A DNA stretch of 64,000 nt, taken from assembly GCF_024734385.1 (NCBI RefSeq), contig NZ_JANHAP010000008.1, positions 1-64,000 of the forward strand. Reading direction: 5' to 3'. The position numbers and the translations under genes were made by a program. The notes under the pieces are model-generated. The model made no database searches and was not told the origin of the DNA. It saw nothing but the letters and a program-made list of their open reading frames with translations. Positions 1-64,000 of the stretch are shown here, piece after piece (the stretch's first letter is position 1; every line of letters begins with the position of its first letter). Source of the DNA: Dasania sp. GY-MA-18. GTDB lineage: Bacteria; Pseudomonadota; Gammaproteobacteria; Pseudomonadales; Dasaniaceae.

Positions 1-45
1 ACACTCATTGATAAGCGCTGCCCACTGTTGTTGGCTATACTTCAT
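1..45 (-). CDS. IS66 TnpA-like accessory protein, N-terminal fragment (partial)
   Basis: Fifteen codons read MKYSQQQWAALINEC before the window ends. This resembles the start of IS66 TnpA accessory proteins, which open with an xxWxxLIxE-type helix ahead of a helix-turn-helix. AGGAGT lies about five bases before the ATG, a strong ribosome binding site. The assignment rests on this short stretch plus the IS66-type terminus at 126. Confidence 0.45.
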   Translation of the reverse strand, partial: MKYSQQQWAALINEC

Positions 46-126
46 AGCTCACTCCTGATTGATTAGAGCGAGTAGTTTATCGAGTGGAGTTTGTTACTGG
101 CAGGGTGTGGTTGGTACGGCGCTTAC
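1..126 (-). mobile_element. End of an IS66-like insertion sequence (rest lies left of the window)
   Basis: Read on the minus strand, the sequence starting at 126 begins GTAAGCGCC. IS66-family terminal repeats characteristically begin GTAAGCG. About 80 bases inside this end is a small ORF start with a good ribosome binding site, the usual position of the IS66 tnpA gene. An 8-bp target duplication would be expected, and bases 127-134 (gatttaga) would be its right copy. The left end is outside the window, so completeness cannot be judged. Confidence 0.55.
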
Positions 127-442
127 GATTTAGATAAAGCATTTATAGCTAATGGGGCTGGTAGCTCATTATGAGATATCTGTTATTTTACAAGTTAACG
201 AATTTAGGCTGTTCTGTTATTGGTTTTTATTACCGTGGAGTAGTTTTTAATTTAACAATTTATTTGTATTCTTGTTGTTATCGTAGTGCTGCTTTACGTG
301 GCTTTAAGTTATTAAAACTACAGGGTGGGCAAATACACCTGTAGTCCATAATTTAAGTGTTGTTTTTGGTGTCATAAAGCCCTCAAAAAGAGGGCTGTCA
401 GATTAGTTAGTAGTTAAGCAAAGGGATTGGGTCGCCTAGCTC
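127..442. other. Intergenic stretch with a hairpin downstream of the minus-strand operon
   Basis: No convincing gene is visible. The only clear structure is the perfect 7-bp inverted repeat AGCCCTC/GAGGGCT around 378-396, a candidate terminator for the leftward operon that ends at 443, although the T run after it is poor. The rest is AT-rich with no recognisable motif. Confidence 0.4.
378..396 (-). terminator. Candidate terminator of the leftward operon
   Basis: AGCCCTC, a five-base loop, then GAGGGCT form a perfect 7-bp stem about 45 bases after the stop of the Cys-rich gene. The following bases on the minus strand are only TTATGAC, so this is a weak intrinsic terminator or a simple transcript-end hairpin. 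Confidence 0.4.
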
Positions 443-634
443 TTAGCTTGCATTTTTCACTGGTTTTGGCTGTGGCCTGACAGGGTAAATCGGGCAGCTG
501 TAAGATGTGCATTCTTCAACCTGTTTACGCCAAGTACCTTTGCTCATCGGACAGTAAATACACTCTTTACATTTCTCATCAACGGCATCGCGTAATGATA
601 GTCTAATTGGTTGTTTGGTGTTTGTGTCTTTCAT
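443..634 (-). CDS. Small Cys-rich protein, probable zinc-binding, phage/island type
   Basis: This 63-residue protein has Cys at about positions 22, 25, 28, 42 and 47 (CKECIYC near 22-28, then C42 and SCP near 46-48), followed by a PVRPQPKP tail. I recall similar small proteins beside replication genes in Pseudomonas-type islands, where a KCxxCIY...GTWRxQVExC...CPxYPVRP pattern is typical; the function is not known to me. GAGG six bases before the ATG supports the start. It is transcribed in the same direction as the DUF3987 gene and the RHH-like gene upstream, so it probably belongs to their operon. Confidence 0.6.
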   Translation of the reverse strand: MKDTNTKQPIRLSLRDAVDEKCKECIYCPMSKGTWRKQVEECTSYSCPIYPVRPQPKPVKNAS

Positions 635-738
635 GGTTTTCCTCTATAAATTACGCGCACAGCTATGCCGCCGAGTGATATGTACCACCAGCACTATGCG
701 CGTCTATTGGTTGGATTAGTTTTTGGGTTTGGTGGGGG

Positions 739-924
739 TTATATTGCTGTGGTACGAGTTAAGTCGAAATCTTTGATTAAGCGGTTTAATGCTTCAGCAT
801 TGGTTACCGTACGGTTTTCTAATGCTGCCAATTTTCGCTGTACTGTTTTGATAACCCTAAATGAAGATTTAGATAGGTAGAGCGTTAACTTGAGTTTCTG
901 CTGATCTGTTGGCGTGTCATTCAC
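739..924 (-). CDS. Small ribbon-helix-helix-like protein
   Basis: The 61-residue protein has a short beta-prone stretch (KLTLYLSKSSF, about residues 10-20) followed by two predicted helices ending NAEALNRLIKDF. This is the layout of small MetJ/Arc-type ribbon-helix-helix DNA-binding proteins, but no signature residue makes this certain. Its ATG overlaps the TGA stop of the DUF3987 gene (ATGA at 921-924), which indicates translational coupling and argues that the ORF is real. The plus-strand ORF over the same bases is its shadow. Confidence 0.55.
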   Translation of the reverse strand: MNDTPTDQQKLKLTLYLSKSSFRVIKTVQRKLAALENRTVTNAEALNRLIKDFDLTRTTAI

Positions 925-2522
925 TTACTTTCTTCTCCTAGTTTTTTTAGTGCTTTTTCAGCACCAGGTTTCAAATTGAATAGCTTTGGTTTTTTACCAG
1001 ATCCTTCCATGGTTAATAATTCATAATCTGTTCCGCTCATTGTTATTAGGGCCGCCTCTAGCTCGCTTCTTTTAACACTGTTGCTTCGTAAGGCGTCGAT
1101 ACTTTTACTTGATGCTTTAATAGTTTTACCATTTAGAAAGTCGTCGTCCTTAAGTAATACACGAGCTACGCGCCGAATTACTTTATCTTCCTTGGTGTGA
1201 ATGCCGCCCGACGACACCCATTTTTCGGTATGAGATATGAAAACTTTACTTATCTCAACTGCTCGCTTAGCAGTTTCCTCATCGACAAATACGTTATCAA
1301 GTCTGCCTGCTTTTGCGACAGCTAAAAGGCATGCATAACGAAGGAGGCGATCGTTTTCTTTCGCTAAATAAGATGTAAACATTTCACTACCACCGGTTTC
1401 TTCAGTCTTTTTTAAGATTTCGTATACATATGGACTATGTCCGTTTAATACACCTCTGGCTTCATCGGTTAAATGTACTTCATAAATACATCCATTATTT
1501 CCTCTTCCCCAGCTGTCATTTAGTAGGCCTGAAATCCAGTGCTGAAATTCTTTTGATATTTCGAGACTGTTTTCATCTGAATCATTTTGCGGGGCGAATA
1601 AGCCTTTAATGCGTTTCTCAAAATTGCCAGAAGTTCCCCATATAAAGCTAAATCGTTCAATAAACCCTCGGCCAGCAAAGGATCCATTTCCTAGGGCGAG
1701 TTTATCCACATGATCAGGCTGGCCCATTAAAGCTAAGCTCAGTGTCGGGTTTGCTAGTGACATTTCTGGCTTTGACGCTCTGATAACTTCATGCCTTTCA
1801 CCATCAAAGGACTTAAGGACTAGTTGCAAGTTGCTTTGGCCGTTTGAGTATAATCCTGCAAGCACAGCGAGACAGTCACCTTCAGACGATATTAGGTTTA
1901 GTTTGTCGTTTTGGCCCTGCATGATTGAGGGAAGTGCCTCAGGTGTTGTGTCAGATACGCTATATATTGGTTTCATTAATTGTTCCTTAAGTTTCTTTAG
2001 TTGTTCTTCAGCTTCTTCTAATTTAATTTCTAATTTTTCGGCTGATTGGACAGTAGTTGTCTTTTCATCTTTTTCAGATTCAAATGCATCGCAGCAATCA
2101 TCAAACGGTTGGCTAGGCTTGCCTGCTATTGCGGCTTTAAGATCAGTGCTTAATTGAACGATTAGATCCTCTTGATTCGCTATTTGGCTAATAAGTATGT
2201 TCTTAGAGCCGCTGTAGAGTTCGTCAAGAGCCTTTAGCGTTGGAGTAAGAAAGGTGTTATTAGCTGGGCTTTTAGCTGCAGCAGACTTCGCCCTAGCCAT
2301 GACATAAAGTGTGGCTGGAGGTCTGAATGGGTGTTGCTCATGGATTACGCATCGAATTGAGTGTCCGACAGTTGCTGCAAGGTTGCCTAAAGCCATCGCA
2401 AATACAACATTAGGATCAATATGTATTTTGTTGACAGCGTCTTCTGCTAGCTTGGTCATCGGGTTGTCACCTAGTAACTTAAGGTCAAAGTTAAGGGGGG
2501 TTTTACTGTTTATTGGTGTCAT
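921..2522 (-). CDS. DUF3987 family protein (primase/helicase-like replication protein of mobile elements)
   Basis: This 533-residue protein has the usual N-terminal pattern of the DUF3987 (YfjI-type) family: a segment with LLGDNPMTKLAEDAV, then FAMALGNLAATVGHSIR and a PPATLYVMARAKSAAAKSP stretch where a P-loop-like strand is expected. Residues about 145-180 are Lys/Glu-rich and likely coiled coil. The family occurs in prophages, plasmids and integrative elements and is usually linked to DNA replication. A C-terminal winged-helix-like segment (SKSIDALRSNSVKRSELEAAL) is plausible. It is the first gene of a leftward operon that starts just beside the 32-bp tandem repeats, which fits a replication role. 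The exact activity cannot be read from sequence. Confidence 0.75.
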   Translation of the reverse strand: MTPINSKTPLNFDLKLLGDNPMTKLAEDAVNKIHIDPNVVFAMALGNLAATVGHSIRCVIHEQHPFRPPATLYVMARAKSAAAKSPANNTFLTPTLKALDELYSGSKNILISQIANQEDLIVQLSTDLKAAIAGKPSQPFDDCCDAFESEKDEKTTTVQSAEKLEIKLEEAEEQLKKLKEQLMKPIYSVSDTTPEALPSIMQGQNDKLNLISSEGDCLAVLAGLYSNGQSNLQLVLKSFDGERHEVIRASKPEMSLANPTLSLALMGQPDHVDKLALGNGSFAGRGFIERFSFIWGTSGNFEKRIKGLFAPQNDSDENSLEISKEFQHWISGLLNDSWGRGNNGCIYEVHLTDEARGVLNGHSPYVYEILKKTEETGGSEMFTSYLAKENDRLLRYACLLAVAKAGRLDNVFVDEETAKRAVEISKVFISHTEKWVSSGGIHTKEDKVIRRVARVLLKDDDFLNGKTIKASSKSIDALRSNSVKRSELEAALITMSGTDYELLTMEGSGKKPKLFNLKPGAEKALKKLGEESK

Positions 2523-2556
2523 GGTTTTTCTCTCTTTAATGGTTTAGTTTGTGGTG

Positions 2557-2679
2557 GAGACAGTTCTCCAATAGGTCGGGTTATCGTTGAAACGGTTCTC
2601 CAATAGGTCGTGCTATCGTTGAGACAGTTCTCCAATAGGTCGGGTTATCGTTGAAACAGTTCTCCAATAGGTCGGGTTA
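2557..2679. repeat. Four tandem 32-bp direct repeats, iteron-like
   Basis: Units start at 2557, 2589, 2621 and 2653; the last is cut short after about 27 bases. The core GTTCTCCAATAGGTCG is present in all four. Units 1 and 3 begin GAGAC while 2 and 4 begin GAAAC. There are no spacers between units, so this is not CRISPR. The array lies directly upstream of the DUF3987 gene. Contiguous repeats of this size beside replication-type genes suggest an origin (iterons) or an operator/partition site. Confidence 0.8.
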
Positions 2680-3396
2680 GAGGTTTTTCATCTTTAGTTG
2701 TGGCGACTCATTTCTTAGATGTGAATAAGTGTGTAGGCGGTTCCCACATGCTGTAGGTCTTATATTTAAAGGGATGTAGAGTTATATGTGGGAATGTGGT
2801 CTATGGGAGGGACTAAGGAGGGTCTTACGACGACTACTGATAGCTAGTTTTTAATGATTGTTTTTTATCCATATATGCCAGGAAGGTAAAGTTGGGCCTG
2901 TAAGTACTATGCTAAGTTAGTCGTTTTGATAGCTGCTTTACTATTAGTGACCATAAGTAAGGCGGATAGCCCTAGCTTTGAAAGGTTTAAGTTTAGTTAG
3001 ATGTTTTGTTTGGTTGCTTTTCAATTCCTAGAGAAAAACTAAGGTTGGTCTTGTAAGGTATAGCGCCGACATATGTCCTACATTCCTACATATTTAGCTA
3101 TAAGGCAGTAAGGTCAAGGGAGGGAGGTGTGGTCTGATTTCTCACCAAGAGGCGCATGTTACTTTTTTCCGTATGGAATATTGTTACAGCTTGACGGTTT
3201 TCACTGTTCACTTCTTTATTGTTCGCCTTAAAAAGGGGGGGGGAGGCTTAAAGTGTGGGTATGGGGTGAGTCATATAAACGACGACACATGTCCCACATT
3301 CCCACATAATTAGCTATAAGGCAGTAAGGTTAAGGGGGGAAAGGTGTGGTCTGTGCCCCACATGGAGGCACATGGTCTATTTTTCCATATGGAATT
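2680..3396. other. 700-bp non-coding region with inverted and direct repeats
   Basis: No gene is apparent between the tandem repeats and the end of the ParB-like gene. TTCCCACAT (2741-2749) and ATGTGGGAA (2786-2794) form a perfect inverted repeat with a 36-base gap. The same CCCACAT word recurs in the 116-bp duplicated block described separately. There is a run of nine G at 3235-3243. The region has the character of a replication or partition control region rather than of decayed genes. Confidence 0.5.
3064..3395. repeat. 116-bp imperfect direct repeat, two copies
   Basis: Copy A is 3064-3179 and copy B 3280-3395, offset by exactly 216 bases with no net gap. Both run from cGaCATATGTCC/cGACACATGTCC through a shared TTAGCTATAAGGCAGTAAGG block to a TATGGAAT end. 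The second copy abuts the stop codon of the ParB-like gene. Conserved blocks alternate with variable ones, as expected for repeated protein-binding sites. Confidence 0.75.
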
Positions 3397-4731
3397 TTAT
3401 ACCAGTTCAGTAACTTTAGGTGCTCCCTCTATTTTTGTAGTAGTGTTTGGTTTCAGGGGGCTCATTGTATAAGCGTCTGAAAATGGATTATCAACTTTTT
3501 TAGTCTTGATTAATTTGTCCTCAGGGACGCCCCAGGCCCGTTGCTGAGTAACAGGACAGCCGTATACACGACCACTTGCTATAAGCTCCATTCTTTTATT
3601 AGGGCCGCCAAAAGCTTTTGTTACCCAGTACTCGTAAACCTCAGCATACTCTTCATCAAAGTGACGAGCTGCTAAGTGGGCTAAAAAATAGTCTCCATCA
3701 ATACTAGAAGCTGGATATATAATGTGCTTATTATGAAATGCACAGCAACGGTTGTGCAGTTCTGTAGCCTCGTTGTAAAGTGGAGAAGAATACAATATTT
3801 CAGTTACCTTTTCATACTCTGTCATTTCCTCTACGTCAACGCTAAAAGGATATTTTGAGGGATTGCTAAGTCCTAAATTTACAGCCTTAGCATAACTTAT
3901 AGTTATAGCACATTCATCGTCTTCCCAGTTCCAATTGTGGCCGAATGGTATGCCCACGCTGTATACTTTTGTATCTAAACCACTGTGCATTGGAAGGTTT
4001 ATTTTATTCATTATGTCTAGTTCATAATCAATTATTGACTCACATGTATTTTTTAATTCGCTTAATAGGTATTTAAATTCTTCTATAAGAGCAACAGATT
4101 TTTTAGCATTATTAATAAAGTCTCCTGCTTTCTTTCTCGAGAATCCACATTGTTCGCCAATGGCTGTTAAGCTTTTCCCGCTACTGTAAAGGTCAAAAAA
4201 CGCTATTTTTCTTTTTACTTCCAGATCTTTTTTGTATTGTTCGGCGTTTTTGTAAACCATTGATTTTCCAAAGCCAAAGTTATCTGCAAAAGCTTGCGCG
4301 TTAAAATTGTAGTTTTCTACATGGTCGTTAAAATATACAGAGAGTAACTTTTTACAGTTGATAGATTTTTCTTTGTTGCTTATAGCCTTTCCGTGGTCCA
4401 TATTGCTTGTCGTAGCAAATAGAATGCAATTGTCTATTGTTAATCCTTCAATTATCTGTGCGTCAATTTCTTCAGTATTGTTCTTTTTGGCTGCACGAAT
4501 CCTGTGAAACCCGTCTAAGACAAAATACCCGTCTTCTCGTTTGGCTACAACGACAGGAGGGAACTTTACTCCTTTTGCCATTTTTTCAGCATATTCTTCG
4601 ACGAGGGTATAGTCTGTTCCATCAGGACGCATTTGATTTTTATCATCGTCATTAATTAGGTCTAACTTTAACTTACTCATAGTAGAGTTGGATAGCCATT
4701 CTTCCTTCTTGTCTATTAATTTTTTCTTCAT
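3397..4731 (-). CDS. ParB/Srx-fold nuclease-domain protein
   Basis: In this 444-residue protein residues 40-110 form a ParB N-terminal-like domain: a FPPVVVAKREDG strand followed by the box DGFHR at 73-77, which matches the conserved (D/N)GxHR nucleotide-binding motif of ParB/sulfiredoxin folds. Around 175-215 is a helix-turn-helix-like stretch (SLTAIGEQCGFSRKKAGDFI). The C-terminal 220 residues are not recognised. AAGGA eight bases before the ATG supports the start. The gene sits between a repeat-rich non-coding region and an XRE regulator, so a role in partition, replication control or element-specific regulation is reasonable. A chromosomal ParB role is unlikely because no ParA is adjacent. 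Confidence 0.7.
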   Translation of the reverse strand: MKKKLIDKKEEWLSNSTMSKLKLDLINDDDKNQMRPDGTDYTLVEEYAEKMAKGVKFPPVVVAKREDGYFVLDGFHRIRAAKKNNTEEIDAQIIEGLTIDNCILFATTSNMDHGKAISNKEKSINCKKLLSVYFNDHVENYNFNAQAFADNFGFGKSMVYKNAEQYKKDLEVKRKIAFFDLYSSGKSLTAIGEQCGFSRKKAGDFINNAKKSVALIEEFKYLLSELKNTCESIIDYELDIMNKINLPMHSGLDTKVYSVGIPFGHNWNWEDDECAITISYAKAVNLGLSNPSKYPFSVDVEEMTEYEKVTEILYSSPLYNEATELHNRCCAFHNKHIIYPASSIDGDYFLAHLAARHFDEEYAEVYEYWVTKAFGGPNKRMELIASGRVYGCPVTQQRAWGVPEDKLIKTKKVDNPFSDAYTMSPLKPNTTTKIEGAPKVTELV

Positions 4732-4766
4732 GTAATTTTCCTTCTTAGATAGTTCTGTAAATTTTT

Positions 4767-5690
4767 CTATAGAGATTTAAATGAGTTGTTTGTTTTTTCT
4801 TCCAGTAGAGAAGCTAGCATATGGTTTTGAGCATCAATCTTTGCATGCAGTTCTCTCATGAATGGGTCAGGGGATTCTCCATTTTCCATCATTCTTTTTA
4901 TGTTGAAATCCTTTTCTTCCATTCCATCTATTCCACCATCAAGAATGTCGGCGACCATCCATGTTGGAGGGTAAAGCTTTGAGTGCTTACTAGTCCCTTG
5001 CTTGGCTTCAAACCAACCCTCAAAAACAAGCTCTTCAAATTGCTCTTTGGCTTCCTTAAGGCTGTTAACGATCGAGGAGTGATTATCTATCTTTTCTTCA
5101 TCAACATGGTCTGAAAATATTATGCTCCACACGTAGCTCTGTTCCAGCTCCCATAGTTGCTCCACTATGTTGGGAGACAGTTGGTTGTAGCTTAAAATGC
5201 TACCAATGACTTCTGATTGATTGTGGCTATAGTCGAAGAATGAAAGGAGTACGCTAGTAAGGAAGTACTCGTCATTTTTGGTCGCAAAGCTGTATCTTTC
5301 TGAGGGGGCGTTTTCGTGCTCATTTTTTATTTGGGGAAGAGAGGGGAGGTTAAAGCCCGCATCAACTAACGGCTGAAATATTGCCCACAAACCCATGTCG
5401 TTTACTTGGTCTCTTGCAATAGAGGGTTCGCCGTCATATTTATATTCAATTAGATCTAATACGTAGCTTTTCCAGCTGGCTACATTTTCTGTAGAGCCAA
5501 AAAGCGCTGTATCTTGAAAGCCTTCGCCTAAAGCGGATGTTAGAGGTGTCGTAAACTCTTCAGGCACATCACCTTCCTTTTCCCATTTTGAAATTAACGC
5601 CTGGCTAACGTTAAGCTCTTTGGCTAGGTCTGCTTGTGTAAGTCCTAGTTTTTTACGCTGGCTCTTAATGAGGTTACTTGTAATTTTCAT
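4767..5690 (-). CDS. XRE-family transcriptional regulator
   Basis: I place the start at 5690, where GGAGT lies five bases before ATG (protein begins MKITSNLIK). An upstream in-frame ATG at 5747 would add 19 residues but would put an operator copy inside the gene. Residues about 5-60 are a Cro/C1-type HTH (KKLGLTQADLAKELNVSQALISKWEKEG). The remaining 250 residues are acidic, helical and not recognised. The three ATCATGATAAA palindromes just upstream suggest autoregulation. It faces the same way as the ParB-like gene, 35 bases ahead of it, so they may be co-transcribed. Confidence 0.8.
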   Translation of the reverse strand: MKITSNLIKSQRKKLGLTQADLAKELNVSQALISKWEKEGDVPEEFTTPLTSALGEGFQDTALFGSTENVASWKSYVLDLIEYKYDGEPSIARDQVNDMGLWAIFQPLVDAGFNLPSLPQIKNEHENAPSERYSFATKNDEYFLTSVLLSFFDYSHNQSEVIGSILSYNQLSPNIVEQLWELEQSYVWSIIFSDHVDEEKIDNHSSIVNSLKEAKEQFEELVFEGWFEAKQGTSKHSKLYPPTWMVADILDGGIDGMEEKDFNIKRMMENGESPDPFMRELHAKIDAQNHMLASLLEEKTNNSFKSL

Positions 5691-5700
5691 TGGCACTCCA

Positions 5701-5770
5701 TTTATCATGATTGCTGTACGATCATCATAATAGCCAATGTTTATCATGATGCAAGCTAATTTATCATGAT
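5701..5770 (-). promoter_or_regulatory. Triple operator upstream of the XRE gene
   Basis: The 11-mer tttatcatgat occurs at 5701-5711, 5740-5750 and 5760-5770, each containing the perfect 8-bp palindrome ATCATGAT. The array lies just upstream of the translation start chosen for the XRE gene. Spacing of 39 and 20 bases puts two copies about two helical turns apart. Self-repression by the adjacent regulator is the simplest reading. Confidence 0.7.
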
Positions 5771-5793
5771 ATTTTAAGTTTTTGATTATGTCT

Positions 5794-6348
5794 CTATGAT
5801 TTAGCCTGCATTCTTTTGATAGTGGCGGTGCTAACGCCCAGTGTTTCTGCGGTTTTCGCGATAGACAAGCCTGATGCTCTGAGCTCTTTAACTTTTGTGT
5901 GGTCTACGCTTGGTTTCCTACCCATGTGCTTCCCTTCGGCAATTGCCCTACGCCTGCCAGCTTCGGCACGCTCCATGGTCTTACGGCGTTCCATCTCAGC
6001 TACCTTCGACATAATGGTGACCAAGAGCTCCCCTGCATCAGTGGAGAGGTCGATACCCAGCCTAGTGATAATGATGTTCACGCCTTTGTCTTTGAGTGAC
6101 GCTATGTTCTGTTGGACATCAATACTGTCACGCCCAAGTCGATCCAGGTCCACTGTTACCAAGGTGTCTCCCTTTCGTATGAATGAGAGCATGGCTGCAA
6201 ACCCTTCACGATCCTTACCTTTCACTGATCCACTAACGGCTTCATCGCTATACTCGTGGTCGATGTTGTAGAGAGTTTTAAGTTCTAGCCTCTGGTTTTC
6301 TATGGTTTGTTCTTTGGTGCTGACTCGGTAGTAAGCGATTATTGCCAT
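5794..6348 (-). CDS. Serine recombinase, resolvase/invertase family
   Basis: The protein (about 184 residues from the ATG at 6348) starts AIIAYYRVSTKEQ, placing the catalytic serine at residue 10. It also shows the family landmarks DRLGRD, a long E helix with AEMERRKTMERAEAG, the GRKP linker and a C-terminal HTH (LSIAKTAETLGVSTATIKRM). Length matches small resolvases/invertases rather than large serine integrases. AGGGG is about ten bases before this ATG; a TTG start at 6393 would add 15 unconserved residues. It could resolve multimers of the element or invert DNA. Candidate recombination sites lie immediately upstream. Confidence 0.9.
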   Translation of the reverse strand: MAIIAYYRVSTKEQTIENQRLELKTLYNIDHEYSDEAVSGSVKGKDREGFAAMLSFIRKGDTLVTVDLDRLGRDSIDVQQNIASLKDKGVNIIITRLGIDLSTDAGELLVTIMSKVAEMERRKTMERAEAGRRRAIAEGKHMGRKPSVDHTKVKELRASGLSIAKTAETLGVSTATIKRMQAKS

Positions 6349-6372
6349 GTGTCTATGCCCCTTGTAGTTAGC

Positions 6373-6488
6373 TTGGCTCAAAAGATAGCTCAAATATAGA
6401 TCGTTGGCTCATAACTTGTCAATACGATTTAAGAGCCAGGCTAGGTGAGGTTATATTAGTTAGATCAAAACTCTCCACTTGTGAGCCA
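6373..6488. promoter_or_regulatory. Candidate recombination (res-like) sites of the serine recombinase
   Basis: The word TTGGCTCA appears at 6373-6380 and 6404-6411. TGGCTC at 6405-6410 forms an inverted repeat with GAGCCA at 6433-6438 across 22 bases, giving a 34-bp site of about resolvase-subsite size. An inverted TGAGCCA follows at 6482-6488. Location directly upstream of the recombinase gene is typical for res sites, but no site has been tested. Confidence 0.4.
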
Positions 6489-7180
6489 TGTCAGCAGGGT
6501 GTCTTTAGGTGGAGGCAGGCTTAAGGCCTTAAAAATAAACTAGGTTTGATTGGGTTGATAGGTAGGGCCGTTGTAAGCAATAGACGTTATTCGTATCAGT
6601 TGGGGTTGTTTTGGTGGTGTAACGGTATCAAAACGAACAGCTAGCCAATCAGTTGGAGTCAAAGTAGAAGCTTATCGCGACAGGGTGTAGCGTTTAGCAA
6701 CCATACATACAAAAGCGTCGTTTATTCAGCGATAAAGTTTCAACAAGGCGGCAGCATAGGGTAGAGAGCAAGCGTCACTTTGCGCTCACTTTTGAATGTT
6801 TTAAGGGCTCAAAAAACACAACAAAAGAGGGGGGGGGACGGGGGAATTTCCGCTCGGCTGTTATATTAAATGGGCGCACAGATTTTTTTGAATTTGCGTT
6901 CGGCTACAACGTACAGTCAGCATGCATAAGTGCTTGTTGTGTAAATATTAATCGCCATAAAGGGTGTCGGCGCATAGGCACCTGTATAAGTGCTGCTGTA
7001 CCGTGGTCAAAAACCATAATAACTGTTAGATTAAGCGTTCTAATAAGAATGATTACGCTCCATGGAGAGAGGCGCCACTGCATCTACGCGCTTATTACAA
7101 CTCTCTCTACGTTTCCCTTTTACACTACGAAACACGTATCACTTATAGTCCCGTAACACTTACCCTTGGATAAGCAGTAA
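6489..7180. other. About 690-bp non-coding region before the first type I R-M operon
   Basis: No ORF with a credible start is seen on either strand. There is a run of nine G at 6829-6837 followed by a second short G run. The stretch presumably carries the hsdM promoter, but I could not pick a convincing -35/-10 pair. It separates the recombinase/replication module from the restriction locus. Confidence 0.4.
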
Positions 7181-9541
7181 ATGACGTCAACAACAAAGAC
7201 ACCCACCAACCTAGCAGCCGACAGCTGGGCCATTGCCGATTTACTACGTGGCGATTTTAAACAATCTCAATATGGTCGCATCATCCTACCGTTTAACCTA
7301 TTACGTCGCTTAGAGTGCGTGCTAGAAGAGACCAAGCCTGCGGTACTTGCCAAGTATGAAGAAATACAAAAAATGAACCTGCCCGAAGAGGCGCAAGAGA
7401 AGTTATTATTGCGTGCTACTGGCGGTTTAAGCTTCTTTAATACCTCCAAGATGGACCTCGCTAAGCTGGGCGAAACGGGCATTAAGCAAAACCTAGTGAG
7501 CTACATTCAAGGTTTCTCAAAAGATGCCCGTGAAATATTTGAATACTTCAACTTCGCTGAGTTTATAGGCCAGCTCAACGATGCCGACTTGCTCTATAAA
7601 GTTGTGCAGCGCGTCAAAGTGATGGACTTGCACGCCGACAAAGTCTCCAATCACGACATGGGTCTAGTGTTTGAAGAGCTAATCCGTCGCTTTGCCGAAG
7701 GCTCTAATGAAACAGCGGGTGAGCATTTTACCCCCAGGGACATAGTACGCCTCACCACCTCATTGGTATTTATGGAAGATGACGACGCCCTTACCAAGCC
7801 TGGCATTATACGCACCATTTACGACCCCACGGCGGGTACTGGCGGGTTTCTCTCATCAGGTATGGAATACGTACACGAGTTAAACCCGCAAGCAGTGATG
7901 CGGGCTTTTGGCCAAGAGCTAAACCCAGAGAGCTACGCTATCTGTAAAGCCGATATGCTCATCAAGGGGCAAGAAGTTAACAATATTAAGCTGGGCAACA
8001 CGCTTTCTAACGATCAGCTCTACGCCGACAAGTTTGATTACATGCTATCCAACCCGCCTTTTGGTGTTGATTGGAAAAAAATCGAAGCATCTATCAAAGA
8101 CGAACACACGCTTAAAGGTTTTGATGGTCGCTTTGGCCCAGGCCTACCTCGTGTTTCCGATGGTTCCTTACTGTTTTTACTACACCTTATTAGTAAGTTG
8201 CGCGATGCATCAGATGGCGGTGGTCGTATCGGCATCATACTTAATGGCTCGCCGTTGTTTACCGGTGGTGCAGGTTCGGGCGAGTCAGAAATTCGTCGTT
8301 ACATTTTAGAGGCCGATTTATTAGAGGCTATAGTCGCGTTACCTACCGATATGTTTTACAACACTGGCATTGCCACCTATGTATGGGTGCTCAGTAACAA
8401 AAAAGCCGCAGAGCGTAAAGGCAAGGTGCAGTTGATTAACGGCGTAAACCTCTGCGGTAAAATGCGCAAATCCCTAGGCTCTAAGCGCAACGAAATGAGC
8501 GCCGATGATATTGCCACCATCACCCGTAGTTTTGGTGCTTTTGAAGAAGAGGATGCACGCGAGCTAGATAAACCGGCAGAGGTTAAAAGCAACCGTGGCC
8601 GTCAGTCTGCTAATCCTAATCCTAAAGCTGAAGCGCCAAAAACCTTTGCCAGTAAAATATTCGCCACCCATGAGTTTGGTTACCGCCGCATCACCATAGA
8701 GCGGCCTTTACGTGAGAGCTACCAATTTAGTGATGAACGCATAGCCGAGTTACGTTTTGCCAATAAACCGCTCAATGCACCCATGAAGTGGATATACGAA
8801 ACCTATGGGCAGGGCTGGAGCGACGATGAAGCCTGTGATAGCTATGGTGTGTTATCCGATAATGCCGTTGAAATAAGAGTGGCCATAAAGGCAAACTTTA
8901 GTGACATAAAAGAAGCCAAAATTAAAGAGCTGCTAGATCCCAAAACCTGGGCAGCACAAAAGCAAGTCATGCTTAAAGCCAAGCAGCTACAAGCCAGCTC
9001 GCCACATGGAATGGGCAGTGAGCAATGCGACGACATGAATGGCTATGACGCCGCGATTAAAAAAGCCTGCAAAAATCTTGGCATAAAACTAGAGGCCAAA
9101 GAGCTTAAGCAAATTACCAGCGCCGTTAGCTGGAAAAACCCAGAAGCGCAAAAGGTTATTAAGAAGGTACACAAAGCAAAAGCTAACCCGCTGTATGGTT
9201 TATTTGAAGTAGAGCTTAACGGCAAAAAACAAGTTGTAGAATACAAAGCCGATGGCGACCTACGTGATAATGAAAACGTAGCACTAGACCCATCACAACC
9301 GGTAGATGCATTAAACGAAGCTTACTTTATTAAAGAAGTGCAGCCCCATGTGCCGGATGCCTGGATAGATGCCAGCAAGAAGGATGATAAAGATCAGCAG
9401 GTGGGCATAGTCGGTTATGAGATTCCGTTTAATCGGCATTTTTATCAGTATCAGCCGCCTAGGGATTTGGTAGAGATAGATGCGGATTTGGACAAGGTTA
9501 GTGCCGAGATTATGACCCTTCTGCAAGAGGTACACTCCTGA
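7181..9541 (+). CDS. hsdM: Type I restriction-modification methyltransferase subunit HsdM (locus 1)
   Basis: The 786-residue protein carries the N6-adenine methyltransferase motifs: SAM-binding motif I DPTAGTGG at 215-222 and catalytic motif IV NPPF at 291-294. The [10 protein letters not shown] element typical of HsdM is at about 182-191. The N-terminal 140 residues match the HsdM helical domain. The C-terminal 300 residues extend well past the usual 500-residue HsdM; they contain Lys-rich helices and are not recognised. With HsdS it would modify host DNA to protect it from HsdR. It is first in the operon, 120-126 bases before hsdS. Confidence 0.95.
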
Positions 9542-9667
9542 TGGTCTTTTTACGCTATTGCTGCGTTGTGTCTGTACTCGCTCAGTCACGTATTAAATAT
9601 ACGCTCTTTCTCTGTGTGCAGGCACGTCTTGCACTAACGCAAAAATTCTCATTAGGAGTTTATGTGT

Positions 9668-10960
9668 ATGGGTAAGTATCAGGCGTATCCTGAATATAAA
9701 AATTCTGGTGTGGAGTGGCTGGAAGATCTACCGAATCACTGGGAAGTTAAAAGAACTAAAGCGATGTTTGGTCTGGCGCGTCAATTAGTTGGTAAAAATT
9801 CTAAGGATTATCAACTTTTATCGTTAACGCTTAAAGGAGTTATACCCAGAGATATTTCAGACGGCGGCGGTAAGATTCCAGCTGAGTTTGATACGTATCA
9901 AGTTGTTCGTCCAAAAAATCTAATCTTTTGTCTTTTTGATATTGATGAAACCCCGAGAACTATTGGTATTTCACCCTATGATGGAATGATTACCGGAGCA
10001 TACAATGTCTATAGTGCTCTAGAGCCTTGTGTGCCCGAGTACGCTTATTACTATTTCATGCATATAGATTCTTTTAAGGGCTTAAAGCCTTTTTATACTG
10101 GTTTAAGGAAAGTTGTTAGATCTGAAACTTTTTCCAATATTAAAATGCCAGTACCTAGAAAGGAAGAGCAAGAAATAATCGCCAACTTCCTCGATCACGA
10201 AACCGCCAAAATAGACACTTTGATCGAAAAACAACAACAATTAATTAAACTACTAAAAGAAAAGCGCCAAGCCGTTATTAGCCATGCCGTCACCAAAGGC
10301 CTCAACCCCAACGCCCCCATGCGCGACTCAGGTGTCGAGTGGTTAGGTGAAGTGCCGGAGCATTGGGCGGTGAGTAAGGTTAAGTTTGAGTATAAAAATT
10401 TAGATGGACGTAGAATACCGCTAAGTACGGAAGAACGGTCTTATATGCAAGGTGAGCATCCTTACTATGGGGCGTCTGGAGTTATTGACCACGTAGATGA
10501 TTATATTTTTGATGAAAATTTGGTGTTGGTAAGTGAAGATGGTGCAAATCTATTAATGCGCTCTTATGCAATTGCATTTCCAGCTTATGGTAAGTATTGG
10601 GTGAATAATCATGCACATATTTTAAAACCAAGAGATGGTAATACGGAATTTTGGGCTGAAGTAATTGAGGTGCGAGATTTAACTCCCTATATTTCCGGTT
10701 CTGCCCAGCCTAAATTTACATCTGAAGCTTTGAGCAATTTAGTGATTGCTGTACCTCCAGCAACAGGTGAAGTAAATAAAATATCTTCTTATATTAGAGA
10801 GCAAAAAGAAAAGTATTCTCTATTGATAGGTAAGGCAGAGGGCTCAATAAAGTTGATGCAAGAACGCCGCACAGCCCTAATCTCCGCAGCCGTCACCGGT
10901 AAAATCGACGTCAGAAATTGGCAAGCCCCTGAATCATCAAACAAGGAAGTAGCTGCATGA
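9668..10960 (+). CDS. hsdS: Type I restriction-modification specificity subunit HsdS (locus 1)
   Basis: About 430 residues with the two-fold layout of HsdS. Each target-recognition domain opens with a near-repeat (SGVEWLEDLPNHWEVKR near the N-terminus and SGVEWLGEVPEHWAVSK near residue 220) and is followed by a conserved helix (NFLDHETAKIDTLIEKQQQLIKLLKEKRQAVI). AGGAG lies three bases before the ATG at 9662 and nine before the in-frame ATG at 9668; the latter spacing is better and gives the usual MGKYxAYPEY start. It determines the recognition sequence for both HsdM and HsdR. The DNA between it and the next gene is unusually loose for this operon. Confidence 0.93.
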   Translation: MGKYQAYPEYKNSGVEWLEDLPNHWEVKRTKAMFGLARQLVGKNSKDYQLLSLTLKGVIPRDISDGGGKIPAEFDTYQVVRPKNLIFCLFDIDETPRTIGISPYDGMITGAYNVYSALEPCVPEYAYYYFMHIDSFKGLKPFYTGLRKVVRSETFSNIKMPVPRKEEQEIIANFLDHETAKIDTLIEKQQQLIKLLKEKRQAVISHAVTKGLNPNAPMRDSGVEWLGEVPEHWAVSKVKFEYKNLDGRRIPLSTEERSYMQGEHPYYGASGVIDHVDDYIFDENLVLVSEDGANLLMRSYAIAFPAYGKYWVNNHAHILKPRDGNTEFWAEVIEVRDLTPYISGSAQPKFTSEALSNLVIAVPPATGEVNKISSYIREQKEKYSLLIGKAEGSIKLMQERRTALISAAVTGKIDVRNWQAPESSNKEVAA

Positions 10961-11066
10961 ACTTGTTGGCAGGTGGCGGCAAGGCCAACGATTTTACCTT
11001 TCTAAACGCTAGGGCTACTTTGAGGCTTGAGCTATCATCTTCCTTGACGGCTTTAGGAGGCCTTTC

Positions 11067-12080
11067 ATGCCTAGTGATTTAACCAGTTCATCTATAGATA
11101 GACAAAATGTACTCAATAATCGTTATGCCCTTGAGAAGATAGAGGAGCATCTTGCTTTGGGTGGGCTTGAGTTCGAGGGCGATAGGTTATTTACCAAGCA
11201 GCAGCTCACCGAGCTGTTTGATGTCAGCGATAGCACTATCGAGAAATACTTATCCACGCATGGCGACGAGTTAAAGGCTAATGGCTATCAGCTCCTTAAG
11301 GGGAAGAAACTTAGAGATTTCAAGGGTTTATCGTATGGTCCCGTAACAGATTACGGTACCAAAACATCGGTTCTTGGGGTGTTCAATTTTCGAGCAGTTC
11401 TCAATATAGCCATGATCTTGACGGAAAGTGAGCGGGCTAAAGCGGTTCGGTCACGGATACTGGATATTGTTATCGACGTGGTGGCTGAGCGGGCAGGGGG
11501 GCACACCAAGTTTATCAATCAGCGGGATGCGGATTACTTGCCATCGGCCTACCGTGAATACAGTTATCGGAAGGTGTTTACTGACGCTCTTGATCAGTAC
11601 TTGGATATGGGCAAATTTAAGTATGGCATATATACCAATAAGGTTTATCAATTGGTGTTTAAAGAGAATGCTAAAGAATACAAGCAAATTCTAAAGTTAG
11701 CGAAAGGCGATAATGTTCGCGATACCTTTTATTCCGAAGTGTTAAAGGCTATCGCCAGTATTGAAAATGGTTTGTCTCAGGATATGGCAACCAAGGCAGG
11801 TGAGCTAGGTCGAAAATTGAGTCCCTCAGAATTGGATGCTTTGTTGGAGGGGCTGGAAGAAAACCCCTACTTAAAACCGGTTATTGATGATGCCCGCACA
11901 AAGATGGCAAGCCGGGATATGAGTTTCCGTGATGCTTTGCATATAAAACTGGAGTCATACTTACAAACAGTACCTGAAGGTGATGTTGATAAGTTCCTGG
12001 GGGATGCTAGTCGCTCTTTGGAAGAGCAGTTGTCAGATCCAGAGACACTTGAGGTCTTTAAGCGCTTAAAGGATCGATAG
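11067..12080 (+). CDS. HTH-containing protein, probable antitoxin partner of the Doc-like toxin
   Basis: The 337-residue protein has an N-terminal helix-turn-helix-like stretch (LFTKQQLTELFDVSDSTIEKYL, about 33-54) and a second conserved-looking segment with VFNFRAVLNIAMIL (about 105-120). The rest is helical and acidic at the C-terminus. AGGAGG five bases before the ATG is a strong ribosome binding site. The Doc/Fic gene starts four bases after its stop, the standard arrangement for antitoxin then toxin. I infer the antitoxin or regulator role from this pairing; it is much longer than Phd and is not Phd-like. The cassette sits between hsdS and hsdR in the same orientation. Confidence 0.6.
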   Translation: MPSDLTSSSIDRQNVLNNRYALEKIEEHLALGGLEFEGDRLFTKQQLTELFDVSDSTIEKYLSTHGDELKANGYQLLKGKKLRDFKGLSYGPVTDYGTKTSVLGVFNFRAVLNIAMILTESERAKAVRSRILDIVIDVVAERAGGHTKFINQRDADYLPSAYREYSYRKVFTDALDQYLDMGKFKYGIYTNKVYQLVFKENAKEYKQILKLAKGDNVRDTFYSEVLKAIASIENGLSQDMATKAGELGRKLSPSELDALLEGLEENPYLKPVIDDARTKMASRDMSFRDALHIKLESYLQTVPEGDVDKFLGDASRSLEEQLSDPETLEVFKRLKDR

Positions 12081-12083
12081 ATT

Positions 12084-12542
12084 ATGCCAAGGAAGTATAT
12101 TTATTTTGATGCTGTTTATGCAGAGAAAGAGCACGACTGGATTATTGAGCATTCTGGTGGCAGAAGCGGTACCCAAAACCTGGGATTGATTGCAGGGTCG
12201 CTTGGCCATATTCAAAATGACGATTACTACCCGTCAATGGAAAGTAAGCTAACGCATTTGGTCTATAGCATTAATAAAAATCATGCCTTTGTCGACGGGA
12301 ATAAGCGCTCAAGCATTGCCTTAGGGTCGTATTTTTTAGAGCTAAATGGTTATGAGTATTGCGTGCAATATTTTGTGCAGGAAATGGAAAATATTGTGGT
12401 TTGGCTTGCTGAGGGAATTATTGATAAAGAGTTACTTTGTGAACTCGTATCATCAATTCTCTATGAAGATGATTTCTCGGAAGAGCTTAAATTGAAACTG
12501 TTGAATGCAGCATTGCAATCAAAGGCTCATCAGGTAATGTAG
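12084..12542 (+). CDS. doc: Death-on-curing (Doc/Fic-fold) toxin
   Basis: The 152-residue protein contains HAFVDGNKRSS at about residues 68-78. This is the Doc version of the Fic motif (HxFxDGNKR), whose His and Lys/Arg catalyse nucleotide-phosphate transfer; in phage P1, Doc phosphorylates EF-Tu. Length is close to typical Doc (about 125-150). The N-terminal YIYFDAVYAEKEHDWII is consistent with the family. Translation follows the HTH protein after only three bases, so the two are coupled. The expected role is growth arrest when the partner or the R-M system is lost. Confidence 0.85.
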   Translation: MPRKYIYFDAVYAEKEHDWIIEHSGGRSGTQNLGLIAGSLGHIQNDDYYPSMESKLTHLVYSINKNHAFVDGNKRSSIALGSYFLELNGYEYCVQYFVQEMENIVVWLAEGIIDKELLCELVSSILYEDDFSEELKLKLLNAALQSKAHQVM

Positions 12543-12609
12543 TTCTGATTACTGTATCGCACTTTGCTTAACATTAGCGAAAAATAAAAATAGATAGGGA
12601 TTTTATGGT

Positions 12610-15600
12610 ATGGGTAAAGCTAACGAGCTTACATTCCAAAACGACATGATTCGGCAGCTAGTTGCCAACGGCTGGCTGCTGGGTAAACCAGAAGGCTACA
12701 ATCGTGAACTGGCCTTGTATGAAGAGGATGTGTTGGGCTTTGTTAAAGAGACTCAAGACGAGCAATGGCAAAAGTTTTGTGCGCTTTACCCTAACGATAC
12801 GGAAGCTAAGTTTTTACAGCGTGTAGCAACGCAGCTCAATAAAGCCGACCCCAATGCCGCCAATAAAGAAATGCGCACCTTTGGTACCTTAGGTGTATTG
12901 CGCCATGAGCTACGTGACCGTGGCACGCGCTTTAGTTTATGCCAGTTTAAACCCGAGCATGATTTAAACCCTGAGACATTGGAGCGTTACGGTAAGAACC
13001 GTTTACGAGTAGTGCCGGAGTTGGTCTATAGTCCCTGGTGTAAATCTGAAGAGACGACGGAAGGCGAGCAAGCAGCCACTGGTGCAAAGGCCAAGGCCTG
13101 GCGTATCGACTTAGTGATGTTTGTTAATGGCTTACCCGTGGCTACCTTAGAGTTAAAGAGTGAGTTTAAACAAGCAGTACAAAATGCCATTAAACAGTAC
13201 AAAGCCACACGTTTAGCTATAGACCCCGCAACCAAGAAGCCAGAGCCTTTACTCACCTTTAAACGTGGCGCATTAGTGCATTTTGCGGTGAGCCAATACG
13301 AAGTGTATATGGCTACACGCCTGGAAGGCGCTGACACCTTCTTTTTACCGTTTAATAAAGGCACTAATGCCGGTGGTGCGGGTAATGATACCCCAGAGAA
13401 TAAAAACCAATACGCCACGGATTACTTGTGGAATGAGGTGCTACTGCCCGATAACCTGCTGAATATACTTGCCCGCTTTGTGCATTTACAAATAGAAGAG
13501 AAAGAGGATTGGGAAGGGCGTAAATACAAAAAAGAAACGCTAATCTTCCCTCGTTACCACCAGTGGGATGTGGTAAGTAAGTTGGTAGATGCGGCCCGCA
13601 CCGAAGGCCCTGGTCATAAATATTTAATACAGCATAGTGCAGGCTCAGGTAAATCCAATTCTATAGCCTGGTCGGCCCATCAGCTATCGGCCATACATAC
13701 AGCCAAGGGTAATAAACTATTCGATTCCGTCATCGTAGTAACCGATAGAACGGTGTTGGACGATCAGTTACAAGAAACCATCTCACAGTTTACAGCGGTA
13801 GAAGGGGTAGTGGGGCGTATTAACCGCAACGAAGGCGACGGTTCTAAATCAGAAAAGCTGGCAGCGGCTTTGGAAAGCTCACAGCCTATTATTATCGTTA
13901 CCATTCAAACTTTTCCCTATGTGTTAAAGGCGATAGAAAACAGCGTCAACCTGAAGCAGCGTAACTACGTGGTAATTGCCGATGAGGCGCACAGCTCGCA
14001 AACGGGTAGCACTGCACGGCAGCTAAAAGAAGTGTTGATGATCGATGGGCAGGGTGATGATGAAGAGCTCAGCACCGACGATATTTTAGATGCCGCAGTG
14101 GCGTCACGCAAAGCATCGAAGAATTTAAGTTATTTAGCGTTCACAGCTACCCCTAAAACAAAAACCTTAGAGTTGTTTGGTCGCTTGCCCAATCCCAATG
14201 AGCAGTCATCCAAAACTAACAAGCCCGTAGCCTACCATGTGTACAGCATGCGCCAGGCTATAGAGGAAGGCTTTATATTAGATGTGCTGAAAAACTACAC
14301 CAACTATAAAGTGGCCTATAACCTAGCCATGAAGATAGCGGGTAGCGACCAAGAGGTAGAGAGTAAGAAGGCTAAGGTAAAACTCAATCAATGGGTACGC
14401 CTACACGATTACAATATCAGCCAAAAGGTTCAGGTGATTGTTGAACATTTTAAAGATAACGTAATGGGTTTATTAGGTGGCCAAGCTAAGGCCATGATAG
14501 TAACTAGCTCTCGCAAAGAGGCTGTACGTTATAAAATGTCTTTTGATAAGTATATAGTCGACAAGGGCTATCACAAGATGCATGCCATGGTGGCCTTTTC
14601 GGGTGAGGTAGAGTTTAACGATAAAGACCCTAACTCCTCAGGCGTTATAGGCGAGAAGTTTACAGAGGGGAGTATGAACCCCAATCTCAAAGGCCGTGAT
14701 ATGCGTAAGGCTTTTGACAGTGATGATTACCAGGTAATGATAGTAGCGAATAAGTTTCAGACAGGGTTTGACCAACCTAAGCTTTGTGCCATGTATGTCG
14801 ATAAAAAGCTGGGTGGTGTGGAGTGTGTACAAACCTTGTCACGTTTAAACCGTGTGTACCCCAGTAAAGCGGAGACGGGTACCTTCGTACTGGACTTCTT
14901 TAACGAGCCTGAAGATATACTTGAAGCTTTTCAACCGTATTATCAAACGGCTGAGCTTGCTGATGTCTCAAACCCTGATGTGATCTTTGACCTATTTGAT
15001 AAGCTGCGTGCTGCCGGTATTTTTACCTGGTCTGAAGTTGAGCAGTTCTGTGAATTCTTCTTTGTTAAAAGTAAAAGCAATGCCGCTATTGCCAATATCT
15101 GCAAGCCAGCAATAGAGCGTTGGAGTAATCGCTACAAATCGGCTGTTGCGGCTTTTAAACAATCAAAAGATATGTTTAACCGCACTAAGAAAACCGGTGA
15201 CGCTGTTTTAATAGCTAATGCAGAGAACAGCCTTAAAGAGTGTAAGCAAGAGAAAGACGCCTTAGAAATATTTAAGAAAGATCTAGGCTCATTCGTTCGC
15301 TTCTATGAGTTTATGTCACAGATCGTAGATTATGATGATAAAAATTTAGAGAAACTTAGCCTCTACGCTCGAAACCTACGCCCTATGTTACGCGAAACGG
15401 TTGTGGACGAAGACGAGATAGATTTAAGTAACGTGACTCTCAGCCATTACCGCGTGTCTAAAATCAAACAGCAAGATATAGAGTTAAAGGAAGATGCTGA
15501 GGGCTATGATTTAGAGCCTGGTGATAGTTTAGGCTCTGCCTCAGCTAAAGATAAAAAAGAGGAATACCTTTCGCAAATTATCGTGCGTCTTAATGAATTG

Positions 15601-15870
15601 TTTATCACTGATGAGCTAACTGAAAAAGACATGGTTAATTACGCCTACACCATTAGAGACAAAGTAAGTGAAAATGCATTGGTAATGAAGCAGCTTGCCA
15701 ATAATAGCCCTGAGCAGGCATTGCTAGGTGACTTCACCAAAGCGGTTGATGACGCTGTAATGGATAGTAGTGAAGCGCACAGTAATCAGATGATGCAGCT
15801 GTTGTCTAACCCAGAGAAGGCCGCTGGTTTTTCTAGGTTGATTTTTGATTTACTGAAGTTGAGTGAGTAG
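12610..15870 (+). CDS. hsdR: Type I restriction endonuclease subunit HsdR (locus 1)
   Basis: The 1086-residue protein has the HsdR order of domains. The N-terminal PD-(D/E)xK nuclease has D167 and E181-L-K183. The superfamily-2 translocase has Walker A GSGKS at 345-349 and the DEAH box at 458-461; the later SxTG-type motif is replaced by FTATPKTKT, and a TGFDQP/QTLSRLNR block represents motifs V-VI. The C-terminal 300 residues are helical and would contact the methylase core. AGGGA lies about a dozen bases upstream of the ATG. It cleaves unmodified DNA after translocation and needs HsdM and HsdS. Confidence 0.94.
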   Translation: MGKANELTFQNDMIRQLVANGWLLGKPEGYNRELALYEEDVLGFVKETQDEQWQKFCALYPNDTEAKFLQRVATQLNKADPNAANKEMRTFGTLGVLRHELRDRGTRFSLCQFKPEHDLNPETLERYGKNRLRVVPELVYSPWCKSEETTEGEQAATGAKAKAWRIDLVMFVNGLPVATLELKSEFKQAVQNAIKQYKATRLAIDPATKKPEPLLTFKRGALVHFAVSQYEVYMATRLEGADTFFLPFNKGTNAGGAGNDTPENKNQYATDYLWNEVLLPDNLLNILARFVHLQIEEKEDWEGRKYKKETLIFPRYHQWDVVSKLVDAARTEGPGHKYLIQHSAGSGKSNSIAWSAHQLSAIHTAKGNKLFDSVIVVTDRTVLDDQLQETISQFTAVEGVVGRINRNEGDGSKSEKLAAALESSQPIIIVTIQTFPYVLKAIENSVNLKQRNYVVIADEAHSSQTGSTARQLKEVLMIDGQGDDEELSTDDILDAAVASRKASKNLSYLAFTATPKTKTLELFGRLPNPNEQSSKTNKPVAYHVYSMRQAIEEGFILDVLKNYTNYKVAYNLAMKIAGSDQEVESKKAKVKLNQWVRLHDYNISQKVQVIVEHFKDNVMGLLGGQAKAMIVTSSRKEAVRYKMSFDKYIVDKGYHKMHAMVAFSGEVEFNDKDPNSSGVIGEKFTEGSMNPNLKGRDMRKAFDSDDYQVMIVANKFQTGFDQPKLCAMYVDKKLGGVECVQTLSRLNRVYPSKAETGTFVLDFFNEPEDILEAFQPYYQTAELADVSNPDVIFDLFDKLRAAGIFTWSEVEQFCEFFFVKSKSNAAIANICKPAIERWSNRYKSAVAAFKQSKDMFNRTKKTGDAVLIANAENSLKECKQEKDALEIFKKDLGSFVRFYEFMSQIVDYDDKNLEKLSLYARNLRPMLRETVVDEDEIDLSNVTLSHYRVSKIKQQDIELKEDAEGYDLEPGDSLGSASAKDKKEEYLSQIIVRLNELFITDELTEKDMVNYAYTIRDKVSENALVMKQLANNSPEQALLGDFTKAVDDAVMDSSEAHSNQMMQLLSNPEKAAGFSRLIFDLLKLSE

Positions 15871-15873
15871 GTA

Positions 15874-16725
15874 ATGAACGGGATCATCTCATTAAATACA
15901 CTCTTCCCTGATCTAGATTGGCAAGACGTAAAGATACATGTGGCGCAGAAGTCAGGAAAAACCCGCCCAATCGATGTGTTTACTCATAGTTTCGATGAAT
16001 GGCAAAATCGTTGGAATGGTAATTTTCATAGTAACCACTGCTGGAATCGCCCACTTATTTTTTCAATAATTGAGCTACCAATGGAAAGGGACCGTTGGCT
16101 TTTTGGTGGTATTTTTAATGTCATATCACATAAGAAAGGTAAGAAGAATGGGAAGGATGGCGAAGTGTATAAAGTCGGCCTCCATTCTATGGGGTCTGAG
16201 TTTATAGGGCGTTTAAAGGTTGGTTGGACAAAAGATGCTCGCAGTAAAGGCCGAAAGCCCGAAAGTATTCTGGCGGATATGGTTGTTGCGGAGGTTATGC
16301 CTGAACCCTATGTTGGTGAAGATTTCCCTGGCTATGCATATATTAACCATGATTATCAAACCTTAGAGAATTTATGGTCAGACGCTAAGCAAGACTGGCT
16401 TTCTGCTTTAATACACTGCCAAGGTGTATACCTTATATCGGATATTAAAACGGGGATGCGGTACGTAGGTTCTGCGTCAGGAGAAGAGGGCATATGGTCT
16501 CGTTGGGCTACGTATTTTAAAACTGGTGGTCACGCTAATAATAAATTATTAAAAAACTTGCTGAATAAAAGAGGTAATGGAGTTGATTACGCACGAGCTA
16601 ATTTTCAGTTTAGTTTGTTAGAGCAGGCATCGTCTCGTGATAGTGAGCAATATATAATCCAGAGGGAAGTTTTTTGGAAAAATGCGCTGCTATCTAGAGG
16701 TGAGTTTGGGCTTAATGATAATTAA
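15874..16725 (+). CDS. GIY-YIG nuclease-domain protein linked to the type I locus
   Basis: The C-terminal third of this 283-residue protein is a GIY-YIG domain: GVY at 184-186, RYVGSASG with YVG at 197-199, and Arg at 210 in the position of the conserved catalytic Arg helix (IWSRWATYF). A Glu in REVFWK near 265 could be the metal ligand. The first 170 residues form a separate domain (IFSIIELPMERDRWLFGGIFNV and following) that I do not recognise. It starts three bases after the hsdR stop, so it is co-translated with the restriction subunit. A DNA-cleaving accessory role is inferred; it is not a standard HsdMSR component. Confidence 0.75.
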   Translation: MNGIISLNTLFPDLDWQDVKIHVAQKSGKTRPIDVFTHSFDEWQNRWNGNFHSNHCWNRPLIFSIIELPMERDRWLFGGIFNVISHKKGKKNGKDGEVYKVGLHSMGSEFIGRLKVGWTKDARSKGRKPESILADMVVAEVMPEPYVGEDFPGYAYINHDYQTLENLWSDAKQDWLSALIHCQGVYLISDIKTGMRYVGSASGEEGIWSRWATYFKTGGHANNKLLKNLLNKRGNGVDYARANFQFSLLEQASSRDSEQYIIQREVFWKNALLSRGEFGLNDN

Positions 16726-16910
16726 AGGATTAATGATTTAAATCTAACAGGGTGTATCACTATATTACGCTTGGCTTAGCTATCATGCTGGCCACCTTGA
16801 TAGTTTGTTGCTATAGTCTGTCACACATTTTGTCACACAATTAAAAATGCTGAGAAAATAAATCCTTTAGAAACAATGGGTTATGATTCATTTCGTGGAG
16901 CCTTCTCGAT

Positions 16911-16928
16911 CCCGCTAGGCTCCACCAA
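16911..16928 (+). other. att-like site 1: tRNA/tmRNA 3'-end-like sequence
   Basis: CCCGCTAGGCTCCACCAA is identical to 17137-17154. It ends in CCACCA, and TCTCGATCCCG just upstream resembles a T-loop, so it looks like the 3' end of a tRNA or more likely tmRNA (ssrA) gene whose 5' part is missing here. A strong terminator follows. Integrases commonly use such 3' ends, and the duplicated fragment marks the element boundary. Confidence 0.55.
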
Positions 16929-16934
16929 TTAAAT

Positions 16935-16975
16935 AAAAAAACCCACGTCGCAAGACGTGGGTTTTTTTATTTAAA
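16935..16975 (+). terminator. Strong intrinsic terminator
   Basis: ACCCACGTC, a GCAA tetraloop and GACGTGGGT form a perfect 9-bp stem, flanked by seven A before and seven T after, so it can work in both directions. It follows att-like site 1 by about ten bases, the place where a tmRNA or tRNA gene terminator would be. Confidence 0.9.
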
Positions 16976-17136
16976 CTGCTTGTATCTGTGGGAGTGAGTT
17001 TAAGCTTACGGTTCACAAGGAGCGAAGCGACGAAGATACCCAAAGCACTCATTTTATATATTTGCTTTCGTGGGGCAGGCTCGCGCCCGTTTTATTCAGG
17101 GCGGCCCCGCAGGGGTGAGGCTGAAAGCCAAATAAA

Positions 17137-17154
17137 CCCGCTAGGCTCCACCAA
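17137..17154 (+). other. att-like site 2: second copy of the 18-bp sequence
   Basis: This is an exact copy of 16911-16928, 226 bases downstream, again followed by a terminator. The DNA between the copies has no gene and contains a GC-rich inverted region (about 17085-17130). Two copies this close suggest a remnant of a second element, or two integrations at one target. Confidence 0.55.
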
Positions 17155-17161
17155 GATTACA

Positions 17162-17196
17162 AAAAAGCCCGCATCAATTGATGCGGGCTTTTTTGT
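17162..17196 (+). terminator. Strong intrinsic terminator
   Basis: GCCCGCATC, loop AATT, GATGCGGGC form a fully palindromic stem with A6 before and T6 after. It lies a few bases downstream of att-like site 2 and can act in both directions. Confidence 0.9.
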
Positions 17197-17239
17197 TTCT
17201 GTTTGATTTTTAAGCAGTAGGTTTTTCGTAAAGTGCCAC

Positions 17240-17355
17240 TCCGTCATGCCGGCCCACGAGCCGGTATCCAAAATCTTTTACTGGGAACTAGCGGCTACAA
17301 TCTAGCAACTTTCCTCATGCCCGTCATACCGGACCACGAGCCGGTATCAATAATC
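17240..17355. repeat. Two REP-like hairpin elements
   Basis: Two copies of CGTCATxCCGG-(cccacga)-GCCGGTATC lie at about 17241-17270 and 17315-17348, separated by 45 bases. They are the reverse orientation of the units in the 32281-32520 array and share the CCGGC/GCCGG stem. Confidence 0.75.
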
Positions 17356-18083
17356 TCCGGCTTACAGATTACGTATTCTCATACAAAATTTAGCTTATTG
17401 CCCCTATTATTACACTGGGTTAAAAATTTTTAATTTTATAGCGTAGCTCTGCATAAAAATAATCTTAGTGTTTGTGTCAGCTGTTGCATGTGTGGGCAAA
17501 AAAATGTGGTATCGCCAAGTGAAATACCGACAATTTTCTATTTATTGGGAAAGGTTAGTTAGGCATAAAAGATATTGAATAGGCTCCAGGCAAGCTATTC
17601 ATTAAAGCCCGTAAATCAAAGGCTGACTTGAATTGATTGATGATAAGTATTAAGCGGTATTTCCTACCTATGCTTTATCTTATTTAACACCAAAAACGCA
17701 ACGCCTATTGCAGCGCTAATATGAAGCGGCTTAGCCCTCCACACTGTCGCCAGCCAAGCGGCAGTTAGTAGGTTGGTACCTGGCTTACGGCTAGGGTGTA
17801 AGTTAGGGAGGGCTTAAATGTGGCGGATGATTCACCCCATGTTTCTAGGCTGTTGCCAGCAAACTTGTTCGCTTCGCTTATTGTTGCTTGTTCCTGTGGA
17901 TACGCTGAGCCTTCACGCCAGCGTCGCAAGCCTATAAGTCGGTAATGGCTACCGGCTGATCGCAGCTGGGGGGGGGCGTGCTCAGCCTTGTCGTCCATGG
18001 GGGGGGCATTGCTATGGGGTGCCCGCCATACGGTTACCTGTTTTATTTGCCTATAAACAGTTATTTTGTTCACTATTATTATT

Positions 18084-18102
18084 TGTACATTAATAATGTA
18101 CA
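18084..18102. promoter_or_regulatory. Candidate AbiE operator
   Basis: TGTACATTAATAATGTACA is a perfect 8-bp inverted repeat with a three-base centre, about 78 bases before the start of the AbiEi-like gene. AbiEi-type antitoxins are known to repress their own promoter through inverted repeats, so this is the likely binding site. Confidence 0.6.
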
Positions 18103-18179
18103 TGCTATTTTTATGAACAAAATACTTTGTTGTGATGATATAACTGTACGAATAGGCCCCAGCTAAAGGAGGGGTTCAG

Positions 18180-19274
18180 ATGAAAAGAGTCAATGAAATC
18201 GGCCTTTTACAGGATGCAGTAAAAGCCTTTAAAAAAGAAACAGGCCTGAAAATAGCCATTATAAAAAACGCCTTTATGGAAGAAGGACGCCCCCTAGGTG
18301 GTTTGGTAGAGCTGCCTAATGGGGCTGGGCAGCTGGCAGTGGGGCTTAAAAATTGGGCCGCCCAAGCTAATTTGGGGGCAATAGCAAACCAAATTGAGCG
18401 GCTACCTATAGAGGGCATGTTGGTTGCAGATTATATAAACCCCAATATGGCAGCAAAGCTGCGTGCTATGGCTATCCAATTTATCGATACGGCAGGTAAT
18501 GCCTATATTAATAAGCCGCCCCTGTATGTATGGGTAACAACGAACAAGAACGAGAAAGCACAAGAGGCAAAAAAAGAAGCGCCGAATCGTGCCTTTGATG
18601 CCGCAGGCTTAAAAGTAATTTTTGGGTTGCTGTGCGATCAACAATTAATCAATGCAGCCTATCGCGAAATCGCCGAAAAAACAGGCGTGGCGCTAGGTAC
18701 TGTCGGCAAAGTGATTGATGGCCTAAAAGAAACGGGCTTTGTAGTGGATAGGGGCAAAGGTAAACAGGGCCGTCGTTTAGTAAATAGGCATAAATTGCTA
18801 GATAGGTGGGTAGAGGCTTATCCCGAAAAGTTAAAGCCTAAGTGCCGGGTTGGTGATTTTGTAGCCGATAATCCTAGTTGGTGGAAAACCATAAACATAG
18901 AAAAGTTTGGTGCATATTGGGGGGGCGAAGTCGCCGCCACTAAATACACCGGCTACCTTAAGCCCCAGGTAGTTACTGTCTATTTACCTGAACAGCTAGG
19001 TAACAAATTTTTAGCTGCAGCAAAGTTAAAAAAAGCGTTAGAATGGACCGCCGATGGGCCAGGTATAGTTAAAATTTATCGCCCGTTTTGGCCGCAAAAA
19101 ATAATAGACACGGTTGGCGAAGGAAAAAACCAACCTATAGCTAAAACTCATGCTGGCTTAGTTCACCCCATTTTGGCTTATGCCGATCTGATAGCTACAG
19201 CTGATAGCAGAAACCTGGAAACCGCAAGGAAGATATATGAGCAGCACATTGCTGAACATATCGGGCAAGATTGA
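18180..19274 (+). CDS. AbiEi-like antitoxin/transcriptional regulator (type IV toxin-antitoxin)
   Basis: The 364-residue protein precedes and overlaps an AbiEii nucleotidyltransferase gene, the standard AbiE order. Residues about 140-205 form a winged-helix-like region (YREIAEKTGVALGTVGKVIDGLKETGFVVDRGKGKQGRRLVNR), consistent with the DNA-binding domain of AbiEi-type antitoxins, and the C-terminal half could be the antitoxin domain. GGAGG seven to nine bases before the ATG is a strong ribosome binding site. It is expected to repress the operon and counteract AbiEii without direct protein binding, as known for type IV systems. A run of seven G inside the gene at 18919-18925 could slip. Confidence 0.75.
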   Translation: MKRVNEIGLLQDAVKAFKKETGLKIAIIKNAFMEEGRPLGGLVELPNGAGQLAVGLKNWAAQANLGAIANQIERLPIEGMLVADYINPNMAAKLRAMAIQFIDTAGNAYINKPPLYVWVTTNKNEKAQEAKKEAPNRAFDAAGLKVIFGLLCDQQLINAAYREIAEKTGVALGTVGKVIDGLKETGFVVDRGKGKQGRRLVNRHKLLDRWVEAYPEKLKPKCRVGDFVADNPSWWKTINIEKFGAYWGGEVAATKYTGYLKPQVVTVYLPEQLGNKFLAAAKLKKALEWTADGPGIVKIYRPFWPQKIIDTVGEGKNQPIAKTHAGLVHPILAYADLIATADSRNLETARKIYEQHIAEHIGQD

Positions 19275-20094
19275 TACTAAAGCCGTAGCGCTTTACGCCA
19301 TAGTAAGCGAAGTGACAGCGCAACTGGCAATGCCATTTGTGGTAGTGGGCGCATCCGCCAGAGATGTGGTTTTACACTATGGTCACGGTGCAAATATGCA
19401 ACGAGCTACCGAAGATATAGACTTTGGTATACAAGTGCCTGACTGGTCAGCTTTCAAAATCGTAAAAAAGCGGTTGCTGGCAAAAGGTTTTAACGCCGCA
19501 AGGGAAGAGCACAGGCTGATTAGCCCAGATAATATGCAAGTTGATATTGTGCCTTTCGGCAAAATTGAAGATGAACATGCCAATATTGCTTGGCCCCCTG
19601 AAGGTGGCTGGGTGATGAATGTGTTGGGCTTTCAAGAGGTTTGCGACCATGCAGAAACGGTACGCATACAAAATAGCCCAATAGTCGATATTCCTGTTGC
19701 TACGCCACAGGGTATGGCGCTGTTAAAGCTAATCGCATGGTTAGACCGTGAAGCTGATATGCGTATAAAAGACGCCAAAGATTTTCTTTATCTACTCACC
19801 AATTATGAAATCATTCCCTCAGTTAAAAACAGCCTGTATGAGAGCCCTGCATTAATGGAACATTACGAGTGGGACTTAAGCCTAGCCGCAGCCCACCAGC
19901 TAGGTATAAACGCAAGGGGCTTAGCAAAAGAACCAACTGCAAATACTATAACCAAGCTATTTAATGGTGGGCATGACAAGCTCACTTTAGAACAGCTCAT
20001 TAGCGAAATGGGTGGGCGTAGTGATGATCAATACACAAATAACGAAGTATTAACCAATGCCTTTATTAAAGGCTTTTTGCAAAGCAAAAAATAA
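19237..20094 (+). CDS. AbiEii/AbiGii-family nucleotidyltransferase toxin
   Basis: The 285-residue protein has the four conserved AbiEii motifs: GASARD at 38-43 (GSxxxR-type motif I), EDIDF at 59-63 with the metal-binding Asp pair, D103 in VDIVPFG, and the K164/KDAKD (178-182) region. In characterised members the enzyme adds nucleotides to tRNA acceptor ends or otherwise blocks translation and causes abortive infection. It overlaps the antitoxin gene by 38 bases, so translation is coupled. It lies just ahead of the second type I R-M operon, forming a defence cluster. Confidence 0.85.
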   Translation: MSSTLLNISGKIDTKAVALYAIVSEVTAQLAMPFVVVGASARDVVLHYGHGANMQRATEDIDFGIQVPDWSAFKIVKKRLLAKGFNAAREEHRLISPDNMQVDIVPFGKIEDEHANIAWPPEGGWVMNVLGFQEVCDHAETVRIQNSPIVDIPVATPQGMALLKLIAWLDREADMRIKDAKDFLYLLTNYEIIPSVKNSLYESPALMEHYEWDLSLAAAHQLGINARGLAKEPTANTITKLFNGGHDKLTLEQLISEMGGRSDDQYTNNEVLTNAFIKGFLQSKK

Positions 20095-20160
20095 GTAACA
20101 AAAAATTAATAGTGTTGAGTTTAATTCAATGCTCAAACATATTTAGGCAGTAAATAATTA

Positions 20161-22764
20161 ATGGCACAGCACAAATTAACCCTAAGCAAACTCGAATCTC
20201 TACTGTTCAAAGCCTGCGACATTCTACGCGGCAAGATGGATGCCTCCGAGTACAAAGAATACATCTTCGGCATGTTGTTTTTAAAACGCATGTCCGATCA
20301 ATACGAGGCCGACCGTGCCGCCAAGCGTAAAAAGCTAGAGGAAGAGGGTCGTGACGAAGCCACCATCCAAAAACTGCTCGATAGCAAACGCCAATACGAT
20401 TACTACGTGCCCGAGCGCGCCCGCTGGTCAAAATTACAACACATTAAAGAGAACGTCGGCACGGAGCTCAACAAAGCCCTGGCCGAGCTAGAAGACAATA
20501 ACGTCGAAAAAGGCCTGCAAGACGTACTCAAGCACATCAACTTCAACCGCAAGGTAGGGCAAAAGCCCATGTCGGATGAAACCTTAGTCGATTTCATTCA
20601 GCACTTTACCGGCATCCCCCTGGCCAATGATGATTTTGAGTTCCCCGATCTACTGGGTGCCGCCTACGAATACCTCATTAAATACTTCGCCGATACCGCC
20701 GGTAAAAAAGGCGGCGAGTTCTATACCCCTGCCGAAGTGGTGCGCTTATTGGTGGAGCTTATCGAGCCCGCCGAAGGCCACGAAGTGTACGACCCCACCT
20801 GTGGCTCTGGCGGTATGCTGATACAAAGCAAGCAATACGTCGAAGAAACCGGTGGCGATTCGCGCAACGTACACCTGTTTGGCCAAGAGAGTAACGATGG
20901 CACCTGGTCTATCAGCAAAATGAACATGATTTTGCACGCCGCCGGTGGCGCCAATATTCAAAACGAAGATACCCTAGCCAAACCCCAGCACCTCACCGCC
21001 AATGGCGAAGTGCGTGCCTTCGATAGGGTAATAGCCAATCCACCGTTTTCACAAAACTACTCCAAAACCGGCATGACCCACACCGGCCGCTTTCACACCT
21101 GGCTACCCGAAGGCGGCAAAAAAGCCGACTTTATGTTTGTGCAGCACATGGTGGCCAGTCTTAAACAAAACGGAAAAATGGCCGTGGTAATGCCACACGG
21201 CGTATTATTCCGCGGTGGTGAAGAGCGCGCCTGCCGCCAAAAAATGATAGAAGACGGCATACTCGAAGCGGTTATCGGCTTACCCCAAGGCCTGTTCTAC
21301 GGCACTGGCATACCCGCCTGTGTATTAGTGGTGAATAAAAACCACGCCACCGAACGCAAGCAAGTCATCTTTATCAATGCCGACCGCGAATACAAAGAGG
21401 GCAAAAACCAAAACAGCCTACGCCCCGAAGATATAGAAAAAATCACCCACGTTTATCAAGCGCTAGCCAATGGTGGCGAAGCTATAGAAGGCTATGCCCG
21501 CGCCGTAGGTCTGCAAGAGCTGCAAGACGAAGACTTTAACCTCAACATTCGCCGCTACGTGGATAACAGTCCAGCCCCCGAACCCCACGATGTAACCGCC
21601 CACCTTAACGGTGGTGTGCCCAATAACGAGATAGACGCGCTAGAGGCTTACTGGCAAAACTACCCAGGCTTAAAAACGCTGCTGTTTACCTCGCGTGCTC
21701 AACCTGAGGCGGTTAAACAAAACACCTACAGTGATTTTAATGCGGTGATACAAAACAAAGCCGATATTAAAACCACCATAGAGGCCAACCCCGCGCTGCT
21801 AGCCAAGCACAACGAGCTAAGCACCGCCTTAAACACCTGGTGGCAAGATACCTTTACCCCAGAGTTCTACAGCTTGGGCGATAAGCTCACCGGCTCCAAA
21901 GGCGTGTTTGCCCTGCGCCGTGATGCCCTCAATAGCATTGTTAAGGCCTTGCTGCCCTTAAACCTGTTAAGTATTTATCAAATACGCGGTGCCATGGCCA
22001 ACAACTTTAAAAAGCAAGAGGCCGATTTAAAATCCATCGCCAACAGCGGCTGGAACGCCGAGCTCATCCCCGATGCTGAAATACTGCAATCACAGTTCCC
22101 CGAAGTATTAGAAAATTTAAAAACCGACCAAGCCCGCATCACCGAGTTAGAGGCGCTGTTTGCCGCCGCTAACGAGGTTGAGGATGAATACGCCGAAACC
22201 GACGAGGGCGATAGTGAAAGCGGCGTATTACCCAAGGCACTGGTTAAACAACTAAAAGCCGACAAAAAAGAAATCAACGGCCAACTGCGCGACCTTAAAA
22301 AAGAACTTAAATACGCAAAGAAAGATCCAGAAACACAAACCGCTATTTCTCGTCATTCTCGCGAAGGCGGGAATCTGGTTGAGATATTGGAAAGAAAGAT
22401 TGATGTGCTAGCACAGGCTAATGAAGCAATCGATGCCAAGCTAGCCCAGCACAGCGCACTAGAGAAAGAGCTAAAAGACTTAAAAGCCGGCCTAAAAGAG
22501 GCCGAGAAAAAGAAGGACGATTTGATCGAAGCTGCTCGTAGCAAAATCAGTAATGTAGAGGCTAAAGCGTTAATTGAAGCGCGTTTTAAAGCCGAGCTAG
22601 AGGCTGACTTTAATACTCATATTCGTACTCTTACCACCAGCTTGGTCAAAGCAGTAGAAAATCTGCACGATAAATATGCCGTAACCGTGAAAGATATACT
22701 TGCCCAACGTGATCAAGAAGCCAAGTTGCTGGATGGCTTTATGAAGGAGATGGGGTATGAGTGA
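20161..22764 (+). CDS. hsdM: Type I methyltransferase subunit HsdM (locus 2) with an in-frame palindromic insertion
   Basis: The 867-residue protein has motif I DPTCGSGG at 211-218 and motif IV NPPF at 293-296, plus the HsdM N-terminal domain ([33 protein letters not shown]). The region after about 560 is long, charged and coiled-coil-rich, well beyond the usual 500 residues. Residues 731-739 read RHSREGGNL and are encoded by a REP-like palindrome (22351-22378); the reading frame stays open. It overlaps hsdS by eight bases. It differs in sequence from HsdM of locus 1, so the two systems are independent. Confidence 0.94.
22351..22378 (+). repeat. Palindromic repeat element inside hsdM
   Basis: CGTCATTCTCGCGAAGGCGG and the bases after it form the stem ATTCTCGC/GCGGGAAT with a GAAG loop (one G-T pair). 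It matches the widespread bacterial hairpin that is often translated as [10 protein letters not shown]. Here it lies in frame at residues 731-739 between two predicted coiled-coil segments. Confidence 0.85.
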
Positions 22765-24046
22765 GTGGAGAGAATATAAGTTAGGTGAGCATGCTAGGCC
22801 TATATCAGGTTTTCCCTTTAGTTCATCAGGCTTCTCCAGTGAAGAGGGCTTTCCTCTTATCAGAATTCGTGACTTGATTGATGGTAAGACAGATTTAAAG
22901 TTTAGTGGTGAGTTTGATAAAGCATACATTGTTAATAAAGGGGATTTATTAATTGGTATGGATGGCGATTTTCATCTAGTGAAATGGAAGGGTCAACCAG
23001 CATTACTTAATCAACGAATTTTAAAGTTAATTGAAAACAAAGAATCTGAATTGAGCTTAGAGTTTCTGTTCTATTGGCTAGATCCATTCTTACTTGAAGT
23101 GAACGATAAAACAGCGGCGACCACTGTAAAGCACCTGTCTACATATGATGTGGTTAACGCGTTGGTTATAGCTCCTTCATACGAACAACAAAAAAAAATC
23201 GCCAACATCCTAACCACCGTCGATAATCTCATCGAAAAAACACAAGCCTTAATTGATAAATACACCCAAATCAAACAAGGCATGATGGCCGATCTATTTA
23301 CCCGCGGCATAGACCTCAGCGGCACACCACAGACCAACCCCAACCACGGTCAACTACGCCCAAGCGTAGAAGACGCTCCTGAGCTATATCAACAAACCGA
23401 ATTGGGTTGGGTGCCGAAGGAGTGGGGGGGTAAAAGGTTAGAAGATCTACTTGCAGAAGTACCTTCCGCGATGAGGAGCGGGCCTTTTGGTAGTGCTTTG
23501 CTAAAATATGAGCTGGTTGAAAACGGTATTCCGCTCCTTGGTATTGATAATATATTTGTCGAAAATTTTTCTAATAACTATCGCCGATTTGTTACACAAG
23601 AGAAATTCAATGAGTTATCTCGATATGCTGTTCGACCTAATGATGTAGTAATTACAATTATGGGCACAGTCGGCCGTTGTTGTGTTGTGCCAACTGATAT
23701 AGGAAAGGCACTTTCATCAAAGCATCTATGGGCTATGTCGTTTGATAAGGCTCAAGTTATTGCAGAACTCGTATGCTGGCAATTGAATTATGCGCCATGG
23801 GTTAAATCCTGGTTTCATCAAAAATCACAAGGCGGGATTATGGAGGCTATTCAATCTTCAACCTTGAAAAATTTGCTACTACCTGTGCCACCGTTAGAAG
23901 AACAGATAAATATAAAAGATATATATATTAATCTGCACAATAGAATAAACAAAGAAAAATCATACCTGCAAAAATTAGGGCTTCAGAAAAAAGGCCTAAT
24001 GCAAGATCTACTAACAGGAAAAGTGCAGGTGAATACATGCCCATAG
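22757..24046 (+). CDS. hsdS: Type I specificity subunit HsdS (locus 2)
   Basis: The 429-residue protein starts [22 protein letters not shown], a common HsdS opening. It has two target-recognition domains joined by the central conserved helices ([43 protein letters not shown], near 150-185), repeated at the C-terminus ([28 protein letters not shown]...[10 protein letters not shown]). A G7 run at 23424-23430 encodes part of WGGK at the start of the second half. It overlaps hsdM by eight bases and the next gene by ten, so translation is coupled. Confidence 0.93.
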
Positions 24047-25506
24047 ACCAAAGCCCTGAACAGCTGCAGTCATTACTGCGTGAGCTGTGCCGTTTGCCCA
24101 GCGAAACCGAGTGGGTAGAGTTTAAGCGCAACAACACCGACCCTAAAATGATAGGGGAGACCATATCGGCCTTGGCTAATTCGGCAGCTTTGGTAGGTAA
24201 GCAATCGGCTTATTTGGTTTGGGGTGTTGAGGATGAAAGCCATAAAATAGTCGGCACGCAGTTTAAGCCTTCGCTCGCCAAACACAATCAACAAGAGTTA
24301 GAGAGTTGGTTGTTGCAAAAAACGGCACCCAAGATTCATTTCCGTTTTTATGAGCTGCTGGTGGGCAATGACCTACCGGTGGTGATTCTTGAGGTTCAGG
24401 CCGCCACCCACACGCCGGTGCAGTTTGATGGCGTTGAGTTTATACGGGTAGGTTCCTATAAGAAAAAGTTACATGAGTTTAAAGAGAAGGAACGTGCTTT
24501 ATGGCGTGTGTTTGATAAAACACCGTTTGAGTTTCAGGCGGCGGCTGAAAACCTTAGTGTTGAAGCGGTACTTAAGCTGCTCGATTACCCTTCGTATTTT
24601 GATTTAACTGACCAATCTTTACCCGAGGGGCGTAGTGGTATTTTGGCCGCCTTAGAGGCCGAGCGTTTTATCACGCTTAATGACAGCGGTACTTATAATA
24701 TTAGTAATTTAGGGGCGATATTGTGGGCTAAAAAGCTACAGGATTTTCGCCATTTAAACCGTAAGGCGGTGCGCTTAATTTTGTACCGCGGTAATAATCG
24801 CATTGAGACGATTCGCGAACTGGAGGGCAATAAAGGTTATGCACTGGGTTTTGAGGGTTTGATCGATTACATCAAAACCCTACTCCCTTCCAACGAGGAA
24901 ATAGGCAAGGCCTTTCGTAAAGAGGTGCCCATGTATCCCGAGCTGGCGATACGTGAGTTAGTGGCCAATGCCATTATTCACCAAGATTTTTCATTGACGG
25001 GCACGGGCCCGATGATTGAACTGTTCGATACACGTATGGAAATAACCAACCCCGGGCTGCCGTTGGTTGATACCGACCGCTTTATTGATACGCCACCTCA
25101 AAGCCGCAATGAGGCGTTGGCCTCTTTTATGCGCCGCATTAATATTTGTGAGGAGCGTGGTACGGGTATTGATAAGGTGGTGTTTCAAACGGAGTTCTAC
25201 CAGTTACCAGCGCCAGTGTTTGAAGTGACGGATAAGCATACCCGTGCGGTGTTGTTTGCCTATAAAGATTTTGCCGCTATGGACAAGGAGGACAGGGTGC
25301 ACGCCTGCTATATGCACTGCTGCCTTAAATACGTAAACCGCGAACATATGAACAATGCCTCATTGAGAGAGCGTTTTAGTATTGAGGTTAAGAACAGCGC
25401 CATGGTAAGCCGTATTATCAAAGATACCTTAAAAACTGGGCTTATACGGCCCTATGACCCAGATGCGGGTAGCAAGGCGATGCGCTATATCCCGCACTGG
25501 GCCTAA
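24037..25506 (+). CDS. Schlafen/AlbA_2-domain protein with RecG-like ATPase region
   Basis: The N-terminal 130 residues carry the AlbA_2 (Schlafen-like) signature: ETEWVEFKRNN near 22-32, then ISALANSAAL and a GVEDESHKIVGT strand. This is followed by a HATPase_c_4-like segment (about 310-370) with IRELVANAIIHQDFS and ITNPGLP, and a possible winged helix at the C-terminus. Such two-domain proteins are annotated as putative DNA-binding or ATP-binding proteins and recur inside type I loci. Function is unproven. It overlaps hsdS by ten bases and lies between hsdS and hsdR. Confidence 0.8.
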   Translation: MPIDQSPEQLQSLLRELCRLPSETEWVEFKRNNTDPKMIGETISALANSAALVGKQSAYLVWGVEDESHKIVGTQFKPSLAKHNQQELESWLLQKTAPKIHFRFYELLVGNDLPVVILEVQAATHTPVQFDGVEFIRVGSYKKKLHEFKEKERALWRVFDKTPFEFQAAAENLSVEAVLKLLDYPSYFDLTDQSLPEGRSGILAALEAERFITLNDSGTYNISNLGAILWAKKLQDFRHLNRKAVRLILYRGNNRIETIRELEGNKGYALGFEGLIDYIKTLLPSNEEIGKAFRKEVPMYPELAIRELVANAIIHQDFSLTGTGPMIELFDTRMEITNPGLPLVDTDRFIDTPPQSRNEALASFMRRINICEERGTGIDKVVFQTEFYQLPAPVFEVTDKHTRAVLFAYKDFAAMDKEDRVHACYMHCCLKYVNREHMNNASLRERFSIEVKNSAMVSRIIKDTLKTGLIRPYDPDAGSKAMRYIPHWA

Positions 25507-25670
25507 TTTGCTTGACCGTTGCTTGACTGGCTGCCTGATATGGCTTGTGGTTTACGGTCAGGGTTTTTATAACTCATTGAATATAAAGGGTTTTTTGTGT
25601 TTTCTCCAGATGCCATTTGCTTGATCAATGGGTACTAAATATAACAAAACGCTGATGCCTGCGTGTAATA

Positions 25671-28600
25671 ATGGATTTAAACATGTCTGAATATAGCTTT
25701 GTAGAAAAGCCACTTTTAAACCAGCTCGGGACTCAAGACTGGAAGGTCATAGAGCAGAGTGGCGGTATACCTAAAGACCCCACAATCAGCCTGCGTACCA
25801 GCTTCCGTGAGGTGTTGTTAAAAGACGAGTTCAAAAAGGCTGTTGCAAAGCTTAATATTTTGGATGATAACAAGCCTTGGTTAACTGATGCTCAACTAGA
25901 TCAATTGTTTGAAGATTTCTCAGGCTTTGGTACCGGCAACTTGCTAGAGGCCAACGAAACCTTTTTGCAGCGCTTGTATAAATGGCAAGTCGACCAAAAT
26001 GAAGTGACCGGTGAGCAAGACCCGGTGGTTAATATTATCGATTTTGATAATTGGCAAGCCAATAGCTTTATAGCCATCAATCAATTCCGTATCGATACGC
26101 CGGGTGGGCTAAAAGAGTTCATTATTCCCGATGTGGTGTTATTTGTTAATGGCCTACCGCTAGTAGTGATTGAATGTAAGGACGTTAACAGCTTTACCTC
26201 TGACGCCATGAGCGAAGGTGTTAAGCAATTACGCCGCTATGCTGATTTGCGTGAAGAGACTATAGAGGCAGGCCTAAAAGAAGGTGAACAAAAGCTGTTT
26301 TGGACTAACCAGTTAATGGTTTCTACCTACGGTGATGATTGTAAGTTTGGCACTATTACCTCTAGTGAGGAGTATTACTTCCACTGGAAAACCATACATC
26401 CCGATACCACGCCCTATGCCGATAACACCATAAAAAACCACCGCCCCCAAGAGCGTTTAGTGCAAGGCATGTTGCATCCTGAGCGCTTACTGGATATTAC
26501 CCGCTCGTTCACCTTGTTTATGGATGCCGGCAGTGCCCGCATTAAAGTTATCTGCCGTTACCAGCAATACCGCGCTGTTGAGAAAATTCTCACTAAAATG
26601 CGCAGTGGTAATACAGGTCTAGATCGCTCGGGTGTGGTATGGCACACCCAGGGTAGTGGTAAATCGCTGACTATGGTGTTTTTAGTGCGTCGCCTACGCC
26701 GCGACCCGGTGCTAAAAGAATATAAAGTATTAATGGTTAACGACCGTAAAGACCTTGATAAACAGCTAGGTGAAACGGCAGCACTAACCGGTGAGACGGT
26801 TTACCGCATTAATAGCGCGGCAGAAGTCAAAGAGAAATTAGCCGGTGCTGAATCTACCCTCAACATGGTAATGATACATAAATTCCGTGAAGGGGATGAT
26901 AGTAATACACCTGACTATGTCGCCAGTGCAATAGATGCGGCTAATGATAGTGATACCACTGATAAAGTAGCCGATGTTGATAGCCCACCCTACAGCGTTG
27001 AGCACAAGGTGTTTGAGAAGTTTGATGAGGTAAATACCTCAGAGAAAATATTGGTACTTATAGATGAGGCTCACCGCACCCAAAGCGGTGGTAAAGAAGA
27101 CGCCAGCTTATCGGATAATTTATTCGATGCCTTCCCCAATGCCACACGCTTGGCCTTTACCGGTACTCCATTGATTGCCGACCATCATACCGACCCAACC
27201 TGGAAGCGTTTTGGCAACAACCCCAACCAACCTTATATCGACACCTACAAGCTGCAAGATGCAGTAGAAGATGGCGCAACCCTACAAATCCTTTATGAAG
27301 GCCGCACGGCCGATACAGCCATTTATGATAAGCATGGCTTTGATACCAAGTTTGAAGACTTATTTAAACACCGCAGTGAGGCCGAGCTGGCGGCCATACG
27401 CCAAAAGTACGGTGCCACCGGTGACATCTTAGAGGCGGAAGACCGCATACAAGAAATTGCTGATGACTTGGTAAAGCATTACTTTGCCAACATTTTACCC
27501 AGTGGTTTTAAAGCACAGGTGGTGTGCTCATCTAAACAGGCGGCAATTCATTACCAAACCTATTTACGCAAGGCTTTAGCGAAGTGGGTGGCAGCGGAGC
27601 AAGCCAAGCCTGAACCAGAGCAAGATCAGCAGCTATTAGCCCTCGCAGACCTCATCAAAGTGGCTGTGGTTATCTCTAGCGATGGCACGAACGAGAAAGC
27701 GGTATTTGTAGCGGCCCGTAAAGAGGCCCGCGAGATGAGTGCGGTTGAAAACTTTAAGAAAAAGTTTAATTCCGACAAGCCCGAGACCGGCGTTGCCTTT
27801 TTAATTGTGTGCGATATGTTACTTACCGGCTTTGATGCGCCAATTGAACAGGTAATGTATATCGATAAAAAACTCAAAGAGCACAACCTGCTGCAAACCA
27901 TTGCCAGGGTTAACCGCACCTATGCCAATAAAACCGTAGGCTATGTGGTGGACTATATCGGTCTGACAGAAAACCTTAAAGATGCGCTCTCGCTGTATTC
28001 TGGTAAAGATCAGCAAGACATTATGGAAAGCTTCAAAAGCATAGAGTCAGAAGTGCCCGTGCTTGAAAGCCGTTACCGCCGTTTGATTCAGTTGTTTGAA
28101 GAGAAGGGCGTGAAGCAGATAGAAGCATTAGTAAAACAAGCACTAGCCACCGATGCCGAGCGCTATGAAACAACCGAAGCGGCAGTACGGATATTGGAAG
28201 ACATTAAAACCCGCGATAGCTTTAATGTGTACTTGAAAAAGTTTATGCAAAGCATGGATGTTATCTTGCCCAATCGCTTGGCTAGCCCCTTTAAAATCCC
28301 TATGTATCAACTGTGCCATATACAGGCCAAAGCCCGTGAGCGTTATAAAGATGACAGCATCAATATTAGCGGTGCAGGTGAGAAGGTGCGCAAGTTAGTG
28401 AATGAGCACCTTATTAGTTTGGGTATTAACCCCAAGGTGCCGCCGGTAGAGTTGTTCTCTGATAAATTTATTCAGCAAGTTACTGTGGCTAAAGACCCAC
28501 GTGCAGCAGCCAGTGAAATGGAACACGCCATTCGTAAACACTGTAAAGTCAACGAAGGCGACGACCCCGTGATGTACCGCAACTTTAGCGAGAAGCTAGA

Positions 28601-29021
28601 AGAGGTAGTTAAAAAATATAACGAAAATTGGGAGCAAATGGTATTAGCCTTAACCGAGTTACGTGACGAGATTGATAAAGGCCGTGGGCCAGAGAAAGAT
28701 AGTAAAGGCCCATTCTATGATTTGATTGTCGATATAGCCTTTGACGATGCTTGCCCAAATGATTTAGAAGCCAAAGTGCAAACCACAGTGGATGATGTAT
28801 TAGAGGTGTTGGCAGCGGATATACGCAGTTTAAACTTCTGGGAGCGCCCAGCACAGGTCTCTGAACTAGAGGGCAAAATAGAAGAAGTCTTTATCCTTTC
28901 GGGAGTAGGTGAGTTTAGTGATAAGCAAGACTTGCTAGTAACTGAAGTAATGGCCTTAGCCAAACGACGTGAACAATCCATTTTAAAAACCGCCGATGAC
29001 GAGAATGAGGTAGAAGTGTGA
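25671..29021 (+). CDS. hsdR: Type I restriction endonuclease subunit HsdR (locus 2)
   Basis: The 1116-residue protein has a PD-(D/E)xK nuclease with D154 and E168-C-K170, Walker A GSGKS at 328-332 and DEAH at 465-468. FTGTPL is motif III, and TGFDAP with QTIARVNR represents motifs V-VI. The C-terminus is helical. The start may be the ATG at 25671 or the one at 25683 (MSEYSF), which has better upstream spacing. About 165 non-coding bases separate it from the Schlafen-like gene, so it may have its own promoter. It is distinct from HsdR of locus 1. Confidence 0.94.
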   Translation: MDLNMSEYSFVEKPLLNQLGTQDWKVIEQSGGIPKDPTISLRTSFREVLLKDEFKKAVAKLNILDDNKPWLTDAQLDQLFEDFSGFGTGNLLEANETFLQRLYKWQVDQNEVTGEQDPVVNIIDFDNWQANSFIAINQFRIDTPGGLKEFIIPDVVLFVNGLPLVVIECKDVNSFTSDAMSEGVKQLRRYADLREETIEAGLKEGEQKLFWTNQLMVSTYGDDCKFGTITSSEEYYFHWKTIHPDTTPYADNTIKNHRPQERLVQGMLHPERLLDITRSFTLFMDAGSARIKVICRYQQYRAVEKILTKMRSGNTGLDRSGVVWHTQGSGKSLTMVFLVRRLRRDPVLKEYKVLMVNDRKDLDKQLGETAALTGETVYRINSAAEVKEKLAGAESTLNMVMIHKFREGDDSNTPDYVASAIDAANDSDTTDKVADVDSPPYSVEHKVFEKFDEVNTSEKILVLIDEAHRTQSGGKEDASLSDNLFDAFPNATRLAFTGTPLIADHHTDPTWKRFGNNPNQPYIDTYKLQDAVEDGATLQILYEGRTADTAIYDKHGFDTKFEDLFKHRSEAELAAIRQKYGATGDILEAEDRIQEIADDLVKHYFANILPSGFKAQVVCSSKQAAIHYQTYLRKALAKWVAAEQAKPEPEQDQQLLALADLIKVAVVISSDGTNEKAVFVAARKEAREMSAVENFKKKFNSDKPETGVAFLIVCDMLLTGFDAPIEQVMYIDKKLKEHNLLQTIARVNRTYANKTVGYVVDYIGLTENLKDALSLYSGKDQQDIMESFKSIESEVPVLESRYRRLIQLFEEKGVKQIEALVKQALATDAERYETTEAAVRILEDIKTRDSFNVYLKKFMQSMDVILPNRLASPFKIPMYQLCHIQAKARERYKDDSINISGAGEKVRKLVNEHLISLGINPKVPPVELFSDKFIQQVTVAKDPRAAASEMEHAIRKHCKVNEGDDPVMYRNFSEKLEEVVKKYNENWEQMVLALTELRDEIDKGRGPEKDSKGPFYDLIVDIAFDDACPNDLEAKVQTTVDDVLEVLAADIRSLNFWERPAQVSELEGKIEEVFILSGVGEFSDKQDLLVTEVMALAKRREQSILKTADDENEVEV

Positions 29022-29737
29022 CTATGGTTGCAGCTAGAGAGCCATCACAAAAGGTACATACCTATAAAGATATTGAGTTCACACTAAAAAAGAGTGAGCG
29101 CAAGACCACAAGCATTTATATAGAGCGTGATGGTAGTGTATCTGTGCTGGCACCTAAGCCTTTCGATATGGAAAGGGTGCAGGCAACCCTAGAGAAAAAG
29201 CGCAGCTGGATATACCGAAACCTGGCCGAATGGGAAGATTTAAACCGCACACGTGTTCATCGTGAGTACGTGAATGGTGAAAGCTTTTTATATTTGGGGC
29301 GACGTTACCAGTTAGAGTTAGTTAAAACCCAAGGGGTTCCCCTGGCCTTAAAACAAGGCAAGTTCTGTCTAGTTAAAGATTTGGTACCCAAAGCCGAGCG
29401 CTACTTTCAAGAGTTTTATAAAAACAAACTAAAACCCCGATTAGATGAACGCATAGATCAATATGCCCCACGACTGGGCGTATCACCTAGACGTGTAAAA
29501 GTAATGGAGCTAAAAAATCGCTGGGGCTCTTGCTCTGCCACTGGCATGATTAATGTCCACTGGAAATGTGCCATGCTGCCGTTGTCAGTACTAGACTACA
29601 TCGTTGTGCATGAGCTGTCTCATATTGAAAATCCTAATCACACGCCAGCATTTTGGCGTGCAGTTGAGAAAGCCTTGCCTAACTACGAAGAACAGAAAAA
29701 GTGGTTGAAGTTTAATGGGGCTGGGATGAGTTTATAA
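29018..29737 (+). CDS. YgjP-like (DUF45, COG1451) zinc metallopeptidase
   Basis: The roughly 239-residue protein has the zinc motif HELSH at 198-202 followed by NPNHTPAFW, with the third ligand in the typical H-x8-9-H/FW arrangement of SprT/YgjP-like proteases. MELKNRWGSCSATG, diagnostic of this family, lies about 30 residues earlier. A GTG start at 29018 overlaps the hsdR stop by four bases; an ATG at 29024 is the alternative. YgjP-like genes are often found next to type I hsdR genes. Its target is not known. Confidence 0.85.
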   Translation: MTMVAAREPSQKVHTYKDIEFTLKKSERKTTSIYIERDGSVSVLAPKPFDMERVQATLEKKRSWIYRNLAEWEDLNRTRVHREYVNGESFLYLGRRYQLELVKTQGVPLALKQGKFCLVKDLVPKAERYFQEFYKNKLKPRLDERIDQYAPRLGVSPRRVKVMELKNRWGSCSATGMINVHWKCAMLPLSVLDYIVVHELSHIENPNHTPAFWRAVEKALPNYEEQKKWLKFNGAGMSL

Positions 29738-29756
29738 AGTTAGGCCATAAGGTTTT

Positions 29757-29960
29757 ATGATGAAATACTTAAAACAACCAAGGAAGTGCCCGAATTGTAA
29801 GGAAAGGGCTGGTGCGCAAATAATAAGAGGAATGCCAGTGTGGTCTAGTGCGCTCGCCGAGGCCATGGCTTGTGGTGTGGTTGTATTAGACGGTTGTTTG
29901 ATTGAAAAAGGCCGCGAATTACCTGGTTATCGGTGCACTGCTTGTGATTTTGAATGGTAG
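29757..29960 (+). CDS. Small zinc-ribbon protein
   Basis: The 67-residue protein has two CxxC pairs, CPNC near residues 12-15 and CTAC near 61-64, which together form a zinc ribbon around a hydrophobic central segment. It is 19 bases after the YgjP-like gene and likely the last gene of the locus 2 operon. I do not recognise the family. Both the start (29757) and the next codon are ATG. Confidence 0.6.
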   Translation: MMKYLKQPRKCPNCKERAGAQIIRGMPVWSSALAEAMACGVVVLDGCLIEKGRELPGYRCTACDFEW

Positions 29961-29985
29961 TTATACTTGAGTAATCTCACAAGTT

Positions 29986-30366
29986 TTACTTCAGTATATC
30001 TTTTAAATTAGCAAAAGGCTTATGGGTGGCGGTGGCAGTTTTGCGTTCAGTGCTGCTACCATAGCGAATTAAGTTTTCGTGTTTGCTGTGCTCTTCGTCG
30101 TGGCAGTAAATGCACAGCAGTTCCCAATTGCTGCCATCGCTAGGGTTATTATCGTGATTGTGATCTATATGATGCACAGTTAATTCCGATAGCCCCGCAC
30201 GGGTAAACTCACGGGCACAGCGGCCACAAATCCAAGGGAATAATTTTAACGCCTGCTCGCGGTAGCCCTTAGCCCGTTTTGTGTTGTACTCCAGTTGTTC
30301 GGCGCGTACCTTTTCGTAATTGGAGGGCTGGTTATTACTGTTGTTACTATCGGCTTTATTGCTCAT
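29986..30366 (-). CDS. YajD-family HNH nuclease
   Basis: The 126-residue protein has an HNH endonuclease core: CGRCAREF (about 47-54), VHHIDHNHDNNPSDGSNW (about 63-80) with the HH...N pattern, and LLCIYCHDEEHSKH, giving the final His and the second Cys pair of the zinc site. This matches YajD-type HNH proteins. The N-terminal 30 residues are Asn/Ser-rich and likely disordered. It converges with the zinc-ribbon gene, 25 bases apart, so it is a separate transcription unit at the edge of the defence region. Confidence 0.8.
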   Translation of the reverse strand: MSNKADSNNSNNQPSNYEKVRAEQLEYNTKRAKGYREQALKLFPWICGRCAREFTRAGLSELTVHHIDHNHDNNPSDGSNWELLCIYCHDEEHSKHENLIRYGSSTERKTATATHKPFANLKDILK

Positions 30367-30849
30367 GGCTAAACCTAAATTGTGTTATCAAAGTACAGGC
30401 CGGGCGTGGCCATTAATTAGCATAGCATTAGTAGGGAAAAATCCTATTATTTACTCACTAGCGTTACGCTTTACTGCACAGGCTTTACTCGCTATACACC
30501 CCTAACGTCACACCGGGCTCCGACCCTGTGTCCATAGTCTTTTTCTAGAAGCAAGCGACTAAAAACTAAAGGATATATCGGTTACACTCTATTGCTTTTT
30601 CGCTTCGGCAAGCTCAAGGTATTCGTTACGCCCATGGGCAAGTCCTACCAGCGAAGGCCGATATCCATAACAGCAGCTGGGTTCCGGCTCGGGGGTCGGA
30701 AGGACTCAAATTTTTTGCTTAATTTAGTGCCATTCGGGCTAGAGTAAAACTAAATTATTGATGGTGAGAGCGCTGCATTTTAAGCTAATATTTTGACTGC
30801 GGTTTATGAAACACTACAATCTATGCAATTAACTTAAGCAAATATAACT
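30367..30849. other. 480-bp intergenic stretch
   Basis: No gene is seen. It contains GGGCTCCGACCCTGTGTCC (about 30513-30531) and later GGGTTCCGGCTCGGGGGTCGG (reverse-related, about 30680-30700), a loose inverted pair. This may be the right border of the defence region, but no copy of the att sequence is present. Confidence 0.3.
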
Positions 30850-31620
30850 ATGCCACCACTGCCTACCCACTTTCTGTTTCTGCTATTGCTTGTTTTTTCC
30901 ACAAACAGCCAAGCCAGTCAATTTTGCTTCTCGATGGCGAAAACCTATAACGAGCAGCTGTATTGTGAAATCGAAGCCAGTAGTGAAGGTAAAAGTTTAC
31001 CCAAATTTAACGACTTTCAAAAAAACACGCCTTTAATACAGTCCTTATTGCTAAAGCCTCATGCGCGCAAATTGGGCATCACCATAAAGATGGCTACTAA
31101 AACCACAAAGCAGCGTGTAGCTACTAGCCCAGCCACGGCTGCTGTTAGCGATGCTGGCCTTAGCCACTGTGATTTTAAAGCAGAGGTTGTTAGCTGCGGC
31201 GATATGCACTATCGCTTTATGGGTAATAAAGCTAATGCATCATTGGGTGTTGCTGTGCTTGATGCTAGCAATACTATGCAGCTGCCGGTTTACGATAATA
31301 CGGAGGTGGATGCTTATTTAGCTAAAGCTTATGGGCATTACTTAAATAAGATGATTGAGATAGGCTTGGCGGGTGTTACCTTAACCTATGGCAATTTCGA
31401 TTATATTTTTCATGATTTACGTGCCCAAGCAATAGATTTTAATCAACGCTTTGAAACCATGTATAGGTATTTAAAGAAAGATAAGCGAACCATGGGAATC
31501 AAACAATCGACTGCGCCTAGTGATATGACGGCCAAAGACTGTTTCTTGCTTGATGAATTACTAGTCTGTAGCCGCGGCCATTACAACTATATCTATAAGG
31601 TGCTTAGTGGAGGCGGGTAA
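30850..31620 (+). CDS. Secreted protein of unknown function
   Basis: The 256-residue protein begins with a hydrophobic signal peptide (residues 5-22, FLFLLLLVFSTNSQASQ, cleavage likely after QAS or SQA). The mature part contains several Cys residues (CFSMAK, YCEIEA, HCDFKAEVVSCGD, CFLLDELLVCSR), which may form disulfides in the periplasm. No domain is recognised. It stands alone, before a YcxB-like gene in the same direction. Confidence 0.55.
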   Translation: MPPLPTHFLFLLLLVFSTNSQASQFCFSMAKTYNEQLYCEIEASSEGKSLPKFNDFQKNTPLIQSLLLKPHARKLGITIKMATKTTKQRVATSPATAAVSDAGLSHCDFKAEVVSCGDMHYRFMGNKANASLGVAVLDASNTMQLPVYDNTEVDAYLAKAYGHYLNKMIEIGLAGVTLTYGNFDYIFHDLRAQAIDFNQRFETMYRYLKKDKRTMGIKQSTAPSDMTAKDCFLLDELLVCSRGHYNYIYKVLSGGG

Positions 31621-31742
31621 TATTTAGGCTTATGCTCCCAATGATATTTTTCGCCTAGTACAGGGTTATACAGTGCAAGTTAATATCAGCCGAATTTGTT
31701 ACACTGGTTATTTCTCACTTTTTACTAGCAGCAGCGCCCAAT

Positions 31743-32240
31743 ATGCCCGAACAAACATCAGCCGATAACAGTAATTCCCCCAGCCATAGCAGCTACTATA
31801 TTCTTAATCGTGATTACTTTAGCGAGTGTTTTGATGAGTCTGCAAATACCTCGTTGGGTATTAGGGCTTACTACAAGGCTATTGTTCTGTTGCTTATTGC
31901 GGTTGGTTTATTTTTTATGGCGGTGAGTGCCTATATTGCCTGGTTTATGTTGGCACTTGCTGTGGTTGAGGTGTTTTCAGTGCGTTACCGGCGTGGCTGG
32001 TGGGTTGCCCGGCAGATGCTTGGCCGTGCCTCGGGCAGTAAGGTCAATTTACGCCTTGATGCGCAGGGGATTAGTACGGATAGCCAGCACCACCAGCAGT
32101 GTATAGCTTGGGGTGATATTAGTGAGCTGCGGGAAACTGAGAGGGGTTTTGTGATTAGCCATAAGAGCGGCCGTAGTTATCTTTCAAAGAGTGGCTTGGA
32201 TGTGGCGGCGTTGGATTTTTTACGGGCTAGGTGTTTGTAG
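31743..32240 (+). CDS. YcxB-like membrane protein
   Basis: The 165-residue protein has two adjacent membrane helices (about 48-80, IVLLLIAVGLFFMAVSAYIAWFMLALAVVEVF) followed by a soluble PH-like domain with VNLRLDAQGISTDS and IAWGDISELRETERGFVI, the usual YcxB-like pattern. A single-copy chromosomal gene, function unknown. The repeat array begins 40 bases after its stop. Confidence 0.6.
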   Translation: MPEQTSADNSNSPSHSSYYILNRDYFSECFDESANTSLGIRAYYKAIVLLLIAVGLFFMAVSAYIAWFMLALAVVEVFSVRYRRGWWVARQMLGRASGSKVNLRLDAQGISTDSQHHQQCIAWGDISELRETERGFVISHKSGRSYLSKSGLDVAALDFLRARCL

Positions 32241-32280
32241 TGTAAACAGCGGGCTTAGGCTTTGTTGCTGGTGGCGTGAA

Positions 32281-32520
32281 TGGATACCGGCTTTCGCCGG
32301 CATGACGGCGGGGGGAGCTTATGGATACCGGCGTTCGCCGGTATGACGATGTGGTGGTGATGGATACCGGCTTTCGCCGGTATGACGGCGGGGGGAGCTT
32401 ATGGATACCGGCTTTTGCTGGTATGACTGTGTGGTGGTGATGGATACTGGATTTTGCCGGTATGACGATGTGGTGGTTATGGGCACCGGCTTTTTCCGGT
32501 ATGACGGTACGGAGGCAGGG
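32281..32520. repeat. Array of six REP-like hairpins with alternating linkers
   Basis: Six units of 39-41 bases start at 32281, 32322, 32361, 32402, 32441 and 32480. Each begins TGGATACCGGC-tttc-GCCGGTATGAC (units 4-6 are degenerate). The linkers alternate: units 1 and 3 end ggcggggggagctta, units 2, 4 and 5 end gatgtggtggtga or close to it. This gives an 80-base higher-order repeat. The array lies between convergent genes, the usual REP setting. Contiguous units without unique spacers rule out CRISPR. Confidence 0.9.
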
Positions 32521-32526
32521 CTATCG

Positions 32527-33015
32527 TTAGCTCTCTAGTTTTACTATTTCATAGTTCACGGGCTTGCCCGCAACTATTATTGTTACGCTATCATCTACTT
32601 GTTTGCCAATAAGCTTGCTGCCTAAAGGGGTTTTAGGGCTTATTAGCATTACGTTTTTGCCCTGCCAGGTGAAGCTTAAGCCACCGGCTTCTGGGCCAAT
32701 AAAAAATACTTTTTCTTCACCATTATCTGTTAATAAAGTCACTACTGCGGTTAGGGCGATGGTGTCGCTGTTGCTAAAGTTTTTAAATGGCAGTGCGTTA
32801 TAAAGGGCGATGGCTTGTTGTGATTGTTCGGCGCGTATGGATAGGCCATGGGCCAAATACGATGCCTCTAGGCCAAAGGTGTCGTATTTGTTTTCGGCTA
32901 TAGATTCTTTATGGGTTGCGGTTTGCCGTGCTGATTCTGCCGCTTGTGCGGCAGCGGCTAAATCGCTTGCAAGTGCGCTGATAATGGCTTGCCGTAAAGT
33001 GTAATGAGGTTTCAT
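32527..33015 (-). CDS. GreA/GreB-type transcription elongation factor-like protein
   Basis: The 162-residue protein has a long N-terminal helical hairpin region (residues 1-70) and a C-terminal FKBP-like domain with VFFIGPEAGG, VMLISPKTPLGSKLIGKQVDD and a V-beta end, matching the GreA/B C-terminal fold. The N-terminal coiled coil is Ala/Gln-rich, without the usual Asp-Glu tip being obvious, so it could be a Gre-like regulator rather than a cleavage factor. It overlaps nothing and stands alone between the REP array and an Hsp70-like gene. Confidence 0.75.
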   Translation of the reverse strand: MKPHYTLRQAIISALASDLAAAAQAAESARQTATHKESIAENKYDTFGLEASYLAHGLSIRAEQSQQAIALYNALPFKNFSNSDTIALTAVVTLLTDNGEEKVFFIGPEAGGLSFTWQGKNVMLISPKTPLGSKLIGKQVDDSVTIIVAGKPVNYEIVKLES

Positions 33016-33175
33016 GAATATGCGCTCTAAATAAGTCTATCGCTTAAAGTCAGTATGCTGATAACGCGACTACATTGCTACCCGGCTAGTAGGCGGTAGT
33101 CGTGATGGCTGTTTTTAAGTTAGTCACTTTGGGCTTAGCGCTTTTTTACCTTTGTGGCGATTTCTTATTTAGTAA

Positions 33176-34555
33176 TCACAGTTTGCAGGTATAGCCATAG
33201 TAGCTGGCTATGGCTAAACCGCTGGCTACGCTGGTAAAGCTGTCGTGTTGCACAACTTTGTTGGGGAACTCGCGCTCTAATAATTGCAGCACGGCGGCTA
33301 TGTGTGATGAGCCGCCTGTGCGTACCACATAATTGAGGCTATTAGCATCTATTTGGGTGTTGGCCAGTAGCTTATCAATACAGTGCTGTAGCTCCTCTAT
33401 AACCTCGGCAATAATGTTATTAAATTGTTGGCGGTTTAGCGCTATGCTCAGTTGCAACTCGGGGATTTCAAGCACGGTGCTTTCAACATCCGATAGCGCT
33501 ATTTTAGCGGCTTTAATATGTTGAAAAATACTGTAGCTGTAGTTGTGCCGTATTACTTCTTGTAAGCGTTGTAGTTTTTCTTTTTCGGCGGTGTTTTGCG
33601 CTAGGTATTCGGCAATGGTGGCTGTGTGCTGGTTTTGATTTAAGGTATGGGTGATGGTCCAGTTGAGTAGTGCTTTTTCATACTGGTCAAAGGGGAAGGG
33701 GGTACTAACCAGTTTGCCATCTACCATGCGTGTCCACAGCACACCTTTGCCCAGTTCTGGAAAGATTAATTTTTTAAAAATAAGTTGGTCTATATAGTCG
33801 CCACCCAAGGCTACGCCCTCGGTGCCCAAGACTTGGAAGTCGTTGTCTTGATAGTTAACCAGGCACAAATCAAGGGTGCCGCCACCAAAGTCTACGGTTA
33901 AGATGGTGCTGCCATCTTTAATGTTATTGGCTTGCACAAAGCTTAGGCAGGCCGCTACGGGCTCGGGGTAAAAGGTGACTTGCCCTAATTGGGCGTAGCC
34001 GCTGGCCTCCTGAATACGGTCGGTGGCCAGTGCGTTTTTACCAGTATCGCTGCCTTCAAACTCTACCGGCCGGCCCATGTATATGCCCTTAGCAATAGGG
34101 CCTGCGCTCGCGCTAATGGCGTTACGAAACGTTAATAGTATGGGGGTAATTAATGCCACTAGCCGGTAGGGTTTATCAAACACCATTAGCCTGCGTATGC
34201 TTTCTTTACCTAACAAGCGTTTGATGCCTAAAAATAAACGCCCGGGCAGGCCGTGATCTTCGGCGGCACCATAAATTTTTAGTGGCGCACTAGCTTCGCC
34301 ATCGGTGCCGCCGCTTAGGTCGGTATCTACCTCGGCAATCACTTTGGCTGTTATCTCTACGCGGCGGTCTGAGTTTTCTTCTACATAGGTTTGTATGGCC
34401 ACCGAACCGGTGAGCGCTTGAAAGCTACGATCTAGATGTATAGCTGTGGGCACGGTTTGGGCGTTGGCCTCTACCGCTATCATCTGTACCTGCTTGCCAT
34501 CATAAACAGCCACCGCTGAATTGGAGGTGCCAAAATCGATGCCTATACCTTTCAT
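33176..34555 (-). CDS. Hsp70-family ATPase, YegD-like
   Basis: The 459-residue protein starts GIGIDFGTSNSAVAV (phosphate-1 loop), has TVDFGGGTLDLCLV near residue 220 (phosphate-2) and an adenosine-type RTGGSSHIAAV near 420. It has only the actin-like ATPase domain and lacks the substrate-binding domain of DnaK, as expected for YegD. CAGG seven bases before the ATG supports the start. Probably a chaperone-like protein of unknown client. Confidence 0.85.
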   Translation of the reverse strand: MKGIGIDFGTSNSAVAVYDGKQVQMIAVEANAQTVPTAIHLDRSFQALTGSVAIQTYVEENSDRRVEITAKVIAEVDTDLSGGTDGEASAPLKIYGAAEDHGLPGRLFLGIKRLLGKESIRRLMVFDKPYRLVALITPILLTFRNAISASAGPIAKGIYMGRPVEFEGSDTGKNALATDRIQEASGYAQLGQVTFYPEPVAACLSFVQANNIKDGSTILTVDFGGGTLDLCLVNYQDNDFQVLGTEGVALGGDYIDQLIFKKLIFPELGKGVLWTRMVDGKLVSTPFPFDQYEKALLNWTITHTLNQNQHTATIAEYLAQNTAEKEKLQRLQEVIRHNYSYSIFQHIKAAKIALSDVESTVLEIPELQLSIALNRQQFNNIIAEVIEELQHCIDKLLANTQIDANSLNYVVRTGGSSHIAAVLQLLEREFPNKVVQHDSFTSVASGLAIASYYGYTCKL

Positions 34556-34766
34556 ACTTACCTGCTGTAATTACCTGTGATGGCTGCCGCTAAAGCTAGC
34601 TGGCTAGCCACTGTGTGTTGCTATAGGCCACACGCCCTATGGGGCGCAGGCCTTGGCTTTTGAAAAGCCCGCGATTAGGCCACAAGTGCCTATTGTTGTC
34701 TATGGCTAAAGGGGTAATTTGCGGTTAAATTTTGATCGCTTATGAGCTGTTGGTGTCGACTAGTTG

Positions 34767-35342
34767 CTAGTAGTTGCTTTGCTGCAGAGCGATCATTTTG
34801 TGAAAGGGCTTGAGCAAGGCGGTAAAGTCATTGCTGTGCTCTAGCTGTTGCATGGCTTTGGCAATGCTCTCTATGGTTGATAGGCCATTGCTTACGGTGG
34901 TTTTTCTGATTTGGTATTGCGATGTTAAATCGCCGCTAAGGCTGACTCTGGGTAATTGTTGTAAAGCCGGGTGCAGGTGCAGTATTTTTTTGGATTTACG
35001 CCAAGTAGCATCAATCACTATCAGTTGTTTTATAGCCTGGGCGCTGCTGTTAGCGCTTGCGCAAATTTCAGGGCTGGCAGGCAGCCAGGGCAGTGAGGGG
35101 TAAAGCAGGGCTGAGGGTGTGCTGAGTATGCGCTGTATTTCAGCAGGGGCTAATGTTTCGGCAATAATCAGTTCGCTGTTGCTTAGGCATAGTTGCGCCA
35201 TGCGGCCAGTGTTAAAGGGGTGGGTGGCCTCCAGCGGGTGCTGTATGATCAGCACCTTAATGGTATTGGGGATCTCTACCAATGCGCTACAGTAGCAACT
35301 GGCTAAAGGGCGTAGGCAAGTTTGGCAGAGCGGTCTGGGCAT
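34767..35342 (-). CDS. DTW-domain tRNA-uridine aminocarboxypropyltransferase
   Basis: The 191-residue protein has the N-terminal zinc cluster PLCQTCLRPLASCYCS, the PNTIKVLIIQHPLEATHPFNTG motif and DATWRKSKKI, the DTW signature. Enzymes of this family (TapT/YfiP) transfer the aminocarboxypropyl group of SAM to uridine in tRNA. Length fits the family. It is divergent from the GNAT gene, 46 bases away. Confidence 0.88.
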   Translation of the reverse strand: MPRPLCQTCLRPLASCYCSALVEIPNTIKVLIIQHPLEATHPFNTGRMAQLCLSNSELIIAETLAPAEIQRILSTPSALLYPSLPWLPASPEICASANSSAQAIKQLIVIDATWRKSKKILHLHPALQQLPRVSLSGDLTSQYQIRKTTVSNGLSTIESIAKAMQQLEHSNDFTALLKPFHKMIALQQSNY

Positions 35343-35388
35343 AAAGCTATCAACAGATTAAGGGCTAGGTTAAGGGCTAAATAAAAGT

Positions 35389-35859
35389 ATGAAAGCCAGT
35401 ACGATTTTTACTGTAGGCAGCTTAACAGCGCTAGAAACGCCCTTAGCCAATAAATTTTACCGCAGCTATGGTTTTAGAGGCAAAGCTAAACGCCACGAGC
35501 CTTGTGTGGTTGTGCGCAATGAGCACAACGCAATTATAGCCTGCGCTTACCTTAGGGATTATAAAACTTTTAAGTTGTTAGCGGGTGTGGCGGTGGCACC
35601 GGCTTACCAAGGCAGGGGTGTTGCTAGGTTACTGCTACAACAAATGGCGCAATATTTTGATCCGTATACTTATACCTTTCCTTTTGAGTATTTACAGCCC
35701 TTATATAGCTCGTTGGGCTTTGTTGCCGTGCTGGCCGACAAGCAAGCTGAAACAGTGAGTGCGGTATACCAGCGCTATAGAGAACAGGGGCGAGCGATAG
35801 TGGTAATGCATTATCAACCTAACCCCATCAAAAAAACACCGGCTATACAGCCTGCATAG
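35389..35859 (+). CDS. GNAT-family acetyltransferase
   Basis: The 156-residue protein has a GNAT fold core: LLAGVAVAPAYQGRGVARLLLQQM at about 64-87, where Q-G-R-G-V-A is the acetyl-CoA-binding motif A. The substrate is unknown. The downstream Lon-like gene converges, 16 bases away. It is ordinary chromosomal content. Confidence 0.85.
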   Translation: MKASTIFTVGSLTALETPLANKFYRSYGFRGKAKRHEPCVVVRNEHNAIIACAYLRDYKTFKLLAGVAVAPAYQGRGVARLLLQQMAQYFDPYTYTFPFEYLQPLYSSLGFVAVLADKQAETVSAVYQRYREQGRAIVVMHYQPNPIKKTPAIQPA

Positions 35860-35875
35860 CCGTAAAAATGACTGA

Positions 35876-38254
35876 CTAAACCTTAGTTTCGCCAGCGCTT
35901 ATTGAACGCGTAATACTGGCAAAATATTGCAGCTGTTTAACCACGCGGTCATTAAAGGTACCCTTGGGGAAATTGCCGCGCTGGTTAAGTTTGCCCGGAT
36001 CTTTTTTTATTAATAGTGCTAGGGCTTCGTTAACACTGCTAACCGTGTATATGGCAAATTGGCCTTGAGCTACGGCATCCACTACGCGCTGCTCCAGCAT
36101 TAAATTATCTTTATTGCTGGCCGGTAAAATAACCCCTTGGCTGCCGGTAAGGCCGCGCGCGGCGCAAATATCAAAAAAACATTCAATTTTTTCGTTAACG
36201 CCACCCACGGCTTGTATTTCACCGCGTTGGTTGGTGGAGCCGGTAATGGCTAAGTCTTGCCGTAGTGGTTGGTTCACCAGCGCCGAAAGCAGGGCGCAGA
36301 GTTCTGCCAGAGAGGCGCTGTCGCCATCGATATAGCCATAGGATTGTTCCATGGCTATATGCGCTGAAATCGCTAAGGGGAATTTTTGCGCGTAAAAACT
36401 GCTTAAATAGCCGGTTAAAATCATCACGCCTTTAGAGTGTACAGATTGGCCTAGTTCGGCTTCACGCTCTATATCGATAACGCCACGGTGGCCGGGGTTA
36501 ACACTGGCGGTAATACGAGTGGGGCAGCCAAAAACCATTTCCCCCACTTGTAATAGTGACAGGCCGTTAATTTGCCCAGCGGTGCTGCCTTCACTGCTAA
36601 TCACCACGGTGCCATCTAAAATTTGTTTAAGCAATTGATCGCGCAAGCGGGCATTGCGATAGGTACGTGCGGCTATCGCCTGCTGTATATGCTGGCCGTC
36701 TATGCTCTCTTGGCCGCCGCTTATGCGCTCAAAGTCAGCCTCTAGGGCAACTTCTAATATGGCATCTATGCGTGCACTTAATCGTTGCTGGTGTTCTGCT
36801 AGGCGATGGGCATGTTCTGCTAAGCGTGCTACTGCTGCTACGGTAAGCTCGGCTATATTGGCTTCACTGCTGCGGGCATGTAGTAACTCGGCAAACTGTG
36901 TAAGTGATTGCGGGGTGCTGTCTATATAGTCATCAAAATCTACCAGTACACGAAATAGATTGTTAAAGTCGCGGTCCAGTTGGTCTAACTCATAGTAAAT
37001 ATTTCTTGAGCCTATCAATATAACTTTAACTTGTAGCGGCACGGGTTCGGGATGTAGTGGTGTTACGCCGCTTAGTTGTATGTCGCCGGGCGCTGGTTCT
37101 AAATGTATGCAGCCATCGCGCAGCATGCGTTTAAGCGCTGGCCAGGTGCCATCACCCAGTAGGATTTTTTCTATATCTAAAATTAAATAGCCGCCGTTGG
37201 CTTTGTGCAAGGCGCCAGGGGTAATTTGCTGATAGGCGCCACCGCTGTCTTCGCTGCCGTAACTGACTCTACCAAATAAATTTTGATAGCTGGGGTTTGA
37301 TTCCAGCACTATGGGGGCACCATCCTTAATTGCACTGGTGAGCAGGTTTGGGGTGTAGTAGCTCTCTAATAGTTTGCGTTGCTTGGATGAGGTTATCGCC
37401 TCTGTTTTGCTGAGGTCACTAAAGTTTTCTTCAATCACTCTAGGCAGGTGTTTGGCAATTTGTGCCAAAAATAAACTGATGCTGGTGTTGCCTTGGTAGC
37501 TTAGACGCAGGGGCTGCAGTATAGGTTTTAAGGCCTGCTCTATGGTGGCTTCTCTAAGTTGCCGCTGCTGGTCGTTAAAGTCACGTTGCCATTGTGGAAG
37601 TTCCAGTAGCGCCTCATTAAGCAACTCTTCCAGCTGATTCACACGCTGGCGAAAATCAGCGAGCTGTTGTTGGCTAAGGCTGGCAAATTGCGCTTCATCA
37701 ATGACTTTGCCGTCTATGATGGGGGTAAAAGTCACGCTGGTTTCTTCGCTAAACATAGCGATGTGCTGTTGGCTGGCAATATTTTGTACGTCAGCAAGGG
37801 CGTCGTCATAGATTTGGTCAAAGCGGTTTTGTATAGCTGACTTTTTTTGTTGGTAGCTAGGGTTGTCGAAGGTGGCGGGGAAGCTGTCTATCAATGCATC
37901 TATTAATTTATCGATATCCCTGTGTAACTGGGCACCTTGCCCGGGAGGCATTTTAATAATTCTAGGAGTGTAGGGATTGTCAAAATTATTAACGTATAGC
38001 CAGTCAGGTGGTGTTTGCTGCTGGCCTACTAAGGGCTGTAAGTAATCTAGAGCATAGCGAAAGCGGCTGGCACCGGCTTCACCGGCAATATAAATATTGT
38101 AACCGGGTTGGTTAATGCTAAGGCCAAAGTCTAATGCTTTGGTAACACGAGGTTGGCCTAGTATGCCGCTATAATGGCTGAGCTCGCGGGTAGATTGAAA
38201 ACTAAAATCCTGCTCTAAAACTTGGCTGCGTAATTGCTCGGCGGATAATTTCAC
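35876..38254 (-). CDS. Lon-family (S16) ATP-dependent protease-like protein
   Basis: The 792-residue protein starts with GTG at 38254; AGGTG lies five bases upstream. Residues about 30-100 hold the AAA N-terminal segment with GEAGASR where a Walker A GxxGxGK would be expected (Lys replaced by Arg). Further Walker B-like (GGYLILDIEKILL) and sensor regions follow. The proteolytic domain has DGDSAS with the catalytic Ser and NEKIECFFD with the catalytic Lys downstream (about 665 and 710). It matches the AAA_32/Lon-like group of gammaproteobacteria rather than canonical LonA. Confidence 0.88.
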   Translation of the reverse strand: MKLSAEQLRSQVLEQDFSFQSTRELSHYSGILGQPRVTKALDFGLSINQPGYNIYIAGEAGASRFRYALDYLQPLVGQQQTPPDWLYVNNFDNPYTPRIIKMPPGQGAQLHRDIDKLIDALIDSFPATFDNPSYQQKKSAIQNRFDQIYDDALADVQNIASQQHIAMFSEETSVTFTPIIDGKVIDEAQFASLSQQQLADFRQRVNQLEELLNEALLELPQWQRDFNDQQRQLREATIEQALKPILQPLRLSYQGNTSISLFLAQIAKHLPRVIEENFSDLSKTEAITSSKQRKLLESYYTPNLLTSAIKDGAPIVLESNPSYQNLFGRVSYGSEDSGGAYQQITPGALHKANGGYLILDIEKILLGDGTWPALKRMLRDGCIHLEPAPGDIQLSGVTPLHPEPVPLQVKVILIGSRNIYYELDQLDRDFNNLFRVLVDFDDYIDSTPQSLTQFAELLHARSSEANIAELTVAAVARLAEHAHRLAEHQQRLSARIDAILEVALEADFERISGGQESIDGQHIQQAIAARTYRNARLRDQLLKQILDGTVVISSEGSTAGQINGLSLLQVGEMVFGCPTRITASVNPGHRGVIDIEREAELGQSVHSKGVMILTGYLSSFYAQKFPLAISAHIAMEQSYGYIDGDSASLAELCALLSALVNQPLRQDLAITGSTNQRGEIQAVGGVNEKIECFFDICAARGLTGSQGVILPASNKDNLMLEQRVVDAVAQGQFAIYTVSSVNEALALLIKKDPGKLNQRGNFPKGTFNDRVVKQLQYFASITRSISAGETKV

Positions 38255-38430
38255 GGCTACACCTGTGTTAAGGGCTGTGTTATAGGGTGGTTAACCTCAG
38301 GATAGTTGAACTTTGGCTTAAGTGGCAAAGTTGGTCGCAAGGGGGCTGGCTGGGGGATAGTAAAATTAGGCCTTTATTCGCTAAGCTTGTTATGATCGAC
38401 ATAACGATATAACAGCAAAAATATAAGCCC

Positions 38431-39600
38431 ATGAGCCTAATAGCAACCATAAAAAATCAGCCCAATATTAATTCTATCTACTCTGTATTATCGCTGGCCA
38501 GCATAGGTGCCATAGCGGCCGCAGTGATTTTACTACTGCCTTTAATTGTGGGGGCCTTGGTGGATCACTTAGCCATGTCAGAGCAAGCTGCGGGCTGGGT
38601 GGTGGCTATCGACATGGCTGGTTATACCTTGGCTACAGTGTTAGCCATTACATGGATACATCGCTGCCATTGGCGGCAAGTGACGCTGCTGGGTATGTTG
38701 GCCATGATAGTGGGCAATATACTTTCCATGTTGCTATCAAGTTTTGAGGTTTTGGCGCTGGTGCGTTTTATTACGGGCTTTGCTGCGGGGGCGGTCACTG
38801 CAATAGTCGTTGCAGCCATGGGCAAAACCACTAACCCCGATAGAGCCTACGGCTTTTGGATAGTAGGCCAGTTGTTGCTGGGCTCAGCTGGTTTTGCCTT
38901 ATTGCCCAATTTGATTGCCAGCTATGGGCCTGCGGCCATTTTTGCCTTGCTAGTGGTATTGTTGCTGTTGGCTTTGAGCCTAATTGCTTTTATACCGCTA
39001 GCTGCAGCTGATGAGGTGAAGCCGTCGCAAGCTGCAACGGCTAAGTTTAAATTAACTAAGCTTTTTATTTATTTGGCCATAGCGGCTATTTTAATTTCCT
39101 ATGCAGGTTTAACGGCTGTATGGAGCTATGTGGAACGTATTGCCGTGAGTGCAGGCTTTAGCTCGGCATTAATAGGGTATAGCTTGTCTATTGCCTCATT
39201 GGCGGGTATTGCTGGTGGTGTGGCTGCCACGCTATTGGGGGTAAGGCTAGGGCGGGTACTGCCTATAGTTATTGCTCTGGGCAGTGCAGTAGTGGGTGTG
39301 TTACTGCTTAAGCTAGACTTTAGCCATCTGTTATATACCGTAAGTGCTTGTTTGTTTTTATTTGGCTGGAATTTGATGTTGCCTTTTTTTATGGGGGCGA
39401 TAGCCGCGGCAGATTCTTCTAGCCGAGTGTTGGCACTGGCCAATGCCGCTATAGGTGTGGGCTTAATGCTGGGGCCAGGAGTTGGTGGTTTGTTTTTGAG
39501 TGAGGCAGACTATGCCAATTTAACTACGGCAGGTATTAGTCTAATTGTCATTAGTTTGTTATTGATTACTCCTTTGGCTATAACGGCTAAGAACAAATAA
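38431..39600 (+). CDS. Major facilitator superfamily transporter
   Basis: The 389-residue protein has about 12 hydrophobic segments, with the first beginning near residue 25. ITGFAAGAVTAIVVAAMGKTTNPDRAYGFW near 115-145 is a typical MFS pattern around loops 4-5. The substrate cannot be inferred. The upstream gene is divergent (Lon-like), and a second MFS of similar length at 47343 suggests paralogues. Confidence 0.85.
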   Translation: MSLIATIKNQPNINSIYSVLSLASIGAIAAAVILLLPLIVGALVDHLAMSEQAAGWVVAIDMAGYTLATVLAITWIHRCHWRQVTLLGMLAMIVGNILSMLLSSFEVLALVRFITGFAAGAVTAIVVAAMGKTTNPDRAYGFWIVGQLLLGSAGFALLPNLIASYGPAAIFALLVVLLLLALSLIAFIPLAAADEVKPSQAATAKFKLTKLFIYLAIAAILISYAGLTAVWSYVERIAVSAGFSSALIGYSLSIASLAGIAGGVAATLLGVRLGRVLPIVIALGSAVVGVLLLKLDFSHLLYTVSACLFLFGWNLMLPFFMGAIAAADSSSRVLALANAAIGVGLMLGPGVGGLFLSEADYANLTTAGISLIVISLLLITPLAITAKNK

Positions 39601-39823
39601 TTGCTATTAGGTGTTTTTTGCTTAACCCTTGCAGGCAAAGTGTTTTTTTGGGAGCAATCACTACTGTTTGCGCCGCTTATTTGTTCACGTATGTTTTAAT
39701 TGTGAATATTTGGCTAAGATATTTAAACGAAAAAACACGGGATGTTGAGTTTTTTTAAACAACGCTTTCTCGTTAACTTGAACTATAATAAATTACAAAA
39801 ATAATGAGCACGGTAGCTAATAA

Positions 39824-40573
39824 ATGATACTTCCACCCATTTCAGAACAAAAGCAGCGGGCTAAGACTATCGTTTTTAGCTTGCTGGCATTAATGATCGC
39901 ATTAGGTGAGTACACCGAGGCCATAGGGTTGGTTAACGATGCCGTGGCCTATGTGCAGCGCCAGTACACCAATGATCTAGAGTATGAGCTTATTGAGAGC
40001 TTGCATGTGGGTAATACCGTGGCCTATGCCGAGTCTAAAACCGGCTCCCCGCAGGTGGCGCGTATTATTGATGAGCACACGGTAGCGAATTATTTTTATT
40101 TAGAAAAATGCCTGTTAACGGTGTTTTACCGCAACAATCAGGTGGCGGGTTACACCGTGCTGGCCCTAGAGCCAGGCTTTGAACCGGCTACCTACCATGT
40201 GGGGGCCAATACCGAGCGCTTGGGCGCTTTTTATTTTTCAGATATTAGCGCGATTGCGGCAGGCTACACTGTGGATTACTCCAAAGCGGCGAGCTATTAC
40301 TTGGAGCAATTAGAGTCTGGCTACTCCGGCTTGTTAACCAAGGGATTTCTCGGTTATATAGCTTACGGGGTAGAGGGGCAGGCTGAAGCTACTGCAGGCC
40401 TTTATCAACAACAGGTTTACGGTACGGATGAAGAGATCGCGCCATTATTGGCTGAGCTGCGTGCCGCAATTAAACCCAATTTTTATGGTGAGGGTGATGT
40501 GACCTTAGCCATGGTGGAAAAAAGCCTACTAACGCCAGCAGAGTTCACAACTTATTTTGCTAAACCACACTAA
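39824..40573 (+). CDS. Uncharacterised membrane-anchored protein
   Basis: The 249-residue protein has one N-terminal hydrophobic helix (about 14-30, IVFSLLALMIALGEY), then a soluble region rich in Tyr/Gly. The segment with SLHVGNTVAYAESKTGSPQVA resembles proteins I recall as ETEC_3214-domain proteins, but the match is from memory and weak. No catalytic motif is visible. It precedes the MltC-like gene in the same direction, with 46 bases between them. Confidence 0.5.
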   Translation: MILPPISEQKQRAKTIVFSLLALMIALGEYTEAIGLVNDAVAYVQRQYTNDLEYELIESLHVGNTVAYAESKTGSPQVARIIDEHTVANYFYLEKCLLTVFYRNNQVAGYTVLALEPGFEPATYHVGANTERLGAFYFSDISAIAAGYTVDYSKAASYYLEQLESGYSGLLTKGFLGYIAYGVEGQAEATAGLYQQQVYGTDEEIAPLLAELRAAIKPNFYGEGDVTLAMVEKSLLTPAEFTTYFAKPH

Positions 40574-40619
40574 GCCGTCGCGTAGCGGTATTAATAGTTA
40601 ATAAATAATGTAGATTAGG

Positions 40620-41978
40620 ATGATTGCCGTGAAAAATGATCACACAAAAAACACAGGCTTAGCGCTACGTTCAATATACTTAAAAGCGGCTGTATTAAGT
40701 GTAAGCCTGCCGCTGGCTATGCCTGTATTTGCCGATATAGATGCCGCCTTTGAAGAGTTGGATAAGCAGGTAGAGAGTCAATATGGTGCTAAGGCTACTA
40801 CTGCCCAGCCGAAAAGTGAATTTGAACAATGGCGGCAGCAACAGCAAGCAGAGTATCAAGATTATAAACGCAAATATTACGCCGCATTAGAAGATTATAA
40901 AAATGCTATTAAAAGGCAGTGGGGTGATGCAGAAGTTACCGATAAAAAGCGCTGGGTTGAATACTCCGATGATCTGCAAACCAAGCGCGTGGTGGATTAT
41001 GAAAAAAATGAAATTCGCATTAGCGTTTTAGACCCCGCAATTAGCGACAGTAAATTGCAACAGCTTATAGATGCCAACCTAGCCAAAATGTTGCAGCAAA
41101 CCCCCAATAGCGCGCGTGAGGCCGACCCGGTGTTAAAAGCTGTAGGTAGCACTAAACCTAGCAGCGATGAGCAAAGCCGCTTGGCTATTTTGCAAGAGGT
41201 TATAGATCCGTCGGCACAGGGCTCTGAGCAGCAGCGCTTTCAGCAATCCCTAGAGACCTTAAAAAAACAGGCGGTAATTAAGCGCCCTGAGGCATCAGCT
41301 AGCCAAGCTAGTGCAAGCGCTACAAAAAATACAGCCCCACAGCCTAGCGCAACAGGCAAAGATAGTGGTGAACAAAAAACTGTCAGCCAAAAGCCTGCTA
41401 GCCAGCCTTTACTTATCACTATCGCGTTGCCGCAAAATAGCATAGGCCGCCGCGCCGCTCGCTACGAGGCGTTGGTGCTGCAAAATGCAGGTAAGAGCCA
41501 GGTTGATCCCTCTTTGGTCTATGCCATTATGCACACTGAAAGTGCTTTTAACCCTATGGCGCGTTCGCATGTTCCGGCCTATGGTTTAATGCAAATTGTA
41601 CCTGAGTCTGCTGGTTTGGATGTGTCGCAGCGCTTGTATGGTGAAGGCAGGTTGTTTAGTGCCGATTACTTATTTAATGCGGGTAATAATGTGCAGGCTG
41701 GGGCTACCTATATCAATATTCTTTATTACTCTTACCTTAAAGGTATTAAAGATCCCTTAAGCCGTACCTACTGTGTAATTGCTGCATACAATACCGGTGC
41801 CGGTAATGTGGCTAAATCTTTTGTGGGTAGCCGCAAATTAAACAAAGCTTTACCCTTAATCAACCAACTAACCCCAGCACAGGTGTATGACACTTTAGTG
41901 AAAAAATTGCCCTACCAAGAAACCCGTGAATATTTAAAACGGGTGGTGGAGCGCCAAAAAATATACAGCAAGGTTTAA
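40620..41978 (+). CDS. MltC-like lytic transglycosylase
   Basis: The 452-residue protein has a signal peptide (residues 20-39, ending PVFA) with no lipobox. A DUF3393/MltC N-terminal domain follows (QWGDAEVTDKKRWVEYSDDLQTKRVVDYEKNEIRI near 95-130), then a Ser/Gln/Ala-rich linker, then an SLT domain with YAIMHTESAFNPMARS (catalytic Glu) and AYGLMQIVPESAG at about 305-340. E. coli MltC is a lipoprotein of about 360 residues, so this is a longer, soluble-type version. It cleaves the glycan strand of peptidoglycan. Confidence 0.85.
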   Translation: MIAVKNDHTKNTGLALRSIYLKAAVLSVSLPLAMPVFADIDAAFEELDKQVESQYGAKATTAQPKSEFEQWRQQQQAEYQDYKRKYYAALEDYKNAIKRQWGDAEVTDKKRWVEYSDDLQTKRVVDYEKNEIRISVLDPAISDSKLQQLIDANLAKMLQQTPNSAREADPVLKAVGSTKPSSDEQSRLAILQEVIDPSAQGSEQQRFQQSLETLKKQAVIKRPEASASQASASATKNTAPQPSATGKDSGEQKTVSQKPASQPLLITIALPQNSIGRRAARYEALVLQNAGKSQVDPSLVYAIMHTESAFNPMARSHVPAYGLMQIVPESAGLDVSQRLYGEGRLFSADYLFNAGNNVQAGATYINILYYSYLKGIKDPLSRTYCVIAAYNTGAGNVAKSFVGSRKLNKALPLINQLTPAQVYDTLVKKLPYQETREYLKRVVERQKIYSKV

Positions 41979-42454
41979 TCTGTATTGCTTGCGCTACAGT
42001 ACTGATATGCGCCTATATATGTAACAGCGCTATTAAAAAGTACATTTTTGGTCTATATGGTGCAGCGTGAGTTAGAACAAAAATAAATCAATATCTAGAA
42101 AAATAGCCTATATGCGCCATGCCCCGCCTACCATGTTGGGCGGGGTTCTCTATAACGGTGTTGCTCTTTTTTACTACGTTTTTTACCTACCCATTCCCGC
42201 CTTATTTATGACTAACTGATTTTTAATATTTTATAAGCCTGTGCTATTAAAAAATTATTTTAGTTATAGCATAAGTTAAATGTATTTTATCCATAATCCG
42301 CTCATCGCTTATGCTTTTAAGATGCTTCAAGTGCCTGTATTGAGTAGTGGCTAGGTATTTTTATTAATACACACTTTAGGGTAATTAATTAAGCTAATGT
42401 TCACCGTTAGATTGTTAAGACAATTAGGCATTGCTTAACATTTAGGTGAATTAC
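41979..42454. other. 475-bp intergenic region with hairpin and shared operator
   Basis: CCCCGCC (42122-42128) and GGCGGGG (42139-42145) form a stem after the MltC-like gene, a possible weak terminator (T-poor tail). The shared operator-like motif lies at 42368-42386 and is listed separately. No gene is visible. Confidence 0.5.
42368..42386 (+). promoter_or_regulatory. Cluster motif, site A (upstream of the TonB receptor)
   Basis: TACACACTTTAGGGTAATT. It matches sites B and C in 14 or more of 19 positions and has the imperfect 12-bp palindrome ACACTTTAGGGT. It lies about 70 bases before the ATG of the TonB receptor. Confidence 0.55.
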
Positions 42455-44860
42455 ATGACGAAAAATAATAATGGTAAGAAATTAGCATTGGCAGCGGCAG
42501 TGAGCATAGGGGCTCAGGCAGCTATGATGCCCATGGCCAATGCTTTAGCGTTGGAAGAGTTAATTGTTTCGGCGCGTAAACAGGCTGAGACAGCACAGGA
42601 TGTACCTATAGCAGTAACCGCGCTATCGGGTAAGATGATGACCGACTTAGGGGTTAATGAAGCAGGCGATATCGCCTTATACACGCCTAACTTTACCTGG
42701 CATACCGAATTTGGCCGAGCCTCGCCACAACCTTATATGCGCGGCATAGGTACTAATAATTTTGCCCCTATTAACAATGGCCCCATAGCCATATACCAAG
42801 ATGGTGTTTTTATAGGCCCCAATGTGGCTCAGGGTTTTGCCACTTTTGATGTAGAGCGGGTAGAGGTATTAAAAGGCCCGCAGGGTACCTTGTATGGCCG
42901 TAACTCTACCGGTGGTTTAATTAACTTTATTTCGGTGAAGCCCGAGATAGGGCAGGATACATCGGGCTATATCAATGTAGAACTGGGCAGCCACGACACC
43001 AAAAATGTTGAAGGTGCGGTAGGTTTTAGCCTGGGCGATCAATTTGCCGCGCGCTTATCGGTGTTGCGTGCCACCAGTGATGGCCCCTTTGATAATATTA
43101 ATCCGGCAAGCAACGGTAAGGCGGGTCAAATTGACGACTTGGCGGCCCGCGCGCAGTTATTATTTGATAATAACGAAGGCCTAACCATATTAACCAATTA
43201 TCACTATGGTAAAGCTGAACCAGATACCGCCCCCTTTAAACAAGTGGGGCTAGTCGACCCCAACGGTGTAGGCCCTGCCCACCCGGATTATGCTTACTCG
43301 CAATGTGCAAACCCCGGCATAGGATCTGGCTGTACCGATGCCTATCACGGTTTTGTTGAAGATAACGATATTTATAAAACCCAAAAAGCCGATGACTTTG
43401 AGCATGTAGATACCGAAGGTGTATTGGTGCGGGTGGATTATGAAATTAATTACGATATGTCGTTTTATTCAGCAAGCTCTTACGATGAGGCCTCGTTGCG
43501 CCGTTATGATGATACCGATGACGGTCCCTTTGGCGTAGAGAACGATTTTTATGCCGATGATTTTCGCTGGTATAGCCAAGAGCTGGGTATAGCGAATCAA
43601 AGCGACGTTTCTATGTGGCATGTGGGTACTTATTATTACAATGAAAAAGTAAAGGGTGCCCAAATGTGGACTAACCCTTTTTGGGGTACGGGCGAAGGTA
43701 ATGAGCATGAAGTAGAAACCACCAGCTATGCCTTATTTGGCCAGTACGACTACGACTTTAATGAAAGCTGGGGCGCTACTATAGGCCTGCGTTGGAGTTA
43801 CGAGGAAAAAGAGGTACATAAGTACAATGGCTTTATGCCCTTGATTGCCAATATGACTAACAATGAAGGCGATGGCCCGCTGTTTTCACTGGCCGATGCT
43901 CGTGCTGCCGCCGGGGGTATCGATGAATCCCACGGCGTAGTTATAGGCACCCCTACTGCTAAAGACTGGGATGAAATCACCGGCCGTATTTCTGTGGATT
44001 ACAACACCGAAGATGGGCACTTAATTTATGCCTCTATCGCCCGAGGCTTTAAAGGCGGTGATGTTAACGGCGCTGCTTTCTTGGATGAGTACCTACCTTC
44101 GGATGGCGCAGGTGGCAGTTTAATTTGCCCCGGTGCAGAAGCGCCGGGCACATCGCGCTGTCAAAGCTCGGTGGATGCTTTTAATGCCAAGCTAGAGCCC
44201 GTAGACCCAGAGTTGCTGGATGCAATAGAGGTGGGTTTTAAAGGCGACTTTATGGATGGCGCGCTGCGGGTAAACGGTGCGGTATTTTATTACGAGTATA
44301 CCGATCAGCAAAACACTAACCTAATCCCCGTGGCGGGCACTTCAGCTAATACCACTACGCTAACCAATGCCGGTGAAACCAAAATGCCGGGCATAGAGAT
44401 AGAGGTAATCGCCACACCTACAGACGCATGGTATTTGCAATTTAATGCCGGTTGGGTAGATGCGGAGTACGATGAGTTTGTAACCGCTTTTGGTGATAAC
44501 TCGGGCAATCAAATTTCGCTAACCCCCAAAACGCAGTTCTCTGGTTTAGTGCGCTATGACTTTGAACTGGACAGCGGTGCGATTATTGCGCTGCAAACGG
44601 ATGTGTCTTGGCAGAGCAAAACTTATTTTCAGCCCACCAATGAGGATCTGCTACTAGAGGACTCTTATGCGCTATGGGGTGCTCGCGTGTCTTATGCTTC
44701 GGCAGATGACCGCTGGACTACCGCGCTATTTGCTAAAAACTTAACGGATAAAGAGTATTACGGCTCAGGTTTCCAGTTGGAGTTTTTAGGTTCCAAGCAG
44801 CTTAAGCCCGGCGCGCCGCGTTATATAGGTTTAAGTGTGGATTATAAATTTGGTGATTAA
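42455..44860 (+). CDS. TonB-dependent outer-membrane receptor
   Basis: The roughly 801-residue protein (ATG at 42455, AGGTG seven bases before) has a signal peptide (LALAAAVSIGAQA, cleaved near residue 32), a TonB box-like EELIVSARK and the plug segment AVTALSGKMM...GRNSTGGLINFISVKPE. A beta barrel follows, ending in YIGLSVDYKFGD. It imports a substrate across the outer membrane using TonB energy. The substrate is unknown; the amidohydrolase and MFS nearby suggest an organic compound rather than iron only. Confidence 0.92.
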   Translation: MTKNNNGKKLALAAAVSIGAQAAMMPMANALALEELIVSARKQAETAQDVPIAVTALSGKMMTDLGVNEAGDIALYTPNFTWHTEFGRASPQPYMRGIGTNNFAPINNGPIAIYQDGVFIGPNVAQGFATFDVERVEVLKGPQGTLYGRNSTGGLINFISVKPEIGQDTSGYINVELGSHDTKNVEGAVGFSLGDQFAARLSVLRATSDGPFDNINPASNGKAGQIDDLAARAQLLFDNNEGLTILTNYHYGKAEPDTAPFKQVGLVDPNGVGPAHPDYAYSQCANPGIGSGCTDAYHGFVEDNDIYKTQKADDFEHVDTEGVLVRVDYEINYDMSFYSASSYDEASLRRYDDTDDGPFGVENDFYADDFRWYSQELGIANQSDVSMWHVGTYYYNEKVKGAQMWTNPFWGTGEGNEHEVETTSYALFGQYDYDFNESWGATIGLRWSYEEKEVHKYNGFMPLIANMTNNEGDGPLFSLADARAAAGGIDESHGVVIGTPTAKDWDEITGRISVDYNTEDGHLIYASIARGFKGGDVNGAAFLDEYLPSDGAGGSLICPGAEAPGTSRCQSSVDAFNAKLEPVDPELLDAIEVGFKGDFMDGALRVNGAVFYYEYTDQQNTNLIPVAGTSANTTTLTNAGETKMPGIEIEVIATPTDAWYLQFNAGWVDAEYDEFVTAFGDNSGNQISLTPKTQFSGLVRYDFELDSGAIIALQTDVSWQSKTYFQPTNEDLLLEDSYALWGARVSYASADDRWTTALFAKNLTDKEYYGSGFQLEFLGSKQLKPGAPRYIGLSVDYKFGD

Positions 44861-44886
44861 TCGCTGTTAGTCTTACAGGCTTAAGT

Positions 44887-44928
44887 AACCGGTTTAAGTG
44901 CCAGGCATTGGTCTTAAACCGGTTTTTT
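44887..44928 (+). terminator. Intrinsic terminator after the TonB receptor
   Basis: AACCGGTTTAAG at 44887-44898 pairs perfectly with CTTAAACCGGTT at 44913-44924, followed by T4. It ends the receptor transcript and insulates the downstream amidohydrolase gene. Confidence 0.9.
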
Positions 44929-44961
44929 GCCTGTAGGGTTTTGATACTTTAACTTGGCGAA

Positions 44962-44980
44962 TACACTCTTAAGGGTAATT
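44962..44980 (+). promoter_or_regulatory. Cluster motif, site B (upstream of the amidohydrolase)
   Basis: TACACTCTTAAGGGTAATT. The 12-bp palindrome ACTCTTAAGGGT is nearly perfect. It lies about 130 bases before the amidohydrolase start, just after the receptor terminator. Confidence 0.55.
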
Positions 44981-45110
44981 CATTAGCCCTAGCGGCTTGG
45001 TTACTCTGAGTCTCGAAGTGGCAGGCTTTATTGAAGACTAAAGCCTGAATGATAATTGGCTATAACGCGGTGATTTTATTGCGGTTTTTATAGCGACAAT
45101 AAGTGGGGTG

Positions 45111-46217
45111 ATGATGAAAACCGGTTTTGTTTTTGATGAAAGCTACTTTTGGTATGACAGCCTCAACCAGGCATTTCCGCCTTTCCTTATAGAACCCGGC
45201 GGCAACCCCGATAGGCCTGATATTAAGCGCCGCTTTTATAATTTACTCAGTCACTCAGGGCTGTTAAAAAAGCTTAGCCATATAGAGCCTAGGCCTGCTA
45301 CTGAGGCAGAAATTTTATCGGTGCATAGCAAGGCCTATTATGACAGCTTGGCTAAACAAAATAGCCTGCCTGCAGGGGTAGGGGGCGAGGGTGCTGTGTT
45401 TGCTGAGGGCGGCTTCGATATTGCTAAACTAGCCGCAGGCGGTGCCATTACGGCAGTAGAAAAAGTGCTGTCGGGCGAGGTGAGCAATGCCTATGCTTTA
45501 GTGCGGCCGCCGGGGCATCACGCCGAAACCGATACCGGTGCAGGTTTTTGTATTTTAAATAATGTCGCCTTGGCGGCTAAACAAGCATTGCAGTTGGGTG
45601 GCTTTGAGCGCGTCGCTATTATCGATTGGGATGTGCATCATGGTAATGGTGCCCAGCAAATTTTTTGGCAAGACCCTTCAGTGCTAACCATTTCGGTACA
45701 TCAGCACTACAGTTTTTTAGAGGTAGATACCGGTACAGCTGAGTATAAAGGTGAAGGCGCGGGTGAGGGTTATAATATTAATGTGCCGCTACCACCGGGC
45801 TCAGGGGATGTTACCTATGCCACGGTTTTTGATGAAGTGGTCATACCCGCCTTAGAGGCTTATCAACCGCAAATGATTATTGTAGCCAGTGGTTTAGATG
45901 CGGGCTGCTATGATCCCTTGGGCCGTATGGCGCTTACCCCCAAGGGGTTTAGGCATATGGCCAGCACGGTGCGGCAGGCGGCAGAGAGGCTTTGTGAAGG
46001 GCGGTTGGTGTTATGCCAAGAGGGCGGTTATGACTTGGCCTCTACTCCGTATATGGGCTTGGCTGTTTTGGAGGGCTTGTCGGCTATCACCCTGGATTTA
46101 GTGAATCCATTTCAGGTCTTTGGTGACTCTTTGGGTTATACCCAAGAGGTATTACCGCATCAGGCTAAGGTGATAGCGACCGCGATTGAGCAGGTCAGAG
46201 CCCTGGCAAAAGCCTAG
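45111..46217 (+). CDS. Histone deacetylase-family amidohydrolase
   Basis: The roughly 368-residue protein has the HDAC-like zinc hydrolase motifs: VRPPGHHAE (tandem His near 133-139), IIDWDVHHGNG (Asp/His zinc ligands near 170-176), SGLDAGCYDP (Asp ligand) and CQEGGYDL (transition-state Tyr). In bacteria such enzymes hydrolyse acetylated amines (acetylpolyamines or related amides). Possible starts at 45108 (GTG), 45111 and 45114. The gene sits downstream of the TonB receptor and has a shared operator site, so it probably acts on the imported compound. Confidence 0.88.
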   Translation: MMKTGFVFDESYFWYDSLNQAFPPFLIEPGGNPDRPDIKRRFYNLLSHSGLLKKLSHIEPRPATEAEILSVHSKAYYDSLAKQNSLPAGVGGEGAVFAEGGFDIAKLAAGGAITAVEKVLSGEVSNAYALVRPPGHHAETDTGAGFCILNNVALAAKQALQLGGFERVAIIDWDVHHGNGAQQIFWQDPSVLTISVHQHYSFLEVDTGTAEYKGEGAGEGYNINVPLPPGSGDVTYATVFDEVVIPALEAYQPQMIIVASGLDAGCYDPLGRMALTPKGFRHMASTVRQAAERLCEGRLVLCQEGGYDLASTPYMGLAVLEGLSAITLDLVNPFQVFGDSLGYTQEVLPHQAKVIATAIEQVRALAKA

Positions 46218-46227
46218 GGCTGTTGCC

Positions 46228-47076
46228 TTAGGGTTCGCTTACGCTAGCCAGGTAAAGCGCTAAGGGGTCTTTACCTGGGTCTACCTCTATAAAGGGTAGC
46301 GCTGAAAATACCAGCGAAAACAGCTCGGCCTGTTTAGAGATTTTAAGTTTAAGATAGGCATTGCGCCTGTGCATTTTTACGGTGTCCAAGGAAATATTTA
46401 AATCTTTGCAGATAGACTTGGATGAGTGGCCGTGCAAAATCAGCTGAATAATATCTCGCTCTCTGGCGGTTAGTAGCGAGGTTCCAAATGCAACTAAGCC
46501 TGATTTTAACTGGCTATGCAGCTGGCTGCGCTCTTGATTTGCTTGTGTTTGCACCAGCTTAAAATGTTTTTGAACGGCATTAAGCACTATGGGTTCTACG
46601 GCTTTCAGTGTGGCTATTTCTGCACTGGTGAAAGGGGTGTTGTTTTCGACTCTAGCTATGGATAGGCTGACTCTTAAGTCATCGCCTATATGAGTAAGAT
46701 AACAAGCCTCGTCGCGGCACTGCGTGCGCGAGTAATAAAAGTGGTAGTACTTAGAAACCAAGAAGCCTTCGGGCACTAGCTCTAGCAGGTGATATAACCC
46801 GGGGCCATCGCCGTCAAAACATTTTTTATAAAAAGGGTCTAATAGATAAGCGCCAGCCAACCAGCCGGTAGTATTTATCTCATGTAGACGCTTGGGGTAG
46901 TTATCAAACAGAATATACGGCTGCTGCTCTTTAGGGCAGACAAATAACAGAATGGATAAGTCACTGACTATGCTTAGCAGTGAGTCTGATAAGGCCTGGG
47001 GGAAATCATCAGTACCTATGGCGCTGATAATATCGGCTATCTTGTGGTTCCAATTAGGGCTATTGCTAGAATTCAT
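46228..47076 (-). CDS. LuxR-type transcriptional regulator
   Basis: The 282-residue protein has a C-terminal LuxR HTH (TARERDIIQLILHGHSSKSICKDLNISLDTVKMHRRNAYLKLKI, about 200-245). The N-terminal 190 residues are not recognised as a known ligand domain. It converges with the amidohydrolase gene (11 bases) and is divergent from the MFS gene; site C lies between the latter two. It is the natural candidate to bind the shared motif. Confidence 0.85.
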   Translation of the reverse strand: MNSSNSPNWNHKIADIISAIGTDDFPQALSDSLLSIVSDLSILLFVCPKEQQPYILFDNYPKRLHEINTTGWLAGAYLLDPFYKKCFDGDGPGLYHLLELVPEGFLVSKYYHFYYSRTQCRDEACYLTHIGDDLRVSLSIARVENNTPFTSAEIATLKAVEPIVLNAVQKHFKLVQTQANQERSQLHSQLKSGLVAFGTSLLTARERDIIQLILHGHSSKSICKDLNISLDTVKMHRRNAYLKLKISKQAELFSLVFSALPFIEVDPGKDPLALYLASVSEP

Positions 47077-47228
47077 TTTTGCCTGCCAATTTTATTATTT
47101 TTTGATGATAGCATGATGTTAACTATTGCCGTTAAATTCTATTAAAAATTAATAAGCACAGGCGGATAATTAAGCGATGACTTATATAAATGCTTGCTTT
47201 TAAGGGCGCAGCTTAATTTTTAAGCCTA

Positions 47229-47247
47229 TACACCCTTATGGGCAATA
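47229..47247 (+). promoter_or_regulatory. Cluster motif, site C (between LuxR and MFS genes)
   Basis: TACACCCTTATGGGCAATA, with the palindrome ACCCTTATGGGC. A second half-like TTAAGGGTAAG follows at 47249. It lies between the divergent LuxR-type and MFS genes and could control both. Confidence 0.5.
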
Positions 47248-47342
47248 TTAAGGGTAAGCAAAGCGCTATATCGTAATTAGCAAGCAAATGCAGTAGATTA
47301 GCTGCCACTATAATAATGAAGCAAACGAGAGGTGTAGGGATT

Positions 47343-48512
47343 GTGAAAAAGTTTATAGAGTCTTACCTAAGCAAAGAGGTGTTAGGGCCTTTTGCTGCTA
47401 TGTACGGCGTAGGTTTCGCCCCCTTGTTAATTTTACCCTTTTTGTTTTCGGCCATTGTTAAGCATTTTTCTATATCTGAATCGGAAGCGGGTTTGTTGAT
47501 TACTGTAGAGCTGGCGGCCATGTGTTTAGGCTCGTTAGTGCTGGCTCCGGTTATAGATAAGTTTTCTAAGCGATTATTGGCTATATGGGCTGTAGTGATC
47601 GTCGCCATAGGTAACCTTGCAGTTGTTTTTACTGACTCATTAAGTGCCGGTTATGTTTGTTTAGCTGTGGCAGGCTTTGGTTACGGTGTGGCTTTGGCGG
47701 CGGGTAATGCCTCTGTTGCGGCCATGAAAGGTAATGCCGATGAAGTGTTTAATAAGGTGGTTTTTTTAGGCACGGTGTTAATGGTGCTGCTGCTAAATAT
47801 ATTCCCCAGGCTTATCGTTGCGTGGTCTTTGCCGGGCGCTTTGCTGGGCTTGGTAGCTTTACACTTGTTGATGCTACCTGCGATAGCCAGATTATCACCG
47901 GCCAAGAGTGAGGCTAAGCATGACCACTCAAATAAAGGTCAGTTTAAAGTGCTATTGCAACCGTTGGCCTTAGTTATTATCGTGATGATGTTTTGCTATT
48001 TTGTTAGGGATACCATGCTCTGGGTTTTTGCCGAAAGTATAGGCAGTAATCGCCTGGGCATGGCCGTTACCGATATAGGTTTTTTATTTAGCATACACGG
48101 GGCTATGTCTTTATTAGGGCCTTTGCTGATGTTGTGGCTAATGCATAAATTTGGCAAGGCGCTGTTATTAATTGCTGGCATTATAGTTAGCGGTGCGATT
48201 TCAATTGTTGTGAGCCAAACCCACAGTGTTTTCGTGTACTCGTTTTTAGTTATTATTTGGTCCACGGCTCACTTTTTTACTTACAGTTGTATTATGTGTT
48301 TTGCGGCTGCCGCTGATGAAAAAGGGCGTGTGGCTGCTGCTGCGGGTGCCGCGGTCATGGGGGGCACAGCAGTGGCCCCAGCTATTGCAGGCTATGCTAT
48401 GGATAGCGGCGGGTTACCACAATTTACCTTGGCTGTAATTATTGCGGTGCTACTGACCATTGCATTTACTATAGCGACTACGCTGTTATTTCCTAAGAAT
48501 ATTCAAGCGTAG
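47343..48512 (+). CDS. Major facilitator superfamily transporter of the amidohydrolase cluster
   Basis: The roughly 389-residue protein from GTG at 47343 (upstream ATG at 47316 would add nine residues; the G-rich AGGTGTAGG sits before the GTG). Twelve hydrophobic segments are visible, with the first at about 15-45 (PFAAMYGVGFAPLLILPFLFSAI). It likely moves the product or substrate of the neighbouring amidohydrolase pathway. Similar length and style to the MFS at 38431 suggests paralogy. Confidence 0.85.
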   Translation: MKKFIESYLSKEVLGPFAAMYGVGFAPLLILPFLFSAIVKHFSISESEAGLLITVELAAMCLGSLVLAPVIDKFSKRLLAIWAVVIVAIGNLAVVFTDSLSAGYVCLAVAGFGYGVALAAGNASVAAMKGNADEVFNKVVFLGTVLMVLLLNIFPRLIVAWSLPGALLGLVALHLLMLPAIARLSPAKSEAKHDHSNKGQFKVLLQPLALVIIVMMFCYFVRDTMLWVFAESIGSNRLGMAVTDIGFLFSIHGAMSLLGPLLMLWLMHKFGKALLLIAGIIVSGAISIVVSQTHSVFVYSFLVIIWSTAHFFTYSCIMCFAAAADEKGRVAAAAGAAVMGGTAVAPAIAGYAMDSGGLPQFTLAVIIAVLLTIAFTIATTLLFPKNIQA

Positions 48513-48566
48513 TGTTTAATAGACTATCCCCGAAGCATTAAGTCGAATCTTTGCGCTGCTTCGTTT

Positions 48567-48590
48567 GCCCCTCCTAAGAGGGGCTTTTTT
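48567..48590 (+). terminator. Intrinsic terminator after the MFS gene
   Basis: GCCCCTC, loop CTAA, GAGGGGC form a perfect 7-bp stem followed by T6. It lies between the convergent MFS and fghA genes and could serve the MFS transcript. Confidence 0.9.
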
Positions 48591-48616
48591 GTTTACAGAT
48601 TTACAGCTTAGCAATT

Positions 48617-49456
48617 TTAGTGGCTCAGATGCTTAGCATGAAAACGCAGGTGGTCTTCAATAAAGCTGGCAATAAAATAGTAGCTGTGGTCATAGCCTGT
48701 ATGCAGGTCTAACTCTAATGGGTAATCATTAGTTTTAGCGGCAGCTGCTAAGGTTTCTGGCTTTAGCTGTTCTTGCAAAAAGTCATCGGATTCACCTTGA
48801 TCAACTTTAGCGGGCACATGTTGTGTTGCTAGCCGCATAAGCTCGCTGGCATCATATTGTGCCCAGCTATCTTTATCACTACCTAAATAAGCGGTGAAAG
48901 CTTTTTGACCCCAGGGGCAATTAATCGGATTGCTAATGGGGCTGAAGGCCGATACCGAGCGGTAGCGATCGGCATTGCGCAAGGCAATCACTAAGGCACC
49001 GTGCCCGCCCATGCTGTGGCCTGAAATAGCACGCTGATCAGAGACGGGGAAGTTGGCTTCAATCAACTCTGGCAGCTCGTTAACAATGTAATCATACATT
49101 TGGTAGTGGCTGCTCCAGGGAGCCTGGGTAGCGTTAACGTAAAAGCCTGCGCCTTGGCCTAGGTCGTAAGCCTCGTCATTGGCTACGTCTTCGCCTCTGG
49201 GGCTAGTGTCGGGGGCAACTATGGCTATGCCCAGTGCTGCGGCTATGCGGTGGGCACCGGCTTTTTGCATCATGTTTTCATCGCTGCAAGTTAAGCCCGA
49301 AAGCCAATACAGTACCGGGACTTTTTCGCCGCTAGCTGCTTGCGGGGGCAGGTAGATGGCAAAACGCATGGCGCAGTTTAGGCTGGTGGACTGATGGTTG
49401 TATTGCTTGTGCCAACCACCAAAACTTTTATTGACGGCAATATTTTCTATGCTCAT
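48617..49456 (-). CDS. fghA: S-formylglutathione hydrolase
   Basis: The 279-residue protein has the esterase-D fold motifs: GHSMGGHGAL (nucleophile Ser near 147), a catalytic Asp region and GYDHSYYFIASFIEDH (catalytic His near 261). It starts SIENIAVNKSFGGWHKQYNH, a typical FghA opening. It hydrolyses S-formylglutathione to formate and glutathione, the second step of formaldehyde oxidation. AAGGA lies about eight bases before the ATG. It is 49 bases downstream of adhC, in an operon with it. Confidence 0.93.
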   Translation of the reverse strand: MSIENIAVNKSFGGWHKQYNHQSTSLNCAMRFAIYLPPQAASGEKVPVLYWLSGLTCSDENMMQKAGAHRIAAALGIAIVAPDTSPRGEDVANDEAYDLGQGAGFYVNATQAPWSSHYQMYDYIVNELPELIEANFPVSDQRAISGHSMGGHGALVIALRNADRYRSVSAFSPISNPINCPWGQKAFTAYLGSDKDSWAQYDASELMRLATQHVPAKVDQGESDDFLQEQLKPETLAAAAKTNDYPLELDLHTGYDHSYYFIASFIEDHLRFHAKHLSH

Positions 49457-49505
49457 AAATTATCCTTAAGGGCTGCTTGCTAAGCGGCAGCCCTGGTGAT
49501 CACTT

Positions 49506-50654
<1,149 letters not shown>

Positions 50655-50766
50655 CTAGGTACAGGGGTAACAGCTAGCAGCGCGATGGCTGTTAGCGATA
50701 AGCTAGTGTAGGTGATTTTGCCTATTGAGATAATGGGTTTATATTGCAAATCACTTTTACTTATAT

Positions 50767-50788
50767 GTAATAATTACTTAGTTATTAC
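50767..50788. promoter_or_regulatory. Candidate operator between adhC and the LysR gene
   Basis: GTAATAA (50767-50773) and TTATTAC (50782-50788) form a perfect 7-bp inverted repeat with an eight-base centre, total 22 bp, in the divergent promoter region. LysR-type regulators usually bind T-N11-A boxes of this kind, so the adjacent LysR protein is the likely binder. Confidence 0.5.
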
Positions 50789-50932
50789 CTTTTAAATCAA
50801 TGGTTTAGCATTTTTGCGTGGGCTGGAAGTGGCCTTAAAAAGCAATCTGTACGCCCTGTGGCGGCAGTTATTGTTACTCCTATGTTGCTAGTGTGGTACA
50901 TTCGATGATTATTGTTACATAAGGTGGCTGGC

Positions 50933-51799
50933 ATGATATGGGAAGGCATTAATGAATTTGTTGCGGTGGCAGAGGCCGAGAGCTTTACCCAGGCTTCGAA
51001 AAAACTGGCTATATCAACCGCGCAGGTGAGCCGCCAAATCAGCGCATTAGAAAAGCGGCTTAATACCAAGCTGTTTTACCGTACCACCCGCAAAGTGTCG
51101 TTAACGGAAGAGGGGCGGGTTTTTTATCAGCACTGCCGAAGCGTATTAGATGGCCTGGACACAGCCGTACGTGCGGTAAGTGACTTGCAGGCCAAGCCGC
51201 AAGGCAAGATTAAGTTAACCATACCTGTGACCTATGGGGAAAGGCTGATACTACCGCTGATTAATGATTTTATGCAGCTGTATAGCGAGGTTGAGGTGTC
51301 GGTTTTTCTTAGCAATCAAACGATTAGCTTGGTTGAGGAAGGCTATGATTTAGCGATACGCATAGGTAATTTAACTGACTCCACGCTGATGGCCAAAAAA
51401 TTGGGCAAGCGTACTAACTATGTGTGTGCATCACCGGCCTATTTAAATCAATATGGCATGCCTGATTCCTTATCAGAGCTGGAAAAGCATAGCTGTATTT
51501 TAGGGACTTTAGATTATTGGCGCTTTAGGGAAAACGGCAGGGAAAAGATTATCCGCTTTACTAGCCGCTTTCGTTACAACAGTGGCTTGGGTGTACTCGA
51601 TGCAGCTTTAAAAGGCTTGGGCGTAGTGCAGCTACCCGATTACTTAGTGCAAGATCATATTAATGACGGCAACTTGGTTAGCCTGTTAGATAATTATAGG
51701 GAGCCCGATGAATGGGTGTGGGCGGTATACCCTCATAATCGCCAACTCTCGTTAAAAGTTAGGTTATTGGTCGATTATTTGGCTAAGCATATTGTGTAG
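50933..51799 (+). CDS. LysR-family transcriptional regulator
   Basis: The roughly 288-residue protein from ATG at 50933 (AAGG nine bases before) has the N-terminal LysR winged helix (NEFVAVAEAESFTQASKKLAISTAQVSRQISALEKRL) and the periplasmic-binding-like effector domain starting near KIKLTIPVTYGERL. It is divergent to adhC and probably regulates the formaldehyde operon; this is inference from position. Confidence 0.9.
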   Translation: MIWEGINEFVAVAEAESFTQASKKLAISTAQVSRQISALEKRLNTKLFYRTTRKVSLTEEGRVFYQHCRSVLDGLDTAVRAVSDLQAKPQGKIKLTIPVTYGERLILPLINDFMQLYSEVEVSVFLSNQTISLVEEGYDLAIRIGNLTDSTLMAKKLGKRTNYVCASPAYLNQYGMPDSLSELEKHSCILGTLDYWRFRENGREKIIRFTSRFRYNSGLGVLDAALKGLGVVQLPDYLVQDHINDGNLVSLLDNYREPDEWVWAVYPHNRQLSLKVRLLVDYLAKHIV

Positions 51800-51992
51800 C
51801 CCAAATTGATTTTGTTAGCTCAAAAAATAACAAGGCTAGGTTTGAAAGTATAATTTAAAAATTTAGTCAATATTCAATTGCAGGATAGTAAGTTTGCTAG
51901 TGCTAGCTGCAAAGCTTGATTGTTTTATAGCCGGGTTAGAGCGGCAGCATAGCCTGGCATTAATCCAAAGCTATGCTGCAACTAGCCAATTT

Positions 51993-52430
51993 TTATGCGG
52001 GAGTTGGCCAAACAAACTCTGGGCGCAAGCCTTCAAAAACGGGGCGGCCATCGTTTGGTTTTGCTACGCCTGACGCGGGGTCAAAAAACGCGTGATAGGT
52101 AGCAGGCAGGTCGTCGGCGTTATAACCCATTAGGTTAGGCACAATAACGCGTATACGACTTTCTTTATCGTCTAGCATGATAGGCGTGCCACATTCTGCA
52201 CAGGTACATAATTCTAATGGCCCGTTAGGGTTGTTAGCATTAAATGGCTGGCGATTAAGCTTGCTGATATCATCTACTGCTAAATCACTGTGCTTAAAAA
52301 ACACCACGTGGGTAGTGTCTTGACCGGTAACGCCTTTACATACAGAGCAGTGACAAGTGTGATTGTCTATTGGGTCGTTATTAGAGTGGGTGTGTATATG
52401 ATCACAGCCACCTGAATACTTATGAGACAT
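51993..52430 (-). CDS. GFA/CENP-V-family zinc protein
   Basis: The 145-residue protein has the GFA Cys pattern: CHCSVCK (about 26-32) and CTCAECGTP (about 74-82). The family is named after glutathione-dependent formaldehyde-activating enzyme, though that activity is disputed. Its position beside adhC/fghA fits glutathione-linked formaldehyde metabolism. It has its own start, 190 bases after the LysR gene, and points toward it. Confidence 0.85.
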   Translation of the reverse strand: MSHKYSGGCDHIHTHSNNDPIDNHTCHCSVCKGVTGQDTTHVVFFKHSDLAVDDISKLNRQPFNANNPNGPLELCTCAECGTPIMLDDKESRIRVIVPNLMGYNADDLPATYHAFFDPASGVAKPNDGRPVFEGLRPEFVWPTPA

Positions 52431-53274
52431 AAAACCTTCCTTTTATATAAATGTGTTTTTCTAAATATACTTAGATTTCACTGTTAAAGGGGGAGGCTGT
52501 TAATGGCAAATTATCTTTAACAATACGGTCTACTGATTAAATAATTAATGCTAAGCCTGCCACTTTTACGGTGTCATCACATGCTAAGTATTCTTTGGTC
52601 TCTGCAGCCTATGGGCTGTAAGCTTTTTAAGCTTGAGGTTTAATATAAAAGAATACTATGGCAATTTCTGTGAAGGGATAACATGGCCATACTGCAATTC
52701 ACTTTTACAAACCGGTAATAATGACTGGGGCTGAAGAGGCAAGCTTTGTGCAGTGATGGCTTAATAGTCTGTTGTGATTGAGAAGGTAGTGACACTAGTG
52801 TCCGGTTAAAATCGTAATGCTATGTATTTGACGTTATCAATAGTGAATAGAATACACCTGGCTTAGATTTATGATTCACTTTCAGGCTGTCGTGCCGGCC
52901 TTGAGCCGGTACCCATAGGTTTACGGAGTTCGTAGTATTTCTTTAATACAGGCTTTTAAAAAGTGACTTTTAAAAAGTGGCAATTTTATGGCGCATTCTA
53001 ATCACACGCTGAGGATTGCTCGGATATTTTAGTTTTCGTGGGTGCCGGGTCGAAGCCCGGCAGAACATGCCCCATAAGCGAAGCGAATGTTTTGGATATC
53101 ACCGGGATGATACTTTAAGCTGACACTAGTGAAAGGTAGTGAGGGAAGTTGGGCTAGCCCACTGTAGTCAGCGTTGCTAATTGTTGTTATGTATTGGTTT
53201 GCCAATAATAGCCATCGTTTTTTTCGATGTTATCTTCAAGGCCAGTTTTTTATATTTTAGCTTTGCCAGCAAAA
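52431..53274. other. 840-bp non-coding region containing a MITE-like element
   Basis: The stretch holds no gene. The MITE-like element at 52783-53142 takes up much of it. The 350 bases before it are AT-rich with no structure I recognise. Confidence 0.6.
52783..53142. mobile_element. MITE-like element with 10-bp target duplication
   Basis: The terminal inverted repeats start CACTAGTGTC at 52793-52802 and end with its complement GACACTAGTG at 53122-53131. The inner bases keep matching with mismatches (CCGGTTAAAA versus AGCTTAAAGT). The sequence AAGGTAGTGA flanks it exactly on both sides (52783-52792 and 53133-53142), a 10-bp target duplication. There is no ORF inside, only two GC hairpins (near 52889 and 53035). 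The element is about 340 bp. A 9-10-bp duplication fits several DDE families such as IS4; the family is not determined. Confidence 0.75.
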
Positions 53275-53640
53275 CTATTCGTTAATAAATTGCTGCCAAG
53301 CCAAAACAGCTTCTTTAAAATCTAATAAGCCGCAACTGGCTTCGGATTCGTCATTATAAAGCTGGGTGTCTTCCGGTAGCTCATAGCTGCTGTCTTCTGT
53401 TAGCGCTAGGGCTATGGCTTCTACTTCGTTATGGCTGAGAGTGAGCTGGGCGTCGCGGCCGAAGAGTTGGCGGCTGTTGATTCTTTTTTGTTCTAGCTGA
53501 GTAATAATGTCTAGTAGCTCTTCTATTTGTTGTTCATCATTACTCACTTCTTCGGATAGCCAGCGGCCTAAAGCTTCAAAGCCACTAGAAAACTCGGCTA
53601 TAGGTCGGTCGTATTCATCTAGGGTAAATTCGTAATCCAT
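53275..53640 (-). CDS. UPF0231 (YacL-like) protein
   Basis: The protein starts at ATG 53640 as MDYEFTLDEYDRP; a TTG at 53664 would add eight residues. It resembles E. coli YacL at both ends: MDYEF with GRWLSEEV near the N-terminus and YNDESEASCGLLDF...VLAWQQFI at the C-terminus, where YacL has YDEESLSLCGVEDFLQ. Function of the family is unknown. Very acidic. Confidence 0.75.
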   Translation of the reverse strand: MDYEFTLDEYDRPIAEFSSGFEALGRWLSEEVSNDEQQIEELLDIITQLEQKRINSRQLFGRDAQLTLSHNEVEAIALALTEDSSYELPEDTQLYNDESEASCGLLDFKEAVLAWQQFINE

Positions 53641-53880
53641 GTTGTGCTCTGGTTGGCTATTCAATATCGCGGGGCATTCTACCTGAAAAATATTTATATA
53701 GGTTATTAATCCGCTTTAGCTTGGCAGCGTGCTTATAAAATGTACGGCCGAGGTGTTGATATATTTCACAGATAGGCCCTGTTTCGGGTAAGATGGCCGC
53801 CTTTTAAACAGGCCTGCAGCAATTTTGCAGTAATACAGCACTTTGTTGCAGGCATGTAGCGCAAGTAATTGAGGTGAGTA

Positions 53881-54303
53881 ATGGCTGATAAAGCGACTGG
53901 TAGACTAACAACACGTACATTAGCCATGAGCAGTGATACCAACCCCGCTGGCGATATTTTTGGTGGCTGGGTGTTGTCGCAAATGGATATAGCGGCTGGC
54001 ATTTGTGCGGGCCAGCGCGCTCAAAGCCGTGTGGTTACAGTGGCGCTAGACAGTATGAGTTTTATTAGCCCTGTAAAAGTGGGCGATGTGCTAGGGGTGT
54101 ATACCAAGGTTATGCATATAGGTAACACCTCTATGATAGTGAATGTAGAGGCCTGGGTAAGACGCGGTCGCATAGGTAACCGCGAGAAGGTGACCGAAGG
54201 GCATTTTAAATTTGTTGCTATAGATGATGAGGGGCTGCCTACTAAAATCCCTCATGAGTCGGAATTACCTTCCTATGTATTAGATGATGATGAGTTGTTG
54301 TAA
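53881..54303 (+). CDS. yciA: Acyl-CoA thioesterase YciA
   Basis: The 140-residue protein has the hotdog thioesterase pattern NPAGDIFGGWVLSQMDIAAGICAGQRA (about 21-46), in which the Asp and neighbouring Gly-Gly are typical, and VTVALDSMSFISPVKVGD. It hydrolyses acyl-CoA esters. AGGTG lies about six bases before the ATG. Chromosomal housekeeping content. Confidence 0.9.
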   Translation: MADKATGRLTTRTLAMSSDTNPAGDIFGGWVLSQMDIAAGICAGQRAQSRVVTVALDSMSFISPVKVGDVLGVYTKVMHIGNTSMIVNVEAWVRRGRIGNREKVTEGHFKFVAIDDEGLPTKIPHESELPSYVLDDDELL

Positions 54304-54318
54304 GCGCGGTGCTGGCAT

Positions 54319-55545
54319 TTAAATAAATAAACTGCGCACTTCAGCTAAGCGCTGTTGCTGCTCATTGATTAGCTCGCCAATAGTCTGCTGCTGGAGTTGC
54401 TGTTGTATTTTTTGCCATGCAGGCAGGCTACTGAGTGGCTGGGGCTGTTGCTCATCGTTGCCCAAGGCTAGCAGCTTGCACAGTATAATTAAATCGCAAT
54501 AGTCTATTGCCTTAGGGTTTTGCCGCAGTGTTTGATTGGATTCAGCCACCACAGTAATTAACTGCTGTGAAAACCCCCATGCTTCTAAGGCTAGCTTGCC
54601 TGCATGACTAGAGAGTTGATGTATAGCCAGTGCTAGCTGCAAGGGTTGTTGGTCAAATTTAGGATGTTGCTCGGCATAGCTTAGAATAATAATTTTACCT
54701 ATTTGATGTAATAGGCTGGCTAACATAGCCTCTTCGCTGTTAAGTGAGGGAATTTTTTCGGCTAACACAAAGGCATAACTGGCCACTAAAATACTTTTTT
54801 TTCTGGCCAGTTCCATTTGCTGCTTTAATAGTGGTGAGTCTGACTCAAATAAGCTGAGTATGGCAAAGCTGGTTACCAGCTGTTTAGTGGTGCTTAGGCC
54901 TAAGCGCATAACTGCATTGGTAATATTGTCGCAAGAGCTGACGCCCTTGTATAAAACGCTGTTAGCGGTTTTGATCAGTTTGGCACTAATACCTGGGTCG
55001 CTATGGGCTAGGTTGACTACCTGGTTTATATCGCAGTCGGGCTGCTCTATGGCTAGACGTATATTAATGGCAGTTTCGGGAAAGCTGGGGATCACAAAAT
55101 AGCCACGGCTAAGCTCATGTTCAAAGTGTTTATATAAGGCTTCATGGGAGCAGTCGCTGCTATAAGCCATATGAGTCACAGCATCGCTTTGACGCTTTCT
55201 TTTTTCCTGCAATAAATGAATTACCGAGCTGGGAAGGGTGAAGTATTGCACAAGGCCGTTGCAAGTGGCGCTGTGTTGCCTGGGCTTGCTGGGCGATAGC
55301 GGGTGATTGGAGTTGGGTAGCCCGGCCTCTATTATTTTGGGGGGCTGCTTATCGTTGCTTAGGGTAACGCTGCCGCTGACTAGAAAATACTCTAGGGTGT
55401 CGTTGCTATGCTGTTTAAACAGGGTGGTCCCCGCTGTTGCCTCGCGTATCTCTATGGACTTGCACAGACTGTTGAACAGTGTTTCATCTAAGCTGCTTAG
55501 CAAGGTGTAGCGCCTAAAAATAGCCAGAGTTTGTTCGTTAGTCAT
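54319..55545 (-). CDS. HDOD-domain protein with N-terminal cyclic-nucleotide-binding-like domain
   Basis: The 408-residue protein starts with a cNMP-binding-like fold (residues 10-110, LLSSLDETLFNSLCKSIEIREATAGTTLFKQ and YFLVSGSVTL). The HDOD domain follows (about 150-380) with NLAHSDPGISAKLIKTANS and MRLGLSTTKQLV, where the metal-binding HD dyad of HD proteins is replaced. HDOD proteins act in signalling. It converges with yciA, 15 bases apart. Confidence 0.85.
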   Translation of the reverse strand: MTNEQTLAIFRRYTLLSSLDETLFNSLCKSIEIREATAGTTLFKQHSNDTLEYFLVSGSVTLSNDKQPPKIIEAGLPNSNHPLSPSKPRQHSATCNGLVQYFTLPSSVIHLLQEKRKRQSDAVTHMAYSSDCSHEALYKHFEHELSRGYFVIPSFPETAINIRLAIEQPDCDINQVVNLAHSDPGISAKLIKTANSVLYKGVSSCDNITNAVMRLGLSTTKQLVTSFAILSLFESDSPLLKQQMELARKKSILVASYAFVLAEKIPSLNSEEAMLASLLHQIGKIIILSYAEQHPKFDQQPLQLALAIHQLSSHAGKLALEAWGFSQQLITVVAESNQTLRQNPKAIDYCDLIILCKLLALGNDEQQPQPLSSLPAWQKIQQQLQQQTIGELINEQQQRLAEVRSLFI

Positions 55546-55707
55546 AATGCGTGGTATGTGGTGGCGTGGGAGTTTCTATTGTAGCCTAAGTGCTGGCACT
55601 TGCTAGTCGCTTGGCAGCCACTGGAAACAGCGTGATTCCGGTGGGGGTTTGTATGCTTGGGTGGTTGGCTATCAAACTGTGCTGCTCTATAGTGGCTAAA
55701 CAGCATA

Positions 55708-56604
55708 ATGCTAAATACAGGCTCATTAGAAGCTATGAACATAAATAATAAAACGTTGAGTATTACCCGCCTGAATGGCCAGCAGCTTATTAAGTTGTTG
55801 GTGTATTGTCTATTAGCAATTAATTATGGCTTTTATATTATAGGTGAGTGGCAGGTAGCAAAATATACATTAACGGCTAATGCCGGCTTGCTGGATTGGG
55901 CTGCTGCTTTTAAAACCAGTATAGATGAGACAGCCTGGTTTGTTTTATTAATTATTTTTGAACTGGAAACTTACGCCCTTAGTGATGATGCCTTTACCCC
56001 GGCCAGGGTTAGGTTAATGCACATGATCCGCTGTGTCTGCTATGTTTTTTTAGCGCATACTATCTATGCCAATGGTTCTGCAGTTATTGAGTTAGCTAAT
56101 GAGCAGGCCATGGGCGAAGTAAGCCTATGTGAATTAGCCGATAAAAATATTTCTTATACCCGCAATGAAAATTATCAGCAAATTACTAGCGATAATTGCG
56201 CTAATCTTTTAGTCGGTGCTGAGCTTTATCAATTAAGCGATGGCAAAGCGGTTACCGATAGAGCGGGTTTAGACTTGGCTCAGTATATGTCATGGCTGGA
56301 TTTGTTTGAGTCACTAAGCTGGATAGGGATAATGCTAGCTATAGAGTTAGGTGTACGCTTGCAAAATAAAGGCATATCCAGTGGCAAGCGCCTGCGCGCT
56401 CTTAATGTCGCCTCCCTGCTTTTTTATACGGTGTTATGGGTGGCCATAGGTCACTGGATCTACTTAGGGCATTATGTTTACGCTTGGGATGAGTTTGTTT
56501 GGATTGCTGGCTTTGTGGCTATAGAAATGAACATGGCCGATTGGCGCAAAGATATGAAAAAGCAAAGCGCTACAGAGGCTGGCCACGTTGTGAGCAGTGC
56601 GTAG
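55708..56604 (+). CDS. Membrane protein of unknown function
   Basis: The 298-residue protein (289 if it starts at 55735) has about six hydrophobic segments, at roughly 29-47, 70-90, 105-125, 200-220, 235-255 and 262-280. The loop with CELADKNISYTRNENYQQITSDNCANLL between helices 3 and 4 contains two Cys and is probably periplasmic. No family is recognised. It is followed by a sialidase-like gene 36 bases downstream, likely in one operon. Confidence 0.6.
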   Translation: MLNTGSLEAMNINNKTLSITRLNGQQLIKLLVYCLLAINYGFYIIGEWQVAKYTLTANAGLLDWAAAFKTSIDETAWFVLLIIFELETYALSDDAFTPARVRLMHMIRCVCYVFLAHTIYANGSAVIELANEQAMGEVSLCELADKNISYTRNENYQQITSDNCANLLVGAELYQLSDGKAVTDRAGLDLAQYMSWLDLFESLSWIGIMLAIELGVRLQNKGISSGKRLRALNVASLLFYTVLWVAIGHWIYLGHYVYAWDEFVWIAGFVAIEMNMADWRKDMKKQSATEAGHVVSSA

Positions 56605-56640
56605 CTTGATTAATACTTGTGGTTTATAGGTAGGGTATTT

Positions 56641-57564
56641 ATGTTTAGCGTGGCATCGGTAAAGAAAGTATGGGATAGGGGTGAGCATAATGCCTTTACC
56701 GACCTTTGTTATTTTAATGGTTTTTTTTGGCTGGTATTTCGCGAGGGGCAAGCTCATATTTCTGATGATGGCCGTATCGTAATACTTAGAAGTAGGGATG
56801 GTGAAAGTTGGCAGTGGGTAACCGAGCTGGCCATGGCTAATAGGGACTTAAGAGATCCTAAAATTGTCGTCACTCCGCAGCAGGAGCTACTGATTACTGC
56901 CGCCAGTGTGCATGGCAAGGCCAAGGCATTGGTTTTTCAAAGTTATATTTATCGTTCTAGGGATGGTCTTAACTGGTCAGCCGCTAAAGCGGTGGGTAGA
57001 GAGGGGGACTGGCTATGGCGCACCCGCTTTATCGATGGCGAAGGTTATGCGGTGTCATATAGCTTGGAGCAGGAAAGCAGCACGCTGTATAAAATGAACG
57101 CCGACGATAGCTACAGCCCTTATGTAGATCCATTGTTTAGCAAAGCGCAGAATGCTTTGGGGTTACCAAATGAACACGATTTATTTAGCCTGCCTAATGG
57201 TGAGCTGTGCTGCCTGTTACGCCGTGATGCCGATAGTGCTAGCGCACAGTTAGGCCGCAGTAAACCGCCTTATAAAAATTGGCGCTGGCGTGACTTGGGT
57301 GTGCATACCGGCGGCCCTGTGGCTTTGGTTTTATCAAATCAAACAATTATTTTGGCGGTGCGTTTGCTTAAGCCTGAAAGAACCAGTATCTGCACGCTAG
57401 ATGTAGAGGCCGGTAAAGTAGAGGAGTTATTGAGTTTGCCGTCGCAAGGGGATAGCAGCTATGCCGGTTTAGTTGAGCATGAAGGTAAGCTGTGGTGCAG
57501 TTATTATTCTAGCCATGAAGGTAAAACCTCCATTTACATGGCAGAGCTATTACTGGCGGCCTAG
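56641..57564 (+). CDS. Sialidase-like beta-propeller protein
   Basis: The roughly 307-residue protein (ATG 56641, GGTAGGG five bases upstream) contains repeated SRDGxxW-type Asp boxes: LRSRDGESWQW near 45 and YRSRDGLNWSA near 105. This is the signature of the six-bladed sialidase/BNR propeller. There is no signal peptide, so it may be cytoplasmic. The active-site Arg triad cannot be assigned with certainty. It converges with gspB. Confidence 0.7.
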   Translation: MFSVASVKKVWDRGEHNAFTDLCYFNGFFWLVFREGQAHISDDGRIVILRSRDGESWQWVTELAMANRDLRDPKIVVTPQQELLITAASVHGKAKALVFQSYIYRSRDGLNWSAAKAVGREGDWLWRTRFIDGEGYAVSYSLEQESSTLYKMNADDSYSPYVDPLFSKAQNALGLPNEHDLFSLPNGELCCLLRRDADSASAQLGRSKPPYKNWRWRDLGVHTGGPVALVLSNQTIILAVRLLKPERTSICTLDVEAGKVEELLSLPSQGDSSYAGLVEHEGKLWCSYYSSHEGKTSIYMAELLLAA

Positions 57565-57570
57565 TCTAAC

Positions 57571-58284
57571 TTACTGAAAATTAACCCAGCTGTTCAATGC
57601 CCCTAGGCGAAAGCGGGTGTTTTGATAACGTAAGATAATAAAATTTTCTTGTATGCTCTCTAGGCTGAGATCGCTATTAATAGCTGCGCCTTCTTTAATA
57701 ATTTTATTATTAATTTCTACATAGCTTTGCTGGTTAGCCAAATAGATATGCTGGTCATAATCAAGCGTAGGGATATTTTTTTGCAGGTTGATAGGCAGGT
57801 TGGATAAAAATGGCGGTAACTTCGCCGTTTTATGACGCTTGGGTGCTATGTTAGCGCTGCTGTTAATGGTGGCGCTTGCTTCGGCGGTTGTATTTTTGGG
57901 GGCTTGTTGTGTTTTATAGAGCTGGGCGATAGCCGGGTTGTTGTTTTGTGCGGCGGGAGCTACCGGTTGCTTTTGTGCTGGCTGAGCATCGCTTACTAGT
58001 GTTGGCTTATGGATAGCTTGGGAAGTGGTTGGTTTTAGCGCTGGGGCAGCTGCTGGCTCCTTATGGCTGATTTCCAGATTGTGTATATGGTTGTTAGCCT
58101 CGCCCGTAAAATAATACCAGCCTAGCGCAGCAAGCAAGGCCACAGCTATAGCAATTAATGGCTTGTGATAAGAGCGTTCATCTTCTGGCACTATGTTGAT
58201 CGCAGCGGCTTGTAAGTTGGGGCTGTTTTCTGCAGCGCTTCTATCGCGGTCAGCACGGTTTAAGGCTTCTAAAATTAGCGACAT
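57571..58284 (-). CDS. gspB: Type II secretion protein GspB
   Basis: The 237-residue protein starts SLILEALNRADRDRS, the conserved GspB opening. It has one membrane helix (about 42-60), an Ala/Pro/Gln-rich linker and the C-terminal T2SSB domain with LPPFLSNLPINLQKNIPTLDYDQHIY. It works with ExeA to build the secretin channel through peptidoglycan. Its ATG abuts the exeA stop. Confidence 0.9.
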   Translation of the reverse strand: MSLILEALNRADRDRSAAENSPNLQAAAINIVPEDERSYHKPLIAIAVALLAALGWYYFTGEANNHIHNLEISHKEPAAAPALKPTTSQAIHKPTLVSDAQPAQKQPVAPAAQNNNPAIAQLYKTQQAPKNTTAEASATINSSANIAPKRHKTAKLPPFLSNLPINLQKNIPTLDYDQHIYLANQQSYVEINNKIIKEGAAINSDLSLESIQENFIILRYQNTRFRLGALNSWVNFQ

Positions 58285-59855
58285 CAGAAGCTACCTTCTA
58301 ATAAAGTGGTGGGCTGTAATTGTTGTTCTAATTTAAGTAAGGTTTTTAAACCTACTACACCGTCGGCGGTCAAGCCTTGGGATTGTTGAAATAATATAAC
58401 TCTTTGATAAAGCGCGCGGTTAAATGTTTGCGTGCTCAGTGGCTGGCTTTGTTGATCTAAATTAGCAAACTGTTGCCCTAGCCATTGCACCAAGGGGCCT
58501 TGCTCCCCCAGCCCTATAGGGCCGCTATAAGATGCTGGCGCCTGCCATAGTAACGTGAAATTACCCGTCCACAAATAAGCTAATTCGCTTAGCGCTAAGC
58601 TTGTTTCGCCCTGCGGGGTGAGCAAGCTGGCTTGCTGCTGGCCCAGCCCTATAAGATTGGCGTAATAATATTGCTGGCCATCGCTAAGTTCTAGCATGAC
58701 CGGGCGTTGGTACTGTGCTAAAGCGGCCCAGTTATTTTCACGCAAGGCCTCGCAGCGAAAATTGCTGCCGCAGACGGGGTCGCCAACTGTTAAACCTAGG
58801 TGCTTGGCAAGTTGTTGCAGCGCTGCTTGATCTTGTTGATGCCAGCTAATGGTTTTGGCGGGCGCGGCGCTGATAGCCGCGTTGGCTAGGGTATTAGTCG
58901 TATGGCTTGTTGCGGGTGCTGTTAGCCTATTCTGTAGCTGCGGGGCAAAAACAGCGGCGGCAATGATCAGCGATACCAGCGCTAGCGCTTTGCTGAACTT
59001 AAGCCAAGGCCAGCGGCTTGCTACCGGCCCGCTAGCTTGCTCTTCGTCATTAATCTCATTAATGGCTTGCTGAGCTATGGCTTTGTCTATGGTGGTTTTA
59101 TTTTTGCCGTAGCAGCCCAGTAACATTCTATCGCATAGCACATTAATAACCCGCGGTGTGCCTTTGCTGGCCTGGTAGATTTTTTTAACTATCTGCGGCG
59201 AGAACAGGTTTTGATTGCCGGGCAGGCCAGCTATGTGTAAGCGGTGGCGTATATAGGCCTGTGTTTCGGCGAGGTTTAGGGTGCTGAGCTGAAAGCGTGC
59301 GGTAATACGCTGGGCCAATTGGCTGAGCTCGGGTTTTTGTAGCAGGCTGCGCAGCTCTGGTTGCCCCACTAAAATAATTTGTAAGAGTTTTTTAGTATTG
59401 GTTTCTAAATTGGTCAGCAGCCGTATTTGTTCTAGTGTTTCAAAATGTAAATGTTGGGCTTCGTCTATTAATAAAACCGTGTTGCGGCCACGTGCAAAAT
59501 TGTCAACCAGATGCTGGTGTATTTTGTCGGTGAGGGCTTTGCCCTGTAGTTCATCCTGCCGGTAGCTAATGCCCAGTTCATCACAAATGCTGGCTAGCAG
59601 TTCCAAGCTATTGAGTGAGGGGTTGAGCACTAGGGCCAGGTCAGTATTGTCGGGTAGCTGTTCTAATAGGCTGCGGGTGATGGTGGTTTTGCCTGTGCCC
59701 ACCGGGCCGGTTAATAAAATAAAACCGCCACCGGCACCCACGCCATATAGCAGGTGCGCCAAAGCATCGCGGTGCCTGGCGCTCATAAACAAATAGCGCG
59801 GGTCTACGGCTATGGAGAAGGGGGGCTCGGTTAATCCAAAGTAGCGGTGATACAT
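58284..59855 (-). CDS. exeA: Type II secretion ATPase ExeA (GspA)
   Basis: The 523-residue protein starts YHRYFGLTEPPFSIAVDPRYLF. It has Walker A GPVGTGKTT at 50-58, a Walker B LLIDEAQHL near 137, one membrane helix (about 290-306) and a C-terminal peptidoglycan-binding domain (YQRVILFQQSQGLTADGVVGLKTLLKLEQ). ExeA with GspB remodels peptidoglycan for secretin assembly. It overlaps gspB by one base. Confidence 0.92.
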   Translation of the reverse strand: MYHRYFGLTEPPFSIAVDPRYLFMSARHRDALAHLLYGVGAGGGFILLTGPVGTGKTTITRSLLEQLPDNTDLALVLNPSLNSLELLASICDELGISYRQDELQGKALTDKIHQHLVDNFARGRNTVLLIDEAQHLHFETLEQIRLLTNLETNTKKLLQIILVGQPELRSLLQKPELSQLAQRITARFQLSTLNLAETQAYIRHRLHIAGLPGNQNLFSPQIVKKIYQASKGTPRVINVLCDRMLLGCYGKNKTTIDKAIAQQAINEINDEEQASGPVASRWPWLKFSKALALVSLIIAAAVFAPQLQNRLTAPATSHTTNTLANAAISAAPAKTISWHQQDQAALQQLAKHLGLTVGDPVCGSNFRCEALRENNWAALAQYQRPVMLELSDGQQYYYANLIGLGQQQASLLTPQGETSLALSELAYLWTGNFTLLWQAPASYSGPIGLGEQGPLVQWLGQQFANLDQQSQPLSTQTFNRALYQRVILFQQSQGLTADGVVGLKTLLKLEQQLQPTTLLEGSF

Positions 59856-59909
59856 AGCGCAGTGCTTAGGCCCATGGTGTTATCGTGAGTATTGTTGCTC
59901 GTTGGCATT

Positions 59910-60182
59910 ATGCACCAGCACTGGGGTGAAGGCTATACGGAGGCTGATGCCTGCATCGCAAATAAGGCTTGCATATTAAAGGCTATAAATTACACTGGCG
60001 CTATTGTTATTTTTTATCTTTATGGTGCTGACTTAGCTCGGCCCCGTTTCTTATTCTCCCGCATGGATATGAGCATGAAGTTAGCTGCGATACTGCCCCT
60101 ATCGATTACTGCTTATTTTTGTAAGCAGCTATTTGCGCCCGTGATTATGGGGCCTGGCTATATTTGTGGCTGTGTGCGGTGA
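59910..60182 (+). CDS. Possible small protein of unknown function
   Basis: The ORF can start at the ATG at 59910 or at a TTG at 59892. The roughly 90-residue product is hydrophobic in two places (AINYTGAIVIFYLYGA and LAAILPLSITAYF) and has four to six Cys. I find no family. A strong plus-strand terminator lies just after its stop, which supports a transcript here. It may still be chance. Confidence 0.3.
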   Translation: MHQHWGEGYTEADACIANKACILKAINYTGAIVIFYLYGADLARPRFLFSRMDMSMKLAAILPLSITAYFCKQLFAPVIMGPGYICGCVR

Positions 60183-60211
60183 GTTAAGGTTTAGTTAGTT
60201 TATTTACCACA

Positions 60212-60238
60212 GCCGCAGCTACAGCCTGCGGCTTTTTT
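60212..60238 (+). terminator. Intrinsic terminator before the EamA gene
   Basis: GCCGCAG, a seven-base loop and CTGCGGC form a perfect 7-bp stem followed by T6. It points rightward, downstream of the possible small ORF and 40 bases before the EamA-family gene. Confidence 0.9.
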
Positions 60239-60280
60239 GTTTTTGAAGCGACCAATTTATGTTGCGGTAAGTGTTAGAGG

Positions 60281-61192
60281 ATGAGTATGGCTGTTATTGC
60301 TGCCTATATTACGGTTATTTTAATTTGGTCAACCACGCCCTTGGCGATTAAGCTGAGTAACGATAGCTTGGCACCTATTGCCGCGGTGAGTCTGCGTATG
60401 CTGCTGGCATTTGTGGGAGGCTGGTTAGTTACCTTGTTGTGGCGCAAGGCTGGCCGCTTGCAGTTGGCTAATGTTAAATCCTATGCGCTGGCCTCGTTAA
60501 CATTATTTCCTTCTATGCCTATGGTGTATTACGCGGCGCAGTTTATTTCTTCGGGTTTGATTTCGGTGTTGTTTGGTTTAATGCCCTTGGTGTCGGCGGT
60601 GTTTGCAGCCTATATATTGGACGAGCATTTTTTAACCTGGCGCAGGGTGGTGGCGCAATTAATTGCCTTGGCGGGTTTGGTGCTGATTTCTTATGGTCAG
60701 CTAAACCTTAGTGAACAGGCCATTTATGGTGTGTTGCTTACCGTATTGGCCACCACGATATACGCATGGAGCAGTGTCTATTTAAAAAAATTTAATAAAA
60801 CCCAAGAGGTCGCTGCCTTTGAGCAAACCGTGGGTGCTTTGCTGTTTTCCCTACCGGGTATGTTTATATGCTGGTGGTTGATTGAGGATGATTTTCAGCT
60901 GGTGTTTAGCGCCACTAGCGCGATCAGTGTGAGTTACTTGGCTTTTGTGGGCTCGCTGGTGGGATTTTTTGCATTTTTCTGGGTGTTGAATAAGCTCTCC
61001 ATGAGTTTGATCTCTATCATACCGGTGATCACGCCTATGCTGGCGCTGTGGCTGGGCATGACGGTGGCGGGTGAGGAGTTGGCGGCGATAACGCTGCTAG
61101 GCGCGGGCTTAATTATCAGCGGCCTAATGCTCTATGAGGGCATACCCATGTGGTTATGGAAAAAGGCAAGGTGTTACTGGTTAAATCGTTAG
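60281..61192 (+). CDS. EamA-family (DMT superfamily) transporter
   Basis: The 303-residue protein has ten hydrophobic segments in two EamA repeats, with the first repeat beginning AAYITVILIWSTTPLAIKLS and the second ATTIYAWSSVYLKKFN. Substrate is unknown; such proteins usually export metabolites. A terminator lies just upstream, so it likely has its own promoter. A 36-residue membrane protein gene follows. Confidence 0.9.
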   Translation: MSMAVIAAYITVILIWSTTPLAIKLSNDSLAPIAAVSLRMLLAFVGGWLVTLLWRKAGRLQLANVKSYALASLTLFPSMPMVYYAAQFISSGLISVLFGLMPLVSAVFAAYILDEHFLTWRRVVAQLIALAGLVLISYGQLNLSEQAIYGVLLTVLATTIYAWSSVYLKKFNKTQEVAAFEQTVGALLFSLPGMFICWWLIEDDFQLVFSATSAISVSYLAFVGSLVGFFAFFWVLNKLSMSLISIIPVITPMLALWLGMTVAGEELAAITLLGAGLIISGLMLYEGIPMWLWKKARCYWLNR

Positions 61193-61228
61193 CCTAACAG
61201 CGACTATATCAATAAGAGGTAATTTACT

Positions 61229-61339
61229 GTGTCGAAAAAAAAGCCCTGTAAACGTTGCCAGCGCACTCGCTGGGTATTGACGGCGGTAATACTGGTGACT
61301 ATGTCGGCTATTTTATATTTGGATGTGATGGCGAAGTAG
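61229..61339 (+). CDS. Small 36-residue membrane protein with CxxC
   Basis: A GTG-started ORF 36 bases after the EamA gene encodes SKKKPCKRCQRTRW, then a single hydrophobic helix (VLTAVILVTMSAILYLDV) and MAK. GAGG lies about nine bases before the GTG. The basic CxxC head followed by one membrane span is a coherent small protein. It may be translated with the EamA gene. Confidence 0.5.
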   Translation: MSKKKPCKRCQRTRWVLTAVILVTMSAILYLDVMAK

Positions 61340-61430
61340 GGGGGATTAAGCTACAAGTTACAAGCTTCAAGTGACTAGATACTGCCTTGCCTTATGGTTA
61401 AGTCAATATCCTGTATTGCTTAAATCTTAG

Positions 61431-62405
61431 TTATACCGCTTTAGTTAACAAATAGTGTTCTCTATGTTGCTCTATGGTCTGATAAATTTCTTGCGGGCAG
61501 CGCATGCGTTTTACTTGTTCAAATAATTGCTGCCCCATGGGATGGGCTTGGCGTAAATAGCTTAGCCATTGTTTAACGCGGCTGCCCACATATTTGGCTT
61601 CGTACATTTCTTCTGTGACCAGGCTGAACTGGGCTAAATGCTGGGCGATGTCGCTCCAGCACATACTGGTAACGGTTTCGCCTCTATTTAAGGTTTGTAT
61701 TTGTCTGGCCAGATCGGGGCGGGTGAGTAGGCCACGGCCCAGCATGACATCTTGGCAGCCGCTTTCTATCAAGCACCGCTGGTAGTCTTGCGGTGTCCAG
61801 ATTTCGCCGTTGGCGATGACTGGGATTTTGGCCTTGGCTTGGATGGCGTGTATATGCTGCCAATAGGCTGGGGGCTTATAGCCATCGACTTTGGTGCGGG
61901 CATGTATAGTAAGTTCATTGGCGCCAGCAGCAAAAATGGCGTCGGTAATATCTGCTAGCAGGCTGTGGTCTTCAAAGCCCAAGCGTATTTTGGCGGTGAC
62001 CGGCGTAGCTGTAGGGACCGCACTGCGTATCGCGCTAACGATGTTATAAAGACGCTGTGGTTCGCGCAGTAGTACTGAACCGCCATCGTTGCGGTTCACG
62101 GTTTTGGCGGGGCAGCCAAAGTTGATATCTATACCGGGCGCGCCCAGTTCGGCAGCGCGGTGAGCATTGGCGGCCATGGGGTCGGGCTGGCCACCTAATA
62201 ACTGTACATAGACGGGTACACCGCTAGGGGTAGTACCGCCTTGTTTTAATTCTGGGCACAATCGGTAAAACACACGGCGCGGTAGCAGTTGGTTGGTTAC
62301 CCTAACAAACTCGGTAACGCAGCGATCTATGCCGCCTATGCGCGTTAGCATGTCACGCATGGTGTGGTCGACAACGCCCTCCATAGGGGCAAGCATAATT
62401 CGCAT
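61431..62405 (-). CDS. dusC: tRNA-dihydrouridine synthase DusC
   Basis: From the ATG at 62405 the protein begins MRIMLAPMEGVVDHTMRDML, the usual DusC start; the ORF reaches an upstream ATG at 62525, but the extra 40 residues are not conserved-like. FGCPAKTVNRNDGGSVLL carries the catalytic Cys. GANELTIHARTKVDGYKPPAYW is the FMN-site region. It reduces uridine 16 in tRNA. No strong ribosome binding site is visible at 62405, so the start is not certain. Confidence 0.9.
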   Translation of the reverse strand: MRIMLAPMEGVVDHTMRDMLTRIGGIDRCVTEFVRVTNQLLPRRVFYRLCPELKQGGTTPSGVPVYVQLLGGQPDPMAANAHRAAELGAPGIDINFGCPAKTVNRNDGGSVLLREPQRLYNIVSAIRSAVPTATPVTAKIRLGFEDHSLLADITDAIFAAGANELTIHARTKVDGYKPPAYWQHIHAIQAKAKIPVIANGEIWTPQDYQRCLIESGCQDVMLGRGLLTRPDLARQIQTLNRGETVTSMCWSDIAQHLAQFSLVTEEMYEAKYVGSRVKQWLSYLRQAHPMGQQLFEQVKRMRCPQEIYQTIEQHREHYLLTKAV

Positions 62406-62830
62406 AGGCTGAGTACATTGTTGGGGTGAGTACTTTTTAAGCGGTCTATTCCTTTTGTGGCGCGCATTATAAGTTTTTTGGGCGGAATAAAAAGCGTCTT
62501 CTGAGGTTTGTAGTATGCCCGGCATTTTTTTGTAAATTTACTACAATGCCGGTTTAACTTGTTGATCTATAAGCTTTTTGCAAAAAGGCAGTAGTGGCGC
62601 GAGATTGCTAAATTGGTTGATAAATAGCCGTCGCAACTGTGCGTAAGCGATTGAATTTTAAAGATAATGTAATTTTTTTACTTTTTGTAGTGTGGTTGCC
62701 TAACGTTGTATTTATAGGTAAATTAGCGCTCCCCTACTCAGTGAGGCTGTAGATGACCCTACAGCGTTAACTAACATACTGACACGCTCCGGCAGATCCT
62801 GGCGCTTGTGAGCAAATTCGAGGTAAAGCG
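62406..62830. other. Promoter region upstream of oadGA and dusC
   Basis: About 425 bases between the divergent dusC and oadG. GCTGTAG and CCTACAGC around 62749-62769 form a short hairpin. I see no riboswitch class I can name. GAGG nine bases before the oadG ATG is the ribosome binding site. Confidence 0.4.
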
Positions 62831-63070
62831 ATGCAACAGACATTGATGCAACAGGGCGCAGAACTCATGCTTTATGGCATGGGCACGGTCTTTGTTTTTC
62901 TAACATTATTGGTTGTATTAACTACCATTATGTCTTCGTTAATACAGCGCTATGTTAAGCCTGAGCCGCCAGCTGGCCCCAGCGGAGGCGCAACAACAAC
63001 CGCTCCCCAGGCCGATAGCCAATTAGTCGCTGTGATTGCTGCCGCTATTAAACAACACCGCGCGCGTTAA
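62831..63070 (+). CDS. oadG: Oxaloacetate decarboxylase gamma subunit
   Basis: The 79-residue protein has one membrane helix (about 14-38, LMLYGMGTVFVFLTLLVVLTTIMSSLI) followed by a Pro/Gly linker and a short basic end, the standard OadG layout. It anchors the complex and helps assembly. It is 52 bases ahead of oadA in the same operon. The complex couples decarboxylation to Na+ export. Confidence 0.9.
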   Translation: MQQTLMQQGAELMLYGMGTVFVFLTLLVVLTTIMSSLIQRYVKPEPPAGPSGGATTTAPQADSQLVAVIAAAIKQHRAR

Positions 63071-63122
63071 TTCGCCGCGCTGTTCACCCCTTTTTAGTTA
63101 AATTATAAAAGGCTCGTTACCC

Positions 63123-64000
63123 ATGAGTGAAACAAAAAAACCCTTAGGTATTACCGACGTCGTCTTACGTGACGCACATCAATCCTTATTTGCTACCCGC
63201 ATGCGTTTAGACGATATGCTGCCCATAGCTGAAAAGCTGGATCAGGTAGGTTTCTGGTCACTAGAAACCTGGGGTGGTGCAACTTTTGACGCTTGTATAC
63301 GCTACTTAGGCGAAGATCCATGGGATCGCATACGCCAGCTTAAAAAGGCCATGCCTAACACGCCTATGCAAATGCTGTTTCGCGGCCAAAATATTTTAGG
63401 CTACCGTCACTATGCAGACGATGTGGTTGAGAAGTTTGTTGAGCGCTGTGCGGTAAACGGCGTAGACGTATTCCGCGTATTCGACGCCATGAACGATATG
63501 CGCAATATCGAAACGGCCCTAAAAGCCGTTAAGAAACAAGGCAAGCATGCGCAAGGTACTATCTCTTATACCTTAAGCCCCGTGCATAACATAGATATGT
63601 GGGTAGAGCAGGGTAAGCGCATAGAAGATATGGGTGCTGACTCTATTGCTATTAAAGATATGGCGGGTTTGTTAAAGCCTTATGACGGCTTTGAGCTAGT
63701 GAGCAAATTAAAAGCGGCCTGTGATATCCCCATACACATGCAGTGCCATGCGACTACCGGTTTATCAACAGCTACTGCGCTTAAGTGTGTAGAGGCGGGT
63801 ATAGATAATATTGATACCGCTATCTCTTCTATGTCTATGACTTACGGCCACAGCCCCACCGAATCAGTGGTTGCTATTTTACAAGGCACCGAGCGCGACA
63901 CCGGCTTAGATTTAGTGTTATTAGAAGAAATCGCCAACTACTTCCGCGAAGTGCGTAAGAAGTACGCTCAGTTTGAAGGTTCACTGCGCGGTGTCGATGG
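63123..64000 (+). CDS. oadA: Oxaloacetate decarboxylase alpha subunit, N-terminal part (partial)
   Basis: The first 293 codons read with the carboxyltransferase signature [18 protein letters not shown] (metal-binding Asp) and [31 protein letters not shown] and the HMQCHATTG His pair. The biotin domain would lie past the window end. AAAAGG lies near the ATG. It is the catalytic subunit of the Na+-pumping oxaloacetate decarboxylase that oadG starts. Confidence 0.93.

Follow-up and report, generated by a model that had tools for sequence, protein, structure and literature searches.

Three promoter regions of a transport and deacylase gene cluster in Dasania sp. GY-MA-18 share a motif that occurs in exact form nowhere else in the genome and recurs in an orthologous cluster of the same genus. 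We think it likely that the cluster is a local ligand-responsive regulon, run by the LuxR regulator encoded within it, through which an N-acyl amine, probably an N-acetyl one, is taken up and deacylated. The features, by position in the window (the whole 64,000-nt stretch of DNA that was analysed), are as follows.

42367-42385, + strand: operator copy 1, ATACACACTTTAGGGTAAT (exact match; 69 bp upstream of the receptor start codon)
42455-44860, + strand: TonB-dependent receptor (TBDR; plug and barrel; PF07715, 5.6e-17; PF00593, 1.6e-34)
44887-44929, + strand: probable terminator, inverted repeat AACCGGTTTAAG...CTTAAACCGGTT (12-bp repeat, read by eye) followed by a T-run
44961-44979, + strand: operator copy 2, ATACACTCTTAAGGGTAAT (exact match; precedes HDAH)
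45114-46217, + strand: HDAH, predicted class II zinc deacylase/amidohydrolase (PF00850, 2.2e-86)
46228-47076, - strand: predicted VqsR-type LuxR solo regulator (GerE domain, 3.5e-14; VqsR-like N-terminal half)
47200-47209, + strand: extra half-site-like element, TTAAGGGCGC (by sequence reading)
47228-47246, + strand: operator copy 3, ATACACCCTTATGGGCAAT (exact match; in the LuxR/MFS divergent region)
47248-47257, + strand: extra half-site-like element, TTAAGGGTAA (by sequence reading)
47316-48512, + strand: MFS transporter (PF07690, 2.9e-25)
48567-48590, + strand: terminator 3' of the MFS gene (terminator scan)

The repeat at 44887-44929 is missing from the terminator scan because its loop exceeds the length that the scan allows; as a probable terminator it would split the TBDR and HDAH transcription units, which is consistent with one operator per unit. 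The flanks of the cluster are apparently unrelated to it, with an MltC-like transglycosylase upstream and fghA plus a zinc-type alcohol dehydrogenase downstream. The latter two (48617-50636) are likely a formaldehyde-oxidation pair, and a LonB-like AAA protease (LonB/LonC helical and Lon C-terminal domains) is encoded at 35876-38254.

The original prediction placed a shared near-palindromic operator in the three promoter regions, and TACACNCTTWWGGGYAAT was indeed found exact at 42368-42385, 44962-44979, and 47229-47246, all on the + strand. Every other site in the window has at least two mismatches, and the match count was equalled by 0/100 shuffles. Since the consensus had been fitted to the sites post hoc, the three intergenic regions were also aligned blind. 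The best 19-bp block fell on the predicted sites with 15/19 columns identical, beginning one base before the predicted motif (ATACACNCTTWWGGGYAAT); among 1,000 dinucleotide shuffles, the maximum was 13 identical columns (reached 9 times). The three-site motif is thus confirmed as real. Its near-palindromic character was borne out for the 12-bp core (ACNCTTWWGGGY) and not for the flanks, TAC and AAT, which are conserved yet asymmetric. Two further half-site-like GGGY elements accompany copy 3 in the LuxR/MFS divergent region. A promoter scan near the operator sites gave matches no more numerous than in shuffles.

A genome scan had been proposed as a check for enrichment near the cluster. Perfect matches to the 15-bp core (ACNCTTWWGGGYAAT) numbered three in the 3.8-Mb genome, exactly the three cluster sites, and no spread of the motif across unrelated promoters was seen; 9 of the 11 one-mismatch sites examined in the genome fall within open reading frames (ORFs). 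Across 37 related genomes, only one additional site within one mismatch was detected, and the reversed operator pattern gave a background of several matches; a one-mismatch site in genome G002 lies within an ORF and has no evident relation. When LuxR family loci of other genomes were compared, the best match (L166, position 1028, - strand, one mismatch) stood in an MFS/agmatinase divergent promoter, where copies TACACTCTAAAGGGTAAT and TAACCCTTTAGGGGGTATT lie between the two genes and a family LuxR is encoded nearby.

An orthologous cluster is present in a genome of the same genus (G001, locus L093), where the LuxR gene is divergent from a TBDR-HDAH-MFS gene line that has a single promoter region in front of it and ends in an acetate-CoA ligase gene (AcsA). 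Protein identities to the window are 43% (LuxR), 46% (HDAH), and 31% (TBDR), and the two LuxR proteins are sisters with support 100/98 in a 124-row tree. A single operator copy, TACACAGTTTTTGGTAAT (two mismatches), lies between the LuxR and TBDR genes, and 0/3,000 shuffles of its region matched equally well. Three units with three sites in the window, against one gene line with one site in G001, is what is expected of an operator; together, genome-wide exclusivity and this conservation uphold the predicted shared operator of a small local regulon. That the three matches arose by chance or from a repeat is very improbable: the consensus was fitted after the sites were seen, but the blind three-way test gave 0/1,000 shuffles as good, G001 holds a conserved copy, and sequence beyond the shared block differs among the three sites (by eye). 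Adjoining the G001 cluster (L093:14439-18233) are two GbcA-like Rieske oxygenase genes and an MFS gene.

The cluster LuxR is, on sequence and a structure model, predicted to be a VqsR-type LuxR solo. In a profile comparison (2.6e-29), the first half of the protein, at the N-terminus, resembles the ligand-binding domain in 5xhx, and its predicted model (pLDDT 87.8) matches the same structure in fold (Foldseek E 2.0e-08, TMt 0.83, 22% identity; best matches 5xhx_B and 5xhx_A); 5XHX is VqsR according to the PDB title and PMC9144697. The C-terminal GerE helix-turn-helix (PF00196) is present in the window LuxR and in 17/17 family members. No match to the autoinducer-binding domain PF03472 was obtained in the window LuxR at E up to 1, nor is it among the 25 families listed for 17 LuxR relatives, although the fold resembles that of AHL receptors. 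An AHL quorum-sensing LuxR was rejected on the missing PF03472 match and on the annotated cluster neighbours, none of which belongs to a luxI-type synthase family.

The resemblance to VqsR of Pseudomonas aeruginosa (PA2591) covers the N-terminal domain, by profile and fold, and the GerE helix-turn-helix. vqsR is numbered beside PA2592, a spermidine/putrescine-binding protein gene, and VqsR is described as a global regulator of quorum-sensing genes (PMC5767178), whereas the window LuxR appears local to an uptake and hydrolase cluster. By description, it is also like PjeR and PolR (subgroup E, fluorescent pseudomonads), LuxR solos without AHL-type pocket residues that adjoin polyamine transport genes (PMC8546723); their neighbours are polyamine transporters, while those of the window LuxR are a TBDR and HDAH. 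Putrescine, spermidine, and spermine did not induce the neighbours of PjeR and PolR (PMC8546723).

Relatives were collected with a smaller alignment (A2), the first (A1) being too diverse; a single-sequence LuxR scan of the named genomes found nothing. Besides the cluster LuxR, this genome encodes 12 full-length paralogues (13 members in total; 29-39% identity over most of their length), and G001 a similar number. In this genome, 8/13 members lie at most 4.5 kb from a TonB plug domain (12% expected randomly; p 4e-5). Neighbour clusters at 102 family loci included class-III aminotransferase (33), TBDR (29), aldehyde dehydrogenase (15), agmatinase (12), and GGputSyn-like (11) genes, and neighbours across the family include amine/polyamine catabolism genes (omega-aminotransferase, aldehyde dehydrogenase, agmatinase, GGputSyn-like, GadC-like). 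Many paralogue loci of this genome (G000, L031-L041) and of G001 (L097-L106) adjoin TonB receptors, aminotransferases, and NhaC-type antiporters, and a nitrilase-like or agmatine-deiminase-like gene is among the other neighbours.

Such a set of paralogues, similar enough that cross-recognition is possible, would allow the three sites to be bound by another, unlinked regulator (one of the 12 or a global regulator), with the local LuxR as target or bystander. We judge this quite unlikely, as the genome has no exact site elsewhere, unlike what a global regulator would show, and G001 retains the operator in the divergent region next to its sister LuxR. Control by the local LuxR is preferred.

In single-domain PDB comparisons, the window deacylase matches HDAH best (5g17/1zz0), followed by dimethoate hydrolase (9gkw) and propanil hydrolase (9gku), all near whole-length, and catalytic residues H135, H136, D173, H175, D262, and Y306 (HH, DxH, D, and Y motifs) are invariant in alignment A4. 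From this, it is predicted to be an HdaH-type class II deacylase of cluster 1b, like FB188 HDAH, DmhA (dimethoate hydrolase), and PrpH (propanil hydrolase), and differs from them in standing behind a dedicated operator common to a receptor and a transporter. An acetylpolyamine amidohydrolase (ApaH) was rejected, as HDAH structures match first and ApaH (9gkz) only at 8.9e-37. Acetylated polyamines, first named among the compounds to test, could still be the substrate, but the enzyme resembles HdaH-type enzymes, not ApaH. A true ApaH (ApaH structure match, 2.5e-115) is encoded in a paralogous LuxR-TBDR cluster of this genome (L038). The arrangement LuxR-TBDR-NhaC-type antiporter-ApaH, with ApaH last, is conserved between L038:8726-14600 and L104:3607-9494 of G001.

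For HdaH-type enzymes, the known substrates are as different as acetyl-lysine, dimethoate, and propanil (PMC11532494), so the family fixes the reaction class only and not the substrate. An N-acetyl compound is favoured mainly by the AcsA gene: a deacylase and an acetate-CoA ligase in one G001 gene line point to such a substrate, the ligase being expected there if acetate is released. No acetate-CoA ligase gene adjoins the window cluster.

The HDAH family includes protein lysine deacetylases (PMC11532494), and lysines of proteins might be the real target of the enzyme, which could, for instance, keep acetyl-CoA synthetase deacetylated (AcuC/AcsA-like) while the receptor and transporter serve another substrate. 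Cluster 1b itself contains protein deacetylases, BsAcuC deacetylates AcsA (PMC11532494), and in G001 the acetate-CoA ligase gene comes after HDAH-MFS. We nevertheless regard this as unlikely, since HDAH is apparently co-regulated with the receptor and transporter, its relatives elsewhere are repeatedly found next to TBDRs and amidase-like genes (names by eye), and DmhA and PrpH of cluster 1b act on small molecules (PMC11532494). An N-acyl amine remains the preferred substrate.

Ten further genomes of the order have HDAH homologues (L225-L234), often near TBDRs; none of these loci lies beside a full VqsR-type LuxR or has an operator motif within two mismatches. Amidase- or amidohydrolase-looking genes recur beside them with the TonB receptors (names read by eye). 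Around a second HDAH in G001 (L094) and in this genome (L095), the nearby regulators are MalT-like and AraC-like instead. The L094 region (5950-15565) is a second TBDR-HDAH-MFS cluster, with a 918-amino-acid MalT-like regulator and a sulfatase-like gene.

Import through the TonB receptor, hydrolysis of an amide or acetyl group, and movement by the MFS transporter had been predicted in that order. The order calls for revision: HDAH has no evident signal sequence and is thus probably cytoplasmic, which makes import by the MFS transporter before hydrolysis more likely than movement of the product afterwards. In the model that we prefer, the LuxR would bind the ATACACNCTTWWGGGYAAT operators before TBDR, before HDAH, and in the MFS/LuxR divergent region. 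Its VqsR-like N-terminal domain would sense a small molecule, most likely either the substrate or the amine released from it, and the LuxR would then switch the three transcription units jointly, presumably by activation, a common mode in this regulator class, rather than by repression. The amine, N-acylated and most likely N-acetylated, would cross the outer membrane through the TBDR, the MFS transporter, probably an importer, would move it into the cytoplasm, and HDAH would strip the acyl group to give the free amine and acetate.

NarL-type operators are inverted TACYYMT heptamers. The window sites share with them inverted ACCC...GGGT half-sites and a GerE-type helix-turn-helix, and differ in having 4 bp, not 6, between ACNC and GGGY and in their asymmetric flanks. 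A NarL-type 7-2-7 operator (ACCC-N6-GGGT spacing) was rejected, the half-site cores being 4 bp apart.

Conserved blocks of this genome and G001 beside several paralogues hold ACCC...GGGT palindromes, and more occur at other loci, Pseudomonas and Alteromonadaceae ones among them. Upstream of LuxR genes (set including this genome and G001), shuffles suggested enrichment of ACCC-Nk-GGGT at k=4 and 5; LuxR-upstream regions of the named loci compared with control upstream regions showed no clear enrichment. All intergenic DNA at most 4 kb from a LuxR gene was then compared with DNA farther away (this genome and G001 excluded), giving near versus far counts of 64 versus 32 for TACCC-N6-GGGTA (p 4.8e-5) and, for ACCC...GGGT, 41 versus 22 with N4 and 55 versus 34 with N5 (p about 2e-3), figures obtained with many patterns tried and with similar ratios for some composition-matched palindromes. 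The N4 form was not enriched in this genome and G001 alone (p 0.57). An unsupervised motif search returned mostly AT-rich patterns, and an ACCC...GGGT seed gave an ATACCCC-ATGGGGTAT-like motif of lower likelihood. With one of the two tests negative, a family-wide ACCC-N4-6-GGGT operator is a modest lead, not a result. Tentatively, the lineage-expanded VqsR-type LuxR proteins (13 in this genome and about as many in G001) might form a bank of one-component amine/amide sensors, each switching its own TonB receptor or catabolic unit via its own version of a shared ACCC-N4-6-GGGT operator, although we lean slightly against so broad a scheme. If it is true, orphan VqsR-type regulators would have an amine or amide as ligand, not a quorum signal.

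No description of this cluster turned up in a search of open-access texts. Local one-component regulons that combine uptake with catabolism are of a known kind; what is less ordinary is that VqsR-type LuxR proteins have multiplied next to TonB receptors and amine catabolism genes. To our knowledge, no ligand is established for VqsR-type LuxR solos, and their link here to amine uptake and deacylation yields a hypothesis, open to testing, on what orphan VqsR-type regulators bind as ligand. The predicted operator, regulator, and target set are defined and directly testable, and they suggest that acetylated amines have a TonB-dependent route into marine gammaproteobacteria.
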